From Bacillota bacterium (GTDB taxonomy: Bacteria > Bacillota_A > Clostridia > Lachnospirales > Lachnospiraceae), in NCBI GenBank assembly GCA_023407175.1, contig JAEYMU010000053.1, positions 806,001 through 870,000 on the forward strand: 64,000 nucleotides of DNA, read 5' to 3'. The translations under genes and the position numbers were made by a program. Shown here one piece after another: positions 1-64,000 of the stretch; the stretch's first letter is position 1; every line of letters begins with the position of its first letter. The notes below the pieces were generated by a model. It did no database searches and was not told the DNA's origin. It saw only the letters and a list, made by a program, of their open reading frames with translations.

Positions 1-135
1 CACTCCCTGCTCTGTCTGAAGCAGGACCTCTCCCGCATCAAAGGAAAGGACATCATTAACACCGGTAATCATAGCGTTTTTTCGAGCATTGATATTTAAT
101 CTGTGGCCTTTCAGGACCTGTTGCTTTTCTTCCAT
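1..135 (-). CDS. yabP: Sporulation protein YabP, N-terminal part (runs off the window)
   Basis: This is an open frame of 45 codons starting at ATG 133-135 and leaving the window at base 1. The protein begins MEEKQQVLKGHRLNINARKN and contains the ITGVNDVLSFD stretch typical of the YabP family, small sporulation proteins usually encoded next to yabQ. It lies directly downstream of the S4-domain gene, as in Bacillus and clostridial yabN-yabO-yabP-yabQ clusters, so yabQ and divIC would be expected just outside the window. The C-terminal half is not present, so completeness cannot be judged. The role in sporulation comes from the family. Confidence 0.85.
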   Translation of the reverse strand, partial: MEEKQQVLKGHRLNINARKNAMITGVNDVLSFDAGEVLLQTEQGV

Positions 136-283
136 AGAAAAAAGCCTCCCCATACAATACCTTTTGATTTATCCCCAAAATTACGGTACAGGATATATCT
201 TTTTAAGTATATGAGAAGACTTGCCACTTAATTCCATCTTAAGCTTAGAATTCATGAAGTTGTCCGCTTGATGCAAGGGGGCA

Positions 284-523
284 CTATACATATTTATATA
301 ATTCCTTCGCATCATCTTTCCTGGTAGTCTCCTGTACATCAAGGACCTCTACCTTAACAGCCTTACCGCCAAAGCCAATCTCTATCACGTCACCGACCTT
401 GACGGTCGCAGATGCCTTGGCAAGCTTTCCGTTGATCGTTACCCTGCCCGCATCGCAGGCCTCATTGGCTATGGTACGCCTTTTTATTAATCTTGATACC
501 TTTAGAAATTTATCCAGTCTCAT
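284..523 (-). CDS. rqcP: S4-domain RNA-binding protein (RqcP/YabO/Hsp15 family)
   Basis: The 79-residue protein begins MRLDKFLKVSRLIKRRT and is essentially a single S4 RNA-binding fold with the usual VTINGK and VGDVIEIGFG segments. Family members such as RqcP bind the obstructed 50S subunit and support C-terminal alanine tailing in ribosome quality control; older annotations call it Hsp15/YabO. I chose ATG 521-523 because GGAAGG sits just upstream. The frame is open to an ATG at 583, but those extra 20 codons lie inside a duplicated intergenic repeat and are unlikely to be translated. It lies between hup and yabP on the same strand, the standard order for this cluster. Confidence 0.9.
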   Translation of the reverse strand: MRLDKFLKVSRLIKRRTIANEACDAGRVTINGKLAKASATVKVGDVIEIGFGGKAVKVEVLDVQETTRKDDAKELYKYV

Positions 524-543
524 ATGCCTTCCTTTCCCGCTTC

Positions 544-717
544 CCCTGCTGCAGCTAATCCTTCTCACTTTGCCTTCGCGCATCCGTAAGAAAGCAATAA
601 TACAGCTTTCTTACAGATCGCGGGCGCGCTCACATTCTTACCTGCAGCAGGATTAATCAGGCCTTCCCTTTCTCACGCCCTGCTGCAGCTAATCCTGCTC
701 ACTTTGCCTTCGCGCAT
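544..717. repeat. 40-bp direct repeat pair with an internal hairpin
   Basis: Bases 544-583 and 678-717 are identical over 39 of 40 positions, starting CCCTGCTGCAG and ending TTCGCGCAT. The single difference is T versus G at the 19th base. Between them is a perfect 10-bp hairpin (586-595 with 605-614, arms GTAAGAAAGC and GCTTTCTTAC). A short inverted copy of the AGCAGGATTA core sits at 646-655. The block fills the space between rqcP and the hup terminator. It looks like a small structured intergenic repeat, but its function is unknown. Confidence 0.8.
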
Positions 718-718
718 A

Positions 719-783
719 ATAAAAAGGCTGTTTTAAAAACCCTACACCCCAGCGAGATCCGGAATTTAAAACAGCCTTTTCCA
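719..783 (-). terminator. Intrinsic terminator of hup
   Basis: A long stem pairs 721-737 with 765-780 (AAGGCTGTTTTAAA against its complement), with a run of T residues on the minus-strand exit side. It lies 13-75 bases after the hup stop codon. It should separate hup from rqcP-yabP unless there is read-through. Confidence 0.85.
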
Positions 784-795
784 TTTTTCAATCAA

Positions 796-1071
796 CTATG
801 CGTTGATAACATCCTTTAATGCCTTACCAGCTTTGAACTTAGGTGCTTTAGATGCAGCGATTTCGATTGTTTCCTTTGTTAAAGGATTTCTTCCGGTTCT
901 TGCAGGTCTTTCGGAAACCTCAAAAGTACCGAAACCTACTAACTGAACCTTCTCACCCTTTGTTAATTCTTCTGTAACAACATCAATAAAAGCCTTTAAG
1001 GCCTTTTCTGAGTCTTTCTTGGAAAATTCTGTTTTCTCTGCAATTGCTGCAACTAATTCTGCTTTGTTCAT
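796..1071 (-). CDS. hup: HU-family DNA-binding protein
   Basis: The 91-residue protein starts [14 protein letters not shown] and carries the HU beta-arm signature [12 protein letters not shown] and the core [11 protein letters not shown], at the family's usual length (about 90). HU dimers bend and compact DNA in the nucleoid. The start is supported by a purine-rich AGGAGGAG ribosome site directly upstream. The gene follows mazG by 44 bp and is closed by a strong terminator, so it is probably highly transcribed from its own or the mazG promoter. No unusual residues were seen. Confidence 0.97.
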
Positions 1072-1115
1072 GGATTTGCTCCTCCTCTAAAGTAATTATT
1101 ATATTAATCTAACAT

Positions 1116-1886
1116 TTATTTTACTTCCCTCCACAAAACATCTTGCTCCATAGGGGATAGTTCGTATAGATTCTTACCTCTGCTTTCCGCTAAAGCAAAG
1201 ACATCTACAAATCTATTTATAAACTTATTAGTGGCATTTGTCAAGGAATTTTCTGCATTTAATTGTAAAATCAGCGATAAATTAACTATTGAGAACAGTA
1301 CGTCACCAAATTCCTCCTCAATCCCTCTTTTATCCCCAATTTCAAGGGTTTCCCTAAGTTCCTGAAGCTCTTTATCAACCTTATTCAAAATCTCCCGGTA
1401 TCCACCAAAACTTACTCCTGACTTTGCCGCCTTCTTCTGTATCTTCTCTGCCCGAAGCAATGCAGGAAATGCTTTTGGAACCGATTGTATCTCACTGACT
1501 GCCCCGGTGTCCTTCTTCTCCTGCTTTTTTATCTCCTCCCAATTCCTGATGACACCCTCGGAGTCCTTCACAACAACATCCCCGAACACATGGGGATGCC
1601 GACGTATCATCTTCTCCGCTACGGTATTCAGGATATCTGATACGGTGAATTCCTTTTCTTCCTCTGCGATCGCGCCGTGAAGTGCTACCTGCAGCAGCAG
1701 ATCCCCCAGCTCTTCACATAAATTCTCCTTATCCTTATTATCGATTGCCTCTATTGTCTCATAGCATTCCTCAATCAGACAAGGCTTTAAGCTTTCGTGA
1801 GTCTGCTCCCTGTCCCAGGGACACCCATCCTTACTTCTAAGCTTTCGTATAATATTCATAAAATCTTCCCAGCTGTAATCTGACAT
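1116..1886 (-). CDS. mazG: Nucleoside triphosphate pyrophosphohydrolase MazG
   Basis: The 256-residue protein has two MazG domains. The first holds GCPWDREQTHESL and EECYE...EELGDLLLQ (residues ~20-70). The second holds EKIQKKAAKSGVSF and EEFGDVLFSIVNL (~145-205). These supply the acidic metal ligands used to hydrolyse NTPs or dNTPs to the monophosphate and pyrophosphate, cleaning damaged nucleotides from the pool. Bacillus has this domain fused to a methylase as YabN; here it stands alone. Its place between spoVT and hup/rqcP matches the conserved gene order. Confidence 0.95.
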   Translation of the reverse strand: MSDYSWEDFMNIIRKLRSKDGCPWDREQTHESLKPCLIEECYETIEAIDNKDKENLCEELGDLLLQVALHGAIAEEEKEFTVSDILNTVAEKMIRRHPHVFGDVVVKDSEGVIRNWEEIKKQEKKDTGAVSEIQSVPKAFPALLRAEKIQKKAAKSGVSFGGYREILNKVDKELQELRETLEIGDKRGIEEEFGDVLFSIVNLSLILQLNAENSLTNATNKFINRFVDVFALAESRGKNLYELSPMEQDVLWREVK

Positions 1887-2110
1887 ATCCTCACTCCTTC
1901 CAAGTTGTGAAAACGGTCCCGTAATCGCATGGAGTCATTTTCATTTGTGCCCGAAAAGCCGGGCATATTACAAAGTGTGAAATGCTTTCTCATGATAATT
2001 TCCGTATTTTACTGTGGTAGTGCCATTTCATGGTTTATTATAACAGTTTACCGATACCCGATACAACTGTTTTTATAGATGAAATATTCCTGTTCCTTCT
2101 CTTTGACGGT

Positions 2111-2166
2111 AAAATGCACCCAATATAACGCCTCACACAAGTGAACCGCATATTGAGTGCATTTTT
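2111..2166 (-). terminator. Intrinsic terminator of spoVT
   Basis: AAAATGCACCCAATAT (2111-2126) pairs with ATATTGAGTGCATTTT (2150-2165) around a 23-base loop, with Ts on the exit side of the minus strand. It begins 9 bases after the spoVT stop. The remaining space up to mazG (1887-2110) holds no further gene and presumably contains the mazG promoter. Confidence 0.8.
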
Positions 2167-2174
2167 CGTATCTC

Positions 2175-2723
2175 TTATTGTTCCATTTGTCTTCCCAAAA
2201 ATGCTGCCGCTGTACTTGCAAGCTTTGTTTCCAAATCACCGAATTTTGTTTTTGCATCCTTTGTAAGAATAATTACGGAGCCAATGGCATCCCCTTCACT
2301 TATAATGGGAGTAATTACCTGATACATGAATTCAGCATCATCCTCATTGATAATTCTTATGAAGGTCTTGTCATCCTTACCTGCTACGATGACCTCCCGT
2401 TCATTGATGGCTTCTTCCAGATCATGACTGATCCCCTTTGTGATAAGGTCCTTTTTGGTTGGACCTGCTACTGCGATAAACTGATCCTTGTCTGTTATTG
2501 CTACGATGTGGCCGGTTGTTTGTGTTAATGAGTCCGCATATTGCTTGGCAAACTGTCCCAGCTCGCCAATCGGTGAATACTTCTTTAAAATGATTTCGCC
2601 TTCTCTATCCGTGAATATCTCCAATGGGTCTCCCTCTCGAATCCTTAAGGTTCTCCTGATTTCTTTTGGTACAACCACACGACCAAGGTCATCTATTCTT
2701 CTTACTATTCCTGTTGCCTTCAT
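2175..2723 (-). CDS. spoVT: Stage V sporulation protein T, AbrB-type regulator
   Basis: The 182-residue protein has an N-terminal SpoVT/AbrB swapped-hairpin DNA-binding domain (MKATGIVRRIDDLGRVVVPKEI; residues 1-50, split here only by description) followed by a GAF-like C-terminal domain (~55-180). In Bacillus SpoVT is a forespore regulator that tunes sigma-G-dependent genes, including spore-protective and germination functions. Length and both domains match the family. GGAGGAAG precedes the start. The gene is monocistronic, with a terminator just after it and a possible sigma-G-like promoter upstream. Confidence 0.96.
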   Translation of the reverse strand: MKATGIVRRIDDLGRVVVPKEIRRTLRIREGDPLEIFTDREGEIILKKYSPIGELGQFAKQYADSLTQTTGHIVAITDKDQFIAVAGPTKKDLITKGISHDLEEAINEREVIVAGKDDKTFIRIINEDDAEFMYQVITPIISEGDAIGSVIILTKDAKTKFGDLETKLASTAAAFLGRQMEQ

Positions 2724-2788
2724 AAATGATCTTCCTCCATTTTACGTAATTTGAACATACAATGATTTGTTATAATTTTTTCTAACTA

Positions 2789-2818
2789 TATTGTTTGTAA
2801 AATGGGAAAGTTTATACA
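2789..2818 (-). promoter_or_regulatory. Possible sigma-G-type promoter of spoVT
   Basis: On the minus strand TGTATA (2818-2813) is followed after 15 bases by CAAACAATA (2797-2789). This resembles the forespore consensus TGAATA / CATACTA and suits spoVT, which is sigma-G controlled in Bacillus. The match is imperfect and the region is AT-rich, so a chance match is possible. Confidence 0.35.
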
Positions 2819-2928
2819 TTTGTTTTAGATATTATTTTTCTATTTTCAGATCAATCCATATTTTTTTGTCAAAATATCCATTTTCGTCGGTAAAAATACA
2901 GGGATAATACCATCCAGCTAAGCAGCAT

Positions 2929-4629
2929 TTATGTACTGCGCCTCAACACATCAAAGGTATTGAAGATATTCAAAACCCCATATCCCCAGTCCCGATTCGG
3001 ATACATCAGATTTTCACTCCGCCTTGCTCCCCGGATTAAATATTTTTTAATTTCCAAGGTATCCAGGGTTGTCTGATTTCCTTTCACCACACCCCATTCA
3101 AAAAGCATTGCTACAATTCCGGCGGTATGGGCCGCCGCAACGCCGGTTCCGGTATACTGTGTATATTCACCGGTTAGTGTCGGAGCAAGATAATCCACCC
3201 CGGGGGCTGCAAGGTCCGGAACTACTATATTACTTCGTGTAAACCCCCTGCTGGCACTGACATACAAAGCTCCTCCAATCATATTGTATGCGGTTACAGT
3301 AATCGGTATTGTAGCATTTCCGGGTGTAAGCACCGTGGTATAGACATCAGGTTGGACAAAACGAGTCTCCCTTGATATAAAATCCCCCATAGGAAGCCAG
3401 ATATGAAATTCTCCGGTAATATTCCCCTGTGCATATACTGTAAACCTCCAGGTCCCCGCTGATGTATTCTTAAAATTGAGCAGGATATGCTGGTCTCCGG
3501 TCGTGGTCTCCACGGTCTGATATTCCACATAGATCGTTGTTTCCTCAAATATAAAGGATATTCTTCTGCTCACCTGAAGACTGGCCGGAATTCGTGGGAT
3601 ATATTCTCCTGAGGGTGATAGGATATCAATACTGTAAATACCCGGAGCATTGCCCCACAAATTCATGCTAAAGCCCTTATCATTTTCCCCAACCTCAAGC
3701 TCAACATTTATTCTCCCTACTGCCGGATCAATACTCCCAAAAAAATGCCTGCCCAGATTTCCTTCATTCCCGGCCGATATTACCACACCCACATGGGGGA
3801 AATCCGCGTAATCGGACAGCATAAGCGATAGGAGTGCTGTTCCGTTATGGCTGGATTGGGAGGTTCCAAGGCCCAGACATATGGTAATGGGGCGGTTTAC
3901 CTGCCTGGCTGTAAGCATGCAATACTGCACCGCCCACATGATATAGTTTTCCTGAAAACAGACGACCCCTTCAGGGATGGAGTAAAAATCTCTAAGATAT
4001 GCCTTTGCCTGAGCGAGCTTTACAACAACCAGCTCGGCATCCGGAGCCACACCGTAAAAGCCGCTGCCAGGATCAGGAGTCCCCGCCGCTACTGCTGCCA
4101 GCATAGTACCGTGGCCATTTTCATCGGTGCTTGGTACCACCGAGAAAGGATCTATATTGCCAATTGCCTGATTGATCTGCTCACTTGTATATTGTGTTCC
4201 AAAATTAAGCTGAAATGGCGGTGGGCCGCTCTGTATTGTCTGATCCCATATAGAATATATTTTTGTCGTTCCGTCCGCTTTCTTAAAAGCCGGGAGTGTA
4301 TAATTAATTCCCGTATCTATCACGGCAATCAGGGTTCCTTCTCCTCTTAGATTAAAATCCGGTATGCTGCGAAGCTGATTTACGCCAGAGGCTTCCAGAG
4401 CCGCTTCACTGGTTAATCCAAACAGGTACGGGACGTTAAGCAGCCTTCCTCCCCGAATTAACCTGTTGGAAAATTGGGCTACAGGCAGATGAAGAACTGC
4501 ATAATCTTCATTAATCATATGGATTGGCGCATTTGGAAAAAAATCGGCAATTCTTGGATTAGCACTATAATTTATGATAAAATCGGCATAGTCTTCCCCC
4601 ATGTATCCGGCCATTTCTTCACTATTCAT
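2929..4629 (-). CDS. Csp-like S8 subtilase with lost catalytic serine (pseudoprotease)
   Basis: The 566-residue protein has a short pro-region, a subtilisin core with an internal jelly-roll-like insert, and no signal peptide: the layout of clostridial CspB/CspC germination proteases. Asp105 (VIDTGINY), His173 (NGHGTML) and the oxyanion Asn (SAGNEGN) are present. The serine position reads GTGVAAAHTAG, so residue 496 is Gly (codon GGC, 3142-3144); its neighbour gene has Ser there. One transition from AGC explains the change. It should therefore be catalytically dead, like CspC of C. difficile, which acts as a germinant-signalling pseudoprotease. The start is backed by GGAGG six bases upstream. 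It lies 108 bp downstream of an intact paralogue. Confidence 0.85.
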   Translation of the reverse strand: MNSEEMAGYMGEDYADFIINYSANPRIADFFPNAPIHMINEDYAVLHLPVAQFSNRLIRGGRLLNVPYLFGLTSEAALEASGVNQLRSIPDFNLRGEGTLIAVIDTGINYTLPAFKKADGTTKIYSIWDQTIQSGPPPFQLNFGTQYTSEQINQAIGNIDPFSVVPSTDENGHGTMLAAVAAGTPDPGSGFYGVAPDAELVVVKLAQAKAYLRDFYSIPEGVVCFQENYIMWAVQYCMLTARQVNRPITICLGLGTSQSSHNGTALLSLMLSDYADFPHVGVVISAGNEGNLGRHFFGSIDPAVGRINVELEVGENDKGFSMNLWGNAPGIYSIDILSPSGEYIPRIPASLQVSRRISFIFEETTIYVEYQTVETTTGDQHILLNFKNTSAGTWRFTVYAQGNITGEFHIWLPMGDFISRETRFVQPDVYTTVLTPGNATIPITVTAYNMIGGALYVSASRGFTRSNIVVPDLAAPGVDYLAPTLTGEYTQYTGTGVAAAHTAGIVAMLFEWGVVKGNQTTLDTLEIKKYLIRGARRSENLMYPNRDWGYGVLNIFNTFDVLRRST

Positions 4630-4706
4630 CCTAATCCTCCTACTGCCATAAAGTAGTTAAAAATCAAAAACTTTATTTTCGCATTAACACCATGTCTTCT
4701 GGGCAT

Positions 4707-4733
4707 AAAAAGGCTTGCATGTTTTTTGCAAGA
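4707..4733 (-). terminator. Terminator between the two subtilase genes
   Basis: CTTGCA (4714-4719) pairs with TGCAAG (4727-4732), followed on the minus strand by CCTTTTT. The stem is short, so partial read-through into the downstream pseudoprotease gene is possible. Confidence 0.6.
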
Positions 4734-4737
4734 CTAT

Positions 4738-6435
4738 TCACACTACACCGCTTCGCAGGCTGTCGAACACATTATATACATCTAAAATTCCAAAGCCCCA
4801 GTCCCTGTTTGGATATTCGGCCCCCGTTTCCCTTCTGGCTCCCCTCATGAGCAGCTTATTTATCTCAATGGTACTCATACCAAGCAGATTTTCTCTGGTG
4901 ATCCCCCATTCCAGTATCATAGCTACAATCCCGGAGGTATGGGCCGCTGAGACACTGGTACCGGTAAAGCCGGCAAAGCCCTGCTCCAGAGTCGGACCGG
5001 TGACATCAACCCCAGGCGCCGCAATATTAGGTTTAACCGCACCCGTTCTTGTATAGCCCCTGCTGGAATTAGTATAAAGACTGTTATCCGCATTATTATA
5101 GGCAGTAACTGTAATTGGCACTAATGCATTCCCAAAATCTAAAATCGTTGTATAAGGATCAGAGCGGACAAAAAAAGTATCGGGTGATATAAAATTCTCC
5201 ATCGGCAGCCATATGTGGAAGCCGACATTCAAATCTCCTCTGTCATATACCCGCAATCTCCAGACCCCGACGGAAGGGTTGGAAAACCGCATAATAATCA
5301 ACTGGTCACCGCTTTGACTTTCTACAATTCTATAATCAATATAGATCACCGTCGGTTCAAATATGAAGGTGATCTCCCTGTTTTCATTGCGAAAGCCGGT
5401 TATTCTCGGTATAAACTCTCCGGAGGGAGAGAGGATATCAATCGTCAGTATACTTGGCGATTGCCCCCAAATCTCCATGGAAAAGCCCCTTTCATTTTCC
5501 CCTACATTTAATTCCACCGTATCATAACCGGTCGCAGTACTTACAGTTCCAAAATAGTGCCTTCTTGCGTTGCCTTCATTCCCCGCCGCAATAACCACCC
5601 CGGTCCCTATTCTTGTTGCAATGGTTGACAGATAGCTGCTCGTGAGTCCTCTGCCGTCATGGGAGCTTTGGGAGGTATTGATGGCGATGCACAATACGAC
5701 CGGTTTATCCAGTACGGAGGCTGTATTAAGGACATAATCAAGGGCAAACAGCATATCCGTTTCCTGATAGCACACCGCATTCTCCGGGATGAAGAAGAAA
5801 TCCCGAATTACTTTTTTGGCCTGCTTTAATTTGACCACTACAAATTCCACTCCTGGCGCCACTCCCGAAAAATCACTCTCGGGAACCGAATTCCCTCCTG
5901 CAATCCCTGCTACCATGGTTCCGTGGCCGATTTCATCCCTGCTGGGAACTACGGAAAAGGGATCGGCGCTTTGCAGTGCCTCATTGATTTGTTCCCTGGT
6001 ATACTCCGTACCATAGCCCATGCTGGGCGGAGGAGCGCTTTGTATTGTCTGATCCCACAGAGCCGCTATCCGGGTAGTTTTATCCGCATATTGGAATATG
6101 GGATTGGTATAATCAATTCCTGTATCTATGATACCCATCAGTACCCCCTGTCCTATCAGGTCAAAGTTGGGTATATTGCGCAGTCGAAAGACACCTGAGG
6201 CCTCCAGGCTGGCCTGGCTCACCGGCCCCAGCACGGAAGGAATAAAAGAATAACCATACTGCATGATGGATCCTGACGTAAGATTTTCAGCCGGCACATG
6301 CACGATTGCCGCAATATTATTGATAATATTGATCGGCACATCACCGAAAGCTTCAAGCAAGGCTCTATCACCACGGTATTCAACCAGCAAATCTGCATAA
6401 TTTTCATTGATGATTGGATTTTCTCCCGATGTCAT
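4738..6435 (-). CDS. Csp-like S8 subtilisin-family serine protease, intact triad
   Basis: This 565-residue paralogue of the next gene has the complete triad: Asp104 (GIIDTGIDYT), His171 (EIGHGTMVAG) and Ser494 (FTGTSVSAAH, codon 4954-4956). There is no signal peptide or transmembrane segment. The ~250-residue insert between His and Ser matches the jelly-roll of CspB-type proteases. By family it would process pro-SleC-like cortex lytic enzymes or another spore target; no sleC gene is in this window. A weak sigma-E-like CATAGAAT lies at 6469-6462 upstream. These proteins also occur as multi-copy S8 families in Lachnospiraceae, so a non-germination role is possible. Confidence 0.85.
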   Translation of the reverse strand: MTSGENPIINENYADLLVEYRGDRALLEAFGDVPINIINNIAAIVHVPAENLTSGSIMQYGYSFIPSVLGPVSQASLEASGVFRLRNIPNFDLIGQGVLMGIIDTGIDYTNPIFQYADKTTRIAALWDQTIQSAPPPSMGYGTEYTREQINEALQSADPFSVVPSRDEIGHGTMVAGIAGGNSVPESDFSGVAPGVEFVVVKLKQAKKVIRDFFFIPENAVCYQETDMLFALDYVLNTASVLDKPVVLCIAINTSQSSHDGRGLTSSYLSTIATRIGTGVVIAAGNEGNARRHYFGTVSTATGYDTVELNVGENERGFSMEIWGQSPSILTIDILSPSGEFIPRITGFRNENREITFIFEPTVIYIDYRIVESQSGDQLIIMRFSNPSVGVWRLRVYDRGDLNVGFHIWLPMENFISPDTFFVRSDPYTTILDFGNALVPITVTAYNNADNSLYTNSSRGYTRTGAVKPNIAAPGVDVTGPTLEQGFAGFTGTSVSAAHTSGIVAMILEWGITRENLLGMSTIEINKLLMRGARRETGAEYPNRDWGFGILDVYNVFDSLRSGVV

Positions 6436-6485
6436 AAGGTTACCCTGCCAATGGTTTCTTCATTCTATGTATATTCCGGCAGGAT

Positions 6486-6523
6486 AAAAACATGAAGCCT
6501 TGTATAGAAAATCCTACAAGGCT
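6486..6523 (-). terminator. Intrinsic terminator of the chemoreceptor gene
   Basis: AGCCTTGTA (6496-6504) pairs with TACAAGGCT (6515-6523); the minus-strand exit reads into TTTTTATCC. It lies 50 bases beyond the chemoreceptor stop and upstream of the active subtilase gene. Confidence 0.85.
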
Positions 6524-6573
6524 GATAAAATAATGCTATTATTTCACTATCATCTTATTGATCGCAGTCCCAT

Positions 6574-8562
6574 CTATATCTGGAATTTATCGATGGCTGC
6601 CTGTAAATCTACTGCCAGCTCGGATAATTTGCTGCTCGTCTCGGCCAGCATTTTAGCCGATGCACTCTGCTCTTCGCTGAAGGAGGCTGCCTGCTGAGTG
6701 CCCGCCGCATTTTGCTGCGCTATGGCAGATAAGGATTCCAGCATATTAAGAATCTCATTTTTGGCAATATACATATCCTTTTCCGAAGCATCCAGCTTCT
6801 TTGCCCCTTCATCCGTAACCAGCATAGCCTCCACGATTGCATGATATTTCTGAATTGTTTCCTTTACACTTTCCTGCTGCTGCTTCGAGGTTATTCTGAT
6901 CCGTTCCATACTATCGGTCGAATTCTTTACATTAATCAAAAGATTTTTTATTATTTGATCAATATTTTTGGTTGAGGCTGCGGATTGGTCCGCCATCTTC
7001 TGGATTTCCTGTGCCACCACGGAGAAGCCCTTTCCCGCCTCCCCGGCTCTTGCCGCCTCAATGGAGGCATTCAGAGCCAGAAGTGTTGTCTGGCTGGCCA
7101 TTTCTGAAATCACTGCGCTGGCCTCCCGGATCTGTTCGGAGCTCTTCTTTGTTTGCAAGATTACTTCATATACCTTTTCCGTTGCATTTTTATTCTCTTC
7201 AGCCGACAGTGACAGATGTTCCACATCAACCAGACAATGGTTCACCAGTTCATTCACCTGCTTTGTCGTGTCATTCAGATTTTCAACATAGTCCTGGTTT
7301 TTTTCAATCAAAGCTCCCAGGATTGCCGCATTCTCAGAACCTATTTCCGTATTGGCAGCCTGCTCCGAGGCGCCCTTGGCAATATTATTGACTGTTATTG
7401 ATATTTCCTCAGAAATCCGGGCCGACTGGACCGAAGCGGCCGTCAGTTCATGTGCCGCGTCAGTCACTTGATTTGCCGATTCATTGATACGGGATATGAC
7501 ATCTCTTAATTGACTAATCAATGTATCAAAGGCTTGTGCAAGCGTTCCAACCTCATCCTTCTGCTTCAAATATTTCGTTGCAATGTTTTCCCTGAAATCC
7601 AGTCTGGCATATAGTCTGGATAGCTTTGTAATGCCGATGAGGGGACGTATTATGGTCTGTTCCAGCAGAAAGCTGATACCAATGCCCAGTAAAATAACAA
7701 CCACCATAACAATCAGAATTGTTCGTATCATTCGCGGAATTTCCTTGAATACCTCCTGTTTATCCGCTGTCGTGGCAAAAATCCAATCCGTTCCTTCAAT
7801 CGGTGCAAAGCCTGCATAATAGCTGGTATCCTCCTTTTGAAAGCTGGTTACTCCGTTCTGGTTATTTAGCATATAGGAGAAAGCCTCTGCCATGGAACTG
7901 TATTCCTTCTCCTTTTCTGCCTTTGTAATCGGATTGAACAGCGTTGTTACCATCTCTATTTCCGGATACGCAATAATTCTGCCGTCCTTATTGATCATGA
8001 ACGCATAGCCCTCATCCCCGTAGCCTTCGTCCTTGGTGAGCTCACTTAGGGTACTTGCCTCATTTCTCGCAATCAATGCTCCGGTTACCTCACCATCCTT
8101 AATTACAGGAACACAAATTTCAATTTCCGGCTGTCTGGTTACCCTGCTAAATATAACATCGCTCATTGCCGACTTTCCGTTTAGTCCATCCTGTACATAG
8201 CTTCTGTCACTCATTAGTCTTACTGTGCCGTCTGTATAGTTTACATAGCCCGTAGGGAGAACATAGCCCAAATCCAGAAAAGAGGTCTTGGCAAGCTCCT
8301 CCTTTAATAGATCCAGATTTACCTCCCAGCCCATATTTTCAATCTCCTGATTTTCCGCAATGATCTGAAGTGTTGTAATCAACGTCTCCATCCTGCTTGC
8401 AGTGAGCTTTGCTCCCTCTGCTGCCATCAGCTCCAGAGATTTTTCAGCTTCTCTTTGTGATGAGCTGTATCCGGTTTTTAAAAAAATTAGACCCATAACC
8501 AATGTTATTACAAAAATCAGGGCAGAAAATGATACAATCAATTTTGTTTTAATACTCTTCAT
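6574..8562 (-). CDS. Methyl-accepting chemotaxis protein with dCache sensor
   Basis: The 662-residue transducer has an N-terminal membrane helix (residues ~7-28), a large extracellular double-Cache sensor (~35-270, with [16 protein letters not shown]), a second helix (~280-300), HAMP (~305-355) and a signalling hairpin whose tip includes [20 protein letters not shown]. It should sense a small molecule outside the cell and control CheA through CheW. No C-terminal CheR/CheB pentapeptide is seen. It ends with [18 protein letters not shown] methylation helices. GGGAGG precedes the start. The ligand cannot be told from sequence. Confidence 0.95.
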
Positions 8563-8681
8563 CTAAGGTACCTCCCTTATGTTTCATCCTTCGTCAATTA
8601 AGAGTTTATACAAGATTGTCGTTTCTTTCCCTCCTGTTTATAAAAAATCCATGTGAAATCTGTGTAAAAACAGAAAAAACA

Positions 8682-9131
8682 CTAGTTCATCAACTTTTCA
8701 TCCAATATGATGGTGAAAGGCCCGTCATTGACCAGAGAAACCTTCATATCCGCACCGAACTCTCCCGCCTGTACCTTGCCCATCCGGGCACGAAAGCCCT
8801 CCAGAACATATTCATATAAAAAATTTGCTGTCTCCACTGCAGCCGCATCCGTAAAGGCCGGACGGTTGCCCTTCTTACAGTCTGCATACAGGGTGAACTG
8901 CGATACCACCATAATCTCACCCTGCACCTCCTGCACCGACAGATTTGTTTTGCCATTCTCATCGACAAATATACGCAGCTTGATTATTTTATCGATGTAC
9001 CTGTCCGCAAGCTCCTGCGTATCATGATGTCCTACCCCAAGAAAGATTAAGAGACCCTTCCCGATTGAGCCGATACCTTGCCCTTCCACAGTTACCTCGG
9101 CACCAAGAACTCTTTGTATTACAGCTCTCAT
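8682..9131 (-). CDS. dtd: D-aminoacyl-tRNA deacylase
   Basis: The 149-residue protein begins [17 protein letters not shown] and contains both DTD signatures: SQFTLYAD (residues ~77-84) and [11 protein letters not shown] (~134-144; the Gly-Pro pair is the chirality filter). It hydrolyses D-amino acids mischarged on tRNA. In the second motif Phe replaces the commoner Val after GP, a conservative change. It is the last gene of a possible group with the glycosylase and deoB upstream, but a strong hairpin lies in the 103-bp gap. Confidence 0.97.
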
Positions 9132-9165
9132 TTTCCTGCTTCCTCTCTTTCGTTTCGCTGGCTAC

Positions 9166-9210
9166 AGTTCAGCCTTGCAGGGAACTGTCAATTTCCTGCA
9201 AGGCTGAACT
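9166..9210. terminator. 16-bp inverted repeat between glycosylase and dtd
   Basis: AGTTCAGCCTTGCAGG (9166-9181) pairs perfectly with CCTGCAAGGCTGAACT (9195-9210) around a 13-base loop. No clear T tract follows on the minus strand, and only CTTTAAAC follows on the plus strand. It may be a terminator or an mRNA-stabilising hairpin. Confidence 0.55.
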
Positions 9211-9234
9211 TTAAACATTATTTCGTTACCGGCC

Positions 9235-9726
9235 TCACTCACTAAACGCCTTCAGACATGACCAGGCCTCCAGCAGCCTATCCAGATTGCAGCCGGCATT
9301 GGCCGGGCTGGTTGAAAAAAGCCCCTGGCTTTCTATCTTCGTTACGGGATAGATATATCTTCGGTAAAGCCTGGTCGCTGTATTGCCGTTCGTAAAAATC
9401 CGTCTGATATCCGCTGTCCTTAAAATCTCCGACAGATCATTGGGTATCACATCCCGAATACTGCTGTCTGACGAACCGGTAATCTCACAGCTATGAATCA
9501 CATCCCAAACAGCGATATGATGCTTTAGCAAAAGCTCCTTTTTCTCCGCAATCGTATTTGGAAGCGGTTCCCCATAAATGGTGCTGATTACTCTCCAGAA
9601 GCGGTTCTGAGGATGGTGATAGAAGAACTCTCCTTCCCTGGATTTCACAGAAGGAAAGGAGCCAAGGATAAGGATTCGGGAGGCTTCATTATATAGCGGC
9701 GGAATGGGATGCGTAATTCTAGCCAT
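9235..9726 (-). CDS. DNA-deoxyinosine (hypoxanthine-DNA) glycosylase, UDG superfamily
   Basis: The 163-residue protein carries the family-6 UDG/HDG motifs GSFPSVKSRE...FFYHHPQNRFW (residues ~22-45) and STSPANA (~138-144). Members of this group remove deoxyinosine, and sometimes uracil, from DNA as the first step of base-excision repair. The length matches the family. GGAGG lies just upstream of the ATG. The stop of deoB is 15 bp away, so the two are probably co-transcribed, which pairs a purine-damage repair enzyme with nucleoside catabolism. Confidence 0.9.
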   Translation of the reverse strand: MARITHPIPPLYNEASRILILGSFPSVKSREGEFFYHHPQNRFWRVISTIYGEPLPNTIAEKKELLLKHHIAVWDVIHSCEITGSSDSSIRDVIPNDLSEILRTADIRRIFTNGNTATRLYRRYIYPVTKIESQGLFSTSPANAGCNLDRLLEAWSCLKAFSE

Positions 9727-9740
9727 GTAAGTATTCCTCC

Positions 9741-10916
9741 TTAGTTTAACAATTCCTTTAAAAAGGACATTCCTGCAGTCCTCTGATCAATTCCGAAGTA
9801 TTCCAGGAGAATTGCTGCAATATCGGCAAAGGTCTCCCTGGTTCCGAGGTTAACTCCCCTTCTGACATTCTCTCCGCAGGCGACGAAGGGAATATACTCT
9901 CTGGAATGGTCCGTCGAAGGAGTGGAAGGATCACAGCCATGGTCTGCTGTAATAATCAGAATATCCTCCTCCTGAAGCTTCGCAAGAATTCGGGGCAGCT
10001 GTTTATCAAAGTAGGTCAGGGCCTTCGCATAACCGTCCACATCATTACGATGGCCGTAAACCATATCAAAATCCACCAAATTGACAAAGCAAAGACCCTC
10101 GAAATCCCAGGACATACGTTCAATCAGCTTCTCTATGCCTTCTCCATTGTCATGGGTACGGACCGTATCCGTAAGTCCCTTTCCCGCAAAGATATCATAT
10201 ATTTTTCCTACCCCCAGTACGGATAGTCCCTTGTCCTTCATCTGATCCAGCATGGACAGGGGCGGCACCAGCGAGAAATCATGACGGTTGGCTGTACGTG
10301 CAAATTCGGGATAGGTACCGATAAAGGGTCTTGCGATGACGCGGCCGACTCCATGCTCTCCGGTTAAAATATTACGTGCAATCTCGCAGTAACGATAGAG
10401 CTCCTCTATCGGAACGACCTCCTCATGAGCCGCAATCTGAAATACACTGTCCGCCGAGGTATATACAATCAAGGCTCCTGTCTCCACATGTTCCTTACCG
10501 TAATCTTTAATTACCTCTGTGCCGGAATAGGGAAGATTGCAAAGCACCCTCCGCCCCGTCTTTTCCTCAAAGGCCTTTACGATCTCCCGCGGGAAACCCT
10601 TCGGGTAGGTAGGAAACGGTTGTTCCGAGATAATTCCTGCGATCTCCCAGTGCCCGGTGGTTGTATCCTTTCCCTTGGAGCGTTCCTTAAGCCTGCAAAC
10701 TGCCCCCTCATAGGAATTTCCGCTATATCCTTCGGAGAATTTCTCCTTCACTCCATCAATCTGAAATAAACCAAGCCTCTTCATTTCGGGCATATCAAAA
10801 TAGCTGCTTGTAGAAGCCGCATACAGAGTATGACTTCCCTCATCCCCATAAGCACCCGCATCTGGTAATTCTCCGACGCCAACACTGTCTAATACCACTA
10901 AAAATACACGCTTCAT
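9741..10916 (-). CDS. deoB: Phosphopentomutase
   Basis: The 391-residue enzyme interconverts ribose or deoxyribose 1- and 5-phosphates in nucleoside salvage. Alkaline-phosphatase-superfamily metal motifs are in order: [15 protein letters not shown] (residues ~7-21), the phospho-acceptor site [11 protein letters not shown] (~82-92) and [19 protein letters not shown] (~325-345). The length is typical. RpiB, which acts on the next metabolite, is encoded 12 kb away in this window. The gene is divergent from the PAP2 gene across a 235-bp spacer. Confidence 0.97.
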
Positions 10917-11046
10917 AAATTGCCCCTCTCTTATTCATATAAATGTAAATTCTTATCTGTTATTATCTTAGCTTATATTATAAATATTACCTGCGAATTT
11001 GTCCATTCCTTCATACGTATGTCATAGGCCTGCGCCGTGCATCCCG

Positions 11047-11073
11047 ATTATCGGAAAAAACATTTCCGATAAT
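11047..11073. promoter_or_regulatory. Perfect 11-bp inverted repeat in the deoB/PAP2 spacer
   Basis: ATTATCGGAAA (11047-11057) and TTTCCGATAAT (11063-11073) are exact complements around AAACA. The repeat ends four bases before the -35 box of the PAP2 promoter. It is also upstream of divergent deoB, so it is a candidate operator for either gene. It has no T tract that would make it a terminator. Confidence 0.5.
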
Positions 11074-11076
11074 ATA

Positions 11077-11105
11077 TTGTTATCATAATTATTCTATGCT
11101 ATAAT
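11077..11105 (+). promoter_or_regulatory. Sigma-A promoter of the PAP2 gene
   Basis: TTGTTA (11077-11082), a 17-base spacer and TATAAT (11100-11105) preceded by TGC, which adds an extended -10. Transcription would begin near 11112, leaving a 40-base leader. Confidence 0.75.
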
Positions 11106-11151
11106 TTACAGGGCTTGGGAATATTAATATCATCGTTGGGAGGTGAAATGT

Positions 11152-11838
11152 GTGAAAAGGAATAAGGCCAAAGAATTTTTATCAAATTATAAACACGGAC
11201 TTATCCTATCCTATTTTTTTGTATATCTGATCTGGTTTTATCTTCTTGAACACACAGTGACGATTAATTCAAAATTTACTGACATACACTGCAGGCTGGA
11301 TGATTTTATTCCCTTTAACGAGGTGTTTATCATTCCCTACTTTCTGTGGTTTGTATATATTTTTGTAACGGTAGCTTATTTTTTTCTGACTTCGAAGAAG
11401 GATTTTTACAAATGCTGTGCCTATCTTTTTACCGGAATGACGATCTGCCTGCTTATTTACACCATATTTCCAAACGGTCATCATCTAAGGGTCAATTTGA
11501 ATAATCTGGGTAGAAGTAATATATTCATTGACATGCTCTCCAACATCTACCGGATGGATACCGCCACGAACGTATTTCCAAGTATTCATGTATTTAATTC
11601 CGTTGGCGCGTTAATTGCAATCAATAAAAGTGAAAAGCTGCATCCTATCAAATGGCTGCAGGGGTTTGTACTGGTGCTTACCGTATTAATCTGCCTCTCA
11701 ACCGTATTTTTGAAGCAGCATTCGGTTCTGGATGTTATCGGTGGCCTGGGGCTTAATATTATCATGTATTTCATCGTGTATGTCCCTTCCTGGGTCAGGT
11801 TCACAAAGGATACCAAACAGGAGTTATCAAAAATATAA
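11152..11838 (+). CDS. PAP2-superfamily membrane phosphatase
   Basis: The 228-residue integral membrane protein has about five hydrophobic helices and the PAP2 motifs PSIHVFNSVGALI (residues ~140-152) and KQHSVLDVIGG (~190-200), giving the two catalytic histidines. The family removes phosphate from lipid phosphates, undecaprenyl diphosphate or phosphatidylglycerophosphate; the substrate here is unknown. I chose the GTG at 11152 because GGGAGG at 11138-11143 then has normal spacing. An upstream in-frame GTG at 11143 overlaps that ribosome site. Confidence 0.85.
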   Translation: MKRNKAKEFLSNYKHGLILSYFFVYLIWFYLLEHTVTINSKFTDIHCRLDDFIPFNEVFIIPYFLWFVYIFVTVAYFFLTSKKDFYKCCAYLFTGMTICLLIYTIFPNGHHLRVNLNNLGRSNIFIDMLSNIYRMDTATNVFPSIHVFNSVGALIAINKSEKLHPIKWLQGFVLVLTVLICLSTVFLKQHSVLDVIGGLGLNIIMYFIVYVPSWVRFTKDTKQELSKI

Positions 11839-11851
11839 AATATATGGGTTT

Positions 11852-11880
11852 AAAAAAGGCTGCAATCGGCAGCCTTTTTT
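11852..11880. terminator. Bidirectional intrinsic terminator
   Basis: AAAAAGGCTGC (11853-11863) pairs with GCAGCCTTTTTT (11869-11880) around a 5-base loop, with A and T runs on both sides. It closes the PAP2 gene on the plus strand and the convergent glycosyltransferase on the minus strand. Confidence 0.9.
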
Positions 11881-11918
11881 ATGCTCTGTTTTACGTCAAT
11901 TCCGGTACTTCTGTTCCA

Positions 11919-12935
11919 CTAATTGAAACCATATATCTTTTTCGTAATATTATAGCCCATCTCAATAATTCTGCGCCCGAATTTGCCGGGAAGGTTCATG
12001 CTTCTTCCAAGAATCTGTGAACGAATTCTTTTATAAAGCCTCTTATCGTAGTTTTTCAGATAATCCCATAAATCCTGCTTTTTTGCCAGGCTTTCCTCCG
12101 TTCCCTCCTTAATCAGGAATACAGTGCTGACCGTCATCATCATGGAAAGATATTTTACCATGTAATTTTGCAGCTTTTTACTCCTGATCTGAAAAATATC
12201 ATGGGACTCTATCATAATTTTTGTAATCTTAAGCTGCTGGTCAATTCTGCGTATCATAACCTGCTCATTCACCGACTGGTCCACTCTTCCGATGAAATAG
12301 CGGTATAAATTCACATCCATATAGTAAAGGGTTTTCACATAGGGCAGCGGCTGGTATACAAAAATATTATCCACATAGAAGGTATGCTTTGGCAGATGAA
12401 TTCCACAGCTTTTTAAAAGCTTGGTCCGGTAAATGGTGGAATGCATCAGAATATTCTGGCTCTGTTTAAAATGCATAATATCATCCCAGGTAAAAATCTG
12501 GTCCTTAGGCAGAGCCCAATTATAATTGATTACCTTCTTCTTTTTTGCATCTGCCTTCTCATAAACATAATTGGCCAAAAATAAATCCGGGCTGTTTCCA
12601 TCGGCAATCAGGTTTTTTAAAACCTCCATCACCTGACCGAGGGCGTCCTCGCTCACCCAGTCGTCACTGTCCACAACCTTAAAATACAGGCCGGTCGCAT
12701 ATAACAGACCGGTATTGACCGCCTCCCCGTGGCCGCCATTTTCCTGCCTGATCACCTTGATGATATTCGGGTAACTCATCTGGTATTCTTCCGCAATCTT
12801 TTGAGTATCATCCGTTGAACCATCGTTAACTATGATGATCTCCATCTCATCCCCCCCGGAAAGAAGGGTATCAATGGCATGGCTCATATATGCCGCTGAA
12901 TTATAGCAAGGTATTGCAACTGTAAGTAATTTCAT
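11919..12935 (-). CDS. Family 2 glycosyltransferase
   Basis: The 338-residue GT-A enzyme starts MKLLTVAIPCYNSAAYM and shows the nucleotide-sugar motifs EIIIVNDGSTDDT (residues ~30-42) and the metal-binding DSDDW (~90). It would move a sugar from a nucleotide donor to a cell-surface glycan or lipid acceptor. There is no membrane helix, but the C-terminus is basic (ILGRSMNLPGKFGRRIIEMG). The frame is open for 27 more codons upstream; I chose ATG 12933-12935 because the domain starts there and GGGGAA precedes it. The gene appears to stand alone. Confidence 0.85.
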   Translation of the reverse strand: MKLLTVAIPCYNSAAYMSHAIDTLLSGGDEMEIIIVNDGSTDDTQKIAEEYQMSYPNIIKVIRQENGGHGEAVNTGLLYATGLYFKVVDSDDWVSEDALGQVMEVLKNLIADGNSPDLFLANYVYEKADAKKKKVINYNWALPKDQIFTWDDIMHFKQSQNILMHSTIYRTKLLKSCGIHLPKHTFYVDNIFVYQPLPYVKTLYYMDVNLYRYFIGRVDQSVNEQVMIRRIDQQLKITKIMIESHDIFQIRSKKLQNYMVKYLSMMMTVSTVFLIKEGTEESLAKKQDLWDYLKNYDKRLYKRIRSQILGRSMNLPGKFGRRIIEMGYNITKKIYGFN

Positions 12936-13079
12936 GCTTTTCCCCATTTCTGCGCCGCTCATTTTGTCGTCTGCAAGATCATATTCGTCCCAGGTTTGTG
13001 GTTGCAGCGCAGACACAAACCTGCTTAAGATAATAAATAGACGAAATGCTTAATCCCTTCGTAATTCTTAAGAAGAGTG

Positions 13080-14195
13080 TCATACCAGATTCTCAGGATT
13101 TAAGCCCTCCAGCTCCTTTACCACAAAACGTCCATCCTTGCGGATCAGTACGTCATCAAAATATATCTCACCGCCGCCAAATTCGGGTGTCTGGATGCAT
13201 ACCAGATCCCAATGAATCGCGGAGCTGTTCCCATTCGGTGCCTCCGTATAGCAATTACCCGGTGTAAAATGGAAGGAACCCATAATCTTCTCATCAAACA
13301 GCGTATCCTTCATCGGCTTAAGGATATACGGATTTACACCGATTGCAAACTCTCCGACATGACGTGCTCCCTCATCGGTATTAAGTACCTGGTTAATCCG
13401 TGCTGTATCATTGGACGTAGCTTCCACAATTCTGCCGTTCTCAAACCGGAAGGATATATTCTCGAAGGTAAAGCCCTGGAATACAGCAGGCGTATTATAG
13501 GTCAGGGTTCCGTTAATCGAATCTCTGACTGGTGCTGTAAAAACCTCTCCGTCCGGTATGTTCCTGTCCCCGGCGCAGGGAATTGCAGGTATATTCTTGA
13601 TGGAAAATTCAAGATTTGTTCCGGGACCTACGATTTTCACCCTATCCGTTCGCTCCATATATTCCTTCAGGTTCTTCATGGCTTCGCCCATTTTGGAATA
13701 ATCCAGATTACATACCCGGAAATAGAAATCCTCAAAGGCTTCCACACTCATATTGGCTAACTGTGCCATTGCCGCGTTTGGATAACGAAGTACCACCCAT
13801 CTCGTTTTTTTGACACGGATATCGTGATGAACCGGGGTCTGATAATAGGTTTCATACAACCGCATTTTATCCCCAGGTACATCGGCAAGCTCTGCCACAT
13901 TATCCGCTCCCCGTATTGCCACATAGCAATCCATTCGATCCATCTCTGCCCCGTCAAACTTAGCCATCATCGACAGCTGCTCCTCCGTGCAGCTTAGTAA
14001 AACCTCCCGCTGCAGCGTTACATCAGTATAATGCACGAACGGAACACCTTCCGCTGCATATACCTCCTTCACCAGCTGCCTTGCAAGCTCCTTTGTCGCA
14101 GCTCCGATATAATGAATATATACCTTGTCGCCCTTTTTTACCTCCATTGAATAATTGACCAGATTATGGGCTAAAACTTTAATTCTTTCCTCCAT
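13080..14195 (-). CDS. M29-family aminopeptidase (AmpS/PepS-like)
   Basis: The 371-residue protein matches thermophilic aminopeptidase AmpS/AmpT: MEERIKVLAHNLVNYS at the N-terminus, the GTNLEFSI core, GEVFTAPV (metal-binding Glu) and SAIHWDLVC (metal-binding His-x-Asp) near the C-terminus. It releases N-terminal amino acids from peptides in the cytoplasm using two divalent metals. The start at 14195 is preferred over the ATG 12 bases upstream because GGAGG lies five bases before it. The protein is of normal length. Confidence 0.93.
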   Translation of the reverse strand: MEERIKVLAHNLVNYSMEVKKGDKVYIHYIGAATKELARQLVKEVYAAEGVPFVHYTDVTLQREVLLSCTEEQLSMMAKFDGAEMDRMDCYVAIRGADNVAELADVPGDKMRLYETYYQTPVHHDIRVKKTRWVVLRYPNAAMAQLANMSVEAFEDFYFRVCNLDYSKMGEAMKNLKEYMERTDRVKIVGPGTNLEFSIKNIPAIPCAGDRNIPDGEVFTAPVRDSINGTLTYNTPAVFQGFTFENISFRFENGRIVEATSNDTARINQVLNTDEGARHVGEFAIGVNPYILKPMKDTLFDEKIMGSFHFTPGNCYTEAPNGNSSAIHWDLVCIQTPEFGGGEIYFDDVLIRKDGRFVVKELEGLNPENLV

Positions 14196-14289
14196 GGTTA
14201 CCTCCATTCCTGCGCATATTCTATGGCACGGTTTACGGGCTTATGCGCATATATAAATTTTTCTTTATTACCTCTATCTCCTTAACCTC

Positions 14290-16845
14290 TTATTCCAGAT
14301 AGGACAAGAATATATTGCCGGCAGCCCCAAACATTGCCGTGGCATCCTGGATTCCCATCTTGCTCACTGTGGATTTAGCCGGATTTATAACCAGTATATT
14401 AAAGGTATCATAGCCATATATTACAACCGCATTTTCAGAATCCGTCATGGCTATCACAGGTCTGCCCTTGCAGATATAATAGAAGGCATCCTCAAGGGAT
14501 ATTCCGGTCAGCCGTACCGGCGTATGCTTCGAATAAGTCTTGAATTTCTCATAAGCCGAGCTTCCGGAGATATTAAGTGAATTCGTGGACACCTGTACTC
14601 CCTGATATTCCAGTACCAGCTTTAAGCAGGCTTCCACTGTATTCTCGGAAGAAGCTGTCCATTTCATATTCTCAAAGCGCGTTATCGTTCCAGTCGTGGT
14701 TTTTACTCCTCTTTCCCAAACCAATTGCCGGTTGCTGTTAAGGACTTCACCTATTCCCTGTCTGGCAATTACGATGGCATCCGCAGCATTTTCATAGGCT
14801 CCAGCTATTCCGCCCGTTACATAAGGGTAGTAATATATCTGCTTCATCCCTGCTTCGGTAAGCCGCACAGTAGGGTCCTGGTCGATTACAGTGTTGACCG
14901 TTGTTAATACCTTGGGCACTGCTTTCATCACAAAGCTGGAGGGAAGGGTCATATAATACTGCGTAAGCAGCTGATCCTCCGTTGTTCGGGAAGCAATATC
15001 CACATAGGCTGTTTCCTGCTTTTCCTGATTCATGATATTGTCATCCGAAGCCGGAAGATATGTGATGCGTCCCTCCTCCTCAACCTTTTTTACACGTTTT
15101 ATGTCTATTACATTATCCTTCACTGTAATTCCGGTAATATAATAATTCTCCGAGCCATAGTTTTTATTCTTTAATACTTTTTTATCGACAGAAGCAATAT
15201 TTACTGTGCTAAGCGGTACCAAAATACTGCCATCCACTAAGGAAATGATATTTCCGTCCTTTACAAATCCGTATATGATATTATTGTCTATCTTGCCCAG
15301 CAGCCGGATATTATATCCTTCCTTGGCACTGATGGTCTCCGTCTTTCCCGACTCCAGGTCCATGATATAAACGTTCTTGGATTTTGTCAGGTCCGCCTGG
15401 TCCTGCCACACAACATAGTTAATATCGGAAAGGACTACCACCTGGTCCTTATCCACTCCAGTGGCTATCTCCGATAATTTTCTGGTGATCAGATTGTAAG
15501 AATATATGGTATCATGCATCTGAATGTAGAAAACCTCGCTGGAATTTAAGTATGCCAGCTCACCCATATTTTCCTTAAGGGTCTGGTAAGGCTCCTCAAC
15601 CGGAATATATACCAGCTCCTCAATCCGCTGCTCCGCCCGGATATAACGGTATAAAATTACTGCTACCCGGCCCTCATACTGCCCCCGGTTCATATATCCG
15701 TAAACCAAAAAATCAATATTTCCCTCCGCATCCATGGTAAGGATACGGATATCATGCTGATCATAATAATCCCGCAGGTAATCCGGCTCATCCTGGCGAA
15801 AGGTAAATACCTTTGTAATTTTATTTTCCGAAAGATCATAAAAATATAAATCCTTATCCCTGACAAAGGCCAGCTTAGTCGCATCCGCACCAGCCTTGTA
15901 AGGAATTTCATAATCTGAGGTGATTCCCAATTTCAATTCGTTTTTTGCAACGTCTGCCAGCCCTACATCAAAAACCGACTCCATATATCTCTCATAATTT
16001 AAAAGGTACATCCGGTCGGCAGAATACCGGACACGGTAAAATTCTGTGACATGATAGCGCTCCGGAGTACCTTCGGCCTCGGCCTGGATATAGTAATCCA
16101 GCTCAATAGATGCCGTATCCGTATAGATTTCCTTTACGGTCGGTATGATGTCAGTCAACACAGTCGGAGTCAGGCCGCTCCAGCATACCAGATCAAAGCT
16201 GGAATTAATATTAACATAGGCAAGCGTCGTATTATCCGCGTCGTTCGAGGGCTCCAGATATTTTATGATGTCTTCGGCCTTATCCTTATTCAGGATGGTA
16301 TCATGGAAATACATGACAAAATCCAGCTTATCCTTTAAATGAGCTTCTTCATATATCTTTACTCTCTGGTAATAATAGATTTTCTCACTCTTGCTGGTAA
16401 TCAGGGTTATCTTAACCGCATATTCCTTATCCTTATCAAGCTGTGTATTCAGCTTGATTTTTGCTGTCTGATAATCCCCGCTGTCCTCAAATACACTGAC
16501 AGAATTGGTCTCTATTAATTCATTACCGACAAATTCACGCAGCTCATAATTTAGTTTCTTTATCTCCGGCCCATCCTTATCAAACTGCACTTCAAAGGTC
16601 TGGTCTTCGTCAAGTGGGGTCACTGCCTCCCAGAAGGTATTTGCTGCCAGACTGGTGCTATAGCCGTGCAGTCTGTTAACAATGCTGTCTCCGGTTTTTA
16701 TCGTAATCAAAGGAAAGGTTGCTGCTGTCATCTCAGTCGTATTATCAATGTCAAAAACAACCTCCTTGATATCCCGGCTGAAATAGTAAAGCGCCCCCGC
16801 AAATACTGCTATTAAAATAATTGCTCGATAGATATGTTTCAGCAT
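14290..16845 (-). CDS. Membrane-anchored protein with C39-peptidase-like C-terminus
   Basis: The 851-residue protein has one N-terminal helix (residues ~5-23) and then a large, probably extracytoplasmic part rich in beta repeats such as DKDLYFYDLSENKI and KNVYIMDLESGKT, suggesting a propeller-like domain (~320-560). The last ~125 residues resemble peptidase family C39 (NTVEACLKLVLEYQG, GRPVIAMT, NAVVIYGYD, VINP). A Cys is present but the expected His is Asn (ENAVVIYGYD), so peptidase activity is doubtful. GGAGGG precedes the ATG, which follows directly on a small ORF. I do not recognise a named family. It may bind peptides or wall fragments. Confidence 0.75.
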   Translation of the reverse strand: MLKHIYRAIILIAVFAGALYYFSRDIKEVVFDIDNTTEMTAATFPLITIKTGDSIVNRLHGYSTSLAANTFWEAVTPLDEDQTFEVQFDKDGPEIKKLNYELREFVGNELIETNSVSVFEDSGDYQTAKIKLNTQLDKDKEYAVKITLITSKSEKIYYYQRVKIYEEAHLKDKLDFVMYFHDTILNKDKAEDIIKYLEPSNDADNTTLAYVNINSSFDLVCWSGLTPTVLTDIIPTVKEIYTDTASIELDYYIQAEAEGTPERYHVTEFYRVRYSADRMYLLNYERYMESVFDVGLADVAKNELKLGITSDYEIPYKAGADATKLAFVRDKDLYFYDLSENKITKVFTFRQDEPDYLRDYYDQHDIRILTMDAEGNIDFLVYGYMNRGQYEGRVAVILYRYIRAEQRIEELVYIPVEEPYQTLKENMGELAYLNSSEVFYIQMHDTIYSYNLITRKLSEIATGVDKDQVVVLSDINYVVWQDQADLTKSKNVYIMDLESGKTETISAKEGYNIRLLGKIDNNIIYGFVKDGNIISLVDGSILVPLSTVNIASVDKKVLKNKNYGSENYYITGITVKDNVIDIKRVKKVEEEGRITYLPASDDNIMNQEKQETAYVDIASRTTEDQLLTQYYMTLPSSFVMKAVPKVLTTVNTVIDQDPTVRLTEAGMKQIYYYPYVTGGIAGAYENAADAIVIARQGIGEVLNSNRQLVWERGVKTTTGTITRFENMKWTASSENTVEACLKLVLEYQGVQVSTNSLNISGSSAYEKFKTYSKHTPVRLTGISLEDAFYYICKGRPVIAMTDSENAVVIYGYDTFNILVINPAKSTVSKMGIQDATAMFGAAGNIFLSYLE

Positions 16846-16986
16846 TTATCCCTCCATGGTACTCCGGTTTTGAGTACCATAATGCCCTGTCCTTTGGGCA
16901 CCATAGTATCCCGCCTTTGGAACACTGTAATACCAGTTGACTGATTTTTGTAGCTGCTTTGCGATATTATACGCCCATCGTTTCAT
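16846..16986 (-). CDS. Possible 46-residue basic small ORF
   Basis: ATG 16984-16986 opens a 46-codon frame whose TAA immediately abuts the ATG of the 851-residue gene and whose start overlaps the last 20 bases of the methyltransferase gene. The product (MKRWAYNIAKQLQKS...GYYGAQRTGHYGTQ) is basic and ends in a short GYYG/GHYG repeat. The stop-start abutment suggests translational coupling. There is no convincing ribosome site and no recognisable homologue, so this may be only a leader frame. Confidence 0.3.
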   Translation of the reverse strand: MKRWAYNIAKQLQKSVNWYYSVPKAGYYGAQRTGHYGTQNRSTMEG

Positions 16987-18190
16987 CGGCTTGTGTTTGT
17001 CCGCCCTCGAATAAATGAAAAAGACACGGGGATACCCCAAGAAAATCCATGCATTTTTTCAGCTGCATATCTTCTTTCGCCGATTCCCCGGAGGACCTTT
17101 TCACAGCGCGGATTAAGATATTCTTTGGTGTATGTTCCAGTTCAATGAATTCCAGCAATTGTGTCCGATAGCCTTGGGTTTCCAAAAGCTCTGCCCGAAG
17201 TGCATCCGTAATCAAAGCTGCCATTCTTTCTTTTACAATTCCATATTTCAATACCGGCTTTAATATCTCATTTTGCAGCTGCTTGTTCAGCTCATGCTGA
17301 CAACAGGGTACCGACAGGATTACCTTAGCCCCCCAAGCCACTGCCTTATGAAGGGCAAAGTCTGTCGCAGTATCACAGGCATGTAGCGTCACCACCATAT
17401 CTACCGCATTTATCCCTTCATAGGAGGCAATATCCCCTTCATAGAAATGAAGCTTATCATATCCGTATTTTCTGCCTAATTCATTACATTTTTTAATAAC
17501 CTCTGATTTTAAATCCAGACCTATGACCCTGATCGAATAACCCTTCCGTATCTTCAAGTAATAATACATGGCAAAGGTAAGGTAAGACTTACCGCATCCA
17601 AAATCAAGGATAGTCAGCTCCTTATCCTTTTCTAAGTATGGCAGGATGTCCTCTATATATTCAAGGAACCGGTTAATCTGTCTGAATTTATCAGACATTG
17701 CCTTTATCACATAACCTTCCTTGGACATTACCCCCAGATCTACCAGAAAAGGAAGTGCTTCTCCTTCCTTGAGGATATAGTTTTTAACCCTGTTATGCAG
17801 ATATTGCTCGGAGGGTTCCAAAGAAGCCCCGGAAGCTTCGGGCTGTCTATTCTCTTTGATTGTATTTCTTGCTTTGTTTATTACGGTCACTTTCCCTTTT
17901 TTACTGATTAGCAAGGTTACCGTGCCCTGGCTGGTCACAAGCTCTGCCTGCCGGAATAAACCCTCGAACCAATCGGGCAGCTTGGCAATCAATTCATTTT
18001 TCTGATAATTTGTATGAAAAACCTGATTTCCAATATATTCACAGGCCTGATAATACAGCTCACCCTTCAGCAGGACCGGGCGGAGCTTTATTTTTGCTAT
18101 TCTCTCCTTATCTGTGGAATTGCTAAACACGGCACTGACCAGTTTTTCATTCATTGTATCCTCAAAGGTTTTTATAATTACCTGATCCAT
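16967..18190 (-). CDS. SAM-dependent methyltransferase (METTL25/RRNAD1-like)
   Basis: The 407-residue protein has a poorly conserved N-terminal part (~1-170) and a Rossmann methyltransferase domain with motif I ILDFGCGKSYLTFAM (~195-209), an acidic motif II VIGLDLKSEV (~220) and TLHACDTATDFAL (~270). The ACD...A form and the later VPCCQHEL are typical of the METTL25/RRNAD1-related class found across Firmicutes. The substrate is unknown. The 3' end overlaps a small ORF leading into the 851-residue gene, so the three may be one transcript. Confidence 0.8.
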   Translation of the reverse strand: MDQVIIKTFEDTMNEKLVSAVFSNSTDKERIAKIKLRPVLLKGELYYQACEYIGNQVFHTNYQKNELIAKLPDWFEGLFRQAELVTSQGTVTLLISKKGKVTVINKARNTIKENRQPEASGASLEPSEQYLHNRVKNYILKEGEALPFLVDLGVMSKEGYVIKAMSDKFRQINRFLEYIEDILPYLEKDKELTILDFGCGKSYLTFAMYYYLKIRKGYSIRVIGLDLKSEVIKKCNELGRKYGYDKLHFYEGDIASYEGINAVDMVVTLHACDTATDFALHKAVAWGAKVILSVPCCQHELNKQLQNEILKPVLKYGIVKERMAALITDALRAELLETQGYRTQLLEFIELEHTPKNILIRAVKRSSGESAKEDMQLKKCMDFLGVSPCLFHLFEGGQTQADETMGV

Positions 18191-18389
18191 TTTCTTTATC
18201 CATTCTCATCTTTTTTCAATTCACAAATATTGGTATTTATATAATGCATTCATTTTATATTTTAATGTCTTTTCCCGGATAGTACAACCAATTTATTATG
18301 AATTTTATCTTAATATTTGACCGGCCCCTAATTTCACAAACCATGTATTATCTGCATATATTAATACCAAAAAGCTTAGGAGTACTTAT

Positions 18390-20648
18390 ATGTCATTTAC
18401 AATCGGCAGAAGTTACGGCACCGGCAAGAACTACAAGGTGCCGAATTATTATGTTAATTCCCAGAATATGCAGACTCCGGATGGTTCCGTGCAGCCTCCT
18501 GCCGGCCCTGCAAATCAGCGTTCACCAATGACACCTCAAACTCCAGGCACAAGAACAATAACTCCTGGCAGTACCACAACTCCGGGAAGTAGTGCTCCCG
18601 GCACGTCTACCTCTCCGATTATGCCCCGTACAGGCTCCGGCACCGCTCCCGGCTATTCTACCACTCCTGTTACACCCCCGGCCGGCTCCGGTACCTCCCC
18701 CCAATCGGGTACAAGTACTTCCGGTGTTACCCCTGGTTTAGGCATCCCTAGCACTCCCGGGACTATGCCCGGTTCCGGTACTTCCACCACTCCCGGTAGC
18801 CCCGGAGTTACTCCCAGTCCTGGAACCTCTACTACCCCTGGGACCGGTATGCCTGTCACTCCGGGTATCACTGGCACCGCTCCTGGCTCCGGCACCTTGA
18901 TACCTCCTATTACTCCTGGTATTATGCCTGGCTCAGGTACCTCCACCACTCCGAACAACTCCGGTATGACACCTCGTCCTGGTACCTCCACTGCTCCTGG
19001 CATCACCGGTACTGCTCCCGGTTCCGGCACCTCCACCATTCCGGGTATCCCTGGTACGACCACCCCTGGCTCCGGCACCTCCACCATCCCGGGTATCCCT
19101 GGTACGACCACCCCTGGTTCCGGTACCTCCACCATCCCGGGTATCCCTGGTACGACCACCCCTGGCTCCGGTACCTCCACCATCCCGGGCATCCCTGGTA
19201 TGACTCCCGGCTCCGGCACCTCCACCATTCCGGGCATCCCTGGTACGACCACCCCTGGCTCCGGTACCTCCACCATTCCGGGTATCCCCGGTATGACTCC
19301 CGGCTCAGGCACCTCCACTACTCCGGGTAACTCAGGCGTGATGCCACGCTCTGGCACCTCCACCATTCCGGGTATCCCTGGTGCGACTCCTGGCTCCGGC
19401 ACCTCCACTACTCCAGGTATCACCGGTACTACTCCGGGCTCTCCCGGCGGTACTACACGTCCCGGAGCCTCCGTTAATCCGGTTACCCCTGGCAGTACCC
19501 CCGGAGCCGGCACTTTTATTACACCAACCACTCCTGGCTTTCCCCCTGCCTCCGGAGTTATTACACCTCCAAACAGAATCGGCAATATAACTACTCCCCC
19601 TGCCACCGGTAACACTACTCCTGGTGCTGGTACGACTACTTCTCCGCTTTTCCCCGGAACAACCGTACCCATGCCTTCCGGTCTGACCACCATGCCCGGT
19701 GCTACCAGTCAGGAGCTGCCTCCATATGTAAATCCTGCACAGAATCCACCTATCGGTAACGAGAACATGGATAGAAACTTTCCTTTGTATATGTATCCGG
19801 CTATGCCTAATATGATACCGGGTACACCGCCACAGACAGGTACTAATATGCAGCCAGGTATGAATATGTGGCCGCAAGCAGGCACCAATATGCAACCGGG
19901 CATGAATGCCTGGCCGCCGACAGGCACCAACATGCAGCCGGGTATGAATATACAGCCGCCGGCAGGCACCAACATGCAGCCGGGTATGAATGCCTGGCCG
20001 CCGGCAGGCGCCAACATGCAGCCAGGTATGAATGCTCGGCCACAGACAGGCACCAACATGCAGCCAGGTATGAATATGTGGCCACAGACAGATACCAATA
20101 TGCAGCCGGATATGAATATGTGGCCGCAAATGGGTCCCGGTACACAACCGGGAATGACGCCCTCTAATCAGCCAAACAGAACCGGTGAAACACCCTATAT
20201 GAATAATCCCAATTATCAGGAATTCCCGAATATGTATCTTCCAAATACGAATCCATACAGCACACCGATGGGCGTTCCTCTTTTCCCGTTATATGGCTAT
20301 GATAACAGTGCCGATTTGGATAAGGATTTGGAGTATATGAAGTATCTTTATCCCAACACAGCGAGAACCATACAATCGGAAATTGATAGACAATGTGACC
20401 AGATGGAATATGACGGAAGCATCATGTTTGATGAGTACCCCGACAAGGTATCTCTCGAAAGAATTGTTGATCGTATCTATGACAAGGTAAAAGACCTTAA
20501 TGAAGAACCCCAGGTAGAGTCACAAAGTCTTTATTTCTATCCTGTCAGACCAAGAAATAACTATTTACGTGATTTGGTTAACCTTGTATTCCTAAATGAA
20601 ATATTTAACAGAAGACGACGTTATCGCGGCAGAAAACGGTGGTTCTAA
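18390..20648 (+). CDS. Collagen-like repeat protein, probable spore or surface layer
   Basis: The 752-residue protein has an N-terminal segment (MSFTIGRSYGTGKNYK), a Gly/Pro/Thr/Ser-rich tract (~50-440), a Met/Gln/Pro repeat (~484-580) and a C-terminal folded domain of ~110 residues (TARTIQSEIDRQCDQMEYDG, MFDEYPDKVSLERI, then Arg-rich RRRRYRGRKRW). There is no signal peptide or sorting signal. The combination resembles exosporium or coat proteins, where collagen-like stalks sit on a short anchor domain. The C-terminal domain is, from memory, recurrent in Lachnospiraceae proteins without a named function. It faces convergently toward the ywmB-like gene. Confidence 0.75.
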   Translation: MSFTIGRSYGTGKNYKVPNYYVNSQNMQTPDGSVQPPAGPANQRSPMTPQTPGTRTITPGSTTTPGSSAPGTSTSPIMPRTGSGTAPGYSTTPVTPPAGSGTSPQSGTSTSGVTPGLGIPSTPGTMPGSGTSTTPGSPGVTPSPGTSTTPGTGMPVTPGITGTAPGSGTLIPPITPGIMPGSGTSTTPNNSGMTPRPGTSTAPGITGTAPGSGTSTIPGIPGTTTPGSGTSTIPGIPGTTTPGSGTSTIPGIPGTTTPGSGTSTIPGIPGMTPGSGTSTIPGIPGTTTPGSGTSTIPGIPGMTPGSGTSTTPGNSGVMPRSGTSTIPGIPGATPGSGTSTTPGITGTTPGSPGGTTRPGASVNPVTPGSTPGAGTFITPTTPGFPPASGVITPPNRIGNITTPPATGNTTPGAGTTTSPLFPGTTVPMPSGLTTMPGATSQELPPYVNPAQNPPIGNENMDRNFPLYMYPAMPNMIPGTPPQTGTNMQPGMNMWPQAGTNMQPGMNAWPPTGTNMQPGMNIQPPAGTNMQPGMNAWPPAGANMQPGMNARPQTGTNMQPGMNMWPQTDTNMQPDMNMWPQMGPGTQPGMTPSNQPNRTGETPYMNNPNYQEFPNMYLPNTNPYSTPMGVPLFPLYGYDNSADLDKDLEYMKYLYPNTARTIQSEIDRQCDQMEYDGSIMFDEYPDKVSLERIVDRIYDKVKDLNEEPQVESQSLYFYPVRPRNNYLRDLVNLVFLNEIFNRRRRYRGRKRWF
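19020..19436 (+). repeat. Coding tandem repeat, 16-residue GSGTSTIPGIPGTTTP units
   Basis: Nine consecutive units occur inside the collagen-like gene. Four are exact 48-bp-type GSGTSTIPGIPGTTTP copies; others are 42-48 bp variants ending in GMTP, GATP or GVMPR. Unit lengths stay multiples of three. Near-identical DNA at several copies suggests recent expansion or slippage. Confidence 0.9.
19839..20132 (+). repeat. Coding tandem repeat, seven 42-bp GTNMQPGMN units
   Basis: Seven in-frame 14-residue units of the form GTNMQPGMNxWPxx follow one another, the last having Asp replacements (DTNMQPDMN). The unit is Met-rich and distinct in composition from the upstream Gly-Pro-Thr repeat. Confidence 0.9.
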
Positions 20649-20692
20649 CCGTTGTCTTAACCAATTTTGGTATGAACCGATACAACGTATTT

Positions 20693-20732
20693 GAGGCTCC
20701 TTTGTGAAACTCGCAAAGGGGCCTCTTTATCT
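20693..20732 (+). terminator. Intrinsic terminator of the repeat-protein gene
   Basis: GAGGCTCCTTTG (20693-20704) pairs with CAAAGGGGCCTC (20714-20725), with one G-T wobble, followed by TTTATCTTT. It also lies against the 3' end of the convergent gene. Confidence 0.85.
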
Positions 20733-20734
20733 TT

Positions 20735-21547
20735 CTACCAATTTTCATTCATTACCGGCGTTGCCAGCGTTACTGTTGTTTTATTCGTCAATTCATTATA
20801 GGTAATTGCAATCTGGATATTAATCTTATTTCCCGCCGAAGTCACATATTCATTCAGCATTCCGGTATAACCATAAACGGTAAACAGATCACCTTCATCA
20901 TATTCAATCGCTATTTCTCCCTGCAGCTCTCTTACCAGCATCTCTGATATTTCTTTTTTCTGGTCTGTTGTCATACTGCCCTCTCTGCTGCCCTCATATT
21001 TTAATGTAACCTGTCTATCCTTTACCTTTAATTCATCCAGAGCATTTTCCAGCAGCCCTTTGTATTTCTCAATGCTTTTTATTCCATCAAGGATACTAAG
21101 CCTTACAATAATATAATGTGTAAGCTGTATACTGTCATCCTCTTCCTGTTCTATGCTGACTACCTTCAGCTCTGTTGTCGCCTGCTTTGCCTGCTTGTAA
21201 TAATAATATTCACTGCGGGTATCCTCCTCGACATTCCCAATGTCTCCATCAATAATTAATCCGATGGCATCCGCAAGCTTTTGTATCAATTCCTTTTTCG
21301 AGGCATCGTTAAGATATCCTGTTTTATACTCAGCTATAAGCTCCAGGCTGCTGCGCATTTCCTCAGTGTCTGATTTTACAAAGGCCTCGGTAATCTGAAC
21401 CTCCTCCTGGAAGGCTCTGTTTATGATCACCTGTGCCCCAACCGCAACCCATAATACTACCGCAATATATAAGGTGATCCGTGTGTGTCTCATTTTAAAC
21501 ACCGTTCTTAATTTGCCCCATATCTCATTCCATTTACTATCTACCAT
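20735..21547 (-). CDS. YwmB-family protein (TATA-box-binding-like fold)
   Basis: The 270-residue protein has one N-terminal helix (residues ~27-43, ITLYIAVVLWVAVGAQ) and a soluble remainder ending NKINIQIAITYNELTNKT and TLATPVMNENW, the C-terminal pattern of the YwmB family. Family members are extracytoplasmic or anchored proteins of unknown role in spore-formers; the TATA-binding label refers only to fold. I preferred the ATG at 21547 because GGAGG lies eight bases upstream; an earlier ATG at 21562 overlaps that site. Confidence 0.65.
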   Translation of the reverse strand: MVDSKWNEIWGKLRTVFKMRHTRITLYIAVVLWVAVGAQVIINRAFQEEVQITEAFVKSDTEEMRSSLELIAEYKTGYLNDASKKELIQKLADAIGLIIDGDIGNVEEDTRSEYYYYKQAKQATTELKVVSIEQEEDDSIQLTHYIIVRLSILDGIKSIEKYKGLLENALDELKVKDRQVTLKYEGSREGSMTTDQKKEISEMLVRELQGEIAIEYDEGDLFTVYGYTGMLNEYVTSAGNKINIQIAITYNELTNKTTVTLATPVMNENW

Positions 21548-21744
21548 TGAATATACCTCCATTTATGTCCATGCTTTTATGGATACTTCCTTGGATGCAT
21601 AGCTTCTATGATTGCACAGATTCCCTTGTACAACCATCCGATAGTTTTCCCAAATTGCCTGGGATTATTCGACCAAAGAGTAATATCCTGGCATAAAGTT
21701 TTCCAATAAGATTTATTATTTTACTATACCGCTACAATATTTCA

Positions 21745-21753
21745 TGATATAAT
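21745..21753 (+). promoter_or_regulatory. Extended -10 promoter of the DUF402 gene
   Basis: TGATATAAT matches the extended -10 form (TGn-TATAAT). No good -35 box is visible at the right distance. The start codon lies 62 bases downstream. Confidence 0.45.
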
Positions 21754-21814
21754 GATAAAAATTATTTACAGGCGGCTTTCCCTGTTTCTCCCATTACAAT
21801 AAGGAGGTTTACTT

Positions 21815-22306
21815 ATGACCACACCCCAGCTTTATCGGAGACGTTTTATTCCAAACGAATTGGTTTACCTGAAGGATGATATTATTCTGGTTCTGGAAGA
21901 GCATTTGATTATTACAAAATGGGACACTCTGCATCCCCGCAGCGATATCAGCAGAGGTGTGTCCGCCTACTATCTGGATAAGGGAATTAAGGTGAGTAAA
22001 ATATATGACCGAAAGGACCAGGTAGTTTACTGGTATTGTGATATTATCCAGTTTAAAAAGAACGAAAAAGAAAATACCGTCATCATAGAAGACCTCCTGA
22101 TCGATGTCATTCTGTATGAAGACGGTACCATGCGTATTGTAGATATTGACGAGCTTTGCGATGCACTTGAGCAGGGCATCATCACCCAGGCCGAAGTCAC
22201 TTATGCGCTGCGCACACTGGATCATTTGCTGAAGCTCATTTATAAAGGGCATTTTGAGCAGCTAAAGGCGATGGTAAATCATGCGGAAGAAGCTGCTGCC
22301 CTCTAG
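21815..22306 (+). CDS. DUF402-domain protein (nucleotide phosphatase-like)
   Basis: The 163-residue protein contains the DUF402 core: KIYDRKDQVVYWYCDI (residues ~64-79), LLIDVILYEDGTMRIVD (~92-108) and DELCDAL (~109-115), where conserved acidic residues bind metal in Ntdp/FomD-type nucleoside di- and triphosphatases. AAGGAGG stands seven bases before the ATG. It is a single-gene unit on the plus strand, convergent with rpiB. The exact substrate is not deducible. Confidence 0.85.
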   Translation: MTTPQLYRRRFIPNELVYLKDDIILVLEEHLIITKWDTLHPRSDISRGVSAYYLDKGIKVSKIYDRKDQVVYWYCDIIQFKKNEKENTVIIEDLLIDVILYEDGTMRIVDIDELCDALEQGIITQAEVTYALRTLDHLLKLIYKGHFEQLKAMVNHAEEAAAL

Positions 22307-22343
22307 TGTGCCTGTATATTTCAGGATAATTGCCTGAAGCGGA

Positions 22344-22778
22344 CTATACATCCTCTTCCAGCATATCAATTCTTTTCTGATGTCTTTCATCGTTTGAAAA
22401 TGGTGTGTTCAAAAAAGTTTCAACAATTTTAAGGGCGTGTCCTGTCCCGATAACTCTTGCTCCCATGGCAAGAATGTTTGCATTATTGTGGAGTCTTGTT
22501 GCCTCGGCGCTGAAGCAGTCGTGACATAATGCCGCACGGATTCCCTTCATCTTATTTGCAGCGATTGAAATTCCGATTCCTGTTCCACAAATCAGGATAC
22601 CCCTGTCACATTCTCCGCTCTGGATTGCCTTTCCAACGGCCTTTGCATAAACCGGGTAATTACTTGCCATAAGGTTTCCGCATCCAAAGTCTTTGTAAGC
22701 AATTCCCTTCGAATCCAAATACTCCATTATTGCCTTCTTCATCGCATAACCGGTATGGTCATTACCAAGTGCTATCAT
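22344..22778 (-). CDS. rpiB: Ribose 5-phosphate isomerase B
   Basis: The 144-residue enzyme shows the RpiB/LacAB signatures IALGNDHTGYAMK (residues ~2-14) and GILICGTGIGISIAANK (~60-76), including the catalytic Cys and the Thr-Gly anion-binding loop. It interconverts ribulose 5-phosphate and ribose 5-phosphate. It is the third gene of a minus-strand tsaC, phosphatase, rpiB series identical in order to Bacillus ywlC-ywlE-ywlF, with 14 bp separating it from the phosphatase. GGAGG precedes the ATG. Confidence 0.96.
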   Translation of the reverse strand: MIALGNDHTGYAMKKAIMEYLDSKGIAYKDFGCGNLMASNYPVYAKAVGKAIQSGECDRGILICGTGIGISIAANKMKGIRAALCHDCFSAEATRLHNNANILAMGARVIGTGHALKIVETFLNTPFSNDERHQKRIDMLEEDV

Positions 22779-22792
22779 TTTGTTACCTCCAT

Positions 22793-23242
22793 TTATTCTT
22801 CATTTAGTTTATATAAGGTTTTCTTCACCAGACGCCCTAATTCTATGTAGCATTCCTCATAATCCATCAGCGTCCCGCCGTAAGGATCAACGACATCTCC
22901 CATTTCACCTGCAAATTCCTTAATGGTATAGACATGCTCCGCTTCGGGATATAGTTCATTGATTTTCTTCTTCTGGCTTGCGGTCATGGCTAGAATAATC
23001 GTATTATCTTCAATATCGGATGCTTTTAATCCTCTGGAAACATGATTGTTCAGCTCCAAATCATGTTTTTTCAGTACAATCTCCGCTTTCGGATTAAGCG
23101 GTTCCTGGAATAACACAACAAGTCCTCTTGAGATGACCTTCATATCACTTACCTTCTCAAGATTTTTATAGATTGCCTCTGCCATCGGACTCCTACAGGT
23201 ATTACCGGTACATACAAATATAAGTTTTTGATACTTTCCCAT
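22793..23242 (-). CDS. Low-molecular-weight phosphatase, protein-arginine type (YwlE-like)
   Basis: The 149-residue protein has the P-loop FVCTGNTCRSPMAEAI near its N-terminus and the general-acid motif VVDPYGGT near residue 120. In the CX5R loop the residue after Asn is Thr, the choice reported for YwlE arginine phosphatases, rather than the Ile of classical tyrosine phosphatases. It therefore probably removes arginine phosphorylation. No McsB kinase is in the window. The start at 23242 uses GGAGG five bases upstream, favoured over ATG 23254. Confidence 0.85.
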   Translation of the reverse strand: MGKYQKLIFVCTGNTCRSPMAEAIYKNLEKVSDMKVISRGLVVLFQEPLNPKAEIVLKKHDLELNNHVSRGLKASDIEDNTIILAMTASQKKKINELYPEAEHVYTIKEFAGEMGDVVDPYGGTLMDYEECYIELGRLVKKTLYKLNEE

Positions 23243-23332
23243 GCTAGCCTCCATCCATATCTACCTCCCATTGCCCCAGGGCAGCAGGGGGACTGTTTGA
23301 AATGCTTTCTACACCCTTCCCACACACAAAGC

Positions 23333-24388
23333 CTATACCTTCACAAGCTGATAGCCTGCCGCCTTAAGAAGACGGTTCATGATTGCCTGTCCCAAACTAT
23401 TATCCGCAAAGCTTTCACTATAAATATACTGCGTATGCAGTTCGTCAAATTCACGCAGAACGGCGTATAAACCGGCTGCTATGGAGGCCTCGTCTGACCT
23501 GGAGCCAATTGTTTTTACTGTCCCGTAGCGGTACAGCTCCTTTGACTCCTCCGTCGCAATAACTCCCACACTGTTACCGTTCTCCTGATTTTCCTTCGCC
23601 CGAAGGTTTATTTCTTTTGCCACCTGTACGGTCTCACCCTCATAAATCGTAAGACTTCCCTCCGGGGCATAATGCCGGTACTTCATACCTGGTGCCTTTG
23701 GTCTTAGGTTTTTATCCGGATTTTTTGTAAGAATTGCCGGATCATATTCTATACTTCCAATGACATGCTCAAGCATGGCCTTGGTAATACAGCCCGGCCG
23801 CAGTATCATGGGCTTTTCACCGGACAAATCCACAATCGTTGATTCCAGTCCCAGAGTGGCCTGACCTCCATCGATAATCATATCAATTCTTCCGCTTAAA
23901 TCCCCGATTACGTGCTCTGCGATTGTAGGACTCGGTTTTCCGGATATATTTGCACTCGGTGCCGCAATAAAAATACCGGCCTTTAAAATCAGATTCCTCG
24001 CAACCCTATTGGCAGGAAGGCGGATTGCCACTGTATCAAGGCCGCCGGTGGTCTGATAAGGGACACATTCCCTTTTCTTAAGAATAATAGTAAGTGGTCC
24101 CGGCCAGAAAACCTCGGCCAGTCGATATGCCTGCTGAGGAATATCCCTTGCAAGAGCCTCCATATCTTCGGCTCGGGCAATATGGATAATCAACGGATTA
24201 TCAGAGGGCCTGCCTTTTGCTTCATATATTTTTCTGGCGGCATTTTCATCCAGGGCATTCGCCCCAAGACCATATACGGTTTCCGTAGGAAATGCTACCA
24301 GCCCGCCAGCGCGGAGAATTTCTTCCGCTTCCTTAAGGTCAGCTTCCTGTATATCCTTTGCAGCTACTACGATTATCTTTGTATCCAT
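23333..24388 (-). CDS. ywlC: L-threonylcarbamoyladenylate synthase (TsaC/YwlC/Sua5)
   Basis: The 351-residue protein has an N-terminal YrdC/TsaC domain (GGLVAFPTETVYGLGANAL at ~28-46, KGRPSDNPLIIHI at ~58-70, SANISGKPSPT at ~150) and a C-terminal Sua5 domain (~210-350, opening with PGMKYRHYAPEG). It makes threonylcarbamoyl-AMP from Thr, bicarbonate and ATP, the first step of the tRNA t6A37 modification. It heads the group with the phosphatase and rpiB. The length matches the long YwlC form. Confidence 0.95.
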   Translation of the reverse strand: MDTKIIVVAAKDIQEADLKEAEEILRAGGLVAFPTETVYGLGANALDENAARKIYEAKGRPSDNPLIIHIARAEDMEALARDIPQQAYRLAEVFWPGPLTIILKKRECVPYQTTGGLDTVAIRLPANRVARNLILKAGIFIAAPSANISGKPSPTIAEHVIGDLSGRIDMIIDGGQATLGLESTIVDLSGEKPMILRPGCITKAMLEHVIGSIEYDPAILTKNPDKNLRPKAPGMKYRHYAPEGSLTIYEGETVQVAKEINLRAKENQENGNSVGVIATEESKELYRYGTVKTIGSRSDEASIAAGLYAVLREFDELHTQYIYSESFADNSLGQAIMNRLLKAAGYQLVKV

Positions 24389-24580
24389 TCCATTTTACTC
24401 CTTATGACCCTTGGCTATTTGCTCTGCTTTGAGTCATTTGACTGCTTCTTCAGCCATGACAATCATTATACCACCATGTCATAATAAAAGCAAATTTTAT
24501 GGGAATTTGAGTGTAAAATAAGATACAAATCATACTAAATTATTAATGAAGATACGCACAGCTCTATCCGCTTTGGTTTT

Positions 24581-25150
24581 TTATGCAGCTTCCTTTAAAT
24601 TCGTCTTATTGATATACTGCATAATAGCCAGATGAATAGCCCAGGCCATCTTTTCCTGATATTCATCCGTAAGCAACAGCTTCTCTTCATTTGCATTGGA
24701 TAAATAGCCGCATTCCACAATTACCAGAGGACACTGAGTCTTCTTCAGCATATAATAGGAGGAGTTTGATTTGGCTTTCCGGTGGTTTCCGTCTGCAATC
24801 GTCTCCACGATCTGCGTCTGTATGATTTCTGCCAGCTGTTTTCCCTCCTGAGAACCTGCATGATAAAAGACCTGGGCCCCCTTGACATACTCCTCTGTAA
24901 AGCTGTTTTGGTGAATGCTGATGGCCAGATCAGCATTGCTTGAAAGTATCAGGTTGACCCGGTTATCCAGATCGGCTCTCTTTTTGTTCGTATCCTCCTG
25001 CGAATAGAGCCCCTCATCCTCCTCTCTTGTCATAACCACCTTAATATCATTCAGTTCCAGAAGGGACCTAATCTTCAGGGAAACACTAAGATTGATATCC
25101 TTCTCCAGCGCATTGTTTAAGCCCACCTTCCCCGGGTCCCTTCCACCATG
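24581..25150 (-). CDS. cwlD: cwlD 3' segment (split N-acetylmuramoyl-L-alanine amidase gene)
   Basis: This frame encodes residues 52-240 of an amidase_3 enzyme starting at the shared His codon (25148-25150): GHGGRDPGKVG, the Glu of NNALEKDIN, SIHQNS and VIVECGYLSN supply the zinc and catalytic residues. It ends KTNLKEAA. There is no start codon of its own; upstream the frame runs into the 3' end of the GH2 gene as unrelated sequence. CwlD cuts the stem peptide from muramic acid so that muramic-delta-lactam can form in the spore cortex, which germination enzymes require. The missing N-terminus, including the DPGH strand, lies 9.76 kb away at 34908-35063 on the same strand and in matching frame. 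As it stands the gene is interrupted. Confidence 0.93.
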   Translation of the reverse strand, partial: HGGRDPGKVGLNNALEKDINLSVSLKIRSLLELNDIKVVMTREEDEGLYSQEDTNKKRADLDNRVNLILSSNADLAISIHQNSFTEEYVKGAQVFYHAGSQEGKQLAEIIQTQIVETIADGNHRKAKSNSSYYMLKKTQCPLVIVECGYLSNANEEKLLLTDEYQEKMAWAIHLAIMQYINKTNLKEAA

Positions 25151-25178
25151 TCCTGATGCCTCATTCGGACGGGAAAAG
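25122..25178. other. attR-type junction: element left end with cwlD 3' part
   Basis: The core CAT (minus strand, 25150-25148) marks the crossover. On the element side the sequence reads GCATCAGGA before CAT; on the gene side TGGTGGAAGG follows it. An outer arm CTTTTCCCGTCC (25178-25167) mirrors an arm at the other junction. The arm lies inside the last GH2 codons. Confidence 0.75.
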
Positions 25179-27959
25179 CTTTGCCAGCTCCGCCGGACTA
25201 AGCTCCTGCCGGGGGGCAAATTCCCCGGAAGCCATATAGTGAAGAAGACTGTATTCCAGCCACCTTGCAGGAAGGCTGTCCGGAAGATCCGAAAGCTGAA
25301 AGGTACATACGAGCAGCTTGCCCTTACCGACCTTTACTTCGAATAAATTCCCCAATCTGTGGTTTCGTTCAAAATTGTCAATCGTCCATACCACCGGCTC
25401 AAGCTCTGTTTCATCCAGGATTAATGCCCGGGAATTGGAGATCATGTCATACCAGGGCGGCGTAGTATAGGCTTCGGTTTGGTAAACTTCAAATGCCTTA
25501 TGCCCATGCTCAATCAACAATCCAAGGGTTCCGACGGGAACAGGTCTTCCCATACTTTCCGATATAGAACGAAACATCGGATAGCACCAAAAATCCGTAC
25601 AATAGGTTCCGGGAATGGAATTGCTGTCATCCAGGTTCTTAGGATAGTACAACACCTTCCCGCCCTCCTTAAGCAGCCCCTCTGCTTCCCTGAGGCTGCC
25701 GGTTATAAGAATTTCCTTTACTGGCTGTATTTTATTTATCTCCGGGTAAATCCAAATATCATAATGATTTGTAATATCCGTTCCCACTATTTTAAGCTCC
25801 AGAGTAAGCTTCCTTGGAATATCCGTCTTAGGAAGGGTAATATGGAACTCGCCAAGGAAGAATATATCATGATTAAACCGGCCCTGTACTGTGCTTATTT
25901 CGGCAAGCACCGGTATATCCTTCTCCCACAGGGATAATTCCAGCTTCGGATTTATAACAGCCTCCCCTGCAAAGCAGGCAAGGATTGCCTTGATACGAAT
26001 TTCCTCTCCCTCGCAAAATACCAGCTTCGTCAGTTCTGCCAGAAGTACCTGGCCCGAGCAAAACTCCCGCCACTGGGAGGCGGATATTAACCCCTTATTC
26101 TCCAGAAAGGCATTCAAAATTCCCACTAACGCTGTCCCCTGCCCGGTAAAATCCTGAAGGTCAAGTATCTGGAAGCCTGCCAGCTCCCGGCTACGAAGCG
26201 CTGCCTCAAGCTCTGCCTTATACAGCTTTGCTGCCAAGGTCCCGGAGGCCCGAAAGAACCGGTCCTCATATTCCATAAGCCCCTTTTCCCGAAGCCGCTC
26301 ACGGAAAATCTCCAGATTGCGGGGCTTTAACACTCCGGTATATTTGCTTAGCTCCGTATAATCCGGATACATGGCATATTGCCCTATTTCATGGGAAACA
26401 ACCGGAATCCGGGGAATCAGCTCCTTGGAGGCTTCCGCACGGACCGTCTTTGTTCCTGTTCCATACTGGATAACAACCTCTCCTCCCGCCGTATCTGCAT
26501 TTACAACCTCTGTGGGCCGGATGAATTCATCATAATTATGGCTTGCATCGGGAGGCAGCGTCTGTATATGCCCCTGGGGTGCGTCACACATGGCATAGGA
26601 GCCGCGAAACAGCCTGTCCCTGGAGAAGCGTACCCCACAGAAAAAATCTTCATTTTCAAGAATACAGGGCATAAACTGAAAATTATTGGAACCCTGTGTA
26701 TAAAGATGTCTGGGGTCATAGGCCTTATAGCGCCCAAGAATTTCGTTCAACTTATACTGACTTCCCCATAGCTCGTTACCCAGGGACATCATAACAAAGG
26801 AGGGATGATTGCCGAATTGGTCCAGGATACGGAAGCCCTCTGCAATCAGATATTGCTGTGCTGCTTCATCATGATTTTCATCGCCTTCCTCCGTAACTGT
26901 CCCCCAGAAGGGAAGCTCCGGCTCCATGTAGATACCCAGGATATCCGCCGCCGCAAAGGCTGCCTCCGGAGGACAGCAGGTATGAAAACGGTAATGATTA
27001 ATCCCGTATTCCTTCGCTGTTCCCAGCACCTCAAGCCAATCCTCAAGCCCGGTGGGAGCATAGCCGGTCAGAGGAAAGATCAAACCGTCATGCTTTCCAC
27101 GAAGGAAGGTTCTGTTCCCATTTATGGTAAAATAATTACCGTCTGCTATAAACTCTCGCAGACCGAAGGAAAACTCATAGTAATCAGCCTCCGAGCTGTT
27201 TTTTTCTGAATTTGGATACAAGCTGATCCGCAGGGTATAAAGGCTTGGAGAATGCTCGCTCCACAACCTCGCTCCCTCTCCCATCGCATACACAAACTGA
27301 TTCTCTCCGGCGGACAAATTAAGCTCCTGTACAGGGAAGCCCAGTGTCTCATCCGGTACCATTACTGCTGCCGGACAGCTATCCCCTCCGTGAAGCTGCG
27401 CTGTAACCGTAACCAGCTTTCTTTTCGCATCAGGATATAATTTTACTCCCGTTAGGTAAGCTTTATTTCTTACTTCAATATAAATTCCCCCGGTAATACC
27501 GTTCCAGTTCGTCTGTGTATCCGGTGAGGTCATATGGCCTCCCCTGGTCGGATAAGAGGTATTATCTATCATTATAGTAAGCTTATGTCTTGTCTCCTTG
27601 ACAAAGGGGGTAAGCCTGTAGCTGTGTGAGGTGCAAAGGCTGTTATTGCTGCCGACATACTGATCCTCTACCCACACATGTGATATTCTGGTTCTTTCCA
27701 GAAGGAGAAAAAGTTCCTTTCCCTCAGTTCCGGTAAAATCAACCATCCGGGTGTACCAGGTATAGCCTTCAAAAAAATAGGGGTCTGTGAGGAAGCCTGT
27801 CTCTGCCGCCTGTGACGGTATTCCCTTCTTCGCCTCCGATACCGTTGTCGGAAGGCCAATTGAATCCTCATACATCAAATCATACAGCTTATTCTCTATC
27901 CCGGTTTTCTTCTGATCCATGAAAAAGCTCCAGCTTCCTCTTAGGTCTATTCTGTTCAT
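25161..27959 (-). CDS. Glycoside hydrolase family 2 protein (beta-galactosidase/glucuronidase-like)
   Basis: The 932-residue protein has a GH2 sugar-binding jelly roll (~1-190, starting MNRIDLRGSWSFFMD), an immunoglobulin-like domain and a TIM barrel. The acid/base Glu is in MSLGNELWG (~375) and the nucleophile Glu in PVVSHEIGQYA (~490). A long beta-rich C-terminal part follows. There is no signal peptide, so it acts on imported oligosaccharides. ATG 27957-27959 follows GGAGG and opens on the family's usual start; an earlier in-frame ATG at 28031 is less likely. Its stop codon is only 11 bp inside the element end, so the attP arm lies in its last codons and the gene survives excision intact. 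Confidence 0.88.
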   Translation of the reverse strand: MNRIDLRGSWSFFMDQKKTGIENKLYDLMYEDSIGLPTTVSEAKKGIPSQAAETGFLTDPYFFEGYTWYTRMVDFTGTEGKELFLLLERTRISHVWVEDQYVGSNNSLCTSHSYRLTPFVKETRHKLTIMIDNTSYPTRGGHMTSPDTQTNWNGITGGIYIEVRNKAYLTGVKLYPDAKRKLVTVTAQLHGGDSCPAAVMVPDETLGFPVQELNLSAGENQFVYAMGEGARLWSEHSPSLYTLRISLYPNSEKNSSEADYYEFSFGLREFIADGNYFTINGNRTFLRGKHDGLIFPLTGYAPTGLEDWLEVLGTAKEYGINHYRFHTCCPPEAAFAAADILGIYMEPELPFWGTVTEEGDENHDEAAQQYLIAEGFRILDQFGNHPSFVMMSLGNELWGSQYKLNEILGRYKAYDPRHLYTQGSNNFQFMPCILENEDFFCGVRFSRDRLFRGSYAMCDAPQGHIQTLPPDASHNYDEFIRPTEVVNADTAGGEVVIQYGTGTKTVRAEASKELIPRIPVVSHEIGQYAMYPDYTELSKYTGVLKPRNLEIFRERLREKGLMEYEDRFFRASGTLAAKLYKAELEAALRSRELAGFQILDLQDFTGQGTALVGILNAFLENKGLISASQWREFCSGQVLLAELTKLVFCEGEEIRIKAILACFAGEAVINPKLELSLWEKDIPVLAEISTVQGRFNHDIFFLGEFHITLPKTDIPRKLTLELKIVGTDITNHYDIWIYPEINKIQPVKEILITGSLREAEGLLKEGGKVLYYPKNLDDSNSIPGTYCTDFWCYPMFRSISESMGRPVPVGTLGLLIEHGHKAFEVYQTEAYTTPPWYDMISNSRALILDETELEPVVWTIDNFERNHRLGNLFEVKVGKGKLLVCTFQLSDLPDSLPARWLEYSLLHYMASGEFAPRQELSPAELAKLFPSE

Positions 27960-27979
27960 TCCAATCCTCCATGTTTTTC

Positions 27980-27995
27980 GGAGGATTTCTCCTCC
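27980..27995 (-). other. Hairpin with GAAA loop before the GH2 gene
   Basis: On the minus strand GGAGGA-GAAA-TCCTCC forms a perfect 6-bp stem with a GNRA loop, 20 bases before the GH2 start. The stem itself contains a ribosome-site-like GGAGG, and a near copy of the segment (GGAGGAGAAATCTTCCC) lies just upstream. It could affect translation, or be a duplicated leader. Confidence 0.45.
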
Positions 27996-28201
27996 TTGTT
28001 TTTTGGGAAGATTTCTCCTCCATATTTTCATTTCTTTTTCTACACACTTTGCAACTATTTTCTTCCCATATCTTCTAAATTCTTAATTCAAGCAGCCTTT
28101 GGTAATTTTACTACCAGTCTGCTGCCTCTATTATTTTACCTGATATTTGATTGATTTTAAATGTAATTTGACACTTTATTATACTATGTATTTGTCATAT
28201 A

Positions 28202-29863
28202 TTATAGTTTAGGCTCTTCCATAGTAAATAAGGGCTTATACTCCTCCGAGAACTTATAGTTTATGATAATACGGTTATCATGATAAAGATAGATTGTTTC
28301 GATTGCCTCAACCACCATCTCCCTGGTCAGTTTATCCACATACCCCTTTTTTTGCAGGGCTTCTATCCACAGGCACAGTGGGCTGTCCTCTTGCTTTTGT
28401 GCAGAGCTCTCCATTGCAAGCAGCTCATTTCTGGCAGTCTCCTGTTCCGAAAGGTATTTGCTTTTCAATTGTTCATACTTGCTGTCACTCAGTTTTCCGA
28501 GCAGCCACTTTTCCATTGTTCCCTCCTCAAGGGCCTTAAGCCGGCAAAGCTCCTCCTGTTTTACTGCCATCCAGCTTTCTACCGTTCTCCTTTCTCCTCT
28601 GCTGCTTTTTCCCTCCTTATCCCTTGATAATACCTGCTTTAAATCACCGGCCTCTGCTATCACTTTATTCAAATCCTCCAGGATAATTGTCTCCAGGACA
28701 TTTTCATAAATTCTGTTGGCATGGCATCTGCTGTTGTCCTTTTTATGTACCCTGCACTGATAGCTGTAATATCTGCTGTCCTTATATGCTTCCGTATGCC
28801 TGATCATGGCATGCAGGCAATCCCCACATTTTAAGATACCCGAGAATAGCGCCGGATTACCTGGCTTACTCCTGTTTTTAGGAATGGCTCTGTGCAGCCG
28901 GCGCGCCGCCTCGAATTCCTCCCTTGTGATGATGGCCTCGTGGGTGCCGGGAACCTTAATCCAGTCTTCCTCGGAAACCAGGGCGATCTCCTTTCTCTTA
29001 AAATCCTTTGTAAAGGTCCTGTGCTGCACCATAGTTCCCGTGTATTTTTCATCCGATAAAATCCTATTTACCGTATCCGGTGTCCAGTAAGCAGAGGTTC
29101 CAAGCCTGGCTCCGCACCGGTATTTCAGTCCTTTCCTCTCCTTATATACGGCCGGAGGAAGAACTCCCCTCTCATTCAGCCTCTTTGTAATGCCAGCTGC
29201 CCCAAGTCCCTCCATGATATTCATACGAAAGATTTCCCGGACATGACCGCATACCTCCTCATCCACCAGAAGGTGATGCTTGTCATCCGGGTCTTTATTA
29301 TAGCCGTAGGGTGCAAAGGCCCCGATAAATTTGCCGGCACGCATCATACTTTCCATTCCTGTGGTGACCTTGTGGCTCTGGCTTCTGGAATATTCCTCAT
29401 TCAGAAACAGGAGTATTCTTACGCCGATATCCGGTTTGTCCGTTAGACTGTCGTAATGATCGGAATAGGCCACAAAGCGGATTTCATGGTTTTTCCGCTC
29501 AAAGTCCTTCTCCAGATACTGGATGATGCGAATGTAATCCCTGCCAAATCTTGAAAAATCCTTTACAATAATACAGTCTACCCTTCCCTCTTCGACCTCC
29601 TTAAGCATCTGCTTAAAATTCGGGCGGTCAAAGGTAATTCCGGTATAATCATCATCATAATATTCCCCGTATATTTCCACGGAATACCCGTCCTTTGCCT
29701 GATTTAACTGCTCTACGGTGTAATGGAGATAATTTCTCTGGTTCTTAATCGACTCACTCTCCATGAACCTGCTTATCTTACCCCTGTCCTCATCCGAAAG
29801 CCGTCCGTAAAGCCCGGCCATAAAGCAGCGGGGCTTTATTACATTTGTCGGCTTAAATCTCAT
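28202..29863 (-). CDS. Large serine recombinase (site-specific integrase/excisionase)
   Basis: The 553-residue protein has a resolvase catalytic domain (~10-165; nucleophile Ser23 in GLYGRLSDED, plus VKDFSRFGRDYIR), a recombinase domain (~190-300), a zinc ribbon with CGDC and CRVHKKDNSRC (~348-385), and a coiled-coil C-terminal region. All parts are intact, as required for integration or excision. GGAGGGG stands before the ATG. It is the only recombinase in the element and so the likely agent that joins the cwlD halves. It is preceded by a 47-codon ORF and a sigma-E-like promoter. Confidence 0.95.
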   Translation of the reverse strand: MRFKPTNVIKPRCFMAGLYGRLSDEDRGKISRFMESESIKNQRNYLHYTVEQLNQAKDGYSVEIYGEYYDDDYTGITFDRPNFKQMLKEVEEGRVDCIIVKDFSRFGRDYIRIIQYLEKDFERKNHEIRFVAYSDHYDSLTDKPDIGVRILLFLNEEYSRSQSHKVTTGMESMMRAGKFIGAFAPYGYNKDPDDKHHLLVDEEVCGHVREIFRMNIMEGLGAAGITKRLNERGVLPPAVYKERKGLKYRCGARLGTSAYWTPDTVNRILSDEKYTGTMVQHRTFTKDFKRKEIALVSEEDWIKVPGTHEAIITREEFEAARRLHRAIPKNRSKPGNPALFSGILKCGDCLHAMIRHTEAYKDSRYYSYQCRVHKKDNSRCHANRIYENVLETIILEDLNKVIAEAGDLKQVLSRDKEGKSSRGERRTVESWMAVKQEELCRLKALEEGTMEKWLLGKLSDSKYEQLKSKYLSEQETARNELLAMESSAQKQEDSPLCLWIEALQKKGYVDKLTREMVVEAIETIYLYHDNRIIINYKFSEEYKPLFTMEEPKL

Positions 29864-29895
29864 AAAAAATTCCCCTCCTGCTGTCCAATATTATC

Positions 29896-30039
29896 TCAAA
29901 TCCTTTGACTTTCCTTGTCCCGGTACGCCTTAGCCACTCTCGACACATATTCCTCAGGTGTCAGTCTCCCCCGAAAATTGCGGATTACAGTAAATTGCTT
30001 GCCCTTTCGCTGTTTCTTCTTACTTTCCGTCTGTTTCAT
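29896..30039 (-). CDS. 47-residue basic protein upstream of the recombinase
   Basis: ATG 30037-30039 opens a 47-codon frame ending at TGA 29896, 32 bp before the recombinase. The product begins MKQTESKKKQRKGKQFTVI and continues NFRGRLTPEEYVSRVAKAY: a Lys-rich head followed by a short amphipathic helix. Similar small ORFs precede large serine recombinases in other Clostridia. A role as recombination directionality factor is plausible because such factors are small and basic, but nothing in the sequence proves it. The ribosome site is weak. Confidence 0.6.
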   Translation of the reverse strand: MKQTESKKKQRKGKQFTVIRNFRGRLTPEEYVSRVAKAYRDKESQRI

Positions 30040-30147
30040 GCAAACACCATTTTTTCAAGTCTTAATTTATCATACGGGAAAACTCTTTGGCGTATGACAA
30101 ATTGATCAATGCATTTCTTCGCAGGCCTGACTTCATTTTTTTAATGC

Positions 30148-30175
30148 ATTGTATGCATATTTGATGTATAATTTC
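30148..30175 (-). promoter_or_regulatory. Sigma-E-like promoter of the recombinase unit
   Basis: On the minus strand CATACAAT (30155-30148) is an exact match to the mother-cell sigma-E -10 consensus. A partial -35, AGAAATT (30176-30170), lies 14 bases upstream. Transcription would start near 30141, ~100 bases before the 47-codon ORF. A sigma-A-like TATAAT (30167-30172) for the plus-strand cargo overlaps it on the other strand. Confidence 0.5.
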
Positions 30176-30231
30176 TACAGTCCTCATAGCTTACAAATGA
30201 GATGGGAAAGAATCAGAAAAGGAGAAGACAG

Positions 30232-30957
30232 ATGCAATTGATTTTAAATAAAAACCTGGAAGCCTTAAAATCAAATCCATATCCGGGGCGGGGTATCATC
30301 ATCGGAATGACTCCTGACGCTCTAAAAATGGTACAGGTATATTGGATTATGGGAAGAAGTGAAAACAGCCGGAACCGGATTTTTGTTGCAGAGAAGAATA
30401 TGGCGGTTCGTACCCAAGCCTTTGATGAAAGCAAATTAACCGATCCCTCTCTGATTATTTACACCCCGATCCGTTCTCTCGGTACTGTCCATATCGTTTC
30501 CAATGGAGATCAGACCGATACCATATATAACCGGTATGACGGGGGCGGTTCCTTTGAAGAGGCCCTTCGGGAAAGAGAATTTGAGCCGGACGGGCCCAAC
30601 TTTACTCCCAGAATCTCCGGTGTTGTTACGCTTGCAGACCCAAACGGCGCATACAAGCTATCCATTATAAAATCGTTTTATAATTCTTCCAGAACCTGCA
30701 TCCGCAATATCTATCATTATGAAAAAGCGGTTCCTGGAATCGGACATTGCATCACTACATATATGGGTAACGGTGACCCATTACCTTCCTTTGAGGGAGA
30801 GCCTTATATTCTTCCTGTCACAAATGACATCCGGGAGACCCTGGAATTGTATTGGAATTTACTCAGCGAGGATAACCGGGTATCTATTTTGGTAAAGTAT
30901 ATCGATATTCAGACAAACAAGTCAGAGATTGAAATAAAGAATGGGCTTAAAAATTAG
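30232..30957 (+). CDS. IMP cyclohydrolase-like protein (PurO family)
   Basis: The 241-residue protein matches the IMP_cyclohyd family: NPYPGRGIIIGMT near the N-terminus, then QVYWIMGRSENSRNRIF, YTPIRSLGTVHIVSNGDQT and PNFTPRISG. Archaeal PurO closes FAICAR to IMP at the end of purine synthesis; bacterial relatives of this short type are not well characterised. I chose ATG 30232 because AAAGGAG lies seven bases upstream; the longer frame begins at 30202. It heads the plus-strand cargo series. Confidence 0.8.
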   Translation: MQLILNKNLEALKSNPYPGRGIIIGMTPDALKMVQVYWIMGRSENSRNRIFVAEKNMAVRTQAFDESKLTDPSLIIYTPIRSLGTVHIVSNGDQTDTIYNRYDGGGSFEEALREREFEPDGPNFTPRISGVVTLADPNGAYKLSIIKSFYNSSRTCIRNIYHYEKAVPGIGHCITTYMGNGDPLPSFEGEPYILPVTNDIRETLELYWNLLSEDNRVSILVKYIDIQTNKSEIEIKNGLKN

Positions 30958-31024
30958 ATAGAGGGGTATTCCACTCCAAGTAAATTGGAGTTAAGTGCCT
31001 TCTATGGTAAAAAGGAGCGATAAA

Positions 31025-31963
31025 ATGAGCAATCATAAGATGATGCCCAGATTGGATATTCCAATCTGTGAGTTTCCCGAAACCGATGAATTACCGCAGG
31101 GAGTAAAAACCGTAGAACTAAAGGACACTTTCGGCTTTGGCGTAGATTTTCTGCCCAATGTTCCGTACATTAACCGAGGGGGCAGGGACTTAAGTCTGCA
31201 AATACTAATCCCGCAAAGGGAAAAGGAGGGCAAAAGAGAAAAATGTCCTACCATTATTTTTATTCAAGGCTCTGCCTGGCATAAGCAATCCCTGTACGGA
31301 AGCCTCGGCAAGCTGATCAGGATGGCTGAGAAGGGCTACGTTGTGGCAATCGTAGAGTACCGTCCAAGTGAAGACGCTATTTTTCCGGCACAAATAGAAG
31401 ATGCCAAAACAGCTTATAAATTTATGAAAATGAATAGTGAAAAATACTTTGTAGATACTGAAAATATGATTTTCTGGGGTGATTCCAGTGGTGGTCATAC
31501 CGCGTTGATGTGCGGCATTACCTGCAACGACTACCCTATAACAGAAGACTATAAGGAGCAGGAAATAAACCCAAGGTGTATTATCGACTGGTACGGACCT
31601 ACAGAAATCTATGAAATGGCTTGTTACCCAAGCATCTGTGAGCATGACGCCCCGGACTCCCCGGAGGGAATGCTAATTGGCGGACTTAGGCTTTCTGAGA
31701 ACAAGGAGCTTGCCGAAAAAACAAATCCGGCAAAATATCTTAGCAGGGAGAAATCCACACCACCAATTCTTATCATGCATGGAGGGAGCGACGCATTAGT
31801 GCACTTTAATCAGTCCTGCCGCCTGTACGCAAAGCTGAAGGAGCTTAGCAAGGAAGTAGAATTTGTAAAGCTAATCCATGCAAACCATGGATTTTTGGGC
31901 TTTAACTGTGACGAGGCCTTAAATATGGTTTACGAGTTTATAAAGAAACATTATGCAAAATAA
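31025..31963 (+). CDS. Alpha/beta-hydrolase (HSL/BD-FAE-like esterase)
   Basis: The 312-residue protein contains the nucleophile elbow WGDSSGGHTAL (~Ser157), an acid in MHGGSDALVHF (~250) and a His in HANHGFLGF (~290). The oxyanion-hole region, usually HGG, reads FIQGSAWHK. It would hydrolyse small carboxylic esters or acetylated sugars, fitting the glycosidase in the same element. GGAG seven bases before ATG 31025 decides the start. It ends 17 bp before the nitroreductase gene. Confidence 0.85.
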   Translation: MSNHKMMPRLDIPICEFPETDELPQGVKTVELKDTFGFGVDFLPNVPYINRGGRDLSLQILIPQREKEGKREKCPTIIFIQGSAWHKQSLYGSLGKLIRMAEKGYVVAIVEYRPSEDAIFPAQIEDAKTAYKFMKMNSEKYFVDTENMIFWGDSSGGHTALMCGITCNDYPITEDYKEQEINPRCIIDWYGPTEIYEMACYPSICEHDAPDSPEGMLIGGLRLSENKELAEKTNPAKYLSREKSTPPILIMHGGSDALVHFNQSCRLYAKLKELSKEVEFVKLIHANHGFLGFNCDEALNMVYEFIKKHYAK

Positions 31964-31980
31964 GCAAAGGAGCATGTAAA

Positions 31981-32544
31981 ATGAATGAAACATTGAAAGT
32001 AATAGCTGAGCGGTATTCCTGCCGCGATTATAAAGATGAGATGCCGTCGGATGAAATCCTCCAGGCAATCGCTGAAGCCGCCATACAGGCTCCAAGCGGG
32101 ATGAACCGCCAGGCATGGCGGGTTATTGTTGTAAAAGACAGGGCTTTGATGCAGGACATGGAAGCTGAAGGATTATCCTTTCTTGCGAGCATGGAGGATA
32201 AATCCTCCTATAACAGAATTATGGAACGCGGAGGACGGTTGTTCTACGGTGCTCCTTGTATGATTGTAGTCCCGATTGATCCGACCCAATATGGCCCTGC
32301 TCTGATCGACTGTGGTATCCTATGCCAGAATATCACTCTCTCTGCAACCTCTCTGGGAATAGCCAATATTATGTGCGGCTTTGCCGGACTGGCATTTGCC
32401 AGCGGCCTTCGCTCTGAGGAATTCAGCAAACGATTAGGTTTTCCGGAAGGCTATGCCTTTGGCTGCTCCGTGTTGTTAGGATACGCAAACACAACAAAAC
32501 CGCCCCATGTTCCAGACAAAGATAAAATCACCTTCATTGGATGA
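31981..32544 (+). CDS. Nitroreductase-family FMN oxidoreductase
   Basis: The 187-residue protein has the FMN-binding signature RYSCRDYKDEMPSDE (residues ~11-25), the PSGMNRQAWR loop and the C-terminal GYANTTKPPHVPDKDKITFIG. Such proteins reduce nitro compounds, quinones or flavins with NAD(P)H; the physiological substrate is unknown. Its stop codon overlaps the open frame of the following HIT gene by four bases, though the chosen HIT start is 20 bp further on. Confidence 0.9.
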   Translation: MNETLKVIAERYSCRDYKDEMPSDEILQAIAEAAIQAPSGMNRQAWRVIVVKDRALMQDMEAEGLSFLASMEDKSSYNRIMERGGRLFYGAPCMIVVPIDPTQYGPALIDCGILCQNITLSATSLGIANIMCGFAGLAFASGLRSEEFSKRLGFPEGYAFGCSVLLGYANTTKPPHVPDKDKITFIG

Positions 32545-32564
32545 AGAGGAAGGCAGGTAAACAT

Positions 32565-33020
32565 ATGGGGTGTCTGATCTGCGAAAGAATTGATATGATT
32601 AAGAAGGGGATTAATCCTTATTTTGTGAAGGAGCTGGATACCGGCTATGTCGTTATCGGCGACCATCAGTATTTCAAAGGTTATACTTTATTCCTGTGCA
32701 AAAAGCATTCCACAGAGCTTCACTTTTTGCCAAAGGAATATCGAATGAAATATCTGGAGGAAATGTCCCTGGTTGCTGAGGCGGTTTATCATGCTTTTAA
32801 GCCGGAAAAGCTGAATTATGAATTGTTAGGTAACGGTGATTCACATATCCATTGGCATCTGTTTCCAAGAACAGCCGGGGATATTCCTGTAAAGGGTCCA
32901 GTCTGGTGGCTGCCGGCAGAGGAGATGTTCAATGACGCCAACCGCCCAACAGAAGCAGAACTGGAGGCCATGAAGCAGGCGCTCAGCCAGGAAATCGAAA
33001 AGCTGTTACCATCTGCATAG
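32565..33020 (+). CDS. HIT-family hydrolase/transferase
   Basis: The 151-residue protein begins MGCLICERIDMI and carries the histidine triad SHIHWHLFPR (~100), the nucleotide-binding and catalytic site of HIT phosphoramidases and nucleotidyl hydrolases. I chose ATG 32565 because AGGAAGGCAGG is correctly spaced and the family's N-terminal Cys pair begins there. It is co-directional and closely packed with the nitroreductase gene. Confidence 0.9.
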   Translation: MGCLICERIDMIKKGINPYFVKELDTGYVVIGDHQYFKGYTLFLCKKHSTELHFLPKEYRMKYLEEMSLVAEAVYHAFKPEKLNYELLGNGDSHIHWHLFPRTAGDIPVKGPVWWLPAEEMFNDANRPTEAELEAMKQALSQEIEKLLPSA

Positions 33021-33155
33021 ATTTTGTCTGTATAAAAATCTGTAGCCAAAATATCAAGAACAGACTCCTTCTCCATGATATATTATGGGTAACACCAAAG
33101 AGCCGGAATAAAAGGTATAAAAACTGTAAACCACGTATCGGAATGGGGGATATCC

Positions 33156-33965
33156 ATGAAGCAGCTGGGATATTTGGCAGAAGCACTGGAGTATATTGAA
33201 AATAATATCTGTGAAGACATCACCGCGGAAGATGTCGCCAACGCCTGCTATTATTCAAAGTCAGGACTTCAGAAAATATTTAAATATGTCTATGATTGCA
33301 GTATCAAGGAATATGTCATTCATCGCAGGATTACCAAGGCCGCAAGAGATTTGGTAATTCACCCCGGGGAAAATGTGTTGGACATTGCACTGAGATACTG
33401 CTATAGCTCCCATGAAGCCTTTACCCGTGCTTTTGAACAGGTGTGGCACTGTAAACCGTCTGTATTTCGCAGGCAGGCCAGATTTACAGACATACACCCC
33501 AGGCTCTTGTTGCCTGTGGAGAATGGAGACAGCTATATGAAGGAAAGAAAACCTGTGGACATTACCGAATTATATGATTTATTTAAAGAAAGAAAGGAAT
33601 GCTATTTTGTATGCTGTGACATCAAATCACTGGGTCCTATCAATGAAATATCCCGTAAAGCCGGTGATCTTGCCATATTGGAAGTAATAAGACGTATGGA
33701 AAAAGCCGCTGGGGAGGAGGATTTGGTTTTCCGTATCGGAGGCGACGAATTTGTTCTTCTCACCGATCACAGTGATGCCACCTACGCCAGGGACGTGGCA
33801 GACAGAATATCCATCCAAAACGGAGAGACTATTATTTACGAAGGAACAGAAATACCGTTACGCGTACATACTGCTATCACCAGATTTGGCGGTGATAATT
33901 TAAAATATGATGAGCTGTTTGTATCCTTGCACCATTCCTTAAAGGATTGCAAAATATATGATTAA
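33156..33965 (+). CDS. AraC-type regulator fused to a GGDEF domain
   Basis: The 269-residue protein has two AraC helix-turn-helix units (~5-105, with DVANACYYSKSGLQKIFKYV and ALRYCYSSHEAFTRAFEQVW) followed by a short C-terminal domain (~140-265) holding an intact GGDEF motif (FRIGGDEFVLL, ~190). This joins DNA binding to a diguanylate-cyclase-like or cyclic-nucleotide-sensing module in one chain. GGDEF domains are ~160 residues; this one is shorter, so catalysis is uncertain. It stands alone 135 bp after the HIT gene and may control element genes. Confidence 0.8.
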   Translation: MKQLGYLAEALEYIENNICEDITAEDVANACYYSKSGLQKIFKYVYDCSIKEYVIHRRITKAARDLVIHPGENVLDIALRYCYSSHEAFTRAFEQVWHCKPSVFRRQARFTDIHPRLLLPVENGDSYMKERKPVDITELYDLFKERKECYFVCCDIKSLGPINEISRKAGDLAILEVIRRMEKAAGEEDLVFRIGGDEFVLLTDHSDATYARDVADRISIQNGETIIYEGTEIPLRVHTAITRFGGDNLKYDELFVSLHHSLKDCKIYD

Positions 33966-33985
33966 GAAAAAACAATTGTAACCCG

Positions 33986-34027
33986 TTTCCGGCAAAAAGC
34001 ATAGGACTTTCTATCTTTTGCCGGAAA
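33986..34027. terminator. Inverted repeat after the AraC-GGDEF gene
   Basis: TTTCCGGCAAAA (33986-33997) pairs with TTTTGCCGGAAA (34016-34027) around an 18-base loop. There is no T tract on either strand, so it may be a weak terminator or an operator between the regulator and ATPase genes. Confidence 0.45.
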
Positions 34028-34061
34028 ATCTGTTACAAAATCTTTGGACAGAGGTAGTCAC

Positions 34062-34805
34062 ATGGATGAAAAATTCATCAGAGGAATCCGAATTGACTGG
34101 AATAAAATCAGCAATCACTGCTATGTCAGGAATATTCCCTCTATTAGAGCGATAAGGCAGCTTGAGTTTAAAAGCAATCTTGTCTTTTTTGTAGGGGAAA
34201 ACGGGACAGGAAAATCAACTCTGCTGGAAAGTATCGCAGTAGCATATGGCTTTAATCCTGAGGGCGGGAACAGAAACTTTAATTTTTCCACCATGGATAC
34301 CCACTCCGAACTGCATCAGGCTATCACTGTAATCAAAGGTGTCTTAAGACCAAGGAGTAATTTCTTTCTCCGGGCGGAAAGCTTTTATAATGTTGCTACC
34401 AAGGTCGAGGATTACCGGGGCGGGGACGATTATCAGGCATACTACGACAGCTACGGCGGCAAGTCCCTGCACGATCAATCCCACGGAGAAAGCTTCCTGG
34501 CATTAATGCAAAACCGTTTTAAGGCCAGGGGCCTCTATATTCTGGATGAGCCGGAAGCTGCTCTGTCCCCCCAAAGACAGCTAACCCTGCTTATGCTACT
34601 ATACAATCTGGCCAAGGAGAGAGCCCAGTTTATTATTGCAAGTCATTCGCCGATTTTGCTTGGAATTCCGGGAGCCTCCATCCTGTCCTTTGACCATGGA
34701 GAGCCTTACGAAATTGCCTACGAAGAGACCGAGAGCTATAAAACTACGGAACTGTTTATTAACAGCCGGCAGCTTCTTCTTAACAATCTGCTTAACCAGA
34801 AGTAA
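34062..34805 (+). CDS. AAA/SMC-like ATPase
   Basis: The 247-residue protein has Walker A FVGENGTGKST (~46-56), an ABC-like signature SHGESFLAL (~142), Walker B GLYILDEPEAAL (~160) and the H-loop ASHSPILL (~190). It lacks transmembrane or known DNA-processing fusion domains, so it belongs to the predicted stand-alone ATPases seen in many Clostridia, function unknown. A TTG at 34044 would extend the frame, but ATG 34062 has GAGGT upstream. It is the last gene before the element's right end. Confidence 0.85.
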   Translation: MDEKFIRGIRIDWNKISNHCYVRNIPSIRAIRQLEFKSNLVFFVGENGTGKSTLLESIAVAYGFNPEGGNRNFNFSTMDTHSELHQAITVIKGVLRPRSNFFLRAESFYNVATKVEDYRGGDDYQAYYDSYGGKSLHDQSHGESFLALMQNRFKARGLYILDEPEAALSPQRQLTLLMLLYNLAKERAQFIIASHSPILLGIPGASILSFDHGEPYEIAYEETESYKTTELFINSRQLLLNNLLNQK

Positions 34806-34820
34806 TTCTCTTTTACACCC

Positions 34821-34883
34821 CTGCATATCACAAGCTTGCATGTGATATGCAGCAATAAACAGTTTGAAAGTACCTTTCAAACT
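34821..34883. repeat. Two tandem hairpins at the element's right end
   Basis: CTGCATATCACA (34821-34832) pairs with TGTGATATGCAG (34841-34852). Nine bases on, AGTTTGAAAG (34861-34870) pairs with CTTTCAAACT (34874-34883). They lie between the last cargo gene and the attachment arm. The first may end transcription of the ATPase gene; the second touches the arm. Confidence 0.6.
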
Positions 34884-34940
34884 TTCCCCTCCCATACAGG
34901 TACGAGGATGACCTGGATCAATCACAATTACAATTTGTTT
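34882..34940. other. attL-type junction: cwlD 5' part with element right end
   Basis: The core CAT (minus strand, 34910-34908) follows GATCCAGGT on the gene side and leads to CCTCGTACC on the element side. The outer arm on the plus strand, CTTTCCCCTCCC (34882-34893), matches 9 of 12 bases with the arm at 25178-25167 in inverted order, as expected for the two halves of one attP. Confidence 0.75.
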
Positions 34941-35063
34941 TTCTCCGCTTCCTGCTTTCGTTGATACCAGAATATGCTCTATCATTCTCGCCGATTGGTC
35001 CGAGGTAAATAATGCCGCAGCCAGAATTAGTACGAGAAAAATTATACTGAAATACTTTTTCAT
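34908..35063 (-). CDS. cwlD: cwlD 5' segment (N-terminus of split amidase)
   Basis: ATG 35061-35063 starts a protein with a hydrophobic anchor (YFSIIFLVLILAAALFTS, residues ~4-21), a linker and IVIVIDPGH, the first strand and first zinc His (residue 52) of an amidase_3 enzyme. After that codon the frame enters the element (PRTCMGGES...) and resembles no amidase. The rest of the enzyme continues in the same frame at 25147. Joined, 52 + 188 residues give 240, the normal CwlD length. The start at 35063 rather than 35090 fits the predicted sporulation promoter, whose start site lies downstream of 35090, and AAGGGG precedes it. Confidence 0.92.
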
Positions 35064-35093
35064 CCGGTTAATCCCCTTTTTCTGTTCCATATA

Positions 35094-35123
35094 TATGTAT
35101 GAATCAGATGGGGTTCCTATTCT
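35094..35123 (-). promoter_or_regulatory. Sporulation-type promoter of cwlD
   Basis: On the minus strand AGAATA (35123-35118), a 16-base spacer and CATACATA (35101-35094). This fits sigma-G (TGAATA / CATACTA) or sigma-E (-10 CATACAAT). cwlD of Bacillus is expressed from such promoters. The predicted start near 35087 gives a 24-base leader. Confidence 0.6.
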
Positions 35124-35144
35124 ATTCTTTCCCCTTGAGCGTGT

Positions 35145-35196
35145 TTAAAAAATGGTTGCATCCCTTGGACCAGGCCAAAGCAGATGCAACCATTTT
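35145..35196 (-). terminator. Intrinsic terminator of the GH18 gene
   Basis: AAATGGTTGCATC (35150-35162) pairs with GATGCAACCATTTT (35183-35196), and the minus-strand exit is a run of Ts. It separates the GH18 gene from the cwlD promoter. Confidence 0.85.
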
Positions 35197-35226
35197 ATTG
35201 TATATGAGCTTGATTTTAAATATCGT

Positions 35227-36927
35227 CTAATTCAAATATTTGATAATCACATTCCAGATGCTTTCCGATTCCAGCCCAAGCTTCCAGGCAGCACAGCCGG
35301 CAACGCCCGCATCATAGATCACCTTCATTTTTTCTTCGATGGATTTATCCTCCTCCTGCCACATACGATAGGTTGCACCATCCTGCGCCAGCTCCGCATA
35401 ATAACAGCCGGTTTCCTCGTCCCACTTGGCCTCAATACCATTATTCACTATCCACTCCTTCGCCGGAGTCATGGCCAGATTTTCCGAGGTTACCGTGCCA
35501 TCCTCCGCTTCCTTCCAGAGTCTTGTATAAAAGGGAATGGCTATGATTGTCTTTTCCTTCGGGACCATCGCAAGTATATTGTCCACAGCATCCTTAACAA
35601 AGCCGATGGAGGAAACAGGCCCCGCCACCTCGGCATAATATTCATCATATGCCATAATAATCACATAATCAACAATTTTGCCCTGTTCCTCTCTGTCATA
35701 ATACTCGGTATATTCGGAGGGAACATAATTATCGATGGAAAGTACAATCCCGTTGTTTCTGCATTTTACCGATAATTCACGGATAAACTGAATATAATCC
35801 TCTCCCGCATCGGAGGGAATTTTCTCAAAATCAATATTGATACCGTTCAGCTTGTAGGTTAAGGCCGCTTCAATCAATGCGTTCGATAAAGTATCCCTGT
35901 TGGAGGTATGGGAAAAAAGCTCCTTCTTATCTACATCCTTACTAAAATCATTCACCAGTGCCCAGACCTCAAGTCCCAGGCTCGTGGCCTTATCCACATA
36001 TTCCTTGGTAGCCAGGGACGTGATATTACCGGATACATCACTGATTGTAAACCAGGTCGGTGATATGACATTAACGCCCTTCGTTGCCCCGATCAGACCA
36101 TCCAGATTATTGACTGCATCCACATTAAACACCTGATGGAATACCAGATTTATTTTCTCCGTTCTGGCCTGTGAGGTGTACACCGGTGCCTGATAGGTGC
36201 TTTCCAGTGTCTCATACCCGGCCTTTGTCAATGATTTCTTCTTGATATAACCCTTGATACCGTCAGTGGTCATTACCTTGACAAAGCCGTTCTTCGGTGT
36301 TTCATCCGTATCGACATATTGTAATTTCGTGCCTGGCGTCAGCTCCAGCAGTATCGGGCTCTTGATGTTTGGTTCATAGCGGAGCTGAGTCTGCTTGCTT
36401 ACCTCGGAATACAGATAATCTCCCCAGATATAATTCACAACAATCCGGCTCGGTTTCTCATAATACTCATAGGTCATATCTGAATATTGTTCCACAAAAT
36501 CAAGTGCAACATAAACCTGATCTGCAAACACCTCAACAATCGGATAATCCGACTCCACCTTGGTTTCTATCGTACTTTTGGTTACACTGTATACCTCCTG
36601 ATCCGCCTCCGCCCGCAATATCTCGGTGGGCGTTGTATAGGTAAGTATATTTTCATTAGCATCCCAGTAAAAACGCTGGTTGAATTTCTCTACGATAGTA
36701 TCATAATCTATATATACCCTGTCATTGATTAACAGGCCCTTTTTCTCATAGCCTTCGTTTTGAAGAATAACGTAAACCTCACCATCCCCAACCTTGTAAT
36801 AGTCGGTAAGCTCCATTATTTCCTTACTTGGAGTCAGACTCTTTATCAATACTGAAATCAGGGCTATTGCAATAATAATAATTCCGACTGCCGAGCCAAT
36901 AATAGCTAATCTAATTCTCCTATTCAT
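35227..36927 (-). CDS. GH18 family hydrolase with SH3 domain (YaaH/SleL-like)
   Basis: The 566-residue protein has an N-terminal membrane helix (~6-28), a beta-rich domain resembling the copper-amine-oxidase N-terminal fold (~40-160), a bacterial SH3 domain (~175-235) and a GH18 barrel whose catalytic Glu368 is in NGINIDFEKI. Relatives such as YaaH/SleL are spore peptidoglycan glucosaminidases, so this product probably cuts cortex or wall glycans. ATG 36927 follows GGAGGTAATC; the longer frame to 36990 is unlikely. It sits directly upstream of cwlD, giving a cortex-related pair. Confidence 0.88.
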   Translation of the reverse strand: MNRRIRLAIIGSAVGIIIIAIALISVLIKSLTPSKEIMELTDYYKVGDGEVYVILQNEGYEKKGLLINDRVYIDYDTIVEKFNQRFYWDANENILTYTTPTEILRAEADQEVYSVTKSTIETKVESDYPIVEVFADQVYVALDFVEQYSDMTYEYYEKPSRIVVNYIWGDYLYSEVSKQTQLRYEPNIKSPILLELTPGTKLQYVDTDETPKNGFVKVMTTDGIKGYIKKKSLTKAGYETLESTYQAPVYTSQARTEKINLVFHQVFNVDAVNNLDGLIGATKGVNVISPTWFTISDVSGNITSLATKEYVDKATSLGLEVWALVNDFSKDVDKKELFSHTSNRDTLSNALIEAALTYKLNGINIDFEKIPSDAGEDYIQFIRELSVKCRNNGIVLSIDNYVPSEYTEYYDREEQGKIVDYVIIMAYDEYYAEVAGPVSSIGFVKDAVDNILAMVPKEKTIIAIPFYTRLWKEAEDGTVTSENLAMTPAKEWIVNNGIEAKWDEETGCYYAELAQDGATYRMWQEEDKSIEEKMKVIYDAGVAGCAAWKLGLESESIWNVIIKYLN

Positions 36928-37022
36928 GATTACCTCCTGGTGGTTTTCCACCTCTTTTCCCATTATAGCATTAATCCAGGCTACCGTCATTACTAAAATT
37001 CGACTTTTTCATAAATAATAAC

Positions 37023-37061
37023 AAGGAAGGGCTGCTTTATTCGTCAGCCCTTCCCTTTTTT
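37023..37061. terminator. Strong hairpin with T tract, likely terminator
   Basis: GGAAGGGCTG (37025-37034) pairs with CAGCCCTTCC (37045-37054), followed on the plus strand by CTTTTTTC. On the minus strand the exit is TTGTTATTATTT. It could end minus-strand transcripts from the ATPase-like gene before the GH18 promoter. Confidence 0.6.
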
Positions 37062-37389
37062 CATCCCTTATTTTTGGCAGACAGGCTTTATATAAAAGCT
37101 GTATCACGGTTACAGTGCTATGTGTCTTCCTTTCGACAGAAAAGTATAGAGGGCTTTCAGTGTCGGTTATATGATATGCTTTTATCCGCCTGTCCGTATA
37201 AATTCAACGTGTGAATTATATCTTTCAATAGTTCATTGCTTCCCAGCCCTTCTCCACCGGCCTTACTCCCTCACATGCAGCATAACAAAATACTGGTGCC
37301 CGTTACTGCAACCTCGGATAAGAAGGTCATTTGTGATATGCTACACTCATCCTTGTGATTCCAGTTTCTTATGAACGCACCTAGGGGAG
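37062..37389. other. Intergenic stretch without an identified gene
   Basis: I see no conserved frame, RNA or repeat here. A minus-strand frame reading ELLKDIIHTLNLYGQADKS (~37150-37230) has no start codon or ribosome site and is not recognised. The stretch may be decayed sequence after the kinase/P-loop pair. Confidence 0.4.
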
Positions 37390-38010
37390 CTAGAATAGCC
37401 TTCGAAAAAAACGGCTGGTATCCTGGGAAGGTATGACCGGTTCATCGTTTTGCGGAACTGCCCATATCTTCCCGTTTATTTCGTTTCTTAATTTTGTTAT
37501 TGTCTTATTATTACCCAGGGGAATAAAATATAACCAGTTTTCACTGCCTTGTATTTCCTTTGCCGTGTCTGAAAACTTGAGAAGCTTTGCTATATCCCAC
37601 TCCGATCTTCCTCCGACAATAATCTTGGTACTGCAACGGTAAAATTCTTCCTTGTTATGCATGAAGTCAACACCGAAATCCATCAGAATACAATGATAGG
37701 CTTCACCAAAGATTCCGGCGATCTGTCCGGCCTTTACCTCCTTATAGCAGGTTATCCGGTGGAAAGAAAAGGACCTGTCATCCTCCCTGCTCCAATCATA
37801 GGCTTTCTGAATATAGTTCATATCGTGATGTGAATTACATTCCAGAAATGCTGTTTTTCTTCCCAGCTCCATACCCAGATAAAAGGCCAGCATCAGCCCC
37901 GTATGAGTAACCCCTGCGCCGTGATGGGTTCCGATCAGTCCGATTACCTCTCGGCCCATGCTCCTTTGCGCCGCGAATAATTTCTCAAATAATATCGGTT
38001 TTCTTTTCAT
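37390..38010 (-). CDS. TadZ/MinD-like P-loop-fold protein lacking the Walker lysine
   Basis: The 206-residue protein starts MKRKPILFEKLFAAQRSMG and has a SIMIBI-type fold (VIGLIGTHHGAGVTHTGLML, ~22-41; then KTAFLECN and CILMDFGVDF). The loop that in ParA/MinD/TadZ reads KGGxGKT reads THHGAGVTH, with Val where Lys should be, so normal ATP hydrolysis is unlikely. The kinase gene ending 55 bp upstream has a similar degenerate loop. ATG 38010 follows GAGG; a longer frame begins at 38157 inside the kinase gene. No pilus genes flank it, and the function is unknown. Confidence 0.65.
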   Translation of the reverse strand: MKRKPILFEKLFAAQRSMGREVIGLIGTHHGAGVTHTGLMLAFYLGMELGRKTAFLECNSHHDMNYIQKAYDWSREDDRSFSFHRITCYKEVKAGQIAGIFGEAYHCILMDFGVDFMHNKEEFYRCSTKIIVGGRSEWDIAKLLKFSDTAKEIQGSENWLYFIPLGNNKTITKLRNEINGKIWAVPQNDEPVIPSQDTSRFFRRLF

Positions 38011-38065
38011 GCATGGCCTCATTTCTCCCGCTTCCCGACCTGCCGCCCCTTCCCGGCAAAAAGCA

Positions 38066-39430
38066 TTACAGCAGCATACTCCTGTCCATACGCAGCAGGC
38101 TTTGGAAAAAATCCGCATCTCCTCCGGTGTCTGCCGCTGCAAAGCAATCCGGTTCATAGGGTATGCGCAGGCAGAGCTTATGCTCCATACTGTTTAGGAT
38201 GGGCTGGAACTGTCTGCCGTCCAGATAATTAAACAGGTAAATAATATCTTTATATTCTGCCGTCAATTGAAGTACCTGTTCCGCATTGCCAAGCTCCCAA
38301 TCCTTCCCTCCCAGCAAAAGCAGTCTTACATCCGCATTCAGGTAATCAGGAAGATTTTCTGCGGTAAGCTGGCCAAAATCCATGATGCGACAGCCGGACT
38401 CACAGGAATTAAGCATATTCATCTGTCCGACGGAAAGCATCGGAATTCCTTCCACAATAGGAATTCCATCTCTGACCTTAACCTCTTCATAACAATTCCG
38501 AATCAGGTTCACACACCCGCTATGATTTATCTCCTGATAGACACAGGGATTACCCCTGCCAAGATAATACTTGCATAGTCGAAAGGAAAGGTGTGTTACC
38601 CCGATACGCGGCTGTGCTCCTGCCACTGCTATTTTTACCGTTTGACTTGATCTGACGATCCTGCGGCTCTTTTTCGTCATCGCCGATAATTCTCTGCTCA
38701 ATCCGGCAACGGAAGAATATCGCTGGGACGGATTGAATTTTAGGCAGCTATTGATTACCTTCTTAAGATTTTTCGAACATTTTCCGATATAATCAATATG
38801 ATTGATATCGCTGTTGTTTCTGCTGTCCCGTCCTGTCGCCATATAGTAAAGCAACATTCCAATGCCGTAGACATCACAGCGTTCATCGATCCTGCCGCTT
38901 TGGTAAAGCTCCGGTGCAGCATATCCTCTGGTTCCCAGATAGCCTGTCTGCCCGGACAGCTCATCCTGATAGAGCGCACTTCCAAAGTCTATTAGCTTTA
39001 GGGTATTGCCCGATAGAATGATATTATCCGGCTTAAGATCGATATACAGAATCGGCCGTCCGGTACAGTGCAGATATCCGATCAGATCGCAAAGCTGAAG
39101 TCCAAAATGCAGGATGGTTTCTTCCCGAAAGGGTCCCTTTTCATTTACACAGCTTTTTAGAGTTTCCCCTTCAATATATTGTTCGACAATATAGGAACCT
39201 TCTTCATTTTCTTCAATATCATAAATTATAGGGATGCAGGAATGTTTCAGATTTTTTAGGATTAAAGCTTCTTTCCATAGGAAATCATATAAGGGATGGT
39301 TTTTAGAAATAAATTTGATGGCACGAAATGAATTTAATTTGATGTGCTCTGCAAGATAGACCTCACAATTGCCGCCTGTGCCAAGTAAGTCTATCATGCG
39401 ATACTTTCCGAATAAAATTGCCGGGTGCAT
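38066..39430 (-). CDS. Ser/Thr protein kinase fused to a degenerate P-loop domain
   Basis: The 454-residue protein has an N-terminal Hanks-type kinase domain (~1-255): glycine loop LLGTGGNCEVYLAEH, RAIKF lysine, YIDLKPDNI catalytic loop (HRD replaced by YID, Asp kept) and LIDFGSA. The C-terminal ~190 residues resemble the next gene's fold, with IAVAGAQPRIGVTH at the nucleotide loop (Lys absent). There is no transmembrane helix or PASTA repeat, unlike PrkC. ATG 39430 is chosen over a TTG at 39451. Kinase and partner probably work together, perhaps through the paired degenerate domains. Confidence 0.8.
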   Translation of the reverse strand: MHPAILFGKYRMIDLLGTGGNCEVYLAEHIKLNSFRAIKFISKNHPLYDFLWKEALILKNLKHSCIPIIYDIEENEEGSYIVEQYIEGETLKSCVNEKGPFREETILHFGLQLCDLIGYLHCTGRPILYIDLKPDNIILSGNTLKLIDFGSALYQDELSGQTGYLGTRGYAAPELYQSGRIDERCDVYGIGMLLYYMATGRDSRNNSDINHIDYIGKCSKNLKKVINSCLKFNPSQRYSSVAGLSRELSAMTKKSRRIVRSSQTVKIAVAGAQPRIGVTHLSFRLCKYYLGRGNPCVYQEINHSGCVNLIRNCYEEVKVRDGIPIVEGIPMLSVGQMNMLNSCESGCRIMDFGQLTAENLPDYLNADVRLLLLGGKDWELGNAEQVLQLTAEYKDIIYLFNYLDGRQFQPILNSMEHKLCLRIPYEPDCFAAADTGGDADFFQSLLRMDRSMLL

Positions 39431-39626
39431 TTTCTCCTTTCCTATCGGCAATCATCAGAACCAAGTCACCCTAATTATATACAAATAATGGAAGCTTGAC
39501 AACACTTTTTTCTCCGTGTTTTTTAACAAATATTTTATCGTTTTTTGTTGGTTTTGCAACTGTCGCAACCTGCATATTCTTGTAGAAATTGGACACCCGT
39601 TAATATATTTTTAATATCTATGTGTA

Positions 39627-39655
39627 TTGACTTTACATGCTTTTTAAATTATACT
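39627..39655 (+). promoter_or_regulatory. Sigma-A promoter of mecA
   Basis: TTGACT (39627-39632), 17-base spacer, TATACT (39650-39655). The expected start near 39662 gives a 41-base leader. Confidence 0.8.
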
Positions 39656-39702
39656 TTTTTTACACCGATGGATGGATTTTTGTACAGAAAGGGGTGTACT
39701 TT

Positions 39703-40470
39703 ATGAAGATAGAAAAAATCAGTGACAATCAGATCAGATGTACCTTAAATAAGAGCGATTTGATCGATCGTGAGCTAAAGATAAGCGAGCTGGCTTATGG
39801 TACCGAGAAAGCCAAAGCACTGTTTCGTGACATGATACAACAAGCTTTCTATGAATTTGGTTTTGAAGTAGACGATATCCCTTTGATGATTGAAGCTATT
39901 CCGGTTTCCACAGAGTGTCTGATTCTGGTTATTACCAAGGTTTCGGACCCCGATGAACTGGATACCCGTTTTTCCAAATTTTCTTCATTTAACATACGTG
40001 AAAATAAAGATGATGCAGAGGAAGACTCCTATGCGGACGAAATTATTAACAGCTTTGATCAGTCAGAGGACGATATTTCTGATGATATAGAGGATAGCTC
40101 CAAGGAAGATACTCTTGAGGGCAGTGAGGTTTCGGCAAATGAGGTTTCTGAAAAAACCGGCGTACACGCTCCATATAAATTAATTAAGGTTTATTCCTTC
40201 CACTCCTTAAAAGAGGTGGTAGACCTGTCGAATATACTGCTAGGTATCTATAACGGAACAAATACTCTTTACAAAAACCCGGTGAATGCAACCTATTACC
40301 TGGTAATCAACATTTCGGGACATACTCCTGAGGAGTTTAATAAAATCTGCAATATCATTTCCGAATATGGTAAAATTGAGCGCTTTACTTATGCCAGTCC
40401 TACCTTCTATGATGAGCACTATGAAGTGATTGTAAGGAATCAGGCATTGCAAATACTTTCTGTTATGTAA
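39703..40470 (+). CDS. mecA: Adaptor protein MecA
   Basis: The 255-residue protein begins MKIEKISDNQIRCTLNKSDL, the substrate-binding N-terminal domain of MecA, has an acidic linker (~100-150, EDSYADEIINSFDQSEDD) and ends in the ClpC-binding C-terminal domain (YKLIKVYSFHSLKEVVDLSN...). MecA delivers proteins to ClpCP for degradation. ATG 39703 follows AAAGGGG; the frame extends upstream to 39637 inside the promoter region, so that longer version is not used. It is a single-gene unit with its own promoter and terminator. Confidence 0.95.
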   Translation: MKIEKISDNQIRCTLNKSDLIDRELKISELAYGTEKAKALFRDMIQQAFYEFGFEVDDIPLMIEAIPVSTECLILVITKVSDPDELDTRFSKFSSFNIRENKDDAEEDSYADEIINSFDQSEDDISDDIEDSSKEDTLEGSEVSANEVSEKTGVHAPYKLIKVYSFHSLKEVVDLSNILLGIYNGTNTLYKNPVNATYYLVINISGHTPEEFNKICNIISEYGKIERFTYASPTFYDEHYEVIVRNQALQILSVM

Positions 40471-40520
40471 GGCTTTTACGGCAGACTCTTCTTTACTGTC
40501 CGTATGTATTGTATAACAAA

Positions 40521-40570
40521 GACACCGGCAAAGGATTTCTCTCTTGAACTCCTCTGCCGGTGCTTTTTTC
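40521..40570 (+). terminator. Intrinsic terminator of mecA
   Basis: CACCGGCA (40523-40530) pairs with TGCCGGTG (40555-40562), followed by CTTTTTTC. Confidence 0.85.
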
Positions 40571-40595
40571 TTGTTAAGGAACAGACTGCCGCCCG

Positions 40596-43500
40596 CTATT
40601 TCGTCATTTTCAGATATCTAATACAATTCAAATGTGCCGGTTCATACCGTAGAGCCTCACGAAAGGCCCTCGAAGCCTCCTTTCTTTTTTCAAGTCCCAG
40701 ATACCCCAGGCCCATCAGATAATTACAATGGGCCTTATTTTTCATATCAAGATCATCGTCAAAAATCATAAAATCAGGAAGCGATACCGCGAAATATTCC
40801 ACCTTGATACAGTCAAAGATGTGCTTTTCTCCGTAATCCAAAAGCTTGTAAAATCTGGAGTTTGCCTCCGTTATTCTTCCCAGCTTAAGCAGAGCAAGCC
40901 CCTGATAGTAAATCATGTCGGCGGGCTGATCATTGTAATACATCATTCCTGCCGGCTCATCGGTACCGACGGAGGCCTTTTCATAATACTCCTTAGCCCT
41001 TTCAGCTTCTTCCGTCTTTTCCATAACATATCCCATATAATAATTAATATGATTATCCTTGGTGCCCTCCAGCTTACCCTCGCCCAGGTTTTCCGGATAG
41101 ACAAAAGCCCTTTCCAGGTATTCTCTCGCCGCACCATATTCCTGCCTTGCGATTTCCTTTCTTGCAAGCTCTACCAGCGATATGGTATACTGGGTCGTGA
41201 TTTTTCCTTCCCCTCCCTCCCAGGGATGAAATTTCCGCCCCATTGTCAGCTCGTATGCCTCTTCATGCCGTCCAAGCATATTCAAAAGGGTGATATACTC
41301 AATTACAAGATCGTCTCTTTGAATATATACCTCCTGTGCCGTGTCGTATTCCGAGATTCTTTCCTGTGCTGTCCATCTCAGCTTCTTATGCAGCTGATCC
41401 AGCTCAAGAAATATTCTTGCATCCTTTGAAGCCAGAAGATAGGCCTTTTCCATAGCATTTTTTGCTTTTTCTTTCTCACCGAGCTTGTTATAATATGCCA
41501 ATGCGAGATTTCTCCACGGAATGGAAAAGCCCGGCTCCAGCCTGACTGCTTCCTCCCACAGCCTTACCGCTTCGGCATGCTGCAGCTTGTCATAGTACAG
41601 ATTCCCAAGATAATAACAAGCCCTTGAACCGGATGGATTACGGGCAATGGAAAACCTCAGCACTGCGATATCCTCGAGCTTATTCGGAAAGCAATAGTCC
41701 GGACAAGCCTTCTGTGCACGCTCCAGCAGCTCTTTATAATCCCCGCCAAGCCTGGCCTGATAGCAGGCCTCATAATACCGGAGCATCGGTCTTTCTTCCC
41801 CGCAGGTCCGTATCATCTCTATTGCTTCTTCATAGGCGCCATATTCCGCATAATCTCTTGCAGCCTGCAGATAGTTTTCATGAAAGCCCCGCATAACCTG
41901 CTTCATATCCGCAAGAATTTCATCCCTGCGTCTGTCATCAATCATGCTGTTTTCATACATGGACAGATAATCAAAGCTGTCAACCCTCAGGTTCTCACCA
42001 AGCCATTGCCCCGCTTCCTCATATCGTCCAAGCTTCCTAAAAAGATATGCCTTCAGCCCTCTTGCCTTAATGTTATGAGTATTCTTGACCAGGCTCTTTT
42101 CTATCAGCTCCAATGCCGACTCATAATTTTTTCTGCGCGCCTCAATGCAGGACAGATAATAGTAGGACATTTCCTGCTGCTCTGCCGACCATACGGCCTT
42201 ATAAAAGGCATCATATGCTTTTTCTTCTTTCTCCTGATACCAGAGAGCCAGTCCCAGATAATAGCAGGGCTCGCTGTTATATGGATTTGGGTTTTTCCAG
42301 GTGGCACGCTTCAGCGCTTTCCTGAAGCACTCCTCGGCTTCGCCAAAGCAGCCCCTGCGCATCAGCAGTGTGCCATACGCGGTGTTTATTCTAATGTCCT
42401 CCGGATCACGTCTTAAGCCCTCCAGATAATATGGATCCGGAAGATAGGTCGCATGCCGGTACTGCTCGATATGAATACCGGTCAAATACAATTCTTCATT
42501 GGTCCTAAGCTCCTTCGGCTCCCTTGCCGCCTCTGCGGGCTCGGGGAGTCTTGGAATTTCCTTGGGCTGCGGTCTGTAGGCTACCAGAAGTTCCTCACCA
42601 TTCCATACCTCTATTGACAGCTTCGTATCCTCTTCGACCTTCTCTTCCACTGTAGCTTCAAATATATCAACTGGTGACAGTAAAACCTCTCTCTCCAGCA
42701 GCTTCCTTTCCTCATAGGTCAGAAGCACCTTCGCTCTTTCATATTTTTCCGAGGCATAAACACAAAGATAGACTCCCTCCTCATTACTTTCCAGGTTGAC
42801 AGCGCAATGGACAGATGCATTTTTCACTGGACCTGCGGCCTTATACGGCATGAAATACTGTGTAAAGGCCTTTTCCTCAAATGGCTTTAACCAGGTAAAA
42901 TCCGGCTGATTATCTGTAAATACTCCGGTCATAAGCTCGATATAGGGGCCGTCCTCATCGGTCAGGTTCCTGTCCCAGGCCTTTCCGAAATCTCCGCACC
43001 CCCAGGTCCACTGCTTCTTTCCCGGAGATATATGATGATCCGCCACATGCAAAAGACCTGCTCTTACCTTATAATCATATCCTCCGACAAAATTATAATC
43101 CGATTTTTCCGCCATATAGGAGGTTGGCACAGGAATATTTCTATAGCGTGAGATATCCACACCCGCACTGTAATCATGCTTATAATATACCCCTGTTGCA
43201 ATCGGGAAGCGGGACACATCCCTTTTCCCATGATCCATAACCGCATGAACATCCGGCGGAAATATGGACTGCGTATTCTCATTTACCGCAACCGCAGGGT
43301 TTGCCCACCATAAAAAGGTCTGCGGCATAGAGGTTCTGTTATAAAGCTGTCCCTTTATCTCAATATATGCCCTGCCGGGATACAGGGTAAAGCTCGCCTC
43401 CCCCTTCGTCCCATTGATCTGATCTACATCGTTGACCTTCAGAGTTTTGCTTTTGTCCGAATTCTCCACCAGCCTGTAATCCACCGGCATAAAGGTGGTT

Positions 43501-43880
43501 GGTCTGTGGTGCTGCGGCCAGTTGAATTCAATTCCCCCGGAAATCCAAGGCCCCGTAAGCCCTACCAGTGCCGGCTTAATTACCTTATTATAGTAAACAA
43601 AATCGTAGCCGTTTGTTTTATCATAGGCTCTTTGAATCCTTCCTCCAAGCTCCGGTAAAATCATAATCTTCAGATATTCATTTTCCAGAAAAACAGCCTT
43701 ATATTCCTGATCCTTTTTTTCATCACATATTTTCTCTACTGTGGGATAGGGGTATATCTTGCCCGAGCTTCCCTGATATACACGTTTATCCAGAAAAATC
43801 GGATTTTTATCCGGTTCTCCTATACTGTAGGTAGGAATCAATACCTTTTCTTCCCACATCCTTACTTGCGTCATACTCAT
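40596..43880 (-). CDS. DUF5107 domain protein with TPR repeats
   Basis: The 1094-residue protein has an N-terminal DUF5107 region (~1-350: PELGGRIQRAYDKTNGYDF, GIEFNWPQHHRPTT, PQTFLWWANPAV) with a galactose-mutarotase-like fold, then a beta linker and at least ten TPR-type helical pairs (~480-1094), such as ACYYLGNLYYDKLQHAEAV. There is no signal peptide. DUF5107 proteins are repeatedly found with sugar transporters and may bind or isomerise a sugar. It is the last gene of the YesMN/ABC locus and ends the minus-strand series beside the mecA terminator. Confidence 0.85.
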   Translation of the reverse strand: MSMTQVRMWEEKVLIPTYSIGEPDKNPIFLDKRVYQGSSGKIYPYPTVEKICDEKKDQEYKAVFLENEYLKIMILPELGGRIQRAYDKTNGYDFVYYNKVIKPALVGLTGPWISGGIEFNWPQHHRPTTFMPVDYRLVENSDKSKTLKVNDVDQINGTKGEASFTLYPGRAYIEIKGQLYNRTSMPQTFLWWANPAVAVNENTQSIFPPDVHAVMDHGKRDVSRFPIATGVYYKHDYSAGVDISRYRNIPVPTSYMAEKSDYNFVGGYDYKVRAGLLHVADHHISPGKKQWTWGCGDFGKAWDRNLTDEDGPYIELMTGVFTDNQPDFTWLKPFEEKAFTQYFMPYKAAGPVKNASVHCAVNLESNEEGVYLCVYASEKYERAKVLLTYEERKLLEREVLLSPVDIFEATVEEKVEEDTKLSIEVWNGEELLVAYRPQPKEIPRLPEPAEAAREPKELRTNEELYLTGIHIEQYRHATYLPDPYYLEGLRRDPEDIRINTAYGTLLMRRGCFGEAEECFRKALKRATWKNPNPYNSEPCYYLGLALWYQEKEEKAYDAFYKAVWSAEQQEMSYYYLSCIEARRKNYESALELIEKSLVKNTHNIKARGLKAYLFRKLGRYEEAGQWLGENLRVDSFDYLSMYENSMIDDRRRDEILADMKQVMRGFHENYLQAARDYAEYGAYEEAIEMIRTCGEERPMLRYYEACYQARLGGDYKELLERAQKACPDYCFPNKLEDIAVLRFSIARNPSGSRACYYLGNLYYDKLQHAEAVRLWEEAVRLEPGFSIPWRNLALAYYNKLGEKEKAKNAMEKAYLLASKDARIFLELDQLHKKLRWTAQERISEYDTAQEVYIQRDDLVIEYITLLNMLGRHEEAYELTMGRKFHPWEGGEGKITTQYTISLVELARKEIARQEYGAAREYLERAFVYPENLGEGKLEGTKDNHINYYMGYVMEKTEEAERAKEYYEKASVGTDEPAGMMYYNDQPADMIYYQGLALLKLGRITEANSRFYKLLDYGEKHIFDCIKVEYFAVSLPDFMIFDDDLDMKNKAHCNYLMGLGYLGLEKRKEASRAFREALRYEPAHLNCIRYLKMTK

Positions 43881-43904
43881 TCGCTTCCATCCTCCGTATA
43901 TCCT

Positions 43905-45254
43905 TTAACTGCATTCATCAAGCTCCAGATTGAAAATTTCGGCCACTGCCTTTATCTGATTAACGCGCTTGCCCGAGATAACAATAACATGATGGGACTT
44001 GATATTTTCCATCAGCTTATACCCGTCGGGAACACGTACCAGTCCACCGTTTCTGCAATCGGATCCGGGGTACTGCACATATTCCTCCAGCACGGCTTTC
44101 TCTGTGAATATCCCATGGAAATCATGATGCAGCTTGCACAGGGTAATATCCCCCTTATCAATCTCGGCGTCAATTACAATGGAATCCTCCCCTACGATGT
44201 TCCAGGAATGCCAGCCCAGCACCGGCGGACGAAGCGTCCACTTTACACACATGCTTTGAGCTATACATCCAAGATATCCGCAGTGTACCAGAAGGGCATG
44301 GTCATCGGGGTCCTCAACCTCTGGGAATTTTTGTATCTTTTCATGAGAAAGAGCGGGCATCCCGGAAAGAAACGGATAGATATTTGTGGTAAAAACCGCT
44401 CCATCAATGGTGCTTCCAATCAGGTACTGCGTCATTAGAGAGGAGGTGTCGCTTTCGCACACCCACATCACCCCCCTGTCCTGATAGAGCAGGCTCCAGG
44501 CAAGGCAGGGTGTCGTATCACTGTAAAAGCCCTCGTTCAGGCAGTTGACACCGCATCCTACGACATTTCCTTCAGCGTCAACCTCATTACGGATTGCCAT
44601 AAACAGCTTGATCGCAGCTAAAACCGGCCTCTCATAGGGCACCTCTTCATGAAAATCCCAGCGCTTCATCTCTTCTCTTGCAGAATCATCAGAAATTTTC
44701 TTCGCTCTTTCGCCCAATTCCTTATAGGATTTATGCACAATAGTAATTCCAAAGCTATCCTTTATGCTCTTCTCACATTCCTCATTCCACCAGTAAAAGA
44801 TCTTGAACTGCTCTTCAATCAGCCCTTCGCCCTTTGAATCATGAAAGACAAGAAATTTTTGATTCCGCATATCTCTCTTTAATGCCAGCGCCCGGAAAAC
44901 AGTCCTGGCCAGTTCCTTGCTGTGAGGATGAAAGACCTTAATGCCTTTGGATTTCATGTAAGCGACGCCCTCCCAGTCAAACATCAGCGAAACCCCTACC
45001 TCGGTCGTGATTACAATGACCGGAAGCTTAACCGTATTCAGCAGGACATCCATTTCCGTATAGACATTGGTCCACATAACCGGCAGTAGTACCGCATCCG
45101 CCTGGCCGGAAAGCTCCTCGCCCAGGACGGCGGGCTCCATAAAGTCCGCCTCTTCCTTATAAATTTCCTTCAGCGCCTCAAGAATCCTGTAAAATTCTTT
45201 TTCATCCGCTTCTCTGAACCGCAGAGGAACTATCTTTGCTTTTGCTTTCCTCAT
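43905..45254 (-). CDS. L-fucose/L-arabinose isomerase-like protein
   Basis: The 449-residue protein has the architecture of the FucI/AraA superfamily: an N-terminal Rossmann-like half (ADAVLLPVMWTNVYTE) and a C-terminal half with acidic and His residues (ESDTSSLMTQYLIGS, HHDFHGIF) that could bind the metal. The family interconverts aldoses and ketoses. The sequence is divergent from true FucI, so the sugar and even the reaction are uncertain. It is placed between the VOC and DUF5107 genes of a sugar-uptake operon, with 16 bp to the VOC gene. Confidence 0.7.
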   Translation of the reverse strand: MRKAKAKIVPLRFREADEKEFYRILEALKEIYKEEADFMEPAVLGEELSGQADAVLLPVMWTNVYTEMDVLLNTVKLPVIVITTEVGVSLMFDWEGVAYMKSKGIKVFHPHSKELARTVFRALALKRDMRNQKFLVFHDSKGEGLIEEQFKIFYWWNEECEKSIKDSFGITIVHKSYKELGERAKKISDDSAREEMKRWDFHEEVPYERPVLAAIKLFMAIRNEVDAEGNVVGCGVNCLNEGFYSDTTPCLAWSLLYQDRGVMWVCESDTSSLMTQYLIGSTIDGAVFTTNIYPFLSGMPALSHEKIQKFPEVEDPDDHALLVHCGYLGCIAQSMCVKWTLRPPVLGWHSWNIVGEDSIVIDAEIDKGDITLCKLHHDFHGIFTEKAVLEEYVQYPGSDCRNGGLVRVPDGYKLMENIKSHHVIVISGKRVNQIKAVAEIFNLELDECS

Positions 45255-45270
45255 TAAAAGCTCCTCCCTT

Positions 45271-45678
45271 CTATAAGACTTTACAATATTCTACCTTTTC
45301 TCCGCTTTCTGAGCGAACGAGAAAATATCTGAAGCCTCTGTCCCAAAAACCGGGGATATCCACAATCCCCTCAACCATATTCATACCGCATTTTTTTGCT
45401 TCTTCAAACTCCGCTTCAATATCCTCCACACTATATGCGATATGATCTATTTTTCCGCCGCTTTTCTCAACCTCCGCCGCCTCGGTGCTTCCCTTTGGCC
45501 GCTGAATTAATTCACACAAAATCCGGCTGGCCTCATGATACACAAAGATTACCCGGTTTCCTCCGGTATAGAATTCGGCCCTTTTATAAAAGCCTGATTT
45601 TTCAATGTACCATATTGCCGCTTTCTCCACATCAGGAACAAGAATCCCTATATGCTGCAGGCCCTCTACCTTAACCAT
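45271..45678 (-). CDS. VOC (glyoxalase/epimerase-like) metalloprotein
   Basis: The 135-residue protein starts MVKVEGLQHIGILVPDVEKA and has two beta-alpha-beta-beta-beta units with His (LQHIGI), Glu (LCELIQRP) and His (IDHIAYSVED) at the usual VOC metal positions. The group includes glyoxalase I and methylmalonyl-CoA epimerase. ATG 45678 follows GGAGGGAG; the upstream extension to 45729 is dropped. It is 13 bp from the permease gene, so it probably acts on the imported sugar or its product. Confidence 0.85.
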   Translation of the reverse strand: MVKVEGLQHIGILVPDVEKAAIWYIEKSGFYKRAEFYTGGNRVIFVYHEASRILCELIQRPKGSTEAAEVEKSGGKIDHIAYSVEDIEAEFEEAKKCGMNMVEGIVDIPGFWDRGFRYFLVRSESGEKVEYCKVL

Positions 45679-45691
45679 AATTTTCTCCCTC

Positions 45692-46519
45692 CTAACCCTT
45701 AACGGCACCTGCGACGGCACCGCCTTCAATTTTTTCCTGAAACATAAGATAGATGACCAAAATCGGGATTACGGACAATACAATCGCCGCGAACATAGGA
45801 CCATAGCTTGTAAAGCGTTCCCCCTGAAGTCCTAAAAGCCGGACCGATATTGTCTTCATTGTCTTGCTGATCAGCAGGGTGTTTGCAAAAATCAATTCAT
45901 TATATACAGCCAGAAAGGCCATGATTGCTCCGGTAAAAATGCCCGGCTTTGCAATAGGAAATATAATCCTGAATACAATACCCGCCGTACCGCATCCATC
46001 CATAATAGCCGCCTCGTCAATTTCCCTGCTGATCCCTTCTATAAAGCCGGTAATCAGATAGAAGCTCATAGGAAAATTTATGGCTGCATACAGAAAAATC
46101 ATCGGCCAGTATTTATCCCGAAAGCCAAAGGTTGTAAACATTGTAACAACGGGAATCAGCATCGCATAAGGAGGGATCATAAGTCCTACCAAATAGTATA
46201 ATCGAAGAAAGGTCGAGCATCTTAGCATCCTTCTTGCTACGACATAGGCTCCCATTGTTACGAATAATACCACCACGGCACACGCACCCAGAGAGAAAAT
46301 AAAGGAATTTACAACTGCCCGTAATATCTGAACATCAAAGATTGCCGAAGCATAATTACTCCATTCTATATGAGTGGGCAGCGCGAACATGGTATTCCAT
46401 ATTTCCGTGTTATTCTTAAAGGAAGATACTACTGTAAAGTACACCGGATATATAAAGATGAAGCTGAACAGTACTGCAAAAAACCAGTATATCCCCTTTC
46501 CTATTGAATTTTTTCTCAT
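45692..46519 (-). CDS. Carbohydrate ABC transporter permease (MalG/LacG type)
   Basis: The 275-residue protein has six predicted helices, with the EAA loop at EAAIMDGCGTAGIVFRIIFP (~175-194) that contacts the ATPase. It forms the membrane channel with the upstream permease. No ATPase gene is in the locus, as is common for these CUT1 systems, which share an MsmK-like ATPase. The gap to the preceding gene is 11 bp. Confidence 0.93.
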   Translation of the reverse strand: MRKNSIGKGIYWFFAVLFSFIFIYPVYFTVVSSFKNNTEIWNTMFALPTHIEWSNYASAIFDVQILRAVVNSFIFSLGACAVVVLFVTMGAYVVARRMLRCSTFLRLYYLVGLMIPPYAMLIPVVTMFTTFGFRDKYWPMIFLYAAINFPMSFYLITGFIEGISREIDEAAIMDGCGTAGIVFRIIFPIAKPGIFTGAIMAFLAVYNELIFANTLLISKTMKTISVRLLGLQGERFTSYGPMFAAIVLSVIPILVIYLMFQEKIEGGAVAGAVKG

Positions 46520-46530
46520 AATTCCACCAC

Positions 46531-47421
46531 CTAATCTTTATTCGATCTCGCAAATAACCCTGTGAGAAATACACTTGCCAGGAAAGAGGTTATAATCAAA
46601 AACGATCCCATGGCATTTGAATATCCGTAATTGTTATAGGTAAACGCATTTTTATATAAAAGAGTACCAAACACCTCCGAGGCATTGCCGGGGCCTCCGC
46701 CTGTGGTTACATAAACCATCTCAAATGTCGTAATCGATCCGATGATACAGTTTAAAATGAATATCTGGAAGCTGTTCTTTAACATCGGCACCGTAATATA
46801 AAGCATTTTCTGCCAGCCATTAACACCGTCCACCACGGCCGCTTCGTAAACATCGCGCGGGATTCCCGTAATACCGGCAGAAAAGATCAGCATATTAAAG
46901 CCCGCATAGGTCCAGGCATTGATCACTGTAATGGCATAGATTGCATAGCTTTTACTGCCCAAAAAATTTACATTAATATTTCCCAGTCCCGCAGACCCCA
47001 GCAGTGTCGCTACAGGGCCTCCCTCCGGATAAAGAAGAAAGTACCACATTAGAGCTATCGCTGTCCGGCTTATTACCTGCGGCATAAAATAACTGGTTTT
47101 TAAGAATCGTTTCCCCTTTGACTGTGTCTGAATGACTGTCGCCAGAAACAGGGATACCGGAAGTATCAGAAGGAAGCCTGATAAAATAAAAATTCCCACA
47201 TTAGTCAATGCCGTAAAAAATCTGCTGTCCAAAAATAAATCTGTATAATTATTCCATCCAACGAATTGCAGCGGTGAGCTTGGAATTCCATTCCATTTAT
47301 AAAAGGACAGGCGAAAAACCGAAATCATGGGATATATAAAAATGAAGGAATATAAAAGAAACATCGGCAAGCTGAGCAATATGCTTTCAATCTTTCTTTT
47401 CCTGCCTGTCGCATGGGGCAT
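46531..47421 (-). CDS. Carbohydrate ABC transporter permease (MalF/LacF type)
   Basis: The 296-residue protein has six helices and the EAA loop at YEAAVVDGVNGWQKMLYITV (~205-224). It pairs with the MalG-type permease. ATG 47421 (MPHATGRKRK) is favoured over the longer frame to 47475 because the basic N-terminus and first helix begin there and AAAGGAT lies upstream. The next gene upstream is the binding lipoprotein, 73 bp away. Confidence 0.9.
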   Translation of the reverse strand: MPHATGRKRKIESILLSLPMFLLYSFIFIYPMISVFRLSFYKWNGIPSSPLQFVGWNNYTDLFLDSRFFTALTNVGIFILSGFLLILPVSLFLATVIQTQSKGKRFLKTSYFMPQVISRTAIALMWYFLLYPEGGPVATLLGSAGLGNINVNFLGSKSYAIYAITVINAWTYAGFNMLIFSAGITGIPRDVYEAAVVDGVNGWQKMLYITVPMLKNSFQIFILNCIIGSITTFEMVYVTTGGGPGNASEVFGTLLYKNAFTYNNYGYSNAMGSFLIITSFLASVFLTGLFARSNKD

Positions 47422-47494
47422 ATACTTCACATCCTTTGCTTTAAATTTTGTGGCGAGTGATAACACCCGCCACACAGCTTAATATCTATATTGC

Positions 47495-48850
47495 TTAATT
47501 ATAATTATCAACCTCTGCCTGAATTCTATCCCCAATATCCTGGGCCGAATCGCCGGCAAAAATAGTCGATGCTTCCGTTCTGACCACATCCATGAGAGAG
47601 GTCATCGGAGAGAATTGCTCAATTTCTCCAATCATATTCGTCGCCCTGGAATAATAATCATTAAATTCCGTGGTTAACGGATCTGCTTCAATTACCTGGT
47701 CGAAGGTTACCGGATAGGTGCCGCCGCCCTCTTGAGCCTCATATAATCCCTGCCAATATTCCTGAGAAGTAAAAAACTTTAATACCCGTACTGATGCATC
47801 ATAATTATCATCGCCCGGCTTTGCCGTTATCGACAGGAAATCATCCGGTCCCCCCATCCATTCGTCCTTGTATTCGGCCTTCTCCTCAAAATACGGGAAA
47901 CCCTTGCACACAATATCGGAAGCGTTGTCAAATTCATTGATTGTGGCTATGTTCCAGGAGCCCGAGAATATAATTGCGGCCTCTCCGCTCTCAAGCTTTG
48001 CCAGCTCACCGTTTGCATCATATGCCAGGTTATTGGTTCCGAATATCCCTTCCTCGTACCATTTCTGCATCATATCAAGCAGGGCAACTGTCTCGGGATC
48101 GCTCCATTTTGTATCCCCGCTGATCAAATCGTCCTTCAGTGCCGCTCCGTAATATTTCATGGAAAGAGCGGTCAGAAAGTGTCCTGCCCTGTAAATATCC
48201 TTGGCACCGAAGGCCATAGGAATATAGCCGTTTTCAATCAGGGTCGGAGCCGCCTCCTCAATATCCTCCCAGGATTCCGGCAGTTCCAGCCCCAGCTTAT
48301 CAAAAACCGACTTGTTGTAAAAGCAGCATACACCATAGGGAGCGGTCGGAAGGCCGTAAATTCCTTCTACGCCGTATGCGCTGTAATCAACCGGTGCAAA
48401 AAGCGCATCAATGTAATTTTGTGTCCACTCCGCATCCTCCTCCATCAAGCCTGAGATATCCGTAAGTACCCCGTTTTTTACATAATCCAGATTAGCCGCA
48501 TAGCCGAGGAAATTGAAAACCTCGATGGGATCTCCCGCCGCAACCGACGTTTTGAATAAAGTATCATGGGACTCCTCGTCCGAAATCGATACATCCTCCA
48601 GAAGAATATCAGGATTTTCCTCCTGAAATTTAGCTACCATATCCATGAAATATTTTTCACGCACGCTGTCGGGATTGCTGTATCTTGTAAGTATGCGAAC
48701 CTTTACCGTATCCTTTGATGTTCCCGCTGTCTGCTCCGCCCCGGAAGCATCGGCACCCGAAGCTCCTGTGTCCGCCTTTTGCTGACATCCGGTCATACTC
48801 ATACAAACAAGCACCATTGCCGTTATAATACTGATTAACCTTTTTTTCAT
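47495..48850 (-). CDS. Sugar-binding lipoprotein of the ABC transporter
   Basis: The 451-residue protein has a lipoprotein signal (MKKRLISIITAMVLVCMS then MTGC; Cys22 is the lipidated residue), a Gly/Ala/Ser-rich linker and a family 1 solute-binding fold (~50-450, with VAAGDPIEVF and AAIIFSGSWNIA). It would present an oligosaccharide to the permeases outside the membrane. The specificity cannot be read from sequence. It is the first transporter gene after YesN. Confidence 0.93.
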   Translation of the reverse strand: MKKRLISIITAMVLVCMSMTGCQQKADTGASGADASGAEQTAGTSKDTVKVRILTRYSNPDSVREKYFMDMVAKFQEENPDILLEDVSISDEESHDTLFKTSVAAGDPIEVFNFLGYAANLDYVKNGVLTDISGLMEEDAEWTQNYIDALFAPVDYSAYGVEGIYGLPTAPYGVCCFYNKSVFDKLGLELPESWEDIEEAAPTLIENGYIPMAFGAKDIYRAGHFLTALSMKYYGAALKDDLISGDTKWSDPETVALLDMMQKWYEEGIFGTNNLAYDANGELAKLESGEAAIIFSGSWNIATINEFDNASDIVCKGFPYFEEKAEYKDEWMGGPDDFLSITAKPGDDNYDASVRVLKFFTSQEYWQGLYEAQEGGGTYPVTFDQVIEADPLTTEFNDYYSRATNMIGEIEQFSPMTSLMDVVRTEASTIFAGDSAQDIGDRIQAEVDNYN

Positions 48851-49028
48851 ATCGTTCCCTCTCTTTTTTTATTCTGTATATTGTGCACAATATACATGTT
48901 TCATATAAATCGTTATCACCATTTGGTTATTTTATTGTATCTCCTGTTTCTCTTATAATCCATGTCAAAATTTTTGCTGTTTTAGTAAATTTTTAAGGTA
49001 ATCTTTTTGCTATTTTCTACAACAGACA

Positions 49029-49063
49029 GCAGCTGCAGGCCCGAAATCAGGCTCTGCAGCTGC
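49029..49063. terminator. Hairpin after yesN
   Basis: GCAGCTGCAG (49029-49038) pairs with CTGCAGCTGC (49054-49063) around 15 bases. It lies four bases after the yesN stop, with no strong T tract (exit TGTCTGTTG). It may be a weak terminator between the regulators and the transporter. Confidence 0.5.
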
Positions 49064-49066
49064 CGT

Positions 49067-50662
49067 TTATTGCTTTTTTATTCGTTTGACCCCTTTAATT
49101 TTCTTTACCTGCAAGGGTGATAAGCCATAATACCTTTTAAAGCACTTGCTGAAATAGTATTCATCATTGTAACCGACCCTTTCGGAAACTTCTCTGATAT
49201 CACATTCCGAATCCAAAAGAATTTCCCTTGCCTTTTCCATTCGCACCATTGTTATATATTGAACCATGGTGACTCCCATAACCTTTTTGAATATTCCGCT
49301 GATATACGATTGAGTGACTGCCATGACATCTGCAATCATTGTCTGATTTAAATCAGCATTATAATAGTGCTCCCGTATATACTTGCAGGTTTTTTCTATA
49401 ACCGGGAGACTCTCCGTCGATGTTCTGATTGAATTCTCCATCAAGGTATATATAATATGTCCAAACCATTCCATAACCTCTTCCACATCCGACATATTGT
49501 CAAATACTTCCTCGAAACCGTATCCTCCATTCATAAACCGTTTCATTTCCAATTCAGAAATCACTCCCATATCAAGCAAAGTTAAAAAGAGGCGGTTTAC
49601 ATTTCTGGCGATACCTTCAAAGCTGACTCTTTTATCGAACATGTCCATGAAAATTTCAGTGACTATTTTATTACAGGCATCAAAATCTTTTTTTCCGATC
49701 TGATTATATAAATCTTTTATTTTCTGCTCCGATATCTTATAATGGCTCTCTCCCCTTGCCTCCACCCATTGATACGTGATTTTGTTCTGCTTTAATACCT
49801 TTGCGTTGTTCAATGCCGATACCGCCTCGGCATAAGCCTTTTTTAATCCTTTAAAACCATAGTTGCATTTACTGATGCCGCATTGAACACAGGAGTCCGT
49901 TTCCTGCATCAGGCACAGCCGTACTCTCTCTGCCTCAGCTTCAATGATACCTTCCGATACATATTCCTCCGTGCTTATCATTGTTATCATATAATCTCTG
50001 TATATATCATAAATCACCAGATAATTTTCTGTTTCCTTCAGTTGCTCTTTGCAGGCATTGGATACCATCCCGACTTTTTGACTGATACCTGCATTTTCCT
50101 TTTGAAATTGCTCGACTCTATATAATACCAAATAATATCTGCTGGCTTCGGAGATACCATAATCTTTTAACAACTGTCGGCTTTCTGCAATTTCTTCATA
50201 GGAAGAAGAATCATGAAATAAATCACTGAATATTTTTGATTCAATTACGGCTCCCGCTTTATTTTGCAGTGCCTTTTTTCTTCTCTCCTCATTCATTCTG
50301 ACAGCCAGATTTCCCAGCATTGATATAAATTCCTCTTCTTTAATCGGTTTCAATATGTAATAGTAAATTCCATAATGGATTGCCTCCTGTGCATAGTTAA
50401 AATCACTATGTCCCGTCAGAAAAACGATATATACCGGTATATTCTTTTCTCTCACTTCTCTTGCCAGTTCAATTCCATTCATTCCCGGCATAGCGATGTC
50501 AACCACTGCAAGATCATATACCTTCTCCTTTATAAGACGCAAAGCATCATAACCGTTATCTACATCATCAACAATTTCATATCCCAGCTTATCCCAGTCA
50601 ATTCCATATATAATACGTTTCCTGACCAATACTTCATCATCAACAATGATAACCTTGAACAT
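49067..50662 (-). CDS. YesN-type response regulator with AraC output domain
   Basis: The 531-residue protein has a receiver domain (~1-120; acidic pocket VDDE, phospho-acceptor Asp in DLAVVDIAMPG at ~57), a long middle region and a C-terminal AraC double helix-turn-helix (~425-525, VSERVGYNDEYYFSKCFKRYYG). It should be phosphorylated by the neighbouring YesM-type kinase and activate the adjacent sugar-uptake genes. It is encoded 37 bp after the kinase gene. Confidence 0.94.
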   Translation of the reverse strand: MFKVIIVDDEVLVRKRIIYGIDWDKLGYEIVDDVDNGYDALRLIKEKVYDLAVVDIAMPGMNGIELAREVREKNIPVYIVFLTGHSDFNYAQEAIHYGIYYYILKPIKEEEFISMLGNLAVRMNEERRKKALQNKAGAVIESKIFSDLFHDSSSYEEIAESRQLLKDYGISEASRYYLVLYRVEQFQKENAGISQKVGMVSNACKEQLKETENYLVIYDIYRDYMITMISTEEYVSEGIIEAEAERVRLCLMQETDSCVQCGISKCNYGFKGLKKAYAEAVSALNNAKVLKQNKITYQWVEARGESHYKISEQKIKDLYNQIGKKDFDACNKIVTEIFMDMFDKRVSFEGIARNVNRLFLTLLDMGVISELEMKRFMNGGYGFEEVFDNMSDVEEVMEWFGHIIYTLMENSIRTSTESLPVIEKTCKYIREHYYNADLNQTMIADVMAVTQSYISGIFKKVMGVTMVQYITMVRMEKAREILLDSECDIREVSERVGYNDEYYFSKCFKRYYGLSPLQVKKIKGVKRIKKQ

Positions 50663-50699
50663 TATCCTATGCCCTCCTGCTTTGCTTCTTCCTGTCTCT

Positions 50700-52487
50700 C
50701 TAGGACGGAAGTATCACCCTGATTCGTGTTCCCGATTTTTCTCTGATAATACGAATTCCATACTTTTCACCAAAGTACAGTTTAATTCTTTCATCCGTAT
50801 TGCGCAGACCAAAGCTTTCCATATGAAACCCCTCATTAAGATTTTTCTTCATATCATTTAAATTTTCCACTGTAATTCCGCATCCATTGTCATATATTTC
50901 TATAACCGTTTTGTCCCCCTCTTCAAAACAATTGACATTGATCATTCCTCCTGAAGACATCTGTCTGAAGCCATGATGAATCGCATTTTCTAAAATGGGC
51001 TGGAGCGTCAATTTGCTGATATTGTGCTCCTCTAAATCCCCGGGACAGTGAATGGTATATATAAATTTCTCCGGATGGCATACCTTCATTATTTCCAGAT
51101 AATTTTCAGCAATATTCAATTCATCTCTGATTGTGATAATTTCTTTTCCCTTATTAAGTACCCCTCTGTAAAAGCCGGATAATAGGCTTATCGTATGAAT
51201 CGCTGTTTTTTTCTCGTCTATTACAATTAAACCGCAGATACTTTCCAGAATATTATAGAAAAAATGAGGTGTCATCTGCATCTGAATCAACGAGAGCTCA
51301 GATTCCCGCTTTTCCTGCTCTTTTTCTATGATCTGCGCCATTAAATCCTTTGTTTTTTCGACCATTCTGTTGAATTCGACTGCTAAAGTCCCTATTTCAC
51401 CGCCGTCCTTAACATTGACACGGCAATCGTAATCACCGCTCCCAATATTTACAATCGTATCCGTAATTTTTCTTAAAGGCTTTGTAATCGAAACAATAAG
51501 AATTCTGGATATATATAAATTTGCCGTAAACAGAATAATACCCAGCATTATATCCAGCATGGCATAAAAGCGAATATCCTTCATATAAATGGAAGCAGGG
51601 ACAGCATCTATAATTTTCCAGTTTAATTCCTTACTCGTTTTTAAAAGATATATCTTCTTATTTTGACTTAATACTTTAAAGGTATCCTTTTCTGTCTCTT
51701 TATCCAATTTCTGATACCATTGCAGCTCATTCAAATCCTTATACAAATCCTGACTGCTTGCCGAAGAAATAATTTCATGATTATCAACCAGATATATCTG
51801 ATTCCCCTCAGCCATGACAGGAAGATATAAATCGCATATGGCGGCATTTGTTACTTCAAATTCTACTACTCCGATTAATTGTCCGGTTTCTTTGTTATAT
51901 ACTTTTCGTAAATAGCTGATACAGTCCTCAAATTCAGAATCCTTTTTCTTTCTCCACGGGCTCTTATGAATCGCCAGTACTTCTTCATTATTTGTACCGC
52001 TTAGGAATTCCTTAACCTTTTGTGTCTGCATATCTTTATTTGTTTCTGATGTAATCAGTCCGTCCGATGTATAGGAATTTGCGTTTATATCATAAAATAC
52101 AATCGTATTATAAATCGCACGCTGCCCGATTGCACTCATAATTGTTGTTTGTATTAATTTGTATCTTCTGTATTGCTCCTTTGTTCCTTCCTCCAGAAAT
52201 TCATCAAAATCGGATAACAGGGTCTGACAGGTCTCACTCACTACAATTGAAACCGAGTCATTGCGAACTCCGTCAAAAAACATATGCAACTCTTCCGCTA
52301 TCATTTCTACATCCTTTTCACTGCTGGAAATCGTCTTATTGATCAGCTGATGGCGTATGATAATATATACACTGGCAACAAAAGCAACATTAGAAAAAAT
52401 ACTAAGTGCGGTAATAACAATAATAATGCGTTTTGTAATTCCCTGCCGATAAAACTTATTTTTCAATGCCTTGATCATTGCCCCCAT
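50700..52487 (-). CDS. YesM-type sensor histidine kinase
   Basis: The 595-residue kinase has a membrane helix (~20-42), an extracellular Cache-like sensor (~45-280), a second helix (~285-305), HAMP (~310-365), a His-kinase domain with the phospho-acceptor His in QMTPHFFYNILES (~400) and an ATPase domain (LTLQPILENAIHHGF; DNGCGI). These kinases sense extracellular sugars. I use ATG 52487, eight bases after GGAG; a GTG nine bases earlier is the alternative. It is divergent from the chemoreceptor gene. Confidence 0.93.
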   Translation of the reverse strand: MGAMIKALKNKFYRQGITKRIIIVITALSIFSNVAFVASVYIIIRHQLINKTISSSEKDVEMIAEELHMFFDGVRNDSVSIVVSETCQTLLSDFDEFLEEGTKEQYRRYKLIQTTIMSAIGQRAIYNTIVFYDINANSYTSDGLITSETNKDMQTQKVKEFLSGTNNEEVLAIHKSPWRKKKDSEFEDCISYLRKVYNKETGQLIGVVEFEVTNAAICDLYLPVMAEGNQIYLVDNHEIISSASSQDLYKDLNELQWYQKLDKETEKDTFKVLSQNKKIYLLKTSKELNWKIIDAVPASIYMKDIRFYAMLDIMLGIILFTANLYISRILIVSITKPLRKITDTIVNIGSGDYDCRVNVKDGGEIGTLAVEFNRMVEKTKDLMAQIIEKEQEKRESELSLIQMQMTPHFFYNILESICGLIVIDEKKTAIHTISLLSGFYRGVLNKGKEIITIRDELNIAENYLEIMKVCHPEKFIYTIHCPGDLEEHNISKLTLQPILENAIHHGFRQMSSGGMINVNCFEEGDKTVIEIYDNGCGITVENLNDMKKNLNEGFHMESFGLRNTDERIKLYFGEKYGIRIIREKSGTRIRVILPS

Positions 52488-52659
52488 ATTTTTCACTCCA
52501 ATTTTATATTCAGACCGTTTCTTCCTGATTTTGACATGACCTTTTATCCGCTATTTCTTCGGATACTTACATTATTATAACATATAACTGTGCTTTTCCC
52601 AATAGAATCAATATTTGAATAAATTCTATTAAATTTCATACATTTATGTTTTTTAATTA

Positions 52660-52688
52660 TTGTAAGTTTAAACTATGCATTATATAAT
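52660..52688 (+). promoter_or_regulatory. Sigma-A promoter of the second chemoreceptor gene
   Basis: TTGTAA (52660-52665), 17 bases, TATAAT (52683-52688). The leader to the ATG is about 155 bases. No sigma-28-type sequence was seen. The remainder of 52488-52848 holds no other feature. Confidence 0.7.
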
Positions 52689-52848
52689 GGACACATACTG
52701 ATTGCAATGGAATTAGTACTGTTAGATACTATAATTAATTGTTGGAAATGTCGATGAATTCCTGTACCTGGGCACATATGGAATTCGGAGTTAATTGTGC
52801 AACCGGCCAACAGGTATAGCAAAAGACAAAACATACTTGGAGGTACGC

Positions 52849-54633
52849 ATGAAAAAAATACGCAATAAGATTCTCTTAATTCTTCTATCCGCATCATCCT
52901 TCTTCACAATTCTGATCGGTGCCTACAGCCTGTTCACCATAGCAAGCCTGAACGACCAGGAAATCTCCGAGATACGAAGTACCCTGACGGATGACTATGA
53001 TATTATGATCCAGAACGAAGTAGACGCGGCCGTTACCCTGGTCGGCTATTTTTATGACTCCTATACGGCGGGCACTATGACGGAGGTCAAGGCTAAGGAG
53101 GCGGCCATCGCCGCAGTTAAGACTCTGCGTTACAATGAGGAGGGCTATTTCTGGATTGATGATACCGAAGGCATTCTCATTGCCCATCCCATTCAGCCGG
53201 AGAACGAGGGTACCAACCGGATTGATATCGAAGACCCCAACGGTGTGAAATTAATACAGGAAATCATAAGTGCCGCCACTGCAAATAAAAACTCCGGCTT
53301 TACGGATTTCATGTGGGTAAAGCCAGCGGATGCAGACACCGGCAAATCAAGTCCGAAAAGAGCCTATTCCAAGCTTTTCGAGCCTTGGAACTGGATTATC
53401 AGCACCGGCAACTATATTGATGATATTGACCGGACCATTTCCTTGAAGGAGCAGGAGCTGAATGATAATTTCAAAAGAAATGCCATCAGCATCCTCGGCT
53501 TCATTCTTCTCTCCTTAATCGGAATCGGCATTCTTGGTATCCTTCTAAGCGGAATTATATCAAGGCCCATCGTGAGGCTTGTCAAAAGCTTCGAAAAGGA
53601 TGAAAATGGCAGAATCACCATACAGGAAATTAAAAACAGCTCAAGAGATGAAATCGGCCTGCTGGCATTAACCTTGAATGAAATGTCGGCTCAGGTTAAG
53701 GAATTCATTCTCGGCGTTTTGCAGGAATCGCAGAATGTTGCCGCATCCGCCGATCTTGTAAGAAAGGATATGATGCTTCTGAATAATGAAGTACAGGAAA
53801 TCTCTTCCGCAACAGAGGAAATAGCCGCCGGGATGGAAGAGACAACTGCCATATCCGAGGATATGAAAAATAAGGCCCAGGACCTCTCTTATTCCGCAGA
53901 ATCCATCGCAGAGAAGGCCAAGGAGGCTTCCGGTGCTGTCAATGAAATCAGCAGACGAGCAGCGGAGCTTAAATCCAATTTGAGTTCCACAGTAAAAAGC
54001 GGTACGGTATTCATCCGGGATGCGGAGCAGCGTCTAAGCCAAGCTCTGGAGGATTCCAGGGCAGTCGCACAGATCAGTGAACTGGCTAATGTAATAATAG
54101 AAATTGCCAATCAGACCAATCTTCTGGCACTTAACGCCGCAATTGAGGCTGCCCGTGCCGGAGATGCAGGAAAGGGCTTTGCCGTAGTGGCGGAAGAAAT
54201 CAGAAAGCTTGCCGATACCTCGCAGAGCACAATCAGTCAGATTCAGGACATGATTAAATCCGTAACCCTGTCTATGGACAGCCTGTATTCCAATTCCAAT
54301 GATTTGGTGAAATTCCTGTCACAGAATGTAAGAAATGATTATAATATCATGCTGGATACCTCAGATGAATACAATAAGGATGCTGAATATTTGAATACCG
54401 TTATCTCCGATTTCAGGGATAAGGCGGTTAATTTAAGCTTAGTTATCCAGAGTATGACAAAGGCCATGAATGAAATTGCTTCCGCTACCTACGAAGGTGC
54501 CGAGGGAACCGGCAGTATTGTAAACAGCGTGGACTTAGTGAATGAAAAAGCGAACGGCCTGCTGGCTCGGGCAAATGAATCGGAGCAATATTCACAAGCC
54601 CTGCTGCAAATGGTTTCCCGGTTTAAGGTATAA
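52849..54633 (+). CDS. Methyl-accepting chemotaxis protein with single Cache sensor
   Basis: The 594-residue transducer has an N-terminal helix (~7-28), an sCache_2-type sensor with [18 protein letters not shown] (~95-112), a second helix (~205-230), HAMP and a signalling domain whose tip reads [20 protein letters not shown] (~430-449). sCache_2 receptors often bind small organic acids. ATG 52849 follows GGAGGTACGC and is preferred over the ATG at 52795. It lacks a C-terminal CheR tether. Confidence 0.94.
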
Positions 54634-54675
54634 ATCAGCATATTAATATTAATTTTCAGTTTCTCATAAAAATAA

Positions 54676-54715
54676 CAGGGGAGAAAACCAACATTGCTGT
54701 GGATTTTCTCCCCTG
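54676..54715 (-). terminator. Terminator of the DUF1858 gene
   Basis: CAGGGGAGAAAA (54676-54687) pairs perfectly with TTTTCTCCCCTG (54704-54715). The minus-strand exit is TTATTTTTATG, so it mainly serves the DUF1858 gene. It also lies after the convergent chemoreceptor gene. Confidence 0.85.
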
Positions 54716-54726
54716 CCGTTCATATA

Positions 54727-54927
54727 CTATTCACCAACCTGTGTCCGAATTCTTTCCATCAATTCATCCGGATCAATCCCATGTACCATAGCTGCCTCCT
54801 CTAAGGTCTCACCCTGTGCGGAAGGGCACCCCAGGCAGTGCATACCAATGTCTAAAAGTACAGGAATAATATTCTGATCAGCTCTAAGTGCCTGAGCAAT
54901 TGTCATATCCTTGGTTATTGTTGCCAT
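54727..54927 (-). CDS. DUF1858-domain protein (redox disulfide type)
   Basis: The 66-residue protein has the DUF1858 form [20 protein letters not shown] and the CLGC pair at ~32-35. Members are small hybrid-cluster-associated or ScdA-N-like proteins thought to have a redox-active Cys pair. AAAGGAGG precedes the ATG. It is a single gene between two convergent or divergent transcripts, 247 bp from the ferredoxin gene. The function is unproven. Confidence 0.88.
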
Positions 54928-54969
54928 GTAAATTCCTCCTTTATAAATAAGTTAATATAATCTATGAGA

Positions 54970-55034
54970 GCCCCTCCCCGCAAATAGGGGTGGGCAAATG
55001 CCGAGTGTGCTTACAATCTATCATATGTTAAGCA
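54970..55034. promoter_or_regulatory. GC hairpin and TGCTTA/TAAGCA repeat between DUF1858 and ferredoxin
   Basis: GCCCCTCCCC (54970-54979) can pair with GGGGTGGGC (54987-54995), and TGCTTA (55008-55013) mirrors TAAGCA (55029-55034). They lie in the divergent spacer of two iron-sulfur or redox genes. The remaining part to 55111 is AT-rich without features. Confidence 0.4.
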
Positions 55035-55111
55035 TAGCTTATTATATTCTATCCTGTTATATCCGTCAAGCCAAACAAAAGCCTTTATATAAATTTAATT
55101 AATAAAATATC

Positions 55112-55140
55112 TTGCATTATTATTCCCCATATATTAAAAT
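55112..55140 (+). promoter_or_regulatory. Promoter of the ferredoxin gene
   Basis: TTGCAT (55112-55117), 17 bases, TAAAAT (55135-55140). The leader is about 28 bases, containing AAAGGAGG. Confidence 0.6.
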
Positions 55141-55174
55141 GTAATCGACTGTTTTTGTAAAGGAGGTTATTAAA

Positions 55175-55342
55175 ATGGCGTATACGATTAGTGATGATTG
55201 TATTAGTTGCGGCGCTTGTGCCGGAGCCTGTCCTACAGACTCAATTTCTGAAGGCGCAAGTCATTATGAGATTGATCCCAATACATGTATAGATTGCGGT
55301 GCATGTGCTGACACATGTCCTGTCGGAGCAATTTCTGCTTAG
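55175..55342 (+). CDS. 2[4Fe-4S] ferredoxin, clostridial type
   Basis: This 55-residue gene encodes MAYTISDDCISCGACAGACP then CIDCGACADTCPVGAIS. The two CxxCxxCxxxCP motifs bind two [4Fe-4S] clusters. It is the standard small clostridial ferredoxin, a low-potential electron carrier for hydrogenase, pyruvate:ferredoxin oxidoreductase and similar enzymes. AAAGGAGG lies upstream and a strong terminator downstream, so it is a single-gene unit. Confidence 0.97.
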   Translation: MAYTISDDCISCGACAGACPTDSISEGASHYEIDPNTCIDCGACADTCPVGAISA

Positions 55343-55390
55343 TAATATACATATAACGTGGATTGAATGTGTTCCCATTGGGTACACGCA

Positions 55391-55429
55391 AAAAGAAAAA
55401 TTCCTGTATAGCAGGAATTTTTCTTTTTT
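55391..55429. terminator. Ferredoxin terminator, probably bidirectional
   Basis: AAAAGAAAAATTCCTG (55391-55406) pairs with CAGGAATTTTTCTTTT (55412-55427), with Ts on the plus-strand exit and A/T on the other side. It serves the ferredoxin gene and the convergent MerR-like gene. Confidence 0.85.
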
Positions 55430-55451
55430 ATACTATATGTATCATAATTTA

Positions 55452-56120
55452 TTATATGTACAGTTTATTTTTCTTGAAAAACTTAGATTTTTTCTTGTTT
55501 TTATCAACTGTTGCGGCCGCCATAGACCTGCTCTTTTGATAATCCCTCAAGGCAGCATCAAACTTCTTAAACCGCTCCTCTTCCTTCTCCTCTTTCAATC
55601 TCATCAGGTAATTCATTTCCCTGACTACACCCTCTGTAACATTCATGCCAATTTCCTCTGTGAGTATTACATTATTTTCCTTCAGTGCCGACAAAACAAT
55701 ATGGTTCATGATCGCCTGAAACTGGCCCATTTTTGTATCAGCTTCTTCCTTCAATTCCTGCCCCTTCTCTTCAGCAACCAGGCTTGTCCCCTCTTCCTTT
55801 TCCGCCAGCTTGTCCTCATTTAAAATTTCCGCCACTTTTTTCTCCTGACCTTCCTTTTGTTTTATCCCGACATCAAAATCAGCTGAATCCGACATGGCTA
55901 GATTAGATAAAAGCATTTTTATTGCCTTCAGTTGGAATCCCTGCTCCTTTAGATGTTTTACCTTTTTCAACAGCTCAATGTCCGATTCCTTATAATAACG
56001 TTGATCCATTTCATTACGGGAAATCGGTAGAGCAAGCTCCTTCTGCCAGTATCTGAGAACATGGGACTCAACATCAACACGCTTTGAAGCCTCTGAAATC
56101 ATATACCTAACTTCATCCAC
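55452..56120 (-). CDS. MerR-type DNA-binding protein with coiled coil and basic tail
   Basis: The 222-residue protein has a MerR-like winged helix (~6-75: ISEASKRVDVESHVLRYW, RYYKESDIELLKKVKHL), an acidic/Gln-rich coiled-coil stretch (~95-200) and a very basic C-terminus (KKKSKFFKKNKLYI). I use the GTG at 56120 because GGGAGGG lies seven bases upstream; the frame extends to 56156. The domain plan (MerR head, coil, basic end) recalls RacA, the chromosome-anchoring protein of sporulating Bacillus, but sequence identity is not established. Confidence 0.7.
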   Translation of the reverse strand: MDEVRYMISEASKRVDVESHVLRYWQKELALPISRNEMDQRYYKESDIELLKKVKHLKEQGFQLKAIKMLLSNLAMSDSADFDVGIKQKEGQEKKVAEILNEDKLAEKEEGTSLVAEEKGQELKEEADTKMGQFQAIMNHIVLSALKENNVILTEEIGMNVTEGVVREMNYLMRLKEEKEEERFKKFDAALRDYQKSRSMAAATVDKNKKKSKFFKKNKLYI

Positions 56121-56226
56121 TCGTTTGCCCTCCCTTATAATGTAATTATTTTCCACTTTTTACATTATAACATAGCAAACATCAAATGCAATACAATTTC
56201 CACATCTTCCCATATAACTTATCGAC

Positions 56227-56257
56227 ATAAAAAAAGGAAACCTCAAAGAAGGTTCCC
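56227..56257 (-). terminator. Intrinsic terminator of dnaB
   Basis: GGAACC and GGTTTCC (minus strand, 56255-56235) form a short stem followed by seven Ts. It lies 40 bases after the dnaB stop. Confidence 0.75.
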
Positions 56258-56296
56258 CATTTCAACATTATTATCAGCCTCTTTATGTAAAGTAAA

Positions 56297-57625
56297 TTAT
56301 CTTTCCAGATTTGCGAATTTGGTATACTGTGCTTGCCAGGCAAGCTTTACTGTACCTACAGGACCATTTCTTTGCTTTCCGATGATTATCTCGGATACCC
56401 CGGGCTCCTCCGTATCACGATTATAATAATCATCACGGTAGATAAACATTACCACGTCGGCATCCTGCTCGATTGCACCGGATTCTCTTAAGTCCGAAAG
56501 CATCGGTCTTTTATCCGGGCGCTGCTCCACGGCACGGCTTAGCTGCGAAAGAGCAATTACCGGTACATTAATTTCTCTTGCCAGAGATTTTAAGGACCTT
56601 GATATTTCAGAGATTTCCTGCTGTCTGGATTCCGATTTCTTGCTTCCCGACATCAATTGCAAATAGTCGATGATAACAAGTCCCAGATTTTTCTCCAGCT
56701 TCAGCTTTCTGCATTTGGAACGCAGCTCACTGACACTGATTGCGGAGGTATCATCAATGACCAGATTGGAATTACCTACAATTCTGGCACTTTCCATCAG
56801 GCTGGTCCATTCCTCTCCGTTTAAGGAACCGGTTCTTATGGACTGGGAATCCACTCTGGAGTTCATGGAAAGAATACGCTTTACCAACTGGTCTTGTGAC
56901 ATTTCCAAGCTGAATACGACGGTAGTTACATTGGATTTTAAGGCTACATATTCTGCGATATTAAGTACAAAGGCCGTCTTACCCATGGAGGGTCTTGCTG
57001 CAATCAGTATCAAATCAGAGGGCTGTAAGCCTGCCATCTTATAATCCAAATCATAAAAGCCGGTCGCAATTCCGGTCACACTGCCTTGATTTTTAGCTGC
57101 CGCCTCGATGCTGTCAATGGTTCTTAGGACTACATCCTTAATGTCGGTGAATTCCTTGGTACCCCTGTTTTGAACGATATTAAATACCTGTTTCTCCGTT
57201 TTCTCCAAAATATTATCCAGCTTATCCTTATCCAGATAGCATTCATTGGCGGTTTCCTCCGCTACCTTGATCAAACGGCGAAGGACTGCCTTATCCCGGA
57301 CAATTTGGGCGTAGTATCTTACATTGGCGGAGGTAGGTACTGAGTCTACCAGATCCCTGATAAATTCCAGGCTGTTTACCTGGGGAGGAACATCCTTTTC
57401 CTTAAGACGGTTTTGCAGGGTAATCAGGTCAACCGGCTTTCCCTCATTAAATATCTCAAGCATGGTTTCAAATAATATGCTGTATTGCTTTTCATAAAAG
57501 TCGGAGCCGGTTATGACTTCAGAGGCTGCTACAATGGCATCCCGGTCCATGATCATGGAGCCGATTACGGATTGCTCCGCTTCTGCACTATGCGGAAGTA
57601 TTCTCTTAATTAAGGCTTCATCCAT
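56297..57625 (-). CDS. dnaB: Replicative DNA helicase
   Basis: The 442-residue protein has the N-terminal primase-interaction domain (PHSAEAEQSVIGSMIMD at ~11-27) and a RecA-like core with Walker A ARPSMGKTAFVLNIA (~210), Walker B LGLVIIDYLQLM (~310) and RESGAIEQDADVVMFI (~378). It is the hexameric helicase at the replication fork (called DnaC in Bacillus). There is no intein. Its order after gdpP and rplI is conserved in Firmicutes, and the 49-bp gap to rplI suggests one transcript. Confidence 0.97.
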   Translation of the reverse strand: MDEALIKRILPHSAEAEQSVIGSMIMDRDAIVAASEVITGSDFYEKQYSILFETMLEIFNEGKPVDLITLQNRLKEKDVPPQVNSLEFIRDLVDSVPTSANVRYYAQIVRDKAVLRRLIKVAEETANECYLDKDKLDNILEKTEKQVFNIVQNRGTKEFTDIKDVVLRTIDSIEAAAKNQGSVTGIATGFYDLDYKMAGLQPSDLILIAARPSMGKTAFVLNIAEYVALKSNVTTVVFSLEMSQDQLVKRILSMNSRVDSQSIRTGSLNGEEWTSLMESARIVGNSNLVIDDTSAISVSELRSKCRKLKLEKNLGLVIIDYLQLMSGSKKSESRQQEISEISRSLKSLAREINVPVIALSQLSRAVEQRPDKRPMLSDLRESGAIEQDADVVMFIYRDDYYNRDTEEPGVSEIIIGKQRNGPVGTVKLAWQAQYTKFANLER

Positions 57626-57674
57626 TGTTGGTCTCCCCTATAGCATACTGCTATTAACATATATTGCTTTCTTC

Positions 57675-58121
57675 TTATACTGCCTCTACCTTAACCTTAA
57701 TTTCTGCGGTTACCTGTGGATGCAGCTTAACCGGCACCGTGTAGGCGCCTGCATTTTTGATAGGATCATTTAGCACCAGCTTCTTTTTATCCAGGTCAAC
57801 CCCATGCTGCTCCTTTAATGCCGCAGCAATTTCCTTAGTGGATACGGAGCCGAAGGTCTTACCGCCTTCCCCTGCCTTCACAGTAACCCGTATCGTGAAC
57901 TCCTCCAGCTTTTTCGCCTGCTCCCTGGCCTCCTCCAGTATTTCCTTCTGCCGCTTGGCCTCTGCTGCCTTTTGCATATTCAAATCATAAAGGTTCTGCT
58001 TTGTCGCTTCCATTCCAAGCTTTTTGGGAAGTATGAAGTTTCTGGCATAACCGTCACTTACCTTAACAATATCACCCTTTTTACCGAGGGCCTTTACATC
58101 CTGCGTCAATATAACTTCCAT
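57675..58121 (-). CDS. rplI: 50S ribosomal protein L9
   Basis: The 148-residue protein begins MEVILTQDVKALGKKGDIVKV, continues with the GYARNFILPKKLGMEAT signature, a long connecting helix (~40-75) and the C-terminal domain (GKTFGSVSTKEI). L9 binds 23S rRNA and limits frame slippage. Normal length. GGAGG lies before the ATG. It is between gdpP and dnaB. Confidence 0.98.
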   Translation of the reverse strand: MEVILTQDVKALGKKGDIVKVSDGYARNFILPKKLGMEATKQNLYDLNMQKAAEAKRQKEILEEAREQAKKLEEFTIRVTVKAGEGGKTFGSVSTKEIAAALKEQHGVDLDKKKLVLNDPIKNAGAYTVPVKLHPQVTAEIKVKVEAV

Positions 58122-58199
58122 ATTTTACCTCCGTTTTGCCGCATCACAACGGCCTTGTATATGATCTAAGCTGCAATTACTATCGTTTAATTTATTTCG

Positions 58200-60260
58200 C
58201 TATAATTCACCCTCGCTGTTCATGGTATCCAGCGTTGTCTTTATTTTTATAATTGCCTCAGGAATTGTTGTATTCTCAAGCTGGGTTCCGGCTACACTAA
58301 GATGACCTCCGCCGCCAAGCTTCTCCATGATGACCTGAACATTAACCTCATCGATGGATCTGGCGCTGATGAAAATCTTATCGTTATATTCAGTAAGAAC
58401 AAAGGTCGCTTTGATTTCATTGATGTTCAGCAATTCATTGGCAACCTGTGCTCCAAGAATCATCGGGCTGTCAACATCGGAGCTGGCACATACCGAAATC
58501 GCATAATGCTTCAGGTAAATCTCCGTATTACTGATCGCCTCGGCCTTAATCTTATAATCTATCATCTCGCTACGGAAGCATTTTCTAATCCTCGTCACAT
58601 CCGCACCGGTTCTTCTCAAATAGGCTGCTGCTTCGAAGGTTCTTACACCTGCCTTGGTAAGGAAGTTATTTGTATCAATCATAATACCGGCATAGAGAGC
58701 ATCTGCTTCAAAGGGCTTTAATTTCAGGTTGCCCCCGATATACTGCATAATCTCCGCAATCATTTCACTGGTAGAGGAAGCATAGGGCTCCACATAGGAT
58801 AAGGTTGCCGTATCGATTGCATCCTTTGTCTGCCGGTGATGATCAAATACTACGATGGTTTTAGTATAGCCCAGCAGCTCCTGGCATTCCACATAACCGG
58901 TCCGGTTTACATCCACAACTACCAGAAGAGTATTGGCATCCATAATTTCCAGAGCCCGGTCATTTTTAAGAAACATGTCCTCCTCATAATCACTGTTGCC
59001 GACAAACCGGTTCATCATCGGTCTAAGGGATGAGGTGACTTCATTAATAACAATATGGGCTTTTTTATTAAAGGTCTTGGCAATACGGTATACACCGATT
59101 GCAGCGCCAAAGGAATCGACATCTCCGATTTTATGGCCCATGATCACAATTTTATCCTTGGCCTCGATGAATTCGCGGAAGGCATGGGCCTTGACCCTGG
59201 CCTTGACACGGGTATTCTTCTCTACCGTGATACTCTTCCCGCCATAATAGGATATCTTATCCTTGTCCTTAATTACCACCTGATCTCCGCCTCTTCCGAG
59301 CGCAAGATCAATTGCCGCTCTGGCATATTCATAGCTGCTTAGATAGGTTTCTGCATTGACACCCAGCCCGATACTGATGGTTACAGACATCTCATTGCCT
59401 ATATTGACGCCCCGTACCTCCTCAAGTATCGAGAATTTATTTGCTTGAAGCACCGGAAGGTATTTTTGTTGAAATATAAAAAAATATTTGTCCTTTTCCA
59501 GCTTCTTGATAATAGCCTCGACATTTTGCATATATTTATTAATTTTTCTGTCCACCAGAGCCGTCAGCAGGGATCGTCTGACCTCATCGATGCTTTCCAG
59601 GGCCTCTTCATAATTATCGATATACAGCAGACCGGCAATCAGCTTCTGCTCCCTATTCTGCTTAAGTAGGGAGATAATCTCTGTCTCATCATAAAGATAG
59701 ATAGCGATTAATGCGTTGCTGTCATCCCAGGCCTCCTCACCATCATGAACCCCCAAATTTGAATCCTCATCAAAATCAGGTGCAATCATTTTACGCAGCA
59801 CCACTTTATAGCTGCGCCCGTGGAGCATCAGATGAAGCACCTCGTCTTTTTCCTTTGTCGGCAGAATATCCTGCGTTATCTCAGGTATGACATTGGTTAT
59901 GGAATGCCTTGCCGCTGCCTTTTCCTGAATGATATCCATAAACTCATCATTGCCCCATTGCATTCTTCCCTCCAGATCAAGAATTGCATAGGGTAAATGA
60001 AGCTCTTTCAGTAATCTTTTCTGTACCTGACCATAGTCCATAGCATATCTGACCAGCTCCGCAGCAATCTTGCTATTCTTGGAATAATACAGGGCCATTG
60101 CCAGGGCAAAGTAGATTATGGTAAAACAGATCGCCACCAGGGAAGCCTTTTTATTCACCACATAGATATTTAAATCCATGCACACCAATAAAACTGTCAG
60201 GAAGACAGGCCACAAGAGATATGCCCGAAGTGCACCCTTTAGTTTTATTTTACGGCTCAT
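58200..60260 (-). CDS. gdpP: Cyclic-di-AMP phosphodiesterase GdpP (YybT family)
   Basis: The 686-residue protein has two N-terminal helices (~12-60), a PAS-like domain (~75-165), a degenerate GGDEF (~175-335, ISIGLGVN) and DHH/DHHA1 domains (~345-680; GHKIGDVDSFGAAIG, VVFDHHRQ, GGGGHLSVAG). It hydrolyses c-di-AMP to pApA and so influences wall and potassium homeostasis and spore formation. GDVDSFG has all metal Asp residues. The gap to rplI is 78 bp. Confidence 0.95.
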   Translation of the reverse strand: MSRKIKLKGALRAYLLWPVFLTVLLVCMDLNIYVVNKKASLVAICFTIIYFALAMALYYSKNSKIAAELVRYAMDYGQVQKRLLKELHLPYAILDLEGRMQWGNDEFMDIIQEKAAARHSITNVIPEITQDILPTKEKDEVLHLMLHGRSYKVVLRKMIAPDFDEDSNLGVHDGEEAWDDSNALIAIYLYDETEIISLLKQNREQKLIAGLLYIDNYEEALESIDEVRRSLLTALVDRKINKYMQNVEAIIKKLEKDKYFFIFQQKYLPVLQANKFSILEEVRGVNIGNEMSVTISIGLGVNAETYLSSYEYARAAIDLALGRGGDQVVIKDKDKISYYGGKSITVEKNTRVKARVKAHAFREFIEAKDKIVIMGHKIGDVDSFGAAIGVYRIAKTFNKKAHIVINEVTSSLRPMMNRFVGNSDYEEDMFLKNDRALEIMDANTLLVVVDVNRTGYVECQELLGYTKTIVVFDHHRQTKDAIDTATLSYVEPYASSTSEMIAEIMQYIGGNLKLKPFEADALYAGIMIDTNNFLTKAGVRTFEAAAYLRRTGADVTRIRKCFRSEMIDYKIKAEAISNTEIYLKHYAISVCASSDVDSPMILGAQVANELLNINEIKATFVLTEYNDKIFISARSIDEVNVQVIMEKLGGGGHLSVAGTQLENTTIPEAIIKIKTTLDTMNSEGEL

Positions 60261-60322
60261 AAGAAAGACTCCTTTGGAACAAAAAGTACGGAATAGGCAT
60301 GGCTTTCACCGCTTATCCCGTA

Positions 60323-60441
60323 CATTATACCATGTCTGCAAGCATCCATGGCATGGCACTGCATGTAAAGCGAACTTTGTCCGCTTTTAGATGCGCACTC
60401 ACTTCGTTCGGCGCTGGTATAATGTCTGACGACATTATACC
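60323..60441. repeat. Repeated and inverted ACATTATACCAT element upstream of gdpP
   Basis: ACATTATACCAT occurs at 60323-60334 and again at 60432-60443. GGTATAATGTC (60416-60426) is its inverted copy and forms a perfect 11-bp hairpin with 60431-60441. The first copy can alternatively pair with 60415-60425 across 80 bases. The stretch 60261-60529 contains no gene otherwise. Confidence 0.6.
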
Positions 60442-60529
60442 ATCTTCCGCCCATATTTTAAAGTTTATTTTTATTATTAACACTGTTCCTTGGAATTATT
60501 GATGAAATTTCCTGCCAAGCAGCCCTCTG

Positions 60530-61543
60530 CTATCTTAATATTTTGACAGAGGCACCTTTTTCCAGTTCTCCGGGAATCATAATCTGCTCGATCAGGGTGG
60601 TTCTGGGTTTTTCAATCAGGTCGATCAGCTTCTCCGCAGCCTTTCTGCCCATCATCGCCGTATCTTGATTGATCGTTGTGAGGGGCGGATTAATATATTT
60701 TGTAACACGGATACCATCGTAACCGGTAACGGAGATGTCGTCCGGAATGGAAAGTCCCCGGGATTTGATGGCGTTTATTCCGCCGATACCCGCAAAATCA
60801 TCCGGAAACATAATGCAGGTGGGAGGATTCTTAAGGTCCAGCAGCTCACTCGCGGCTATCGCCGTCTTCTCCGTGTCGCGGTAGGGTACCTCCTTCATAT
60901 ATTCATCCGGAAGCTCCAGGCCAAGCTCCTCTGCCGTTTTGTAAAAGCTGGATAAACGGGTCTGGGTAACTGCGGATTTCGCTCCGTGGATAAATGCAAT
61001 CCTGCGGTGCCCGCATTCATGGATATATGTTACTAAATCCCGGATTCCTCTTACATTATCGGACATAATGGCTACCCTGTTGTTAAATAAATGATCAATT
61101 GTCACAATGGGCATATCACTTTGTATTAATTCATGTACCTCGATTTCGTCAAAATTGATGCAAGCGATCACCACCCCGTCAACTCCCCGGTACCTGCAGC
61201 AGTCCAGATAGGACATCCGGTCCTTCCTCTGCTTGCTCCCGTTGATAAATGTAATATCATATCCATGCATTTCCGCAGTTATCTTAAAATTCTCAAGGAT
61301 GGATACAAAATAGTCATGTGTCAGGCCGCTTCGCGCTTCGTCAATAAACAATACGCCAAGGTTATATGTCTTATTTATCTTCAATGCCCTGGCCGAGGAA
61401 TTCGGGAAATACCCCATCTCCTTTGCGGTCCTTTTGATATACTCCTTTGTCTCTTTTCCAATATCCTTATGTCCATTCAACGCCTTACTGACAGTAGCAA
61501 TTGATACTCCGCATGCGTTGGCAATATCCTTCATGGACGTCAT
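60530..61543 (-). CDS. LacI-family transcriptional regulator
   Basis: The 337-residue protein has the LacI helix-turn-helix (MTSMKDIANACGVSIATVSKA; residues 5-26, with VSKALNGH hinge region) and a periplasmic-binding-like ligand domain (~60-335; FPDDFAGIGGINAI). It would repress sugar-use genes in the absence of inducer. GGAGG precedes the start. No sugar gene is adjacent, so it may act elsewhere. The upstream stretch 61544-61737 has no recognised gene. Confidence 0.94.
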   Translation of the reverse strand: MTSMKDIANACGVSIATVSKALNGHKDIGKETKEYIKRTAKEMGYFPNSSARALKINKTYNLGVLFIDEARSGLTHDYFVSILENFKITAEMHGYDITFINGSKQRKDRMSYLDCCRYRGVDGVVIACINFDEIEVHELIQSDMPIVTIDHLFNNRVAIMSDNVRGIRDLVTYIHECGHRRIAFIHGAKSAVTQTRLSSFYKTAEELGLELPDEYMKEVPYRDTEKTAIAASELLDLKNPPTCIMFPDDFAGIGGINAIKSRGLSIPDDISVTGYDGIRVTKYINPPLTTINQDTAMMGRKAAEKLIDLIEKPRTTLIEQIMIPGELEKGASVKILR

Positions 61544-61737
61544 ACTAATTCCTCCTAAAGTTCAAGCCTTTCATCCGTTACCTTTATGTTATCTGATTAC
61601 GCAGAATCAGTCACTTAATCGTTTACGGTAAAACCTACATAAGTTAATATACGCTAAATTAGATTATTATGCAACAGTTTTTATATTACAGTGATTTTGA
61701 AAAATAATGTAAAATACCCTTGATAAATGAGCAGAAA

Positions 61738-61783
61738 ATGGGTGCCCAGACATGATATTTTATCCTGTCCGGACACCCGCTTT
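61738..61783 (-). terminator. Terminator of the aldo-keto reductase gene
   Basis: GGGTGCCCAGACA and TGTCCGGACACCC form an imperfect long stem (61740-61777). On the minus strand the exit is ATTTTC, so it is a plausible but not ideal terminator. Confidence 0.65.
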
Positions 61784-61785
61784 TA

Positions 61786-62907
61786 TTATTCCAGTATTCC
61801 TGCAACCTCTTTCAGAGAGTCAATGATATCAATATGCTGTGGACAATGGCTTTCACAGGAACCACAGGCAATACAGTCCGAAGCCTTTCCGCCATCTCTG
61901 ACTATCCACCGATAGGAGCCCCTGGAGCCCTCCAGATTCTGGTATAGCTTATAATCCTTATAGCTTTTGAATACCTCCGGTATATTAATCTTCTGTGGAC
62001 ATTCGTCCACACAGTATTTGCACCCGGTACAGGGAATTGTAGGGATTTTAGCCAATTCTTTCACTACCTTGTCAATCACCTCATATTCCTGCTCCTTAAG
62101 GGGCTTAAAATCTGACATATAGCTTAAATTATCCTCCATCTGGGACCGGTCGGACATGCCGCTCAATACCGTTATGACGCCCTCCAGCGATGCGCTGTAG
62201 CGTACTGCCCAGGAGGGGACGGACAGCTTCGGATTTACCTTCTTAAACATCTCCTGAATCTCCGGCCGCATTACCGCTAAGGAACCACCCTTCACCGGCT
62301 CCATGATGATTACAGGGATATTATGCTTTCTGGCAACCTCATAGCATTCCCTTGACTGAACCTCCGGGTTATCCCAATCCACATAATTAATCTGCAGCTG
62401 GACAAATTCACTTTCCGGGTGATGCTCAAGTATCTCCTCTAAGACATCCGCCTTATCATGGAAGGAAAAACCCAGGTGCTTTATCAGGCCCTTCTTCTTC
62501 ATACCCAGGCCAAATTTCCATCCTCCGTTTTCATCCAATTGCTTTGCTCTGTCCCGATCCAGTGCATGTAATAAATAATAATCAAAATATCCGGCTCCGG
62601 TCCGCTCTAACTGTATGTCAAAATATTTCTGAAAATCCTCATACTTCTTCACCATCCAGACCGGCATCTTTGTTGCAAGCTGAAAGGCGTCTCTCGGATA
62701 ACGCTTCACGATAGCCTCTTTTGCGGCTTCCTCTGATTTTCCGTTGGTATAAACGTATGCGGTATCAAAATAGGTAAAGCCTGCCGCCATATAACGGTCC
62801 ACCATTGTCTTTGTCTGCTCTATGTCGATTTCTTCTCCAATCATTGGCAGACGCATTAGTCCAAACCCCAGCTTTGGTATGTCTTTCCCCAGATAATCCT
62901 TGCTCAT
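61786..62907 (-). CDS. Aldo-keto reductase with C-terminal [4Fe-4S] domain
   Basis: The 373-residue protein has an AKR barrel (~1-285; FDTAYVYTNG, LGFSFHDKADVL) and a ferredoxin-like C-terminus (CTGCKYCVDECPQKINIP and CIACGSCESHCPQHIDI) that binds two clusters. Such fused reductases are common in anaerobes and reduce unknown carbonyls or process sugars. ATG 62907 follows GGAGGAAAAGA; the extension to 62949 is dropped. It is divergent from a MerR gene with a 19-bp-spaced promoter between them. Confidence 0.93.
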   Translation of the reverse strand: MSKDYLGKDIPKLGFGLMRLPMIGEEIDIEQTKTMVDRYMAAGFTYFDTAYVYTNGKSEEAAKEAIVKRYPRDAFQLATKMPVWMVKKYEDFQKYFDIQLERTGAGYFDYYLLHALDRDRAKQLDENGGWKFGLGMKKKGLIKHLGFSFHDKADVLEEILEHHPESEFVQLQINYVDWDNPEVQSRECYEVARKHNIPVIIMEPVKGGSLAVMRPEIQEMFKKVNPKLSVPSWAVRYSASLEGVITVLSGMSDRSQMEDNLSYMSDFKPLKEQEYEVIDKVVKELAKIPTIPCTGCKYCVDECPQKINIPEVFKSYKDYKLYQNLEGSRGSYRWIVRDGGKASDCIACGSCESHCPQHIDIIDSLKEVAGILE

Positions 62908-63003
62908 TCTTTTCCTCCTAACATTTGTGCAGGGCATTTTTCCTTTCATAAGTAAATTCGTCCTATGAATTATGCTTTTGGCTAACCCTGCATCGAAATT
63001 TCA

Positions 63004-63032
63004 TTGTCAATATTGTCCTATTGTGTTATGCT
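63004..63032 (+). promoter_or_regulatory. Promoter of the MerR gene
   Basis: TTGTCA (63004-63009), 17 bases, TATGCT (63027-63032). The start would be near 63039, inside the reductase promoter on the other strand. Confidence 0.6.
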
Positions 63033-63033
63033 T

Positions 63034-63064
63034 ATTGTAGTGCATTCGAGTAACTCTAAGTCAA
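63034..63064 (-). promoter_or_regulatory. MerR-type promoter/operator of the aldo-keto reductase
   Basis: On the minus strand TTGACT (63064-63059) and TACAAT (63039-63034) are separated by 19 bases, the long spacing that MerR-family activators correct by untwisting DNA. The spacer contains the partly symmetric TTAGAGTTACTCGAA, suited as operator. Confidence 0.75.
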
Positions 63065-63089
63065 TACAAAATTTAAGGAGAAAAATAAA

Positions 63090-63506
63090 ATGGCTACTTA
63101 TACCGTAAAGCAGATTTCTGATAAATTCACCCTTTCCTCCCATACCATACGTTTTTATGATGACCAGGGTCTTATTCCCGATGTAATTCGGGATGAGCAT
63201 GGAACAAGACTGTTTACCGAGGAAAACCTTGACTGGATATCCCTTGTCCTGTGCTTAAGAAATACCGGCATGTCCATCGCAGATATCCGGCATTATATTG
63301 ATTTATGCCGTGCGGGAGAAAGTACCGTCTTTGAACGATACCAGATTATTATGAAGCAAAAGCAAAGAGCCGAGGCTGATTTAAAGGAGATGCAGCACCG
63401 TCTGGAGATACTGGGCCTTAAGGAAAGCTGCTACGAGCAAATCCTGTCGCAAAAAGCAGGGGATGCCTGTAATCCTGCGGCGAAAAAGGCTGCCGTACAA
63501 AAATAA
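63090..63506 (+). CDS. MerR-family transcriptional regulator
   Basis: The 138-residue protein has a MerR winged helix (YTVKQISDKFTLSSHTIRFY, ~4-23; LIPDVIRDEHGTRLF) and a dimerisation coil (~80-115). One Cys lies near the end (ESCYEQIL), so it may be a thiol or aldehyde sensor like AdhR/NmlR, which control similar reductases. It is divergent from the aldo-keto reductase and probably activates it. Confidence 0.92.
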   Translation: MATYTVKQISDKFTLSSHTIRFYDDQGLIPDVIRDEHGTRLFTEENLDWISLVLCLRNTGMSIADIRHYIDLCRAGESTVFERYQIIMKQKQRAEADLKEMQHRLEILGLKESCYEQILSQKAGDACNPAAKKAAVQK

Positions 63507-63512
63507 GTAAAA

Positions 63513-63541
63513 GGCAGGGGCAGACCTTATCTGCCCCTGCC
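63513..63541. terminator. Convergent terminator between MerR and phosphotransferase genes
   Basis: GGCAGGGGCAG (63513-63523) pairs with CTGCCCCTGCC (63531-63541). The minus-strand exit is TTTTAC; on the plus strand ATATACTTTT follows. Confidence 0.75.
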
Positions 63542-63549
63542 ATATACTT

Positions 63550-64000
63550 TTAGGCAGGGCTGTTTATTTTTTCTACCCATTCCAGCAGCATTTTACTGCC
63601 CCATTCATAGGCCCACCGGTTGTCGTACTGCCGATAGTCACATTCCAGACAGGATATCAAAAACAGGAAGATATCATACCACCTGGCTCTGATTAACTGA
63701 TCCCGATTTAGTCCGGTTATTCCATAACCCTCAAAAAATGCTTTTTCCTCGAAGCAGGTTCGAAAGCCTACCTCCATAAGCTCATCCGCCCATAAACACC
63801 GTTCAAAATCTATCAGCCCTGTAACCCTGTCTTCATCAATGAAAACATTACCGGCCCAGATATCCCAATGCACCAGGCTGGGCACCTTAACCTGCTCAAA
63901 CACCTCCCTGTCCCTGTCCAGCAGAGAAAGCAGCGTGTCCTTAGGGACCTTGATGTCAATATTCATTCTGTCCGCATCATTGTAGGTGTCACAAAGCATA
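63550..64000 (-). CDS. Aminoglycoside-phosphotransferase-like protein, C-terminal part
   Basis: The frame encodes about 150 residues and continues past the window end. VHWDIWAGNVFIDEDR and GLIDFERCLWAD are the catalytic Asp/Asn loop and the metal Asp of the APH/choline-kinase fold. Such proteins phosphorylate small molecules; resistance activity is not implied. An ATG at 63999 is probably internal, because the N-terminal ATP-binding lobe is missing here. Confidence 0.75.
   Translation of the reverse strand, partial: MLCDTYNDADRMNIDIKVPKDTLLSLLDRDREVFEQVKVPSLVHWDIWAGNVFIDEDRVTGLIDFERCLWADELMEVGFRTCFEEKAFFEGYGITGLNRDQLIRARWYDIFLFLISCLECDYRQYDNRWAYEWGSKMLLEWVEKINSPA

What the first reader, a model, noticed from the sequence alone, without database searches (positions are those of the whole stretch)
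24581..35063. cwlD is split by a 9.76-kb recombinase-bearing element: a skin-like developmental switch in a germination gene
Seen: 34908-35063 encodes the anchor and IVIVIDPGH of an amidase, then degenerates. 25150-24581 encodes GHGGRDPGKVG to the C-terminus, then degenerates upstream. Both are on the minus strand, and the same His codon (CAT) is at 34910-34908 and 25150-25148. Joining there gives 240 residues in frame, the normal CwlD size. The interval holds one intact large serine recombinase. Known: sigK (skin) and some other sporulation genes of Bacillus and Clostridia are rejoined in the mother cell by serine recombinases; cwlD works in cortex synthesis in the sporangium. Inference: this is a skin-type element in cwlD, which I do not recall being described.
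Basis: partly seen in the sequence, partly recalled or inferred. Interest (0 to 1): 0.96.

Follow-up and report, generated by a model that had tools for sequence, protein, structure and literature searches.

The report
Recombinase element splitting germination gene cwlD
The germination gene cwlD is cut in two here, exactly at the codon for a histidine that by alignment is its zinc ligand, by a 9.76-kb element carrying its own recombinase, which is predicted to cut the element out and rebuild the gene, likely during spore formation; the same gene is cut at the same codon in 13 other genomes that were examined.

Summary
Confirmed: cwlD is split at a His codon (34910-34908 / 25150-25148) by 9,760 bp; the halves join in frame to 240 aa. 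The nearest relative found (G733) has the same neighbours, an intact cwlD (76%) and none of the insert there. The element's two ends form an imperfect palindrome centred on the CA of that codon (17 of 25 positions pair; 0 of 5000 random arm pairs do as well), as expected of a large-serine-recombinase attachment site. New: it is no one-off. cwlD is split at the same codon in 13 other genomes (8 of 223 with a cwlD hit in a family sample, 5 more in two genera), by elements of 1.9 to 18.6 kb where both ends are known; all five such pairs, window included, join in frame. Two recombinase clades do it, and related recombinases split a pdaB-like deacetylase and another amidase at conserved active-site motifs. 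A small ORF upstream of the recombinase recurs (candidate directionality factor). Best reading: a sporulation-gene-intervening element of the skin/gin type in a gene for which my searches found no such report. Excision and its timing are untested; recent horizontal movement, one recombinase-less insert and one remnant argue for caution.

The parts
34908..35063 (-). cwlD N-part: start codon, membrane anchor, IVIVIDPGH
24581..25150 (-). cwlD C-part from the His codon (HGGRDPG) to the stop
25151..34910 (.). inserted element, 9,760 bp counting one copy of the CA crossover dinucleotide
   Evidence: length and symmetry; absent from the empty-site relative
25151..25182 (-). element-side arm next to the C-part (attR side)
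34877..34908 (-). element-side arm next to the N-part (attL side), inverted repeat of the other arm
28202..29863 (-). large serine recombinase, 553 aa
29896..30039 (-). 47-aa ORF just upstream of the recombinase; candidate directionality factor (inferred)
30148..30155 (-). CATACAAT, sigma-E-like -10 upstream of the small ORF (weak; consensus recalled)
25161..28031 (-). cargo: glycoside hydrolase family 2 (exo-beta-galactosidase-like), stop 10 bp from the His codon
30202..30957 (+). cargo: IMP cyclohydrolase-like
30995..31963 (+). cargo: BD-FAE esterase
31981..32544 (+). cargo: nitroreductase family
32541..33020 (+). cargo: HIT domain
33156..33965 (+). cargo: AraC-type HTH with GGDEF-like part
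34044..34805 (+). cargo: AAA ATPase
35227..36990 (-). host flank: GH18/SH3 protein, 79% identical neighbour in G733
23333..24388 (-). host flank: Sua5-type threonylcarbamoyl-AMP synthase, 79% identical neighbour in G733

Best explanation
A 9.76-kb integrative element sits in cwlD at the His codon of its DPGHGG motif, between palindromic arms centred on that codon, and its own large serine recombinase is predicted to excise it and rebuild an in-frame 240-aa CwlD, likely in the mother cell during sporulation. Shown by sequence: the split, both open halves, the intact recombinase, the symmetry of the ends, the empty site in a relative, and the same split in 13 other genomes. Inferred: that this recombinase uses these sites, that the small upstream ORF is its directionality factor, and that excision is timed to sporulation. 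On this model the forespore keeps the element and only the mother cell, which dies, loses it; if excision failed, spores would form but would be expected to germinate poorly.
For: Split and frame. Empty site with conserved neighbours in G733. Dyad symmetry 17 of 25 centred on CA, 0 of 5000 random pairs as good, best other shift 10; four other elements peak at the same centre or, G494, one base off, more weakly (11-14 of 25, p 0.001-0.03). Recurrence: 8 of 223 genomes with a CwlD hit among 348 searched, plus 4 in the genus of G540 (44 of 47 with a hit) and 1 in the genus of G499 (11 of 11). In 5 of 5 elements with both ends in hand the halves join in frame. Intact recombinase in 10 of the 13. 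One CwlD-grade hit per split genome at the thresholds used. SpoIVA found in the 8 family-sample genomes. Small ORF shared. Nearest full-length solved recombinase is SprA/YokA of SPbeta, whose excision rebuilds spsM during sporulation (PMC4191935, passages).
Against: No excised junction or circle seen; pattern for the circle junction found nothing in viral contigs. No reads. Sigma-E-like promoter p=0.02 in one of 25 regions and 3 consensus types scanned, and not matched upstream of the other recombinases. 0 split cwlD seen in the window's nearest genus sample (34 genomes). The element of G782/G779 moved recently between hosts, so open halves may only mean recent insertion; window v. G733 synonymous sites are saturated. 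G494's insert has no recombinase that I could see and G563 keeps only a remnant. A second cwlD in the window's genome is untested.
Confidence: 0.6

Rival explanations
1. A mobile element with cwlD as its attB that excises at low, unregulated frequency. It is tolerated because cwlD is needed only for germination; there is no developmental control.
For: G782 and G779 share a recombinase at 97.8% (dS 0.06) while cwlD C-parts are 86.7% (dS 0.99) and Sua5 87.2% (dS 0.67) identical: recent horizontal entry at the same codon. Metabolic cargo. Weak promoter evidence.
Against: Integration repeatedly in sporulation-type wall genes (cwlD, pdaB-like, another amidase: 16 of 30 recombinase loci) is hard to understand without rescue of the gene; no second cwlD in split genomes at the thresholds used.
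Confidence: 0.24
2. A dead or dying insertion: cwlD was inactivated and the strain lost efficient germination or sporulation.
For: G563 remnant recombinase, G494 insert without a recombinase; synonymous saturation means no test of selection after insertion in the window.
Against: Intact recombinase and both halves open in the window; 9 of 9 C-parts and 4 of 4 N-parts examined are open with the HGG, EK.(I/L)NL and S(I/V)HQNS motifs (the VE.G(F/Y)L pattern fails only in G530); a 98% identical C-part in 3 further contigs (P0058).
Confidence: 0.14
3. Assembly chimera joining unrelated DNA into cwlD.
For: Contig of unknown origin; no reads.
Against: Halves in order and orientation with syntenic flanks; palindromic ends; same architecture in other genomes, once within 1.9 kb; the recombinase P0001 is listed in 3 contigs.
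Confidence: 0.01

Closest known systems
skin element in sigK (B. subtilis, C. difficile)
   Same: Recombinase element splitting a sporulation gene, frame rebuilt by precise excision (PMC4191935 and PMC10747680, passages).
   Different: Different gene; no phage genes among the cargo ORFs tested; excision here untested.
gin element in gerE (B. cereus ATCC10987)
   Same: Non-phage element with serine recombinase in a sporulation gene, with an extra factor (GirX) needed for excision (PMC5595907, passages).
   Different: 28.6 kb with three recombinases and a 9-bp repeat there; one recombinase and a 2-bp common centre (CA) here.
SPbeta in spsM (SprA/SprB)
   Same: Large serine recombinase; SprA/YokA is the best full-length solved-structure hit (9dxh, 8.5e-13).
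   Different: SPbeta is an active prophage; the window's element is 9.76 kb with metabolic cargo.
yin element in yabG (C. botulinum V73)
   Same: Element in a sporulation gene of an anaerobe, found integrated and excised (PMC10747680, passages).
   Different: Prophage-like and described as unique to one strain; cwlD splits recur in 13 other genomes here.
Tn4451-type TnpX recombinase elements
   Same: Best solved-structure hit is the TnpX N-terminal domain (2mhc, 1.7e-16).
   Different: Not tied to a developmental gene (recalled).

Membership tests
sporulation-gene-intervening elements (skin/gin type) | splits a sporulation gene; halves in one orientation and in frame when joined | tested here: met
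sporulation-gene-intervening elements (skin/gin type) | carries an intact serine recombinase | tested here: met
   invariant residues shared with relatives
sporulation-gene-intervening elements (skin/gin type) | attachment sites with short common core and inverted arms at the gene junctions | tested here: met
sporulation-gene-intervening elements (skin/gin type) | directionality factor encoded in the element | tested here: inconclusive
   small ORF conserved beside related recombinases; no family match that is secure
sporulation-gene-intervening elements (skin/gin type) | recombinase or directionality factor under a sporulation sigma factor | tested here: inconclusive
   p=0.02 before correction; consensus recalled
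sporulation-gene-intervening elements (skin/gin type) | excision during sporulation rebuilds the gene | not testable with these tools
   no reads, no culture
prophage-like intervening elements (narrower group) | phage genes in the element | tested here: not met
   no phage family among the cargo ORFs scanned
CwlD (TIGR02883) | score above the curated cut-off (221.55) | tested here: inconclusive
   joined 218.1; intact relative P0056 213.4
large serine recombinases | Resolvase, Recombinase and zinc-ribbon domains | tested here: met

The most novel reading that the evidence does not exclude
A widespread class of recombinase elements uses active-site codons of sporulation wall enzymes (the cwlD zinc-ligand His, the FDAAW motif of a pdaB-like deacetylase, a second amidase) as attachment sites and turns spore germinability into a DNA-rearrangement switch; a recombinase, a small partner protein and 1.9 kb are enough, and cargo rides along because only the doomed mother cell loses it.
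Probability: 0.38. Interest if true: 0.88.

Novelty: new variant of a known kind. Interest (0 to 1): 0.74.

Why it matters
The passages I read list only sigK, spsM, spoVFB, spoVR, gerE and yabG as rearranged sporulation genes. A recurrent cwlD site, with related elements in a pdaB-like and another amidase gene, would mean that cortex chemistry and germination are gated by DNA excision in many more spore-formers, would explain genomes in which cwlD looks broken, and gives a simple two-clade set of recombinases with a defined site in a conserved gene to test.

Tried and rejected
Genome-contig scan with the recombinase: one distant relative (37%, L001), with no cwlD among its ORFs as listed. Viral-contig scan with A1: 80 loci kept at 29-35% identity, not followed. 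Circle-junction pattern: no match in viral contigs. dN/dS: window v. G733 saturated at synonymous sites; G782 v. G779 is no test of selection in the split state because the element arrived separately; G499 v. G811 has recombinase dS 0.89 against cwlD dS 1.96, also unclear. Pfam and PHROGs give no secure family for the small ORFs. Promoter scan not significant over all regions. 'All splits are working switches' was dropped because of G494 and G563. GH2 cargo is not a genus gene: 4 of 34 genomes have a match at 1e-30, one of them at 55%.

Papers: passages only of PMC5595907, PMC10747680, PMC4191935, PMC8496864; every other paper was seen only in search listings. That cwlD or deacetylase cases are not in print rests in an open-licence library that lacks most subscription journals. 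Sigma-factor consensus sequences and TnpX biology are recalled.
Full report
Check of the observation. The N-part runs from the ATG at 35063 to the His codon at 34910-34908, the C-part from the His codon at 25150-25148 to the stop at 24581. Joined at the His codon they give 240 aa without a stop. The C-part matches Amidase_3 and the CwlD model. The joined protein scores 218.1 bits against a cut-off of 221.55; an intact relative scores 213.4. The best solved chain is a germination-specific amidase, 7rag_B, whose GHGG aligns with ours (that it is the C. difficile protein is recalled). In C. difficile CwlD, His49 and Glu65 bind zinc and were mutated with effect (PMC8496864, passages); that our His is the same residue is inferred from the motif and alignment.

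Empty site. No whole genome is held for the window. Named hits to the joined protein are Mobilitalea, Herbinix and Lachnospiraceae. In the genus of G638, 34 genomes were searched; 31 have a CwlD-grade hit, and none is seen split at the His codon, though partial hits in G735, G755 and G759 were not examined. The nearest, G733 (76%), has the same neighbours (GH18 79%, Sua5 79%, LMW-PTP 87%, RpiB 83%), and tblastn finds none of the seven cargo genes nor the recombinase in its 20-kb stretch. So 9,760 bp were inserted.

The attachment site. The two arms inside the element, next to the CA of the His codon, are inverted repeats: 17 of 25 positions pair against 6.4 expected, 0 of 5000 random arm pairs do as well, and shifting the centre by 1-4 bases gives at most 10. 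Four other elements with both ends in hand are weaker but similar: G422 11 (p 0.03), G499 12 (0.016), G494 13 (0.006; 14 one base off), G789 14 (0.001). This is what a large serine recombinase attP is expected to look like and puts the crossover on the CA of the codon.

Recurrence. 348 genomes of the family of G203 were searched with the joined protein; 223 have a hit at 1e-30, and the 74 weakest were listed again. Eight have a C-part starting at HGG behind foreign DNA: G656, G563, G296, G499, G422, G530, G494, G540. In the genus of G540 (44 of 47 with a hit) G789, G782, G779 and G766 are split too; in the genus of G499 (11 of 11) G811. That makes 13 genomes beside the window. Hits cut by contig ends (such as G484, G441, G787) were not counted. 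An earlier sample of 391 genomes of the class listed only hits at 1e-50 and was not used for a rate. Both halves are in hand for G422 (1,904 bp: recombinase and small ORFs), G499 (3,092 bp), G494 (6,584 bp), G789 (18,647 bp: recombinase, proteins of 2,610 and 2,200 aa) and the window; they join in frame to 225, 256, 233, 333 and 240 aa. An intact recombinase lies in or at the element in 10 of the 13: G656, G499, G530, G296, G540, G422, G811, G782, G779, G789. G766 has one cut by the contig end, G563 a remnant, G494 none among the ORFs listed. Each split genome has one CwlD-grade hit at the thresholds used (1e-30, 1e-15 or 1e-25; G296 has a second, 33% identical amidase). SpoIVA was found in all 11 genomes asked, 8 of them the family-sample splits, G494 in two pieces below the cut-off; among 14 control genomes only B. 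subtilis rings.

Two clades and other targets. A tree of 48 recombinases puts the cwlD splitters in two supported clades, one with the window, G656 and G499, one with G530, G296, G540 and G422; one truncated row (G447) has a very long branch, and most database rows have no known context. One search returned 30 recombinase loci. Six abut a cwlD C-part, two another Amidase_3 gene cut at HGG (G529, G609), and eight a pdaB-like deacetylase cut in its FDAAW-GNEDT motif (G419, G417, G557, G407, G646, G447, G496, G726): 16 of 30. Both halves were seen for G419, G646 and G496; the others show one half, and for G726 no N-part was found within 15.5 kb. The PdaB model is the best hit for the two C-parts tested, with 145 and 150 bits on partial sequences, under its cut-off of 237.4. 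In L133, L135 and L137 no split sporulation gene was recognised; the remaining 11 were checked only for cwlD and the deacetylase motif.

Small partner. A 47-aa ORF (29896-30039) precedes the recombinase. Similar ORFs precede those of G499, G656 and G422 (pairwise scores reached by 0-6 of 1000 shuffles). In 22 of the 30 loci scanned for it, 14 of 14 loci of the second clade and its kin have one (score 43-80) and 8 of 8 others do not (22-32); this second step had no shuffle control. I take it as a candidate directionality factor; no database family supports or denies that.

Movement. G782 and G779 have recombinases 97.8% identical (dS 0.06), while their cwlD C-parts are 86.7% (dS 0.99) and Sua5 87.2% (dS 0.67) identical. 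So the element entered at least one of them recently and hit the same codon. That shows site preference and mobility, and it weakens any argument from intact halves. G540 has an intact sister, G806, with a C-part 91% identical.

How it likely works. Integration at the CA of the His codon splits cwlD, which vegetative cells would not need. During sporulation the recombinase, probably with the small ORF, would excise the element and restore cwlD. If this happens in the mother cell, as described for skin, vfbin and SPbeta (PMC4191935, passages), the germ line keeps the element. In C. difficile CwlD is modelled as crossing mother-cell-derived membranes (PMC8496864), which fits. A perfect sigma-E-like -10 lies upstream of the small ORF (p 0.02), but over 25 regions and 3 consensus types this is not significant.

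Other copies of this element. The protein set has a 99% recombinase (P0002), a 98% identical C-part without N-part (P0058, 3 contigs) and an 84% C-part starting MLGHGG (P0119); among the 120 listed of 374 hits no full-length copy exceeds 75%.

Print. Passages name sigK, spsM, spoVFB, spoVR, gerE and yabG as split genes. Nine searches found no cwlD or deacetylase case; the library lacks most subscription papers.

Verdict. Real, site-specific and recurrent; most likely a sporulation-gene-intervening element in a new gene, with excision untested.

Noticed in passing
L189 (G419), L184 (G646), L186 (G496), L132/L167 (G417), L134/L188 (G557), L138 (G407), L141/L185 (G447), L143/L187 (G726): Related recombinases split a pdaB-like polysaccharide deacetylase gene in its FDAAW-GNEDT motif; both halves seen in three of the eight.
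   Followed up: partly
L163:7359-7379 (G529), L140:3253-4047 (G609): Another Amidase_3 gene, not CwlD-grade, is cut at the same HGG motif next to a recombinase of the same or related clade.
   Followed up: partly
L160:1267-7866 (G494): A 6.6-kb insert in cwlD with esterase-like genes, an AraC-type regulator and a sensor kinase/response regulator but no recombinase seen: a frozen split or one that depends on a recombinase elsewhere.
   Followed up: partly
L239 and L243 (G789): An 18.6-kb cwlD element carries two very large proteins (2,610 and 2,200 aa) and an antisense recombinase at the N-part side.
   Followed up: partly
L116, about 5406-5455 (G656): Element end beside the cwlD C-part holds GATACCGACCTTTCC, an exact inverted copy of cwlD sequence 16 bp to the other side of the junction; not centred on the crossover.
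   Followed up: no
L156:14450-16250 (G422): In the 1.9-kb element the recombinase frame runs on through the junction into cwlD, so excision would change the recombinase's own C-terminus.
   Followed up: no
window 18390-20648 (+): 752-aa protein with many Thr/Pro/Gly repeats (GTSTTPGIPG type), no Pfam family.
   Followed up: no
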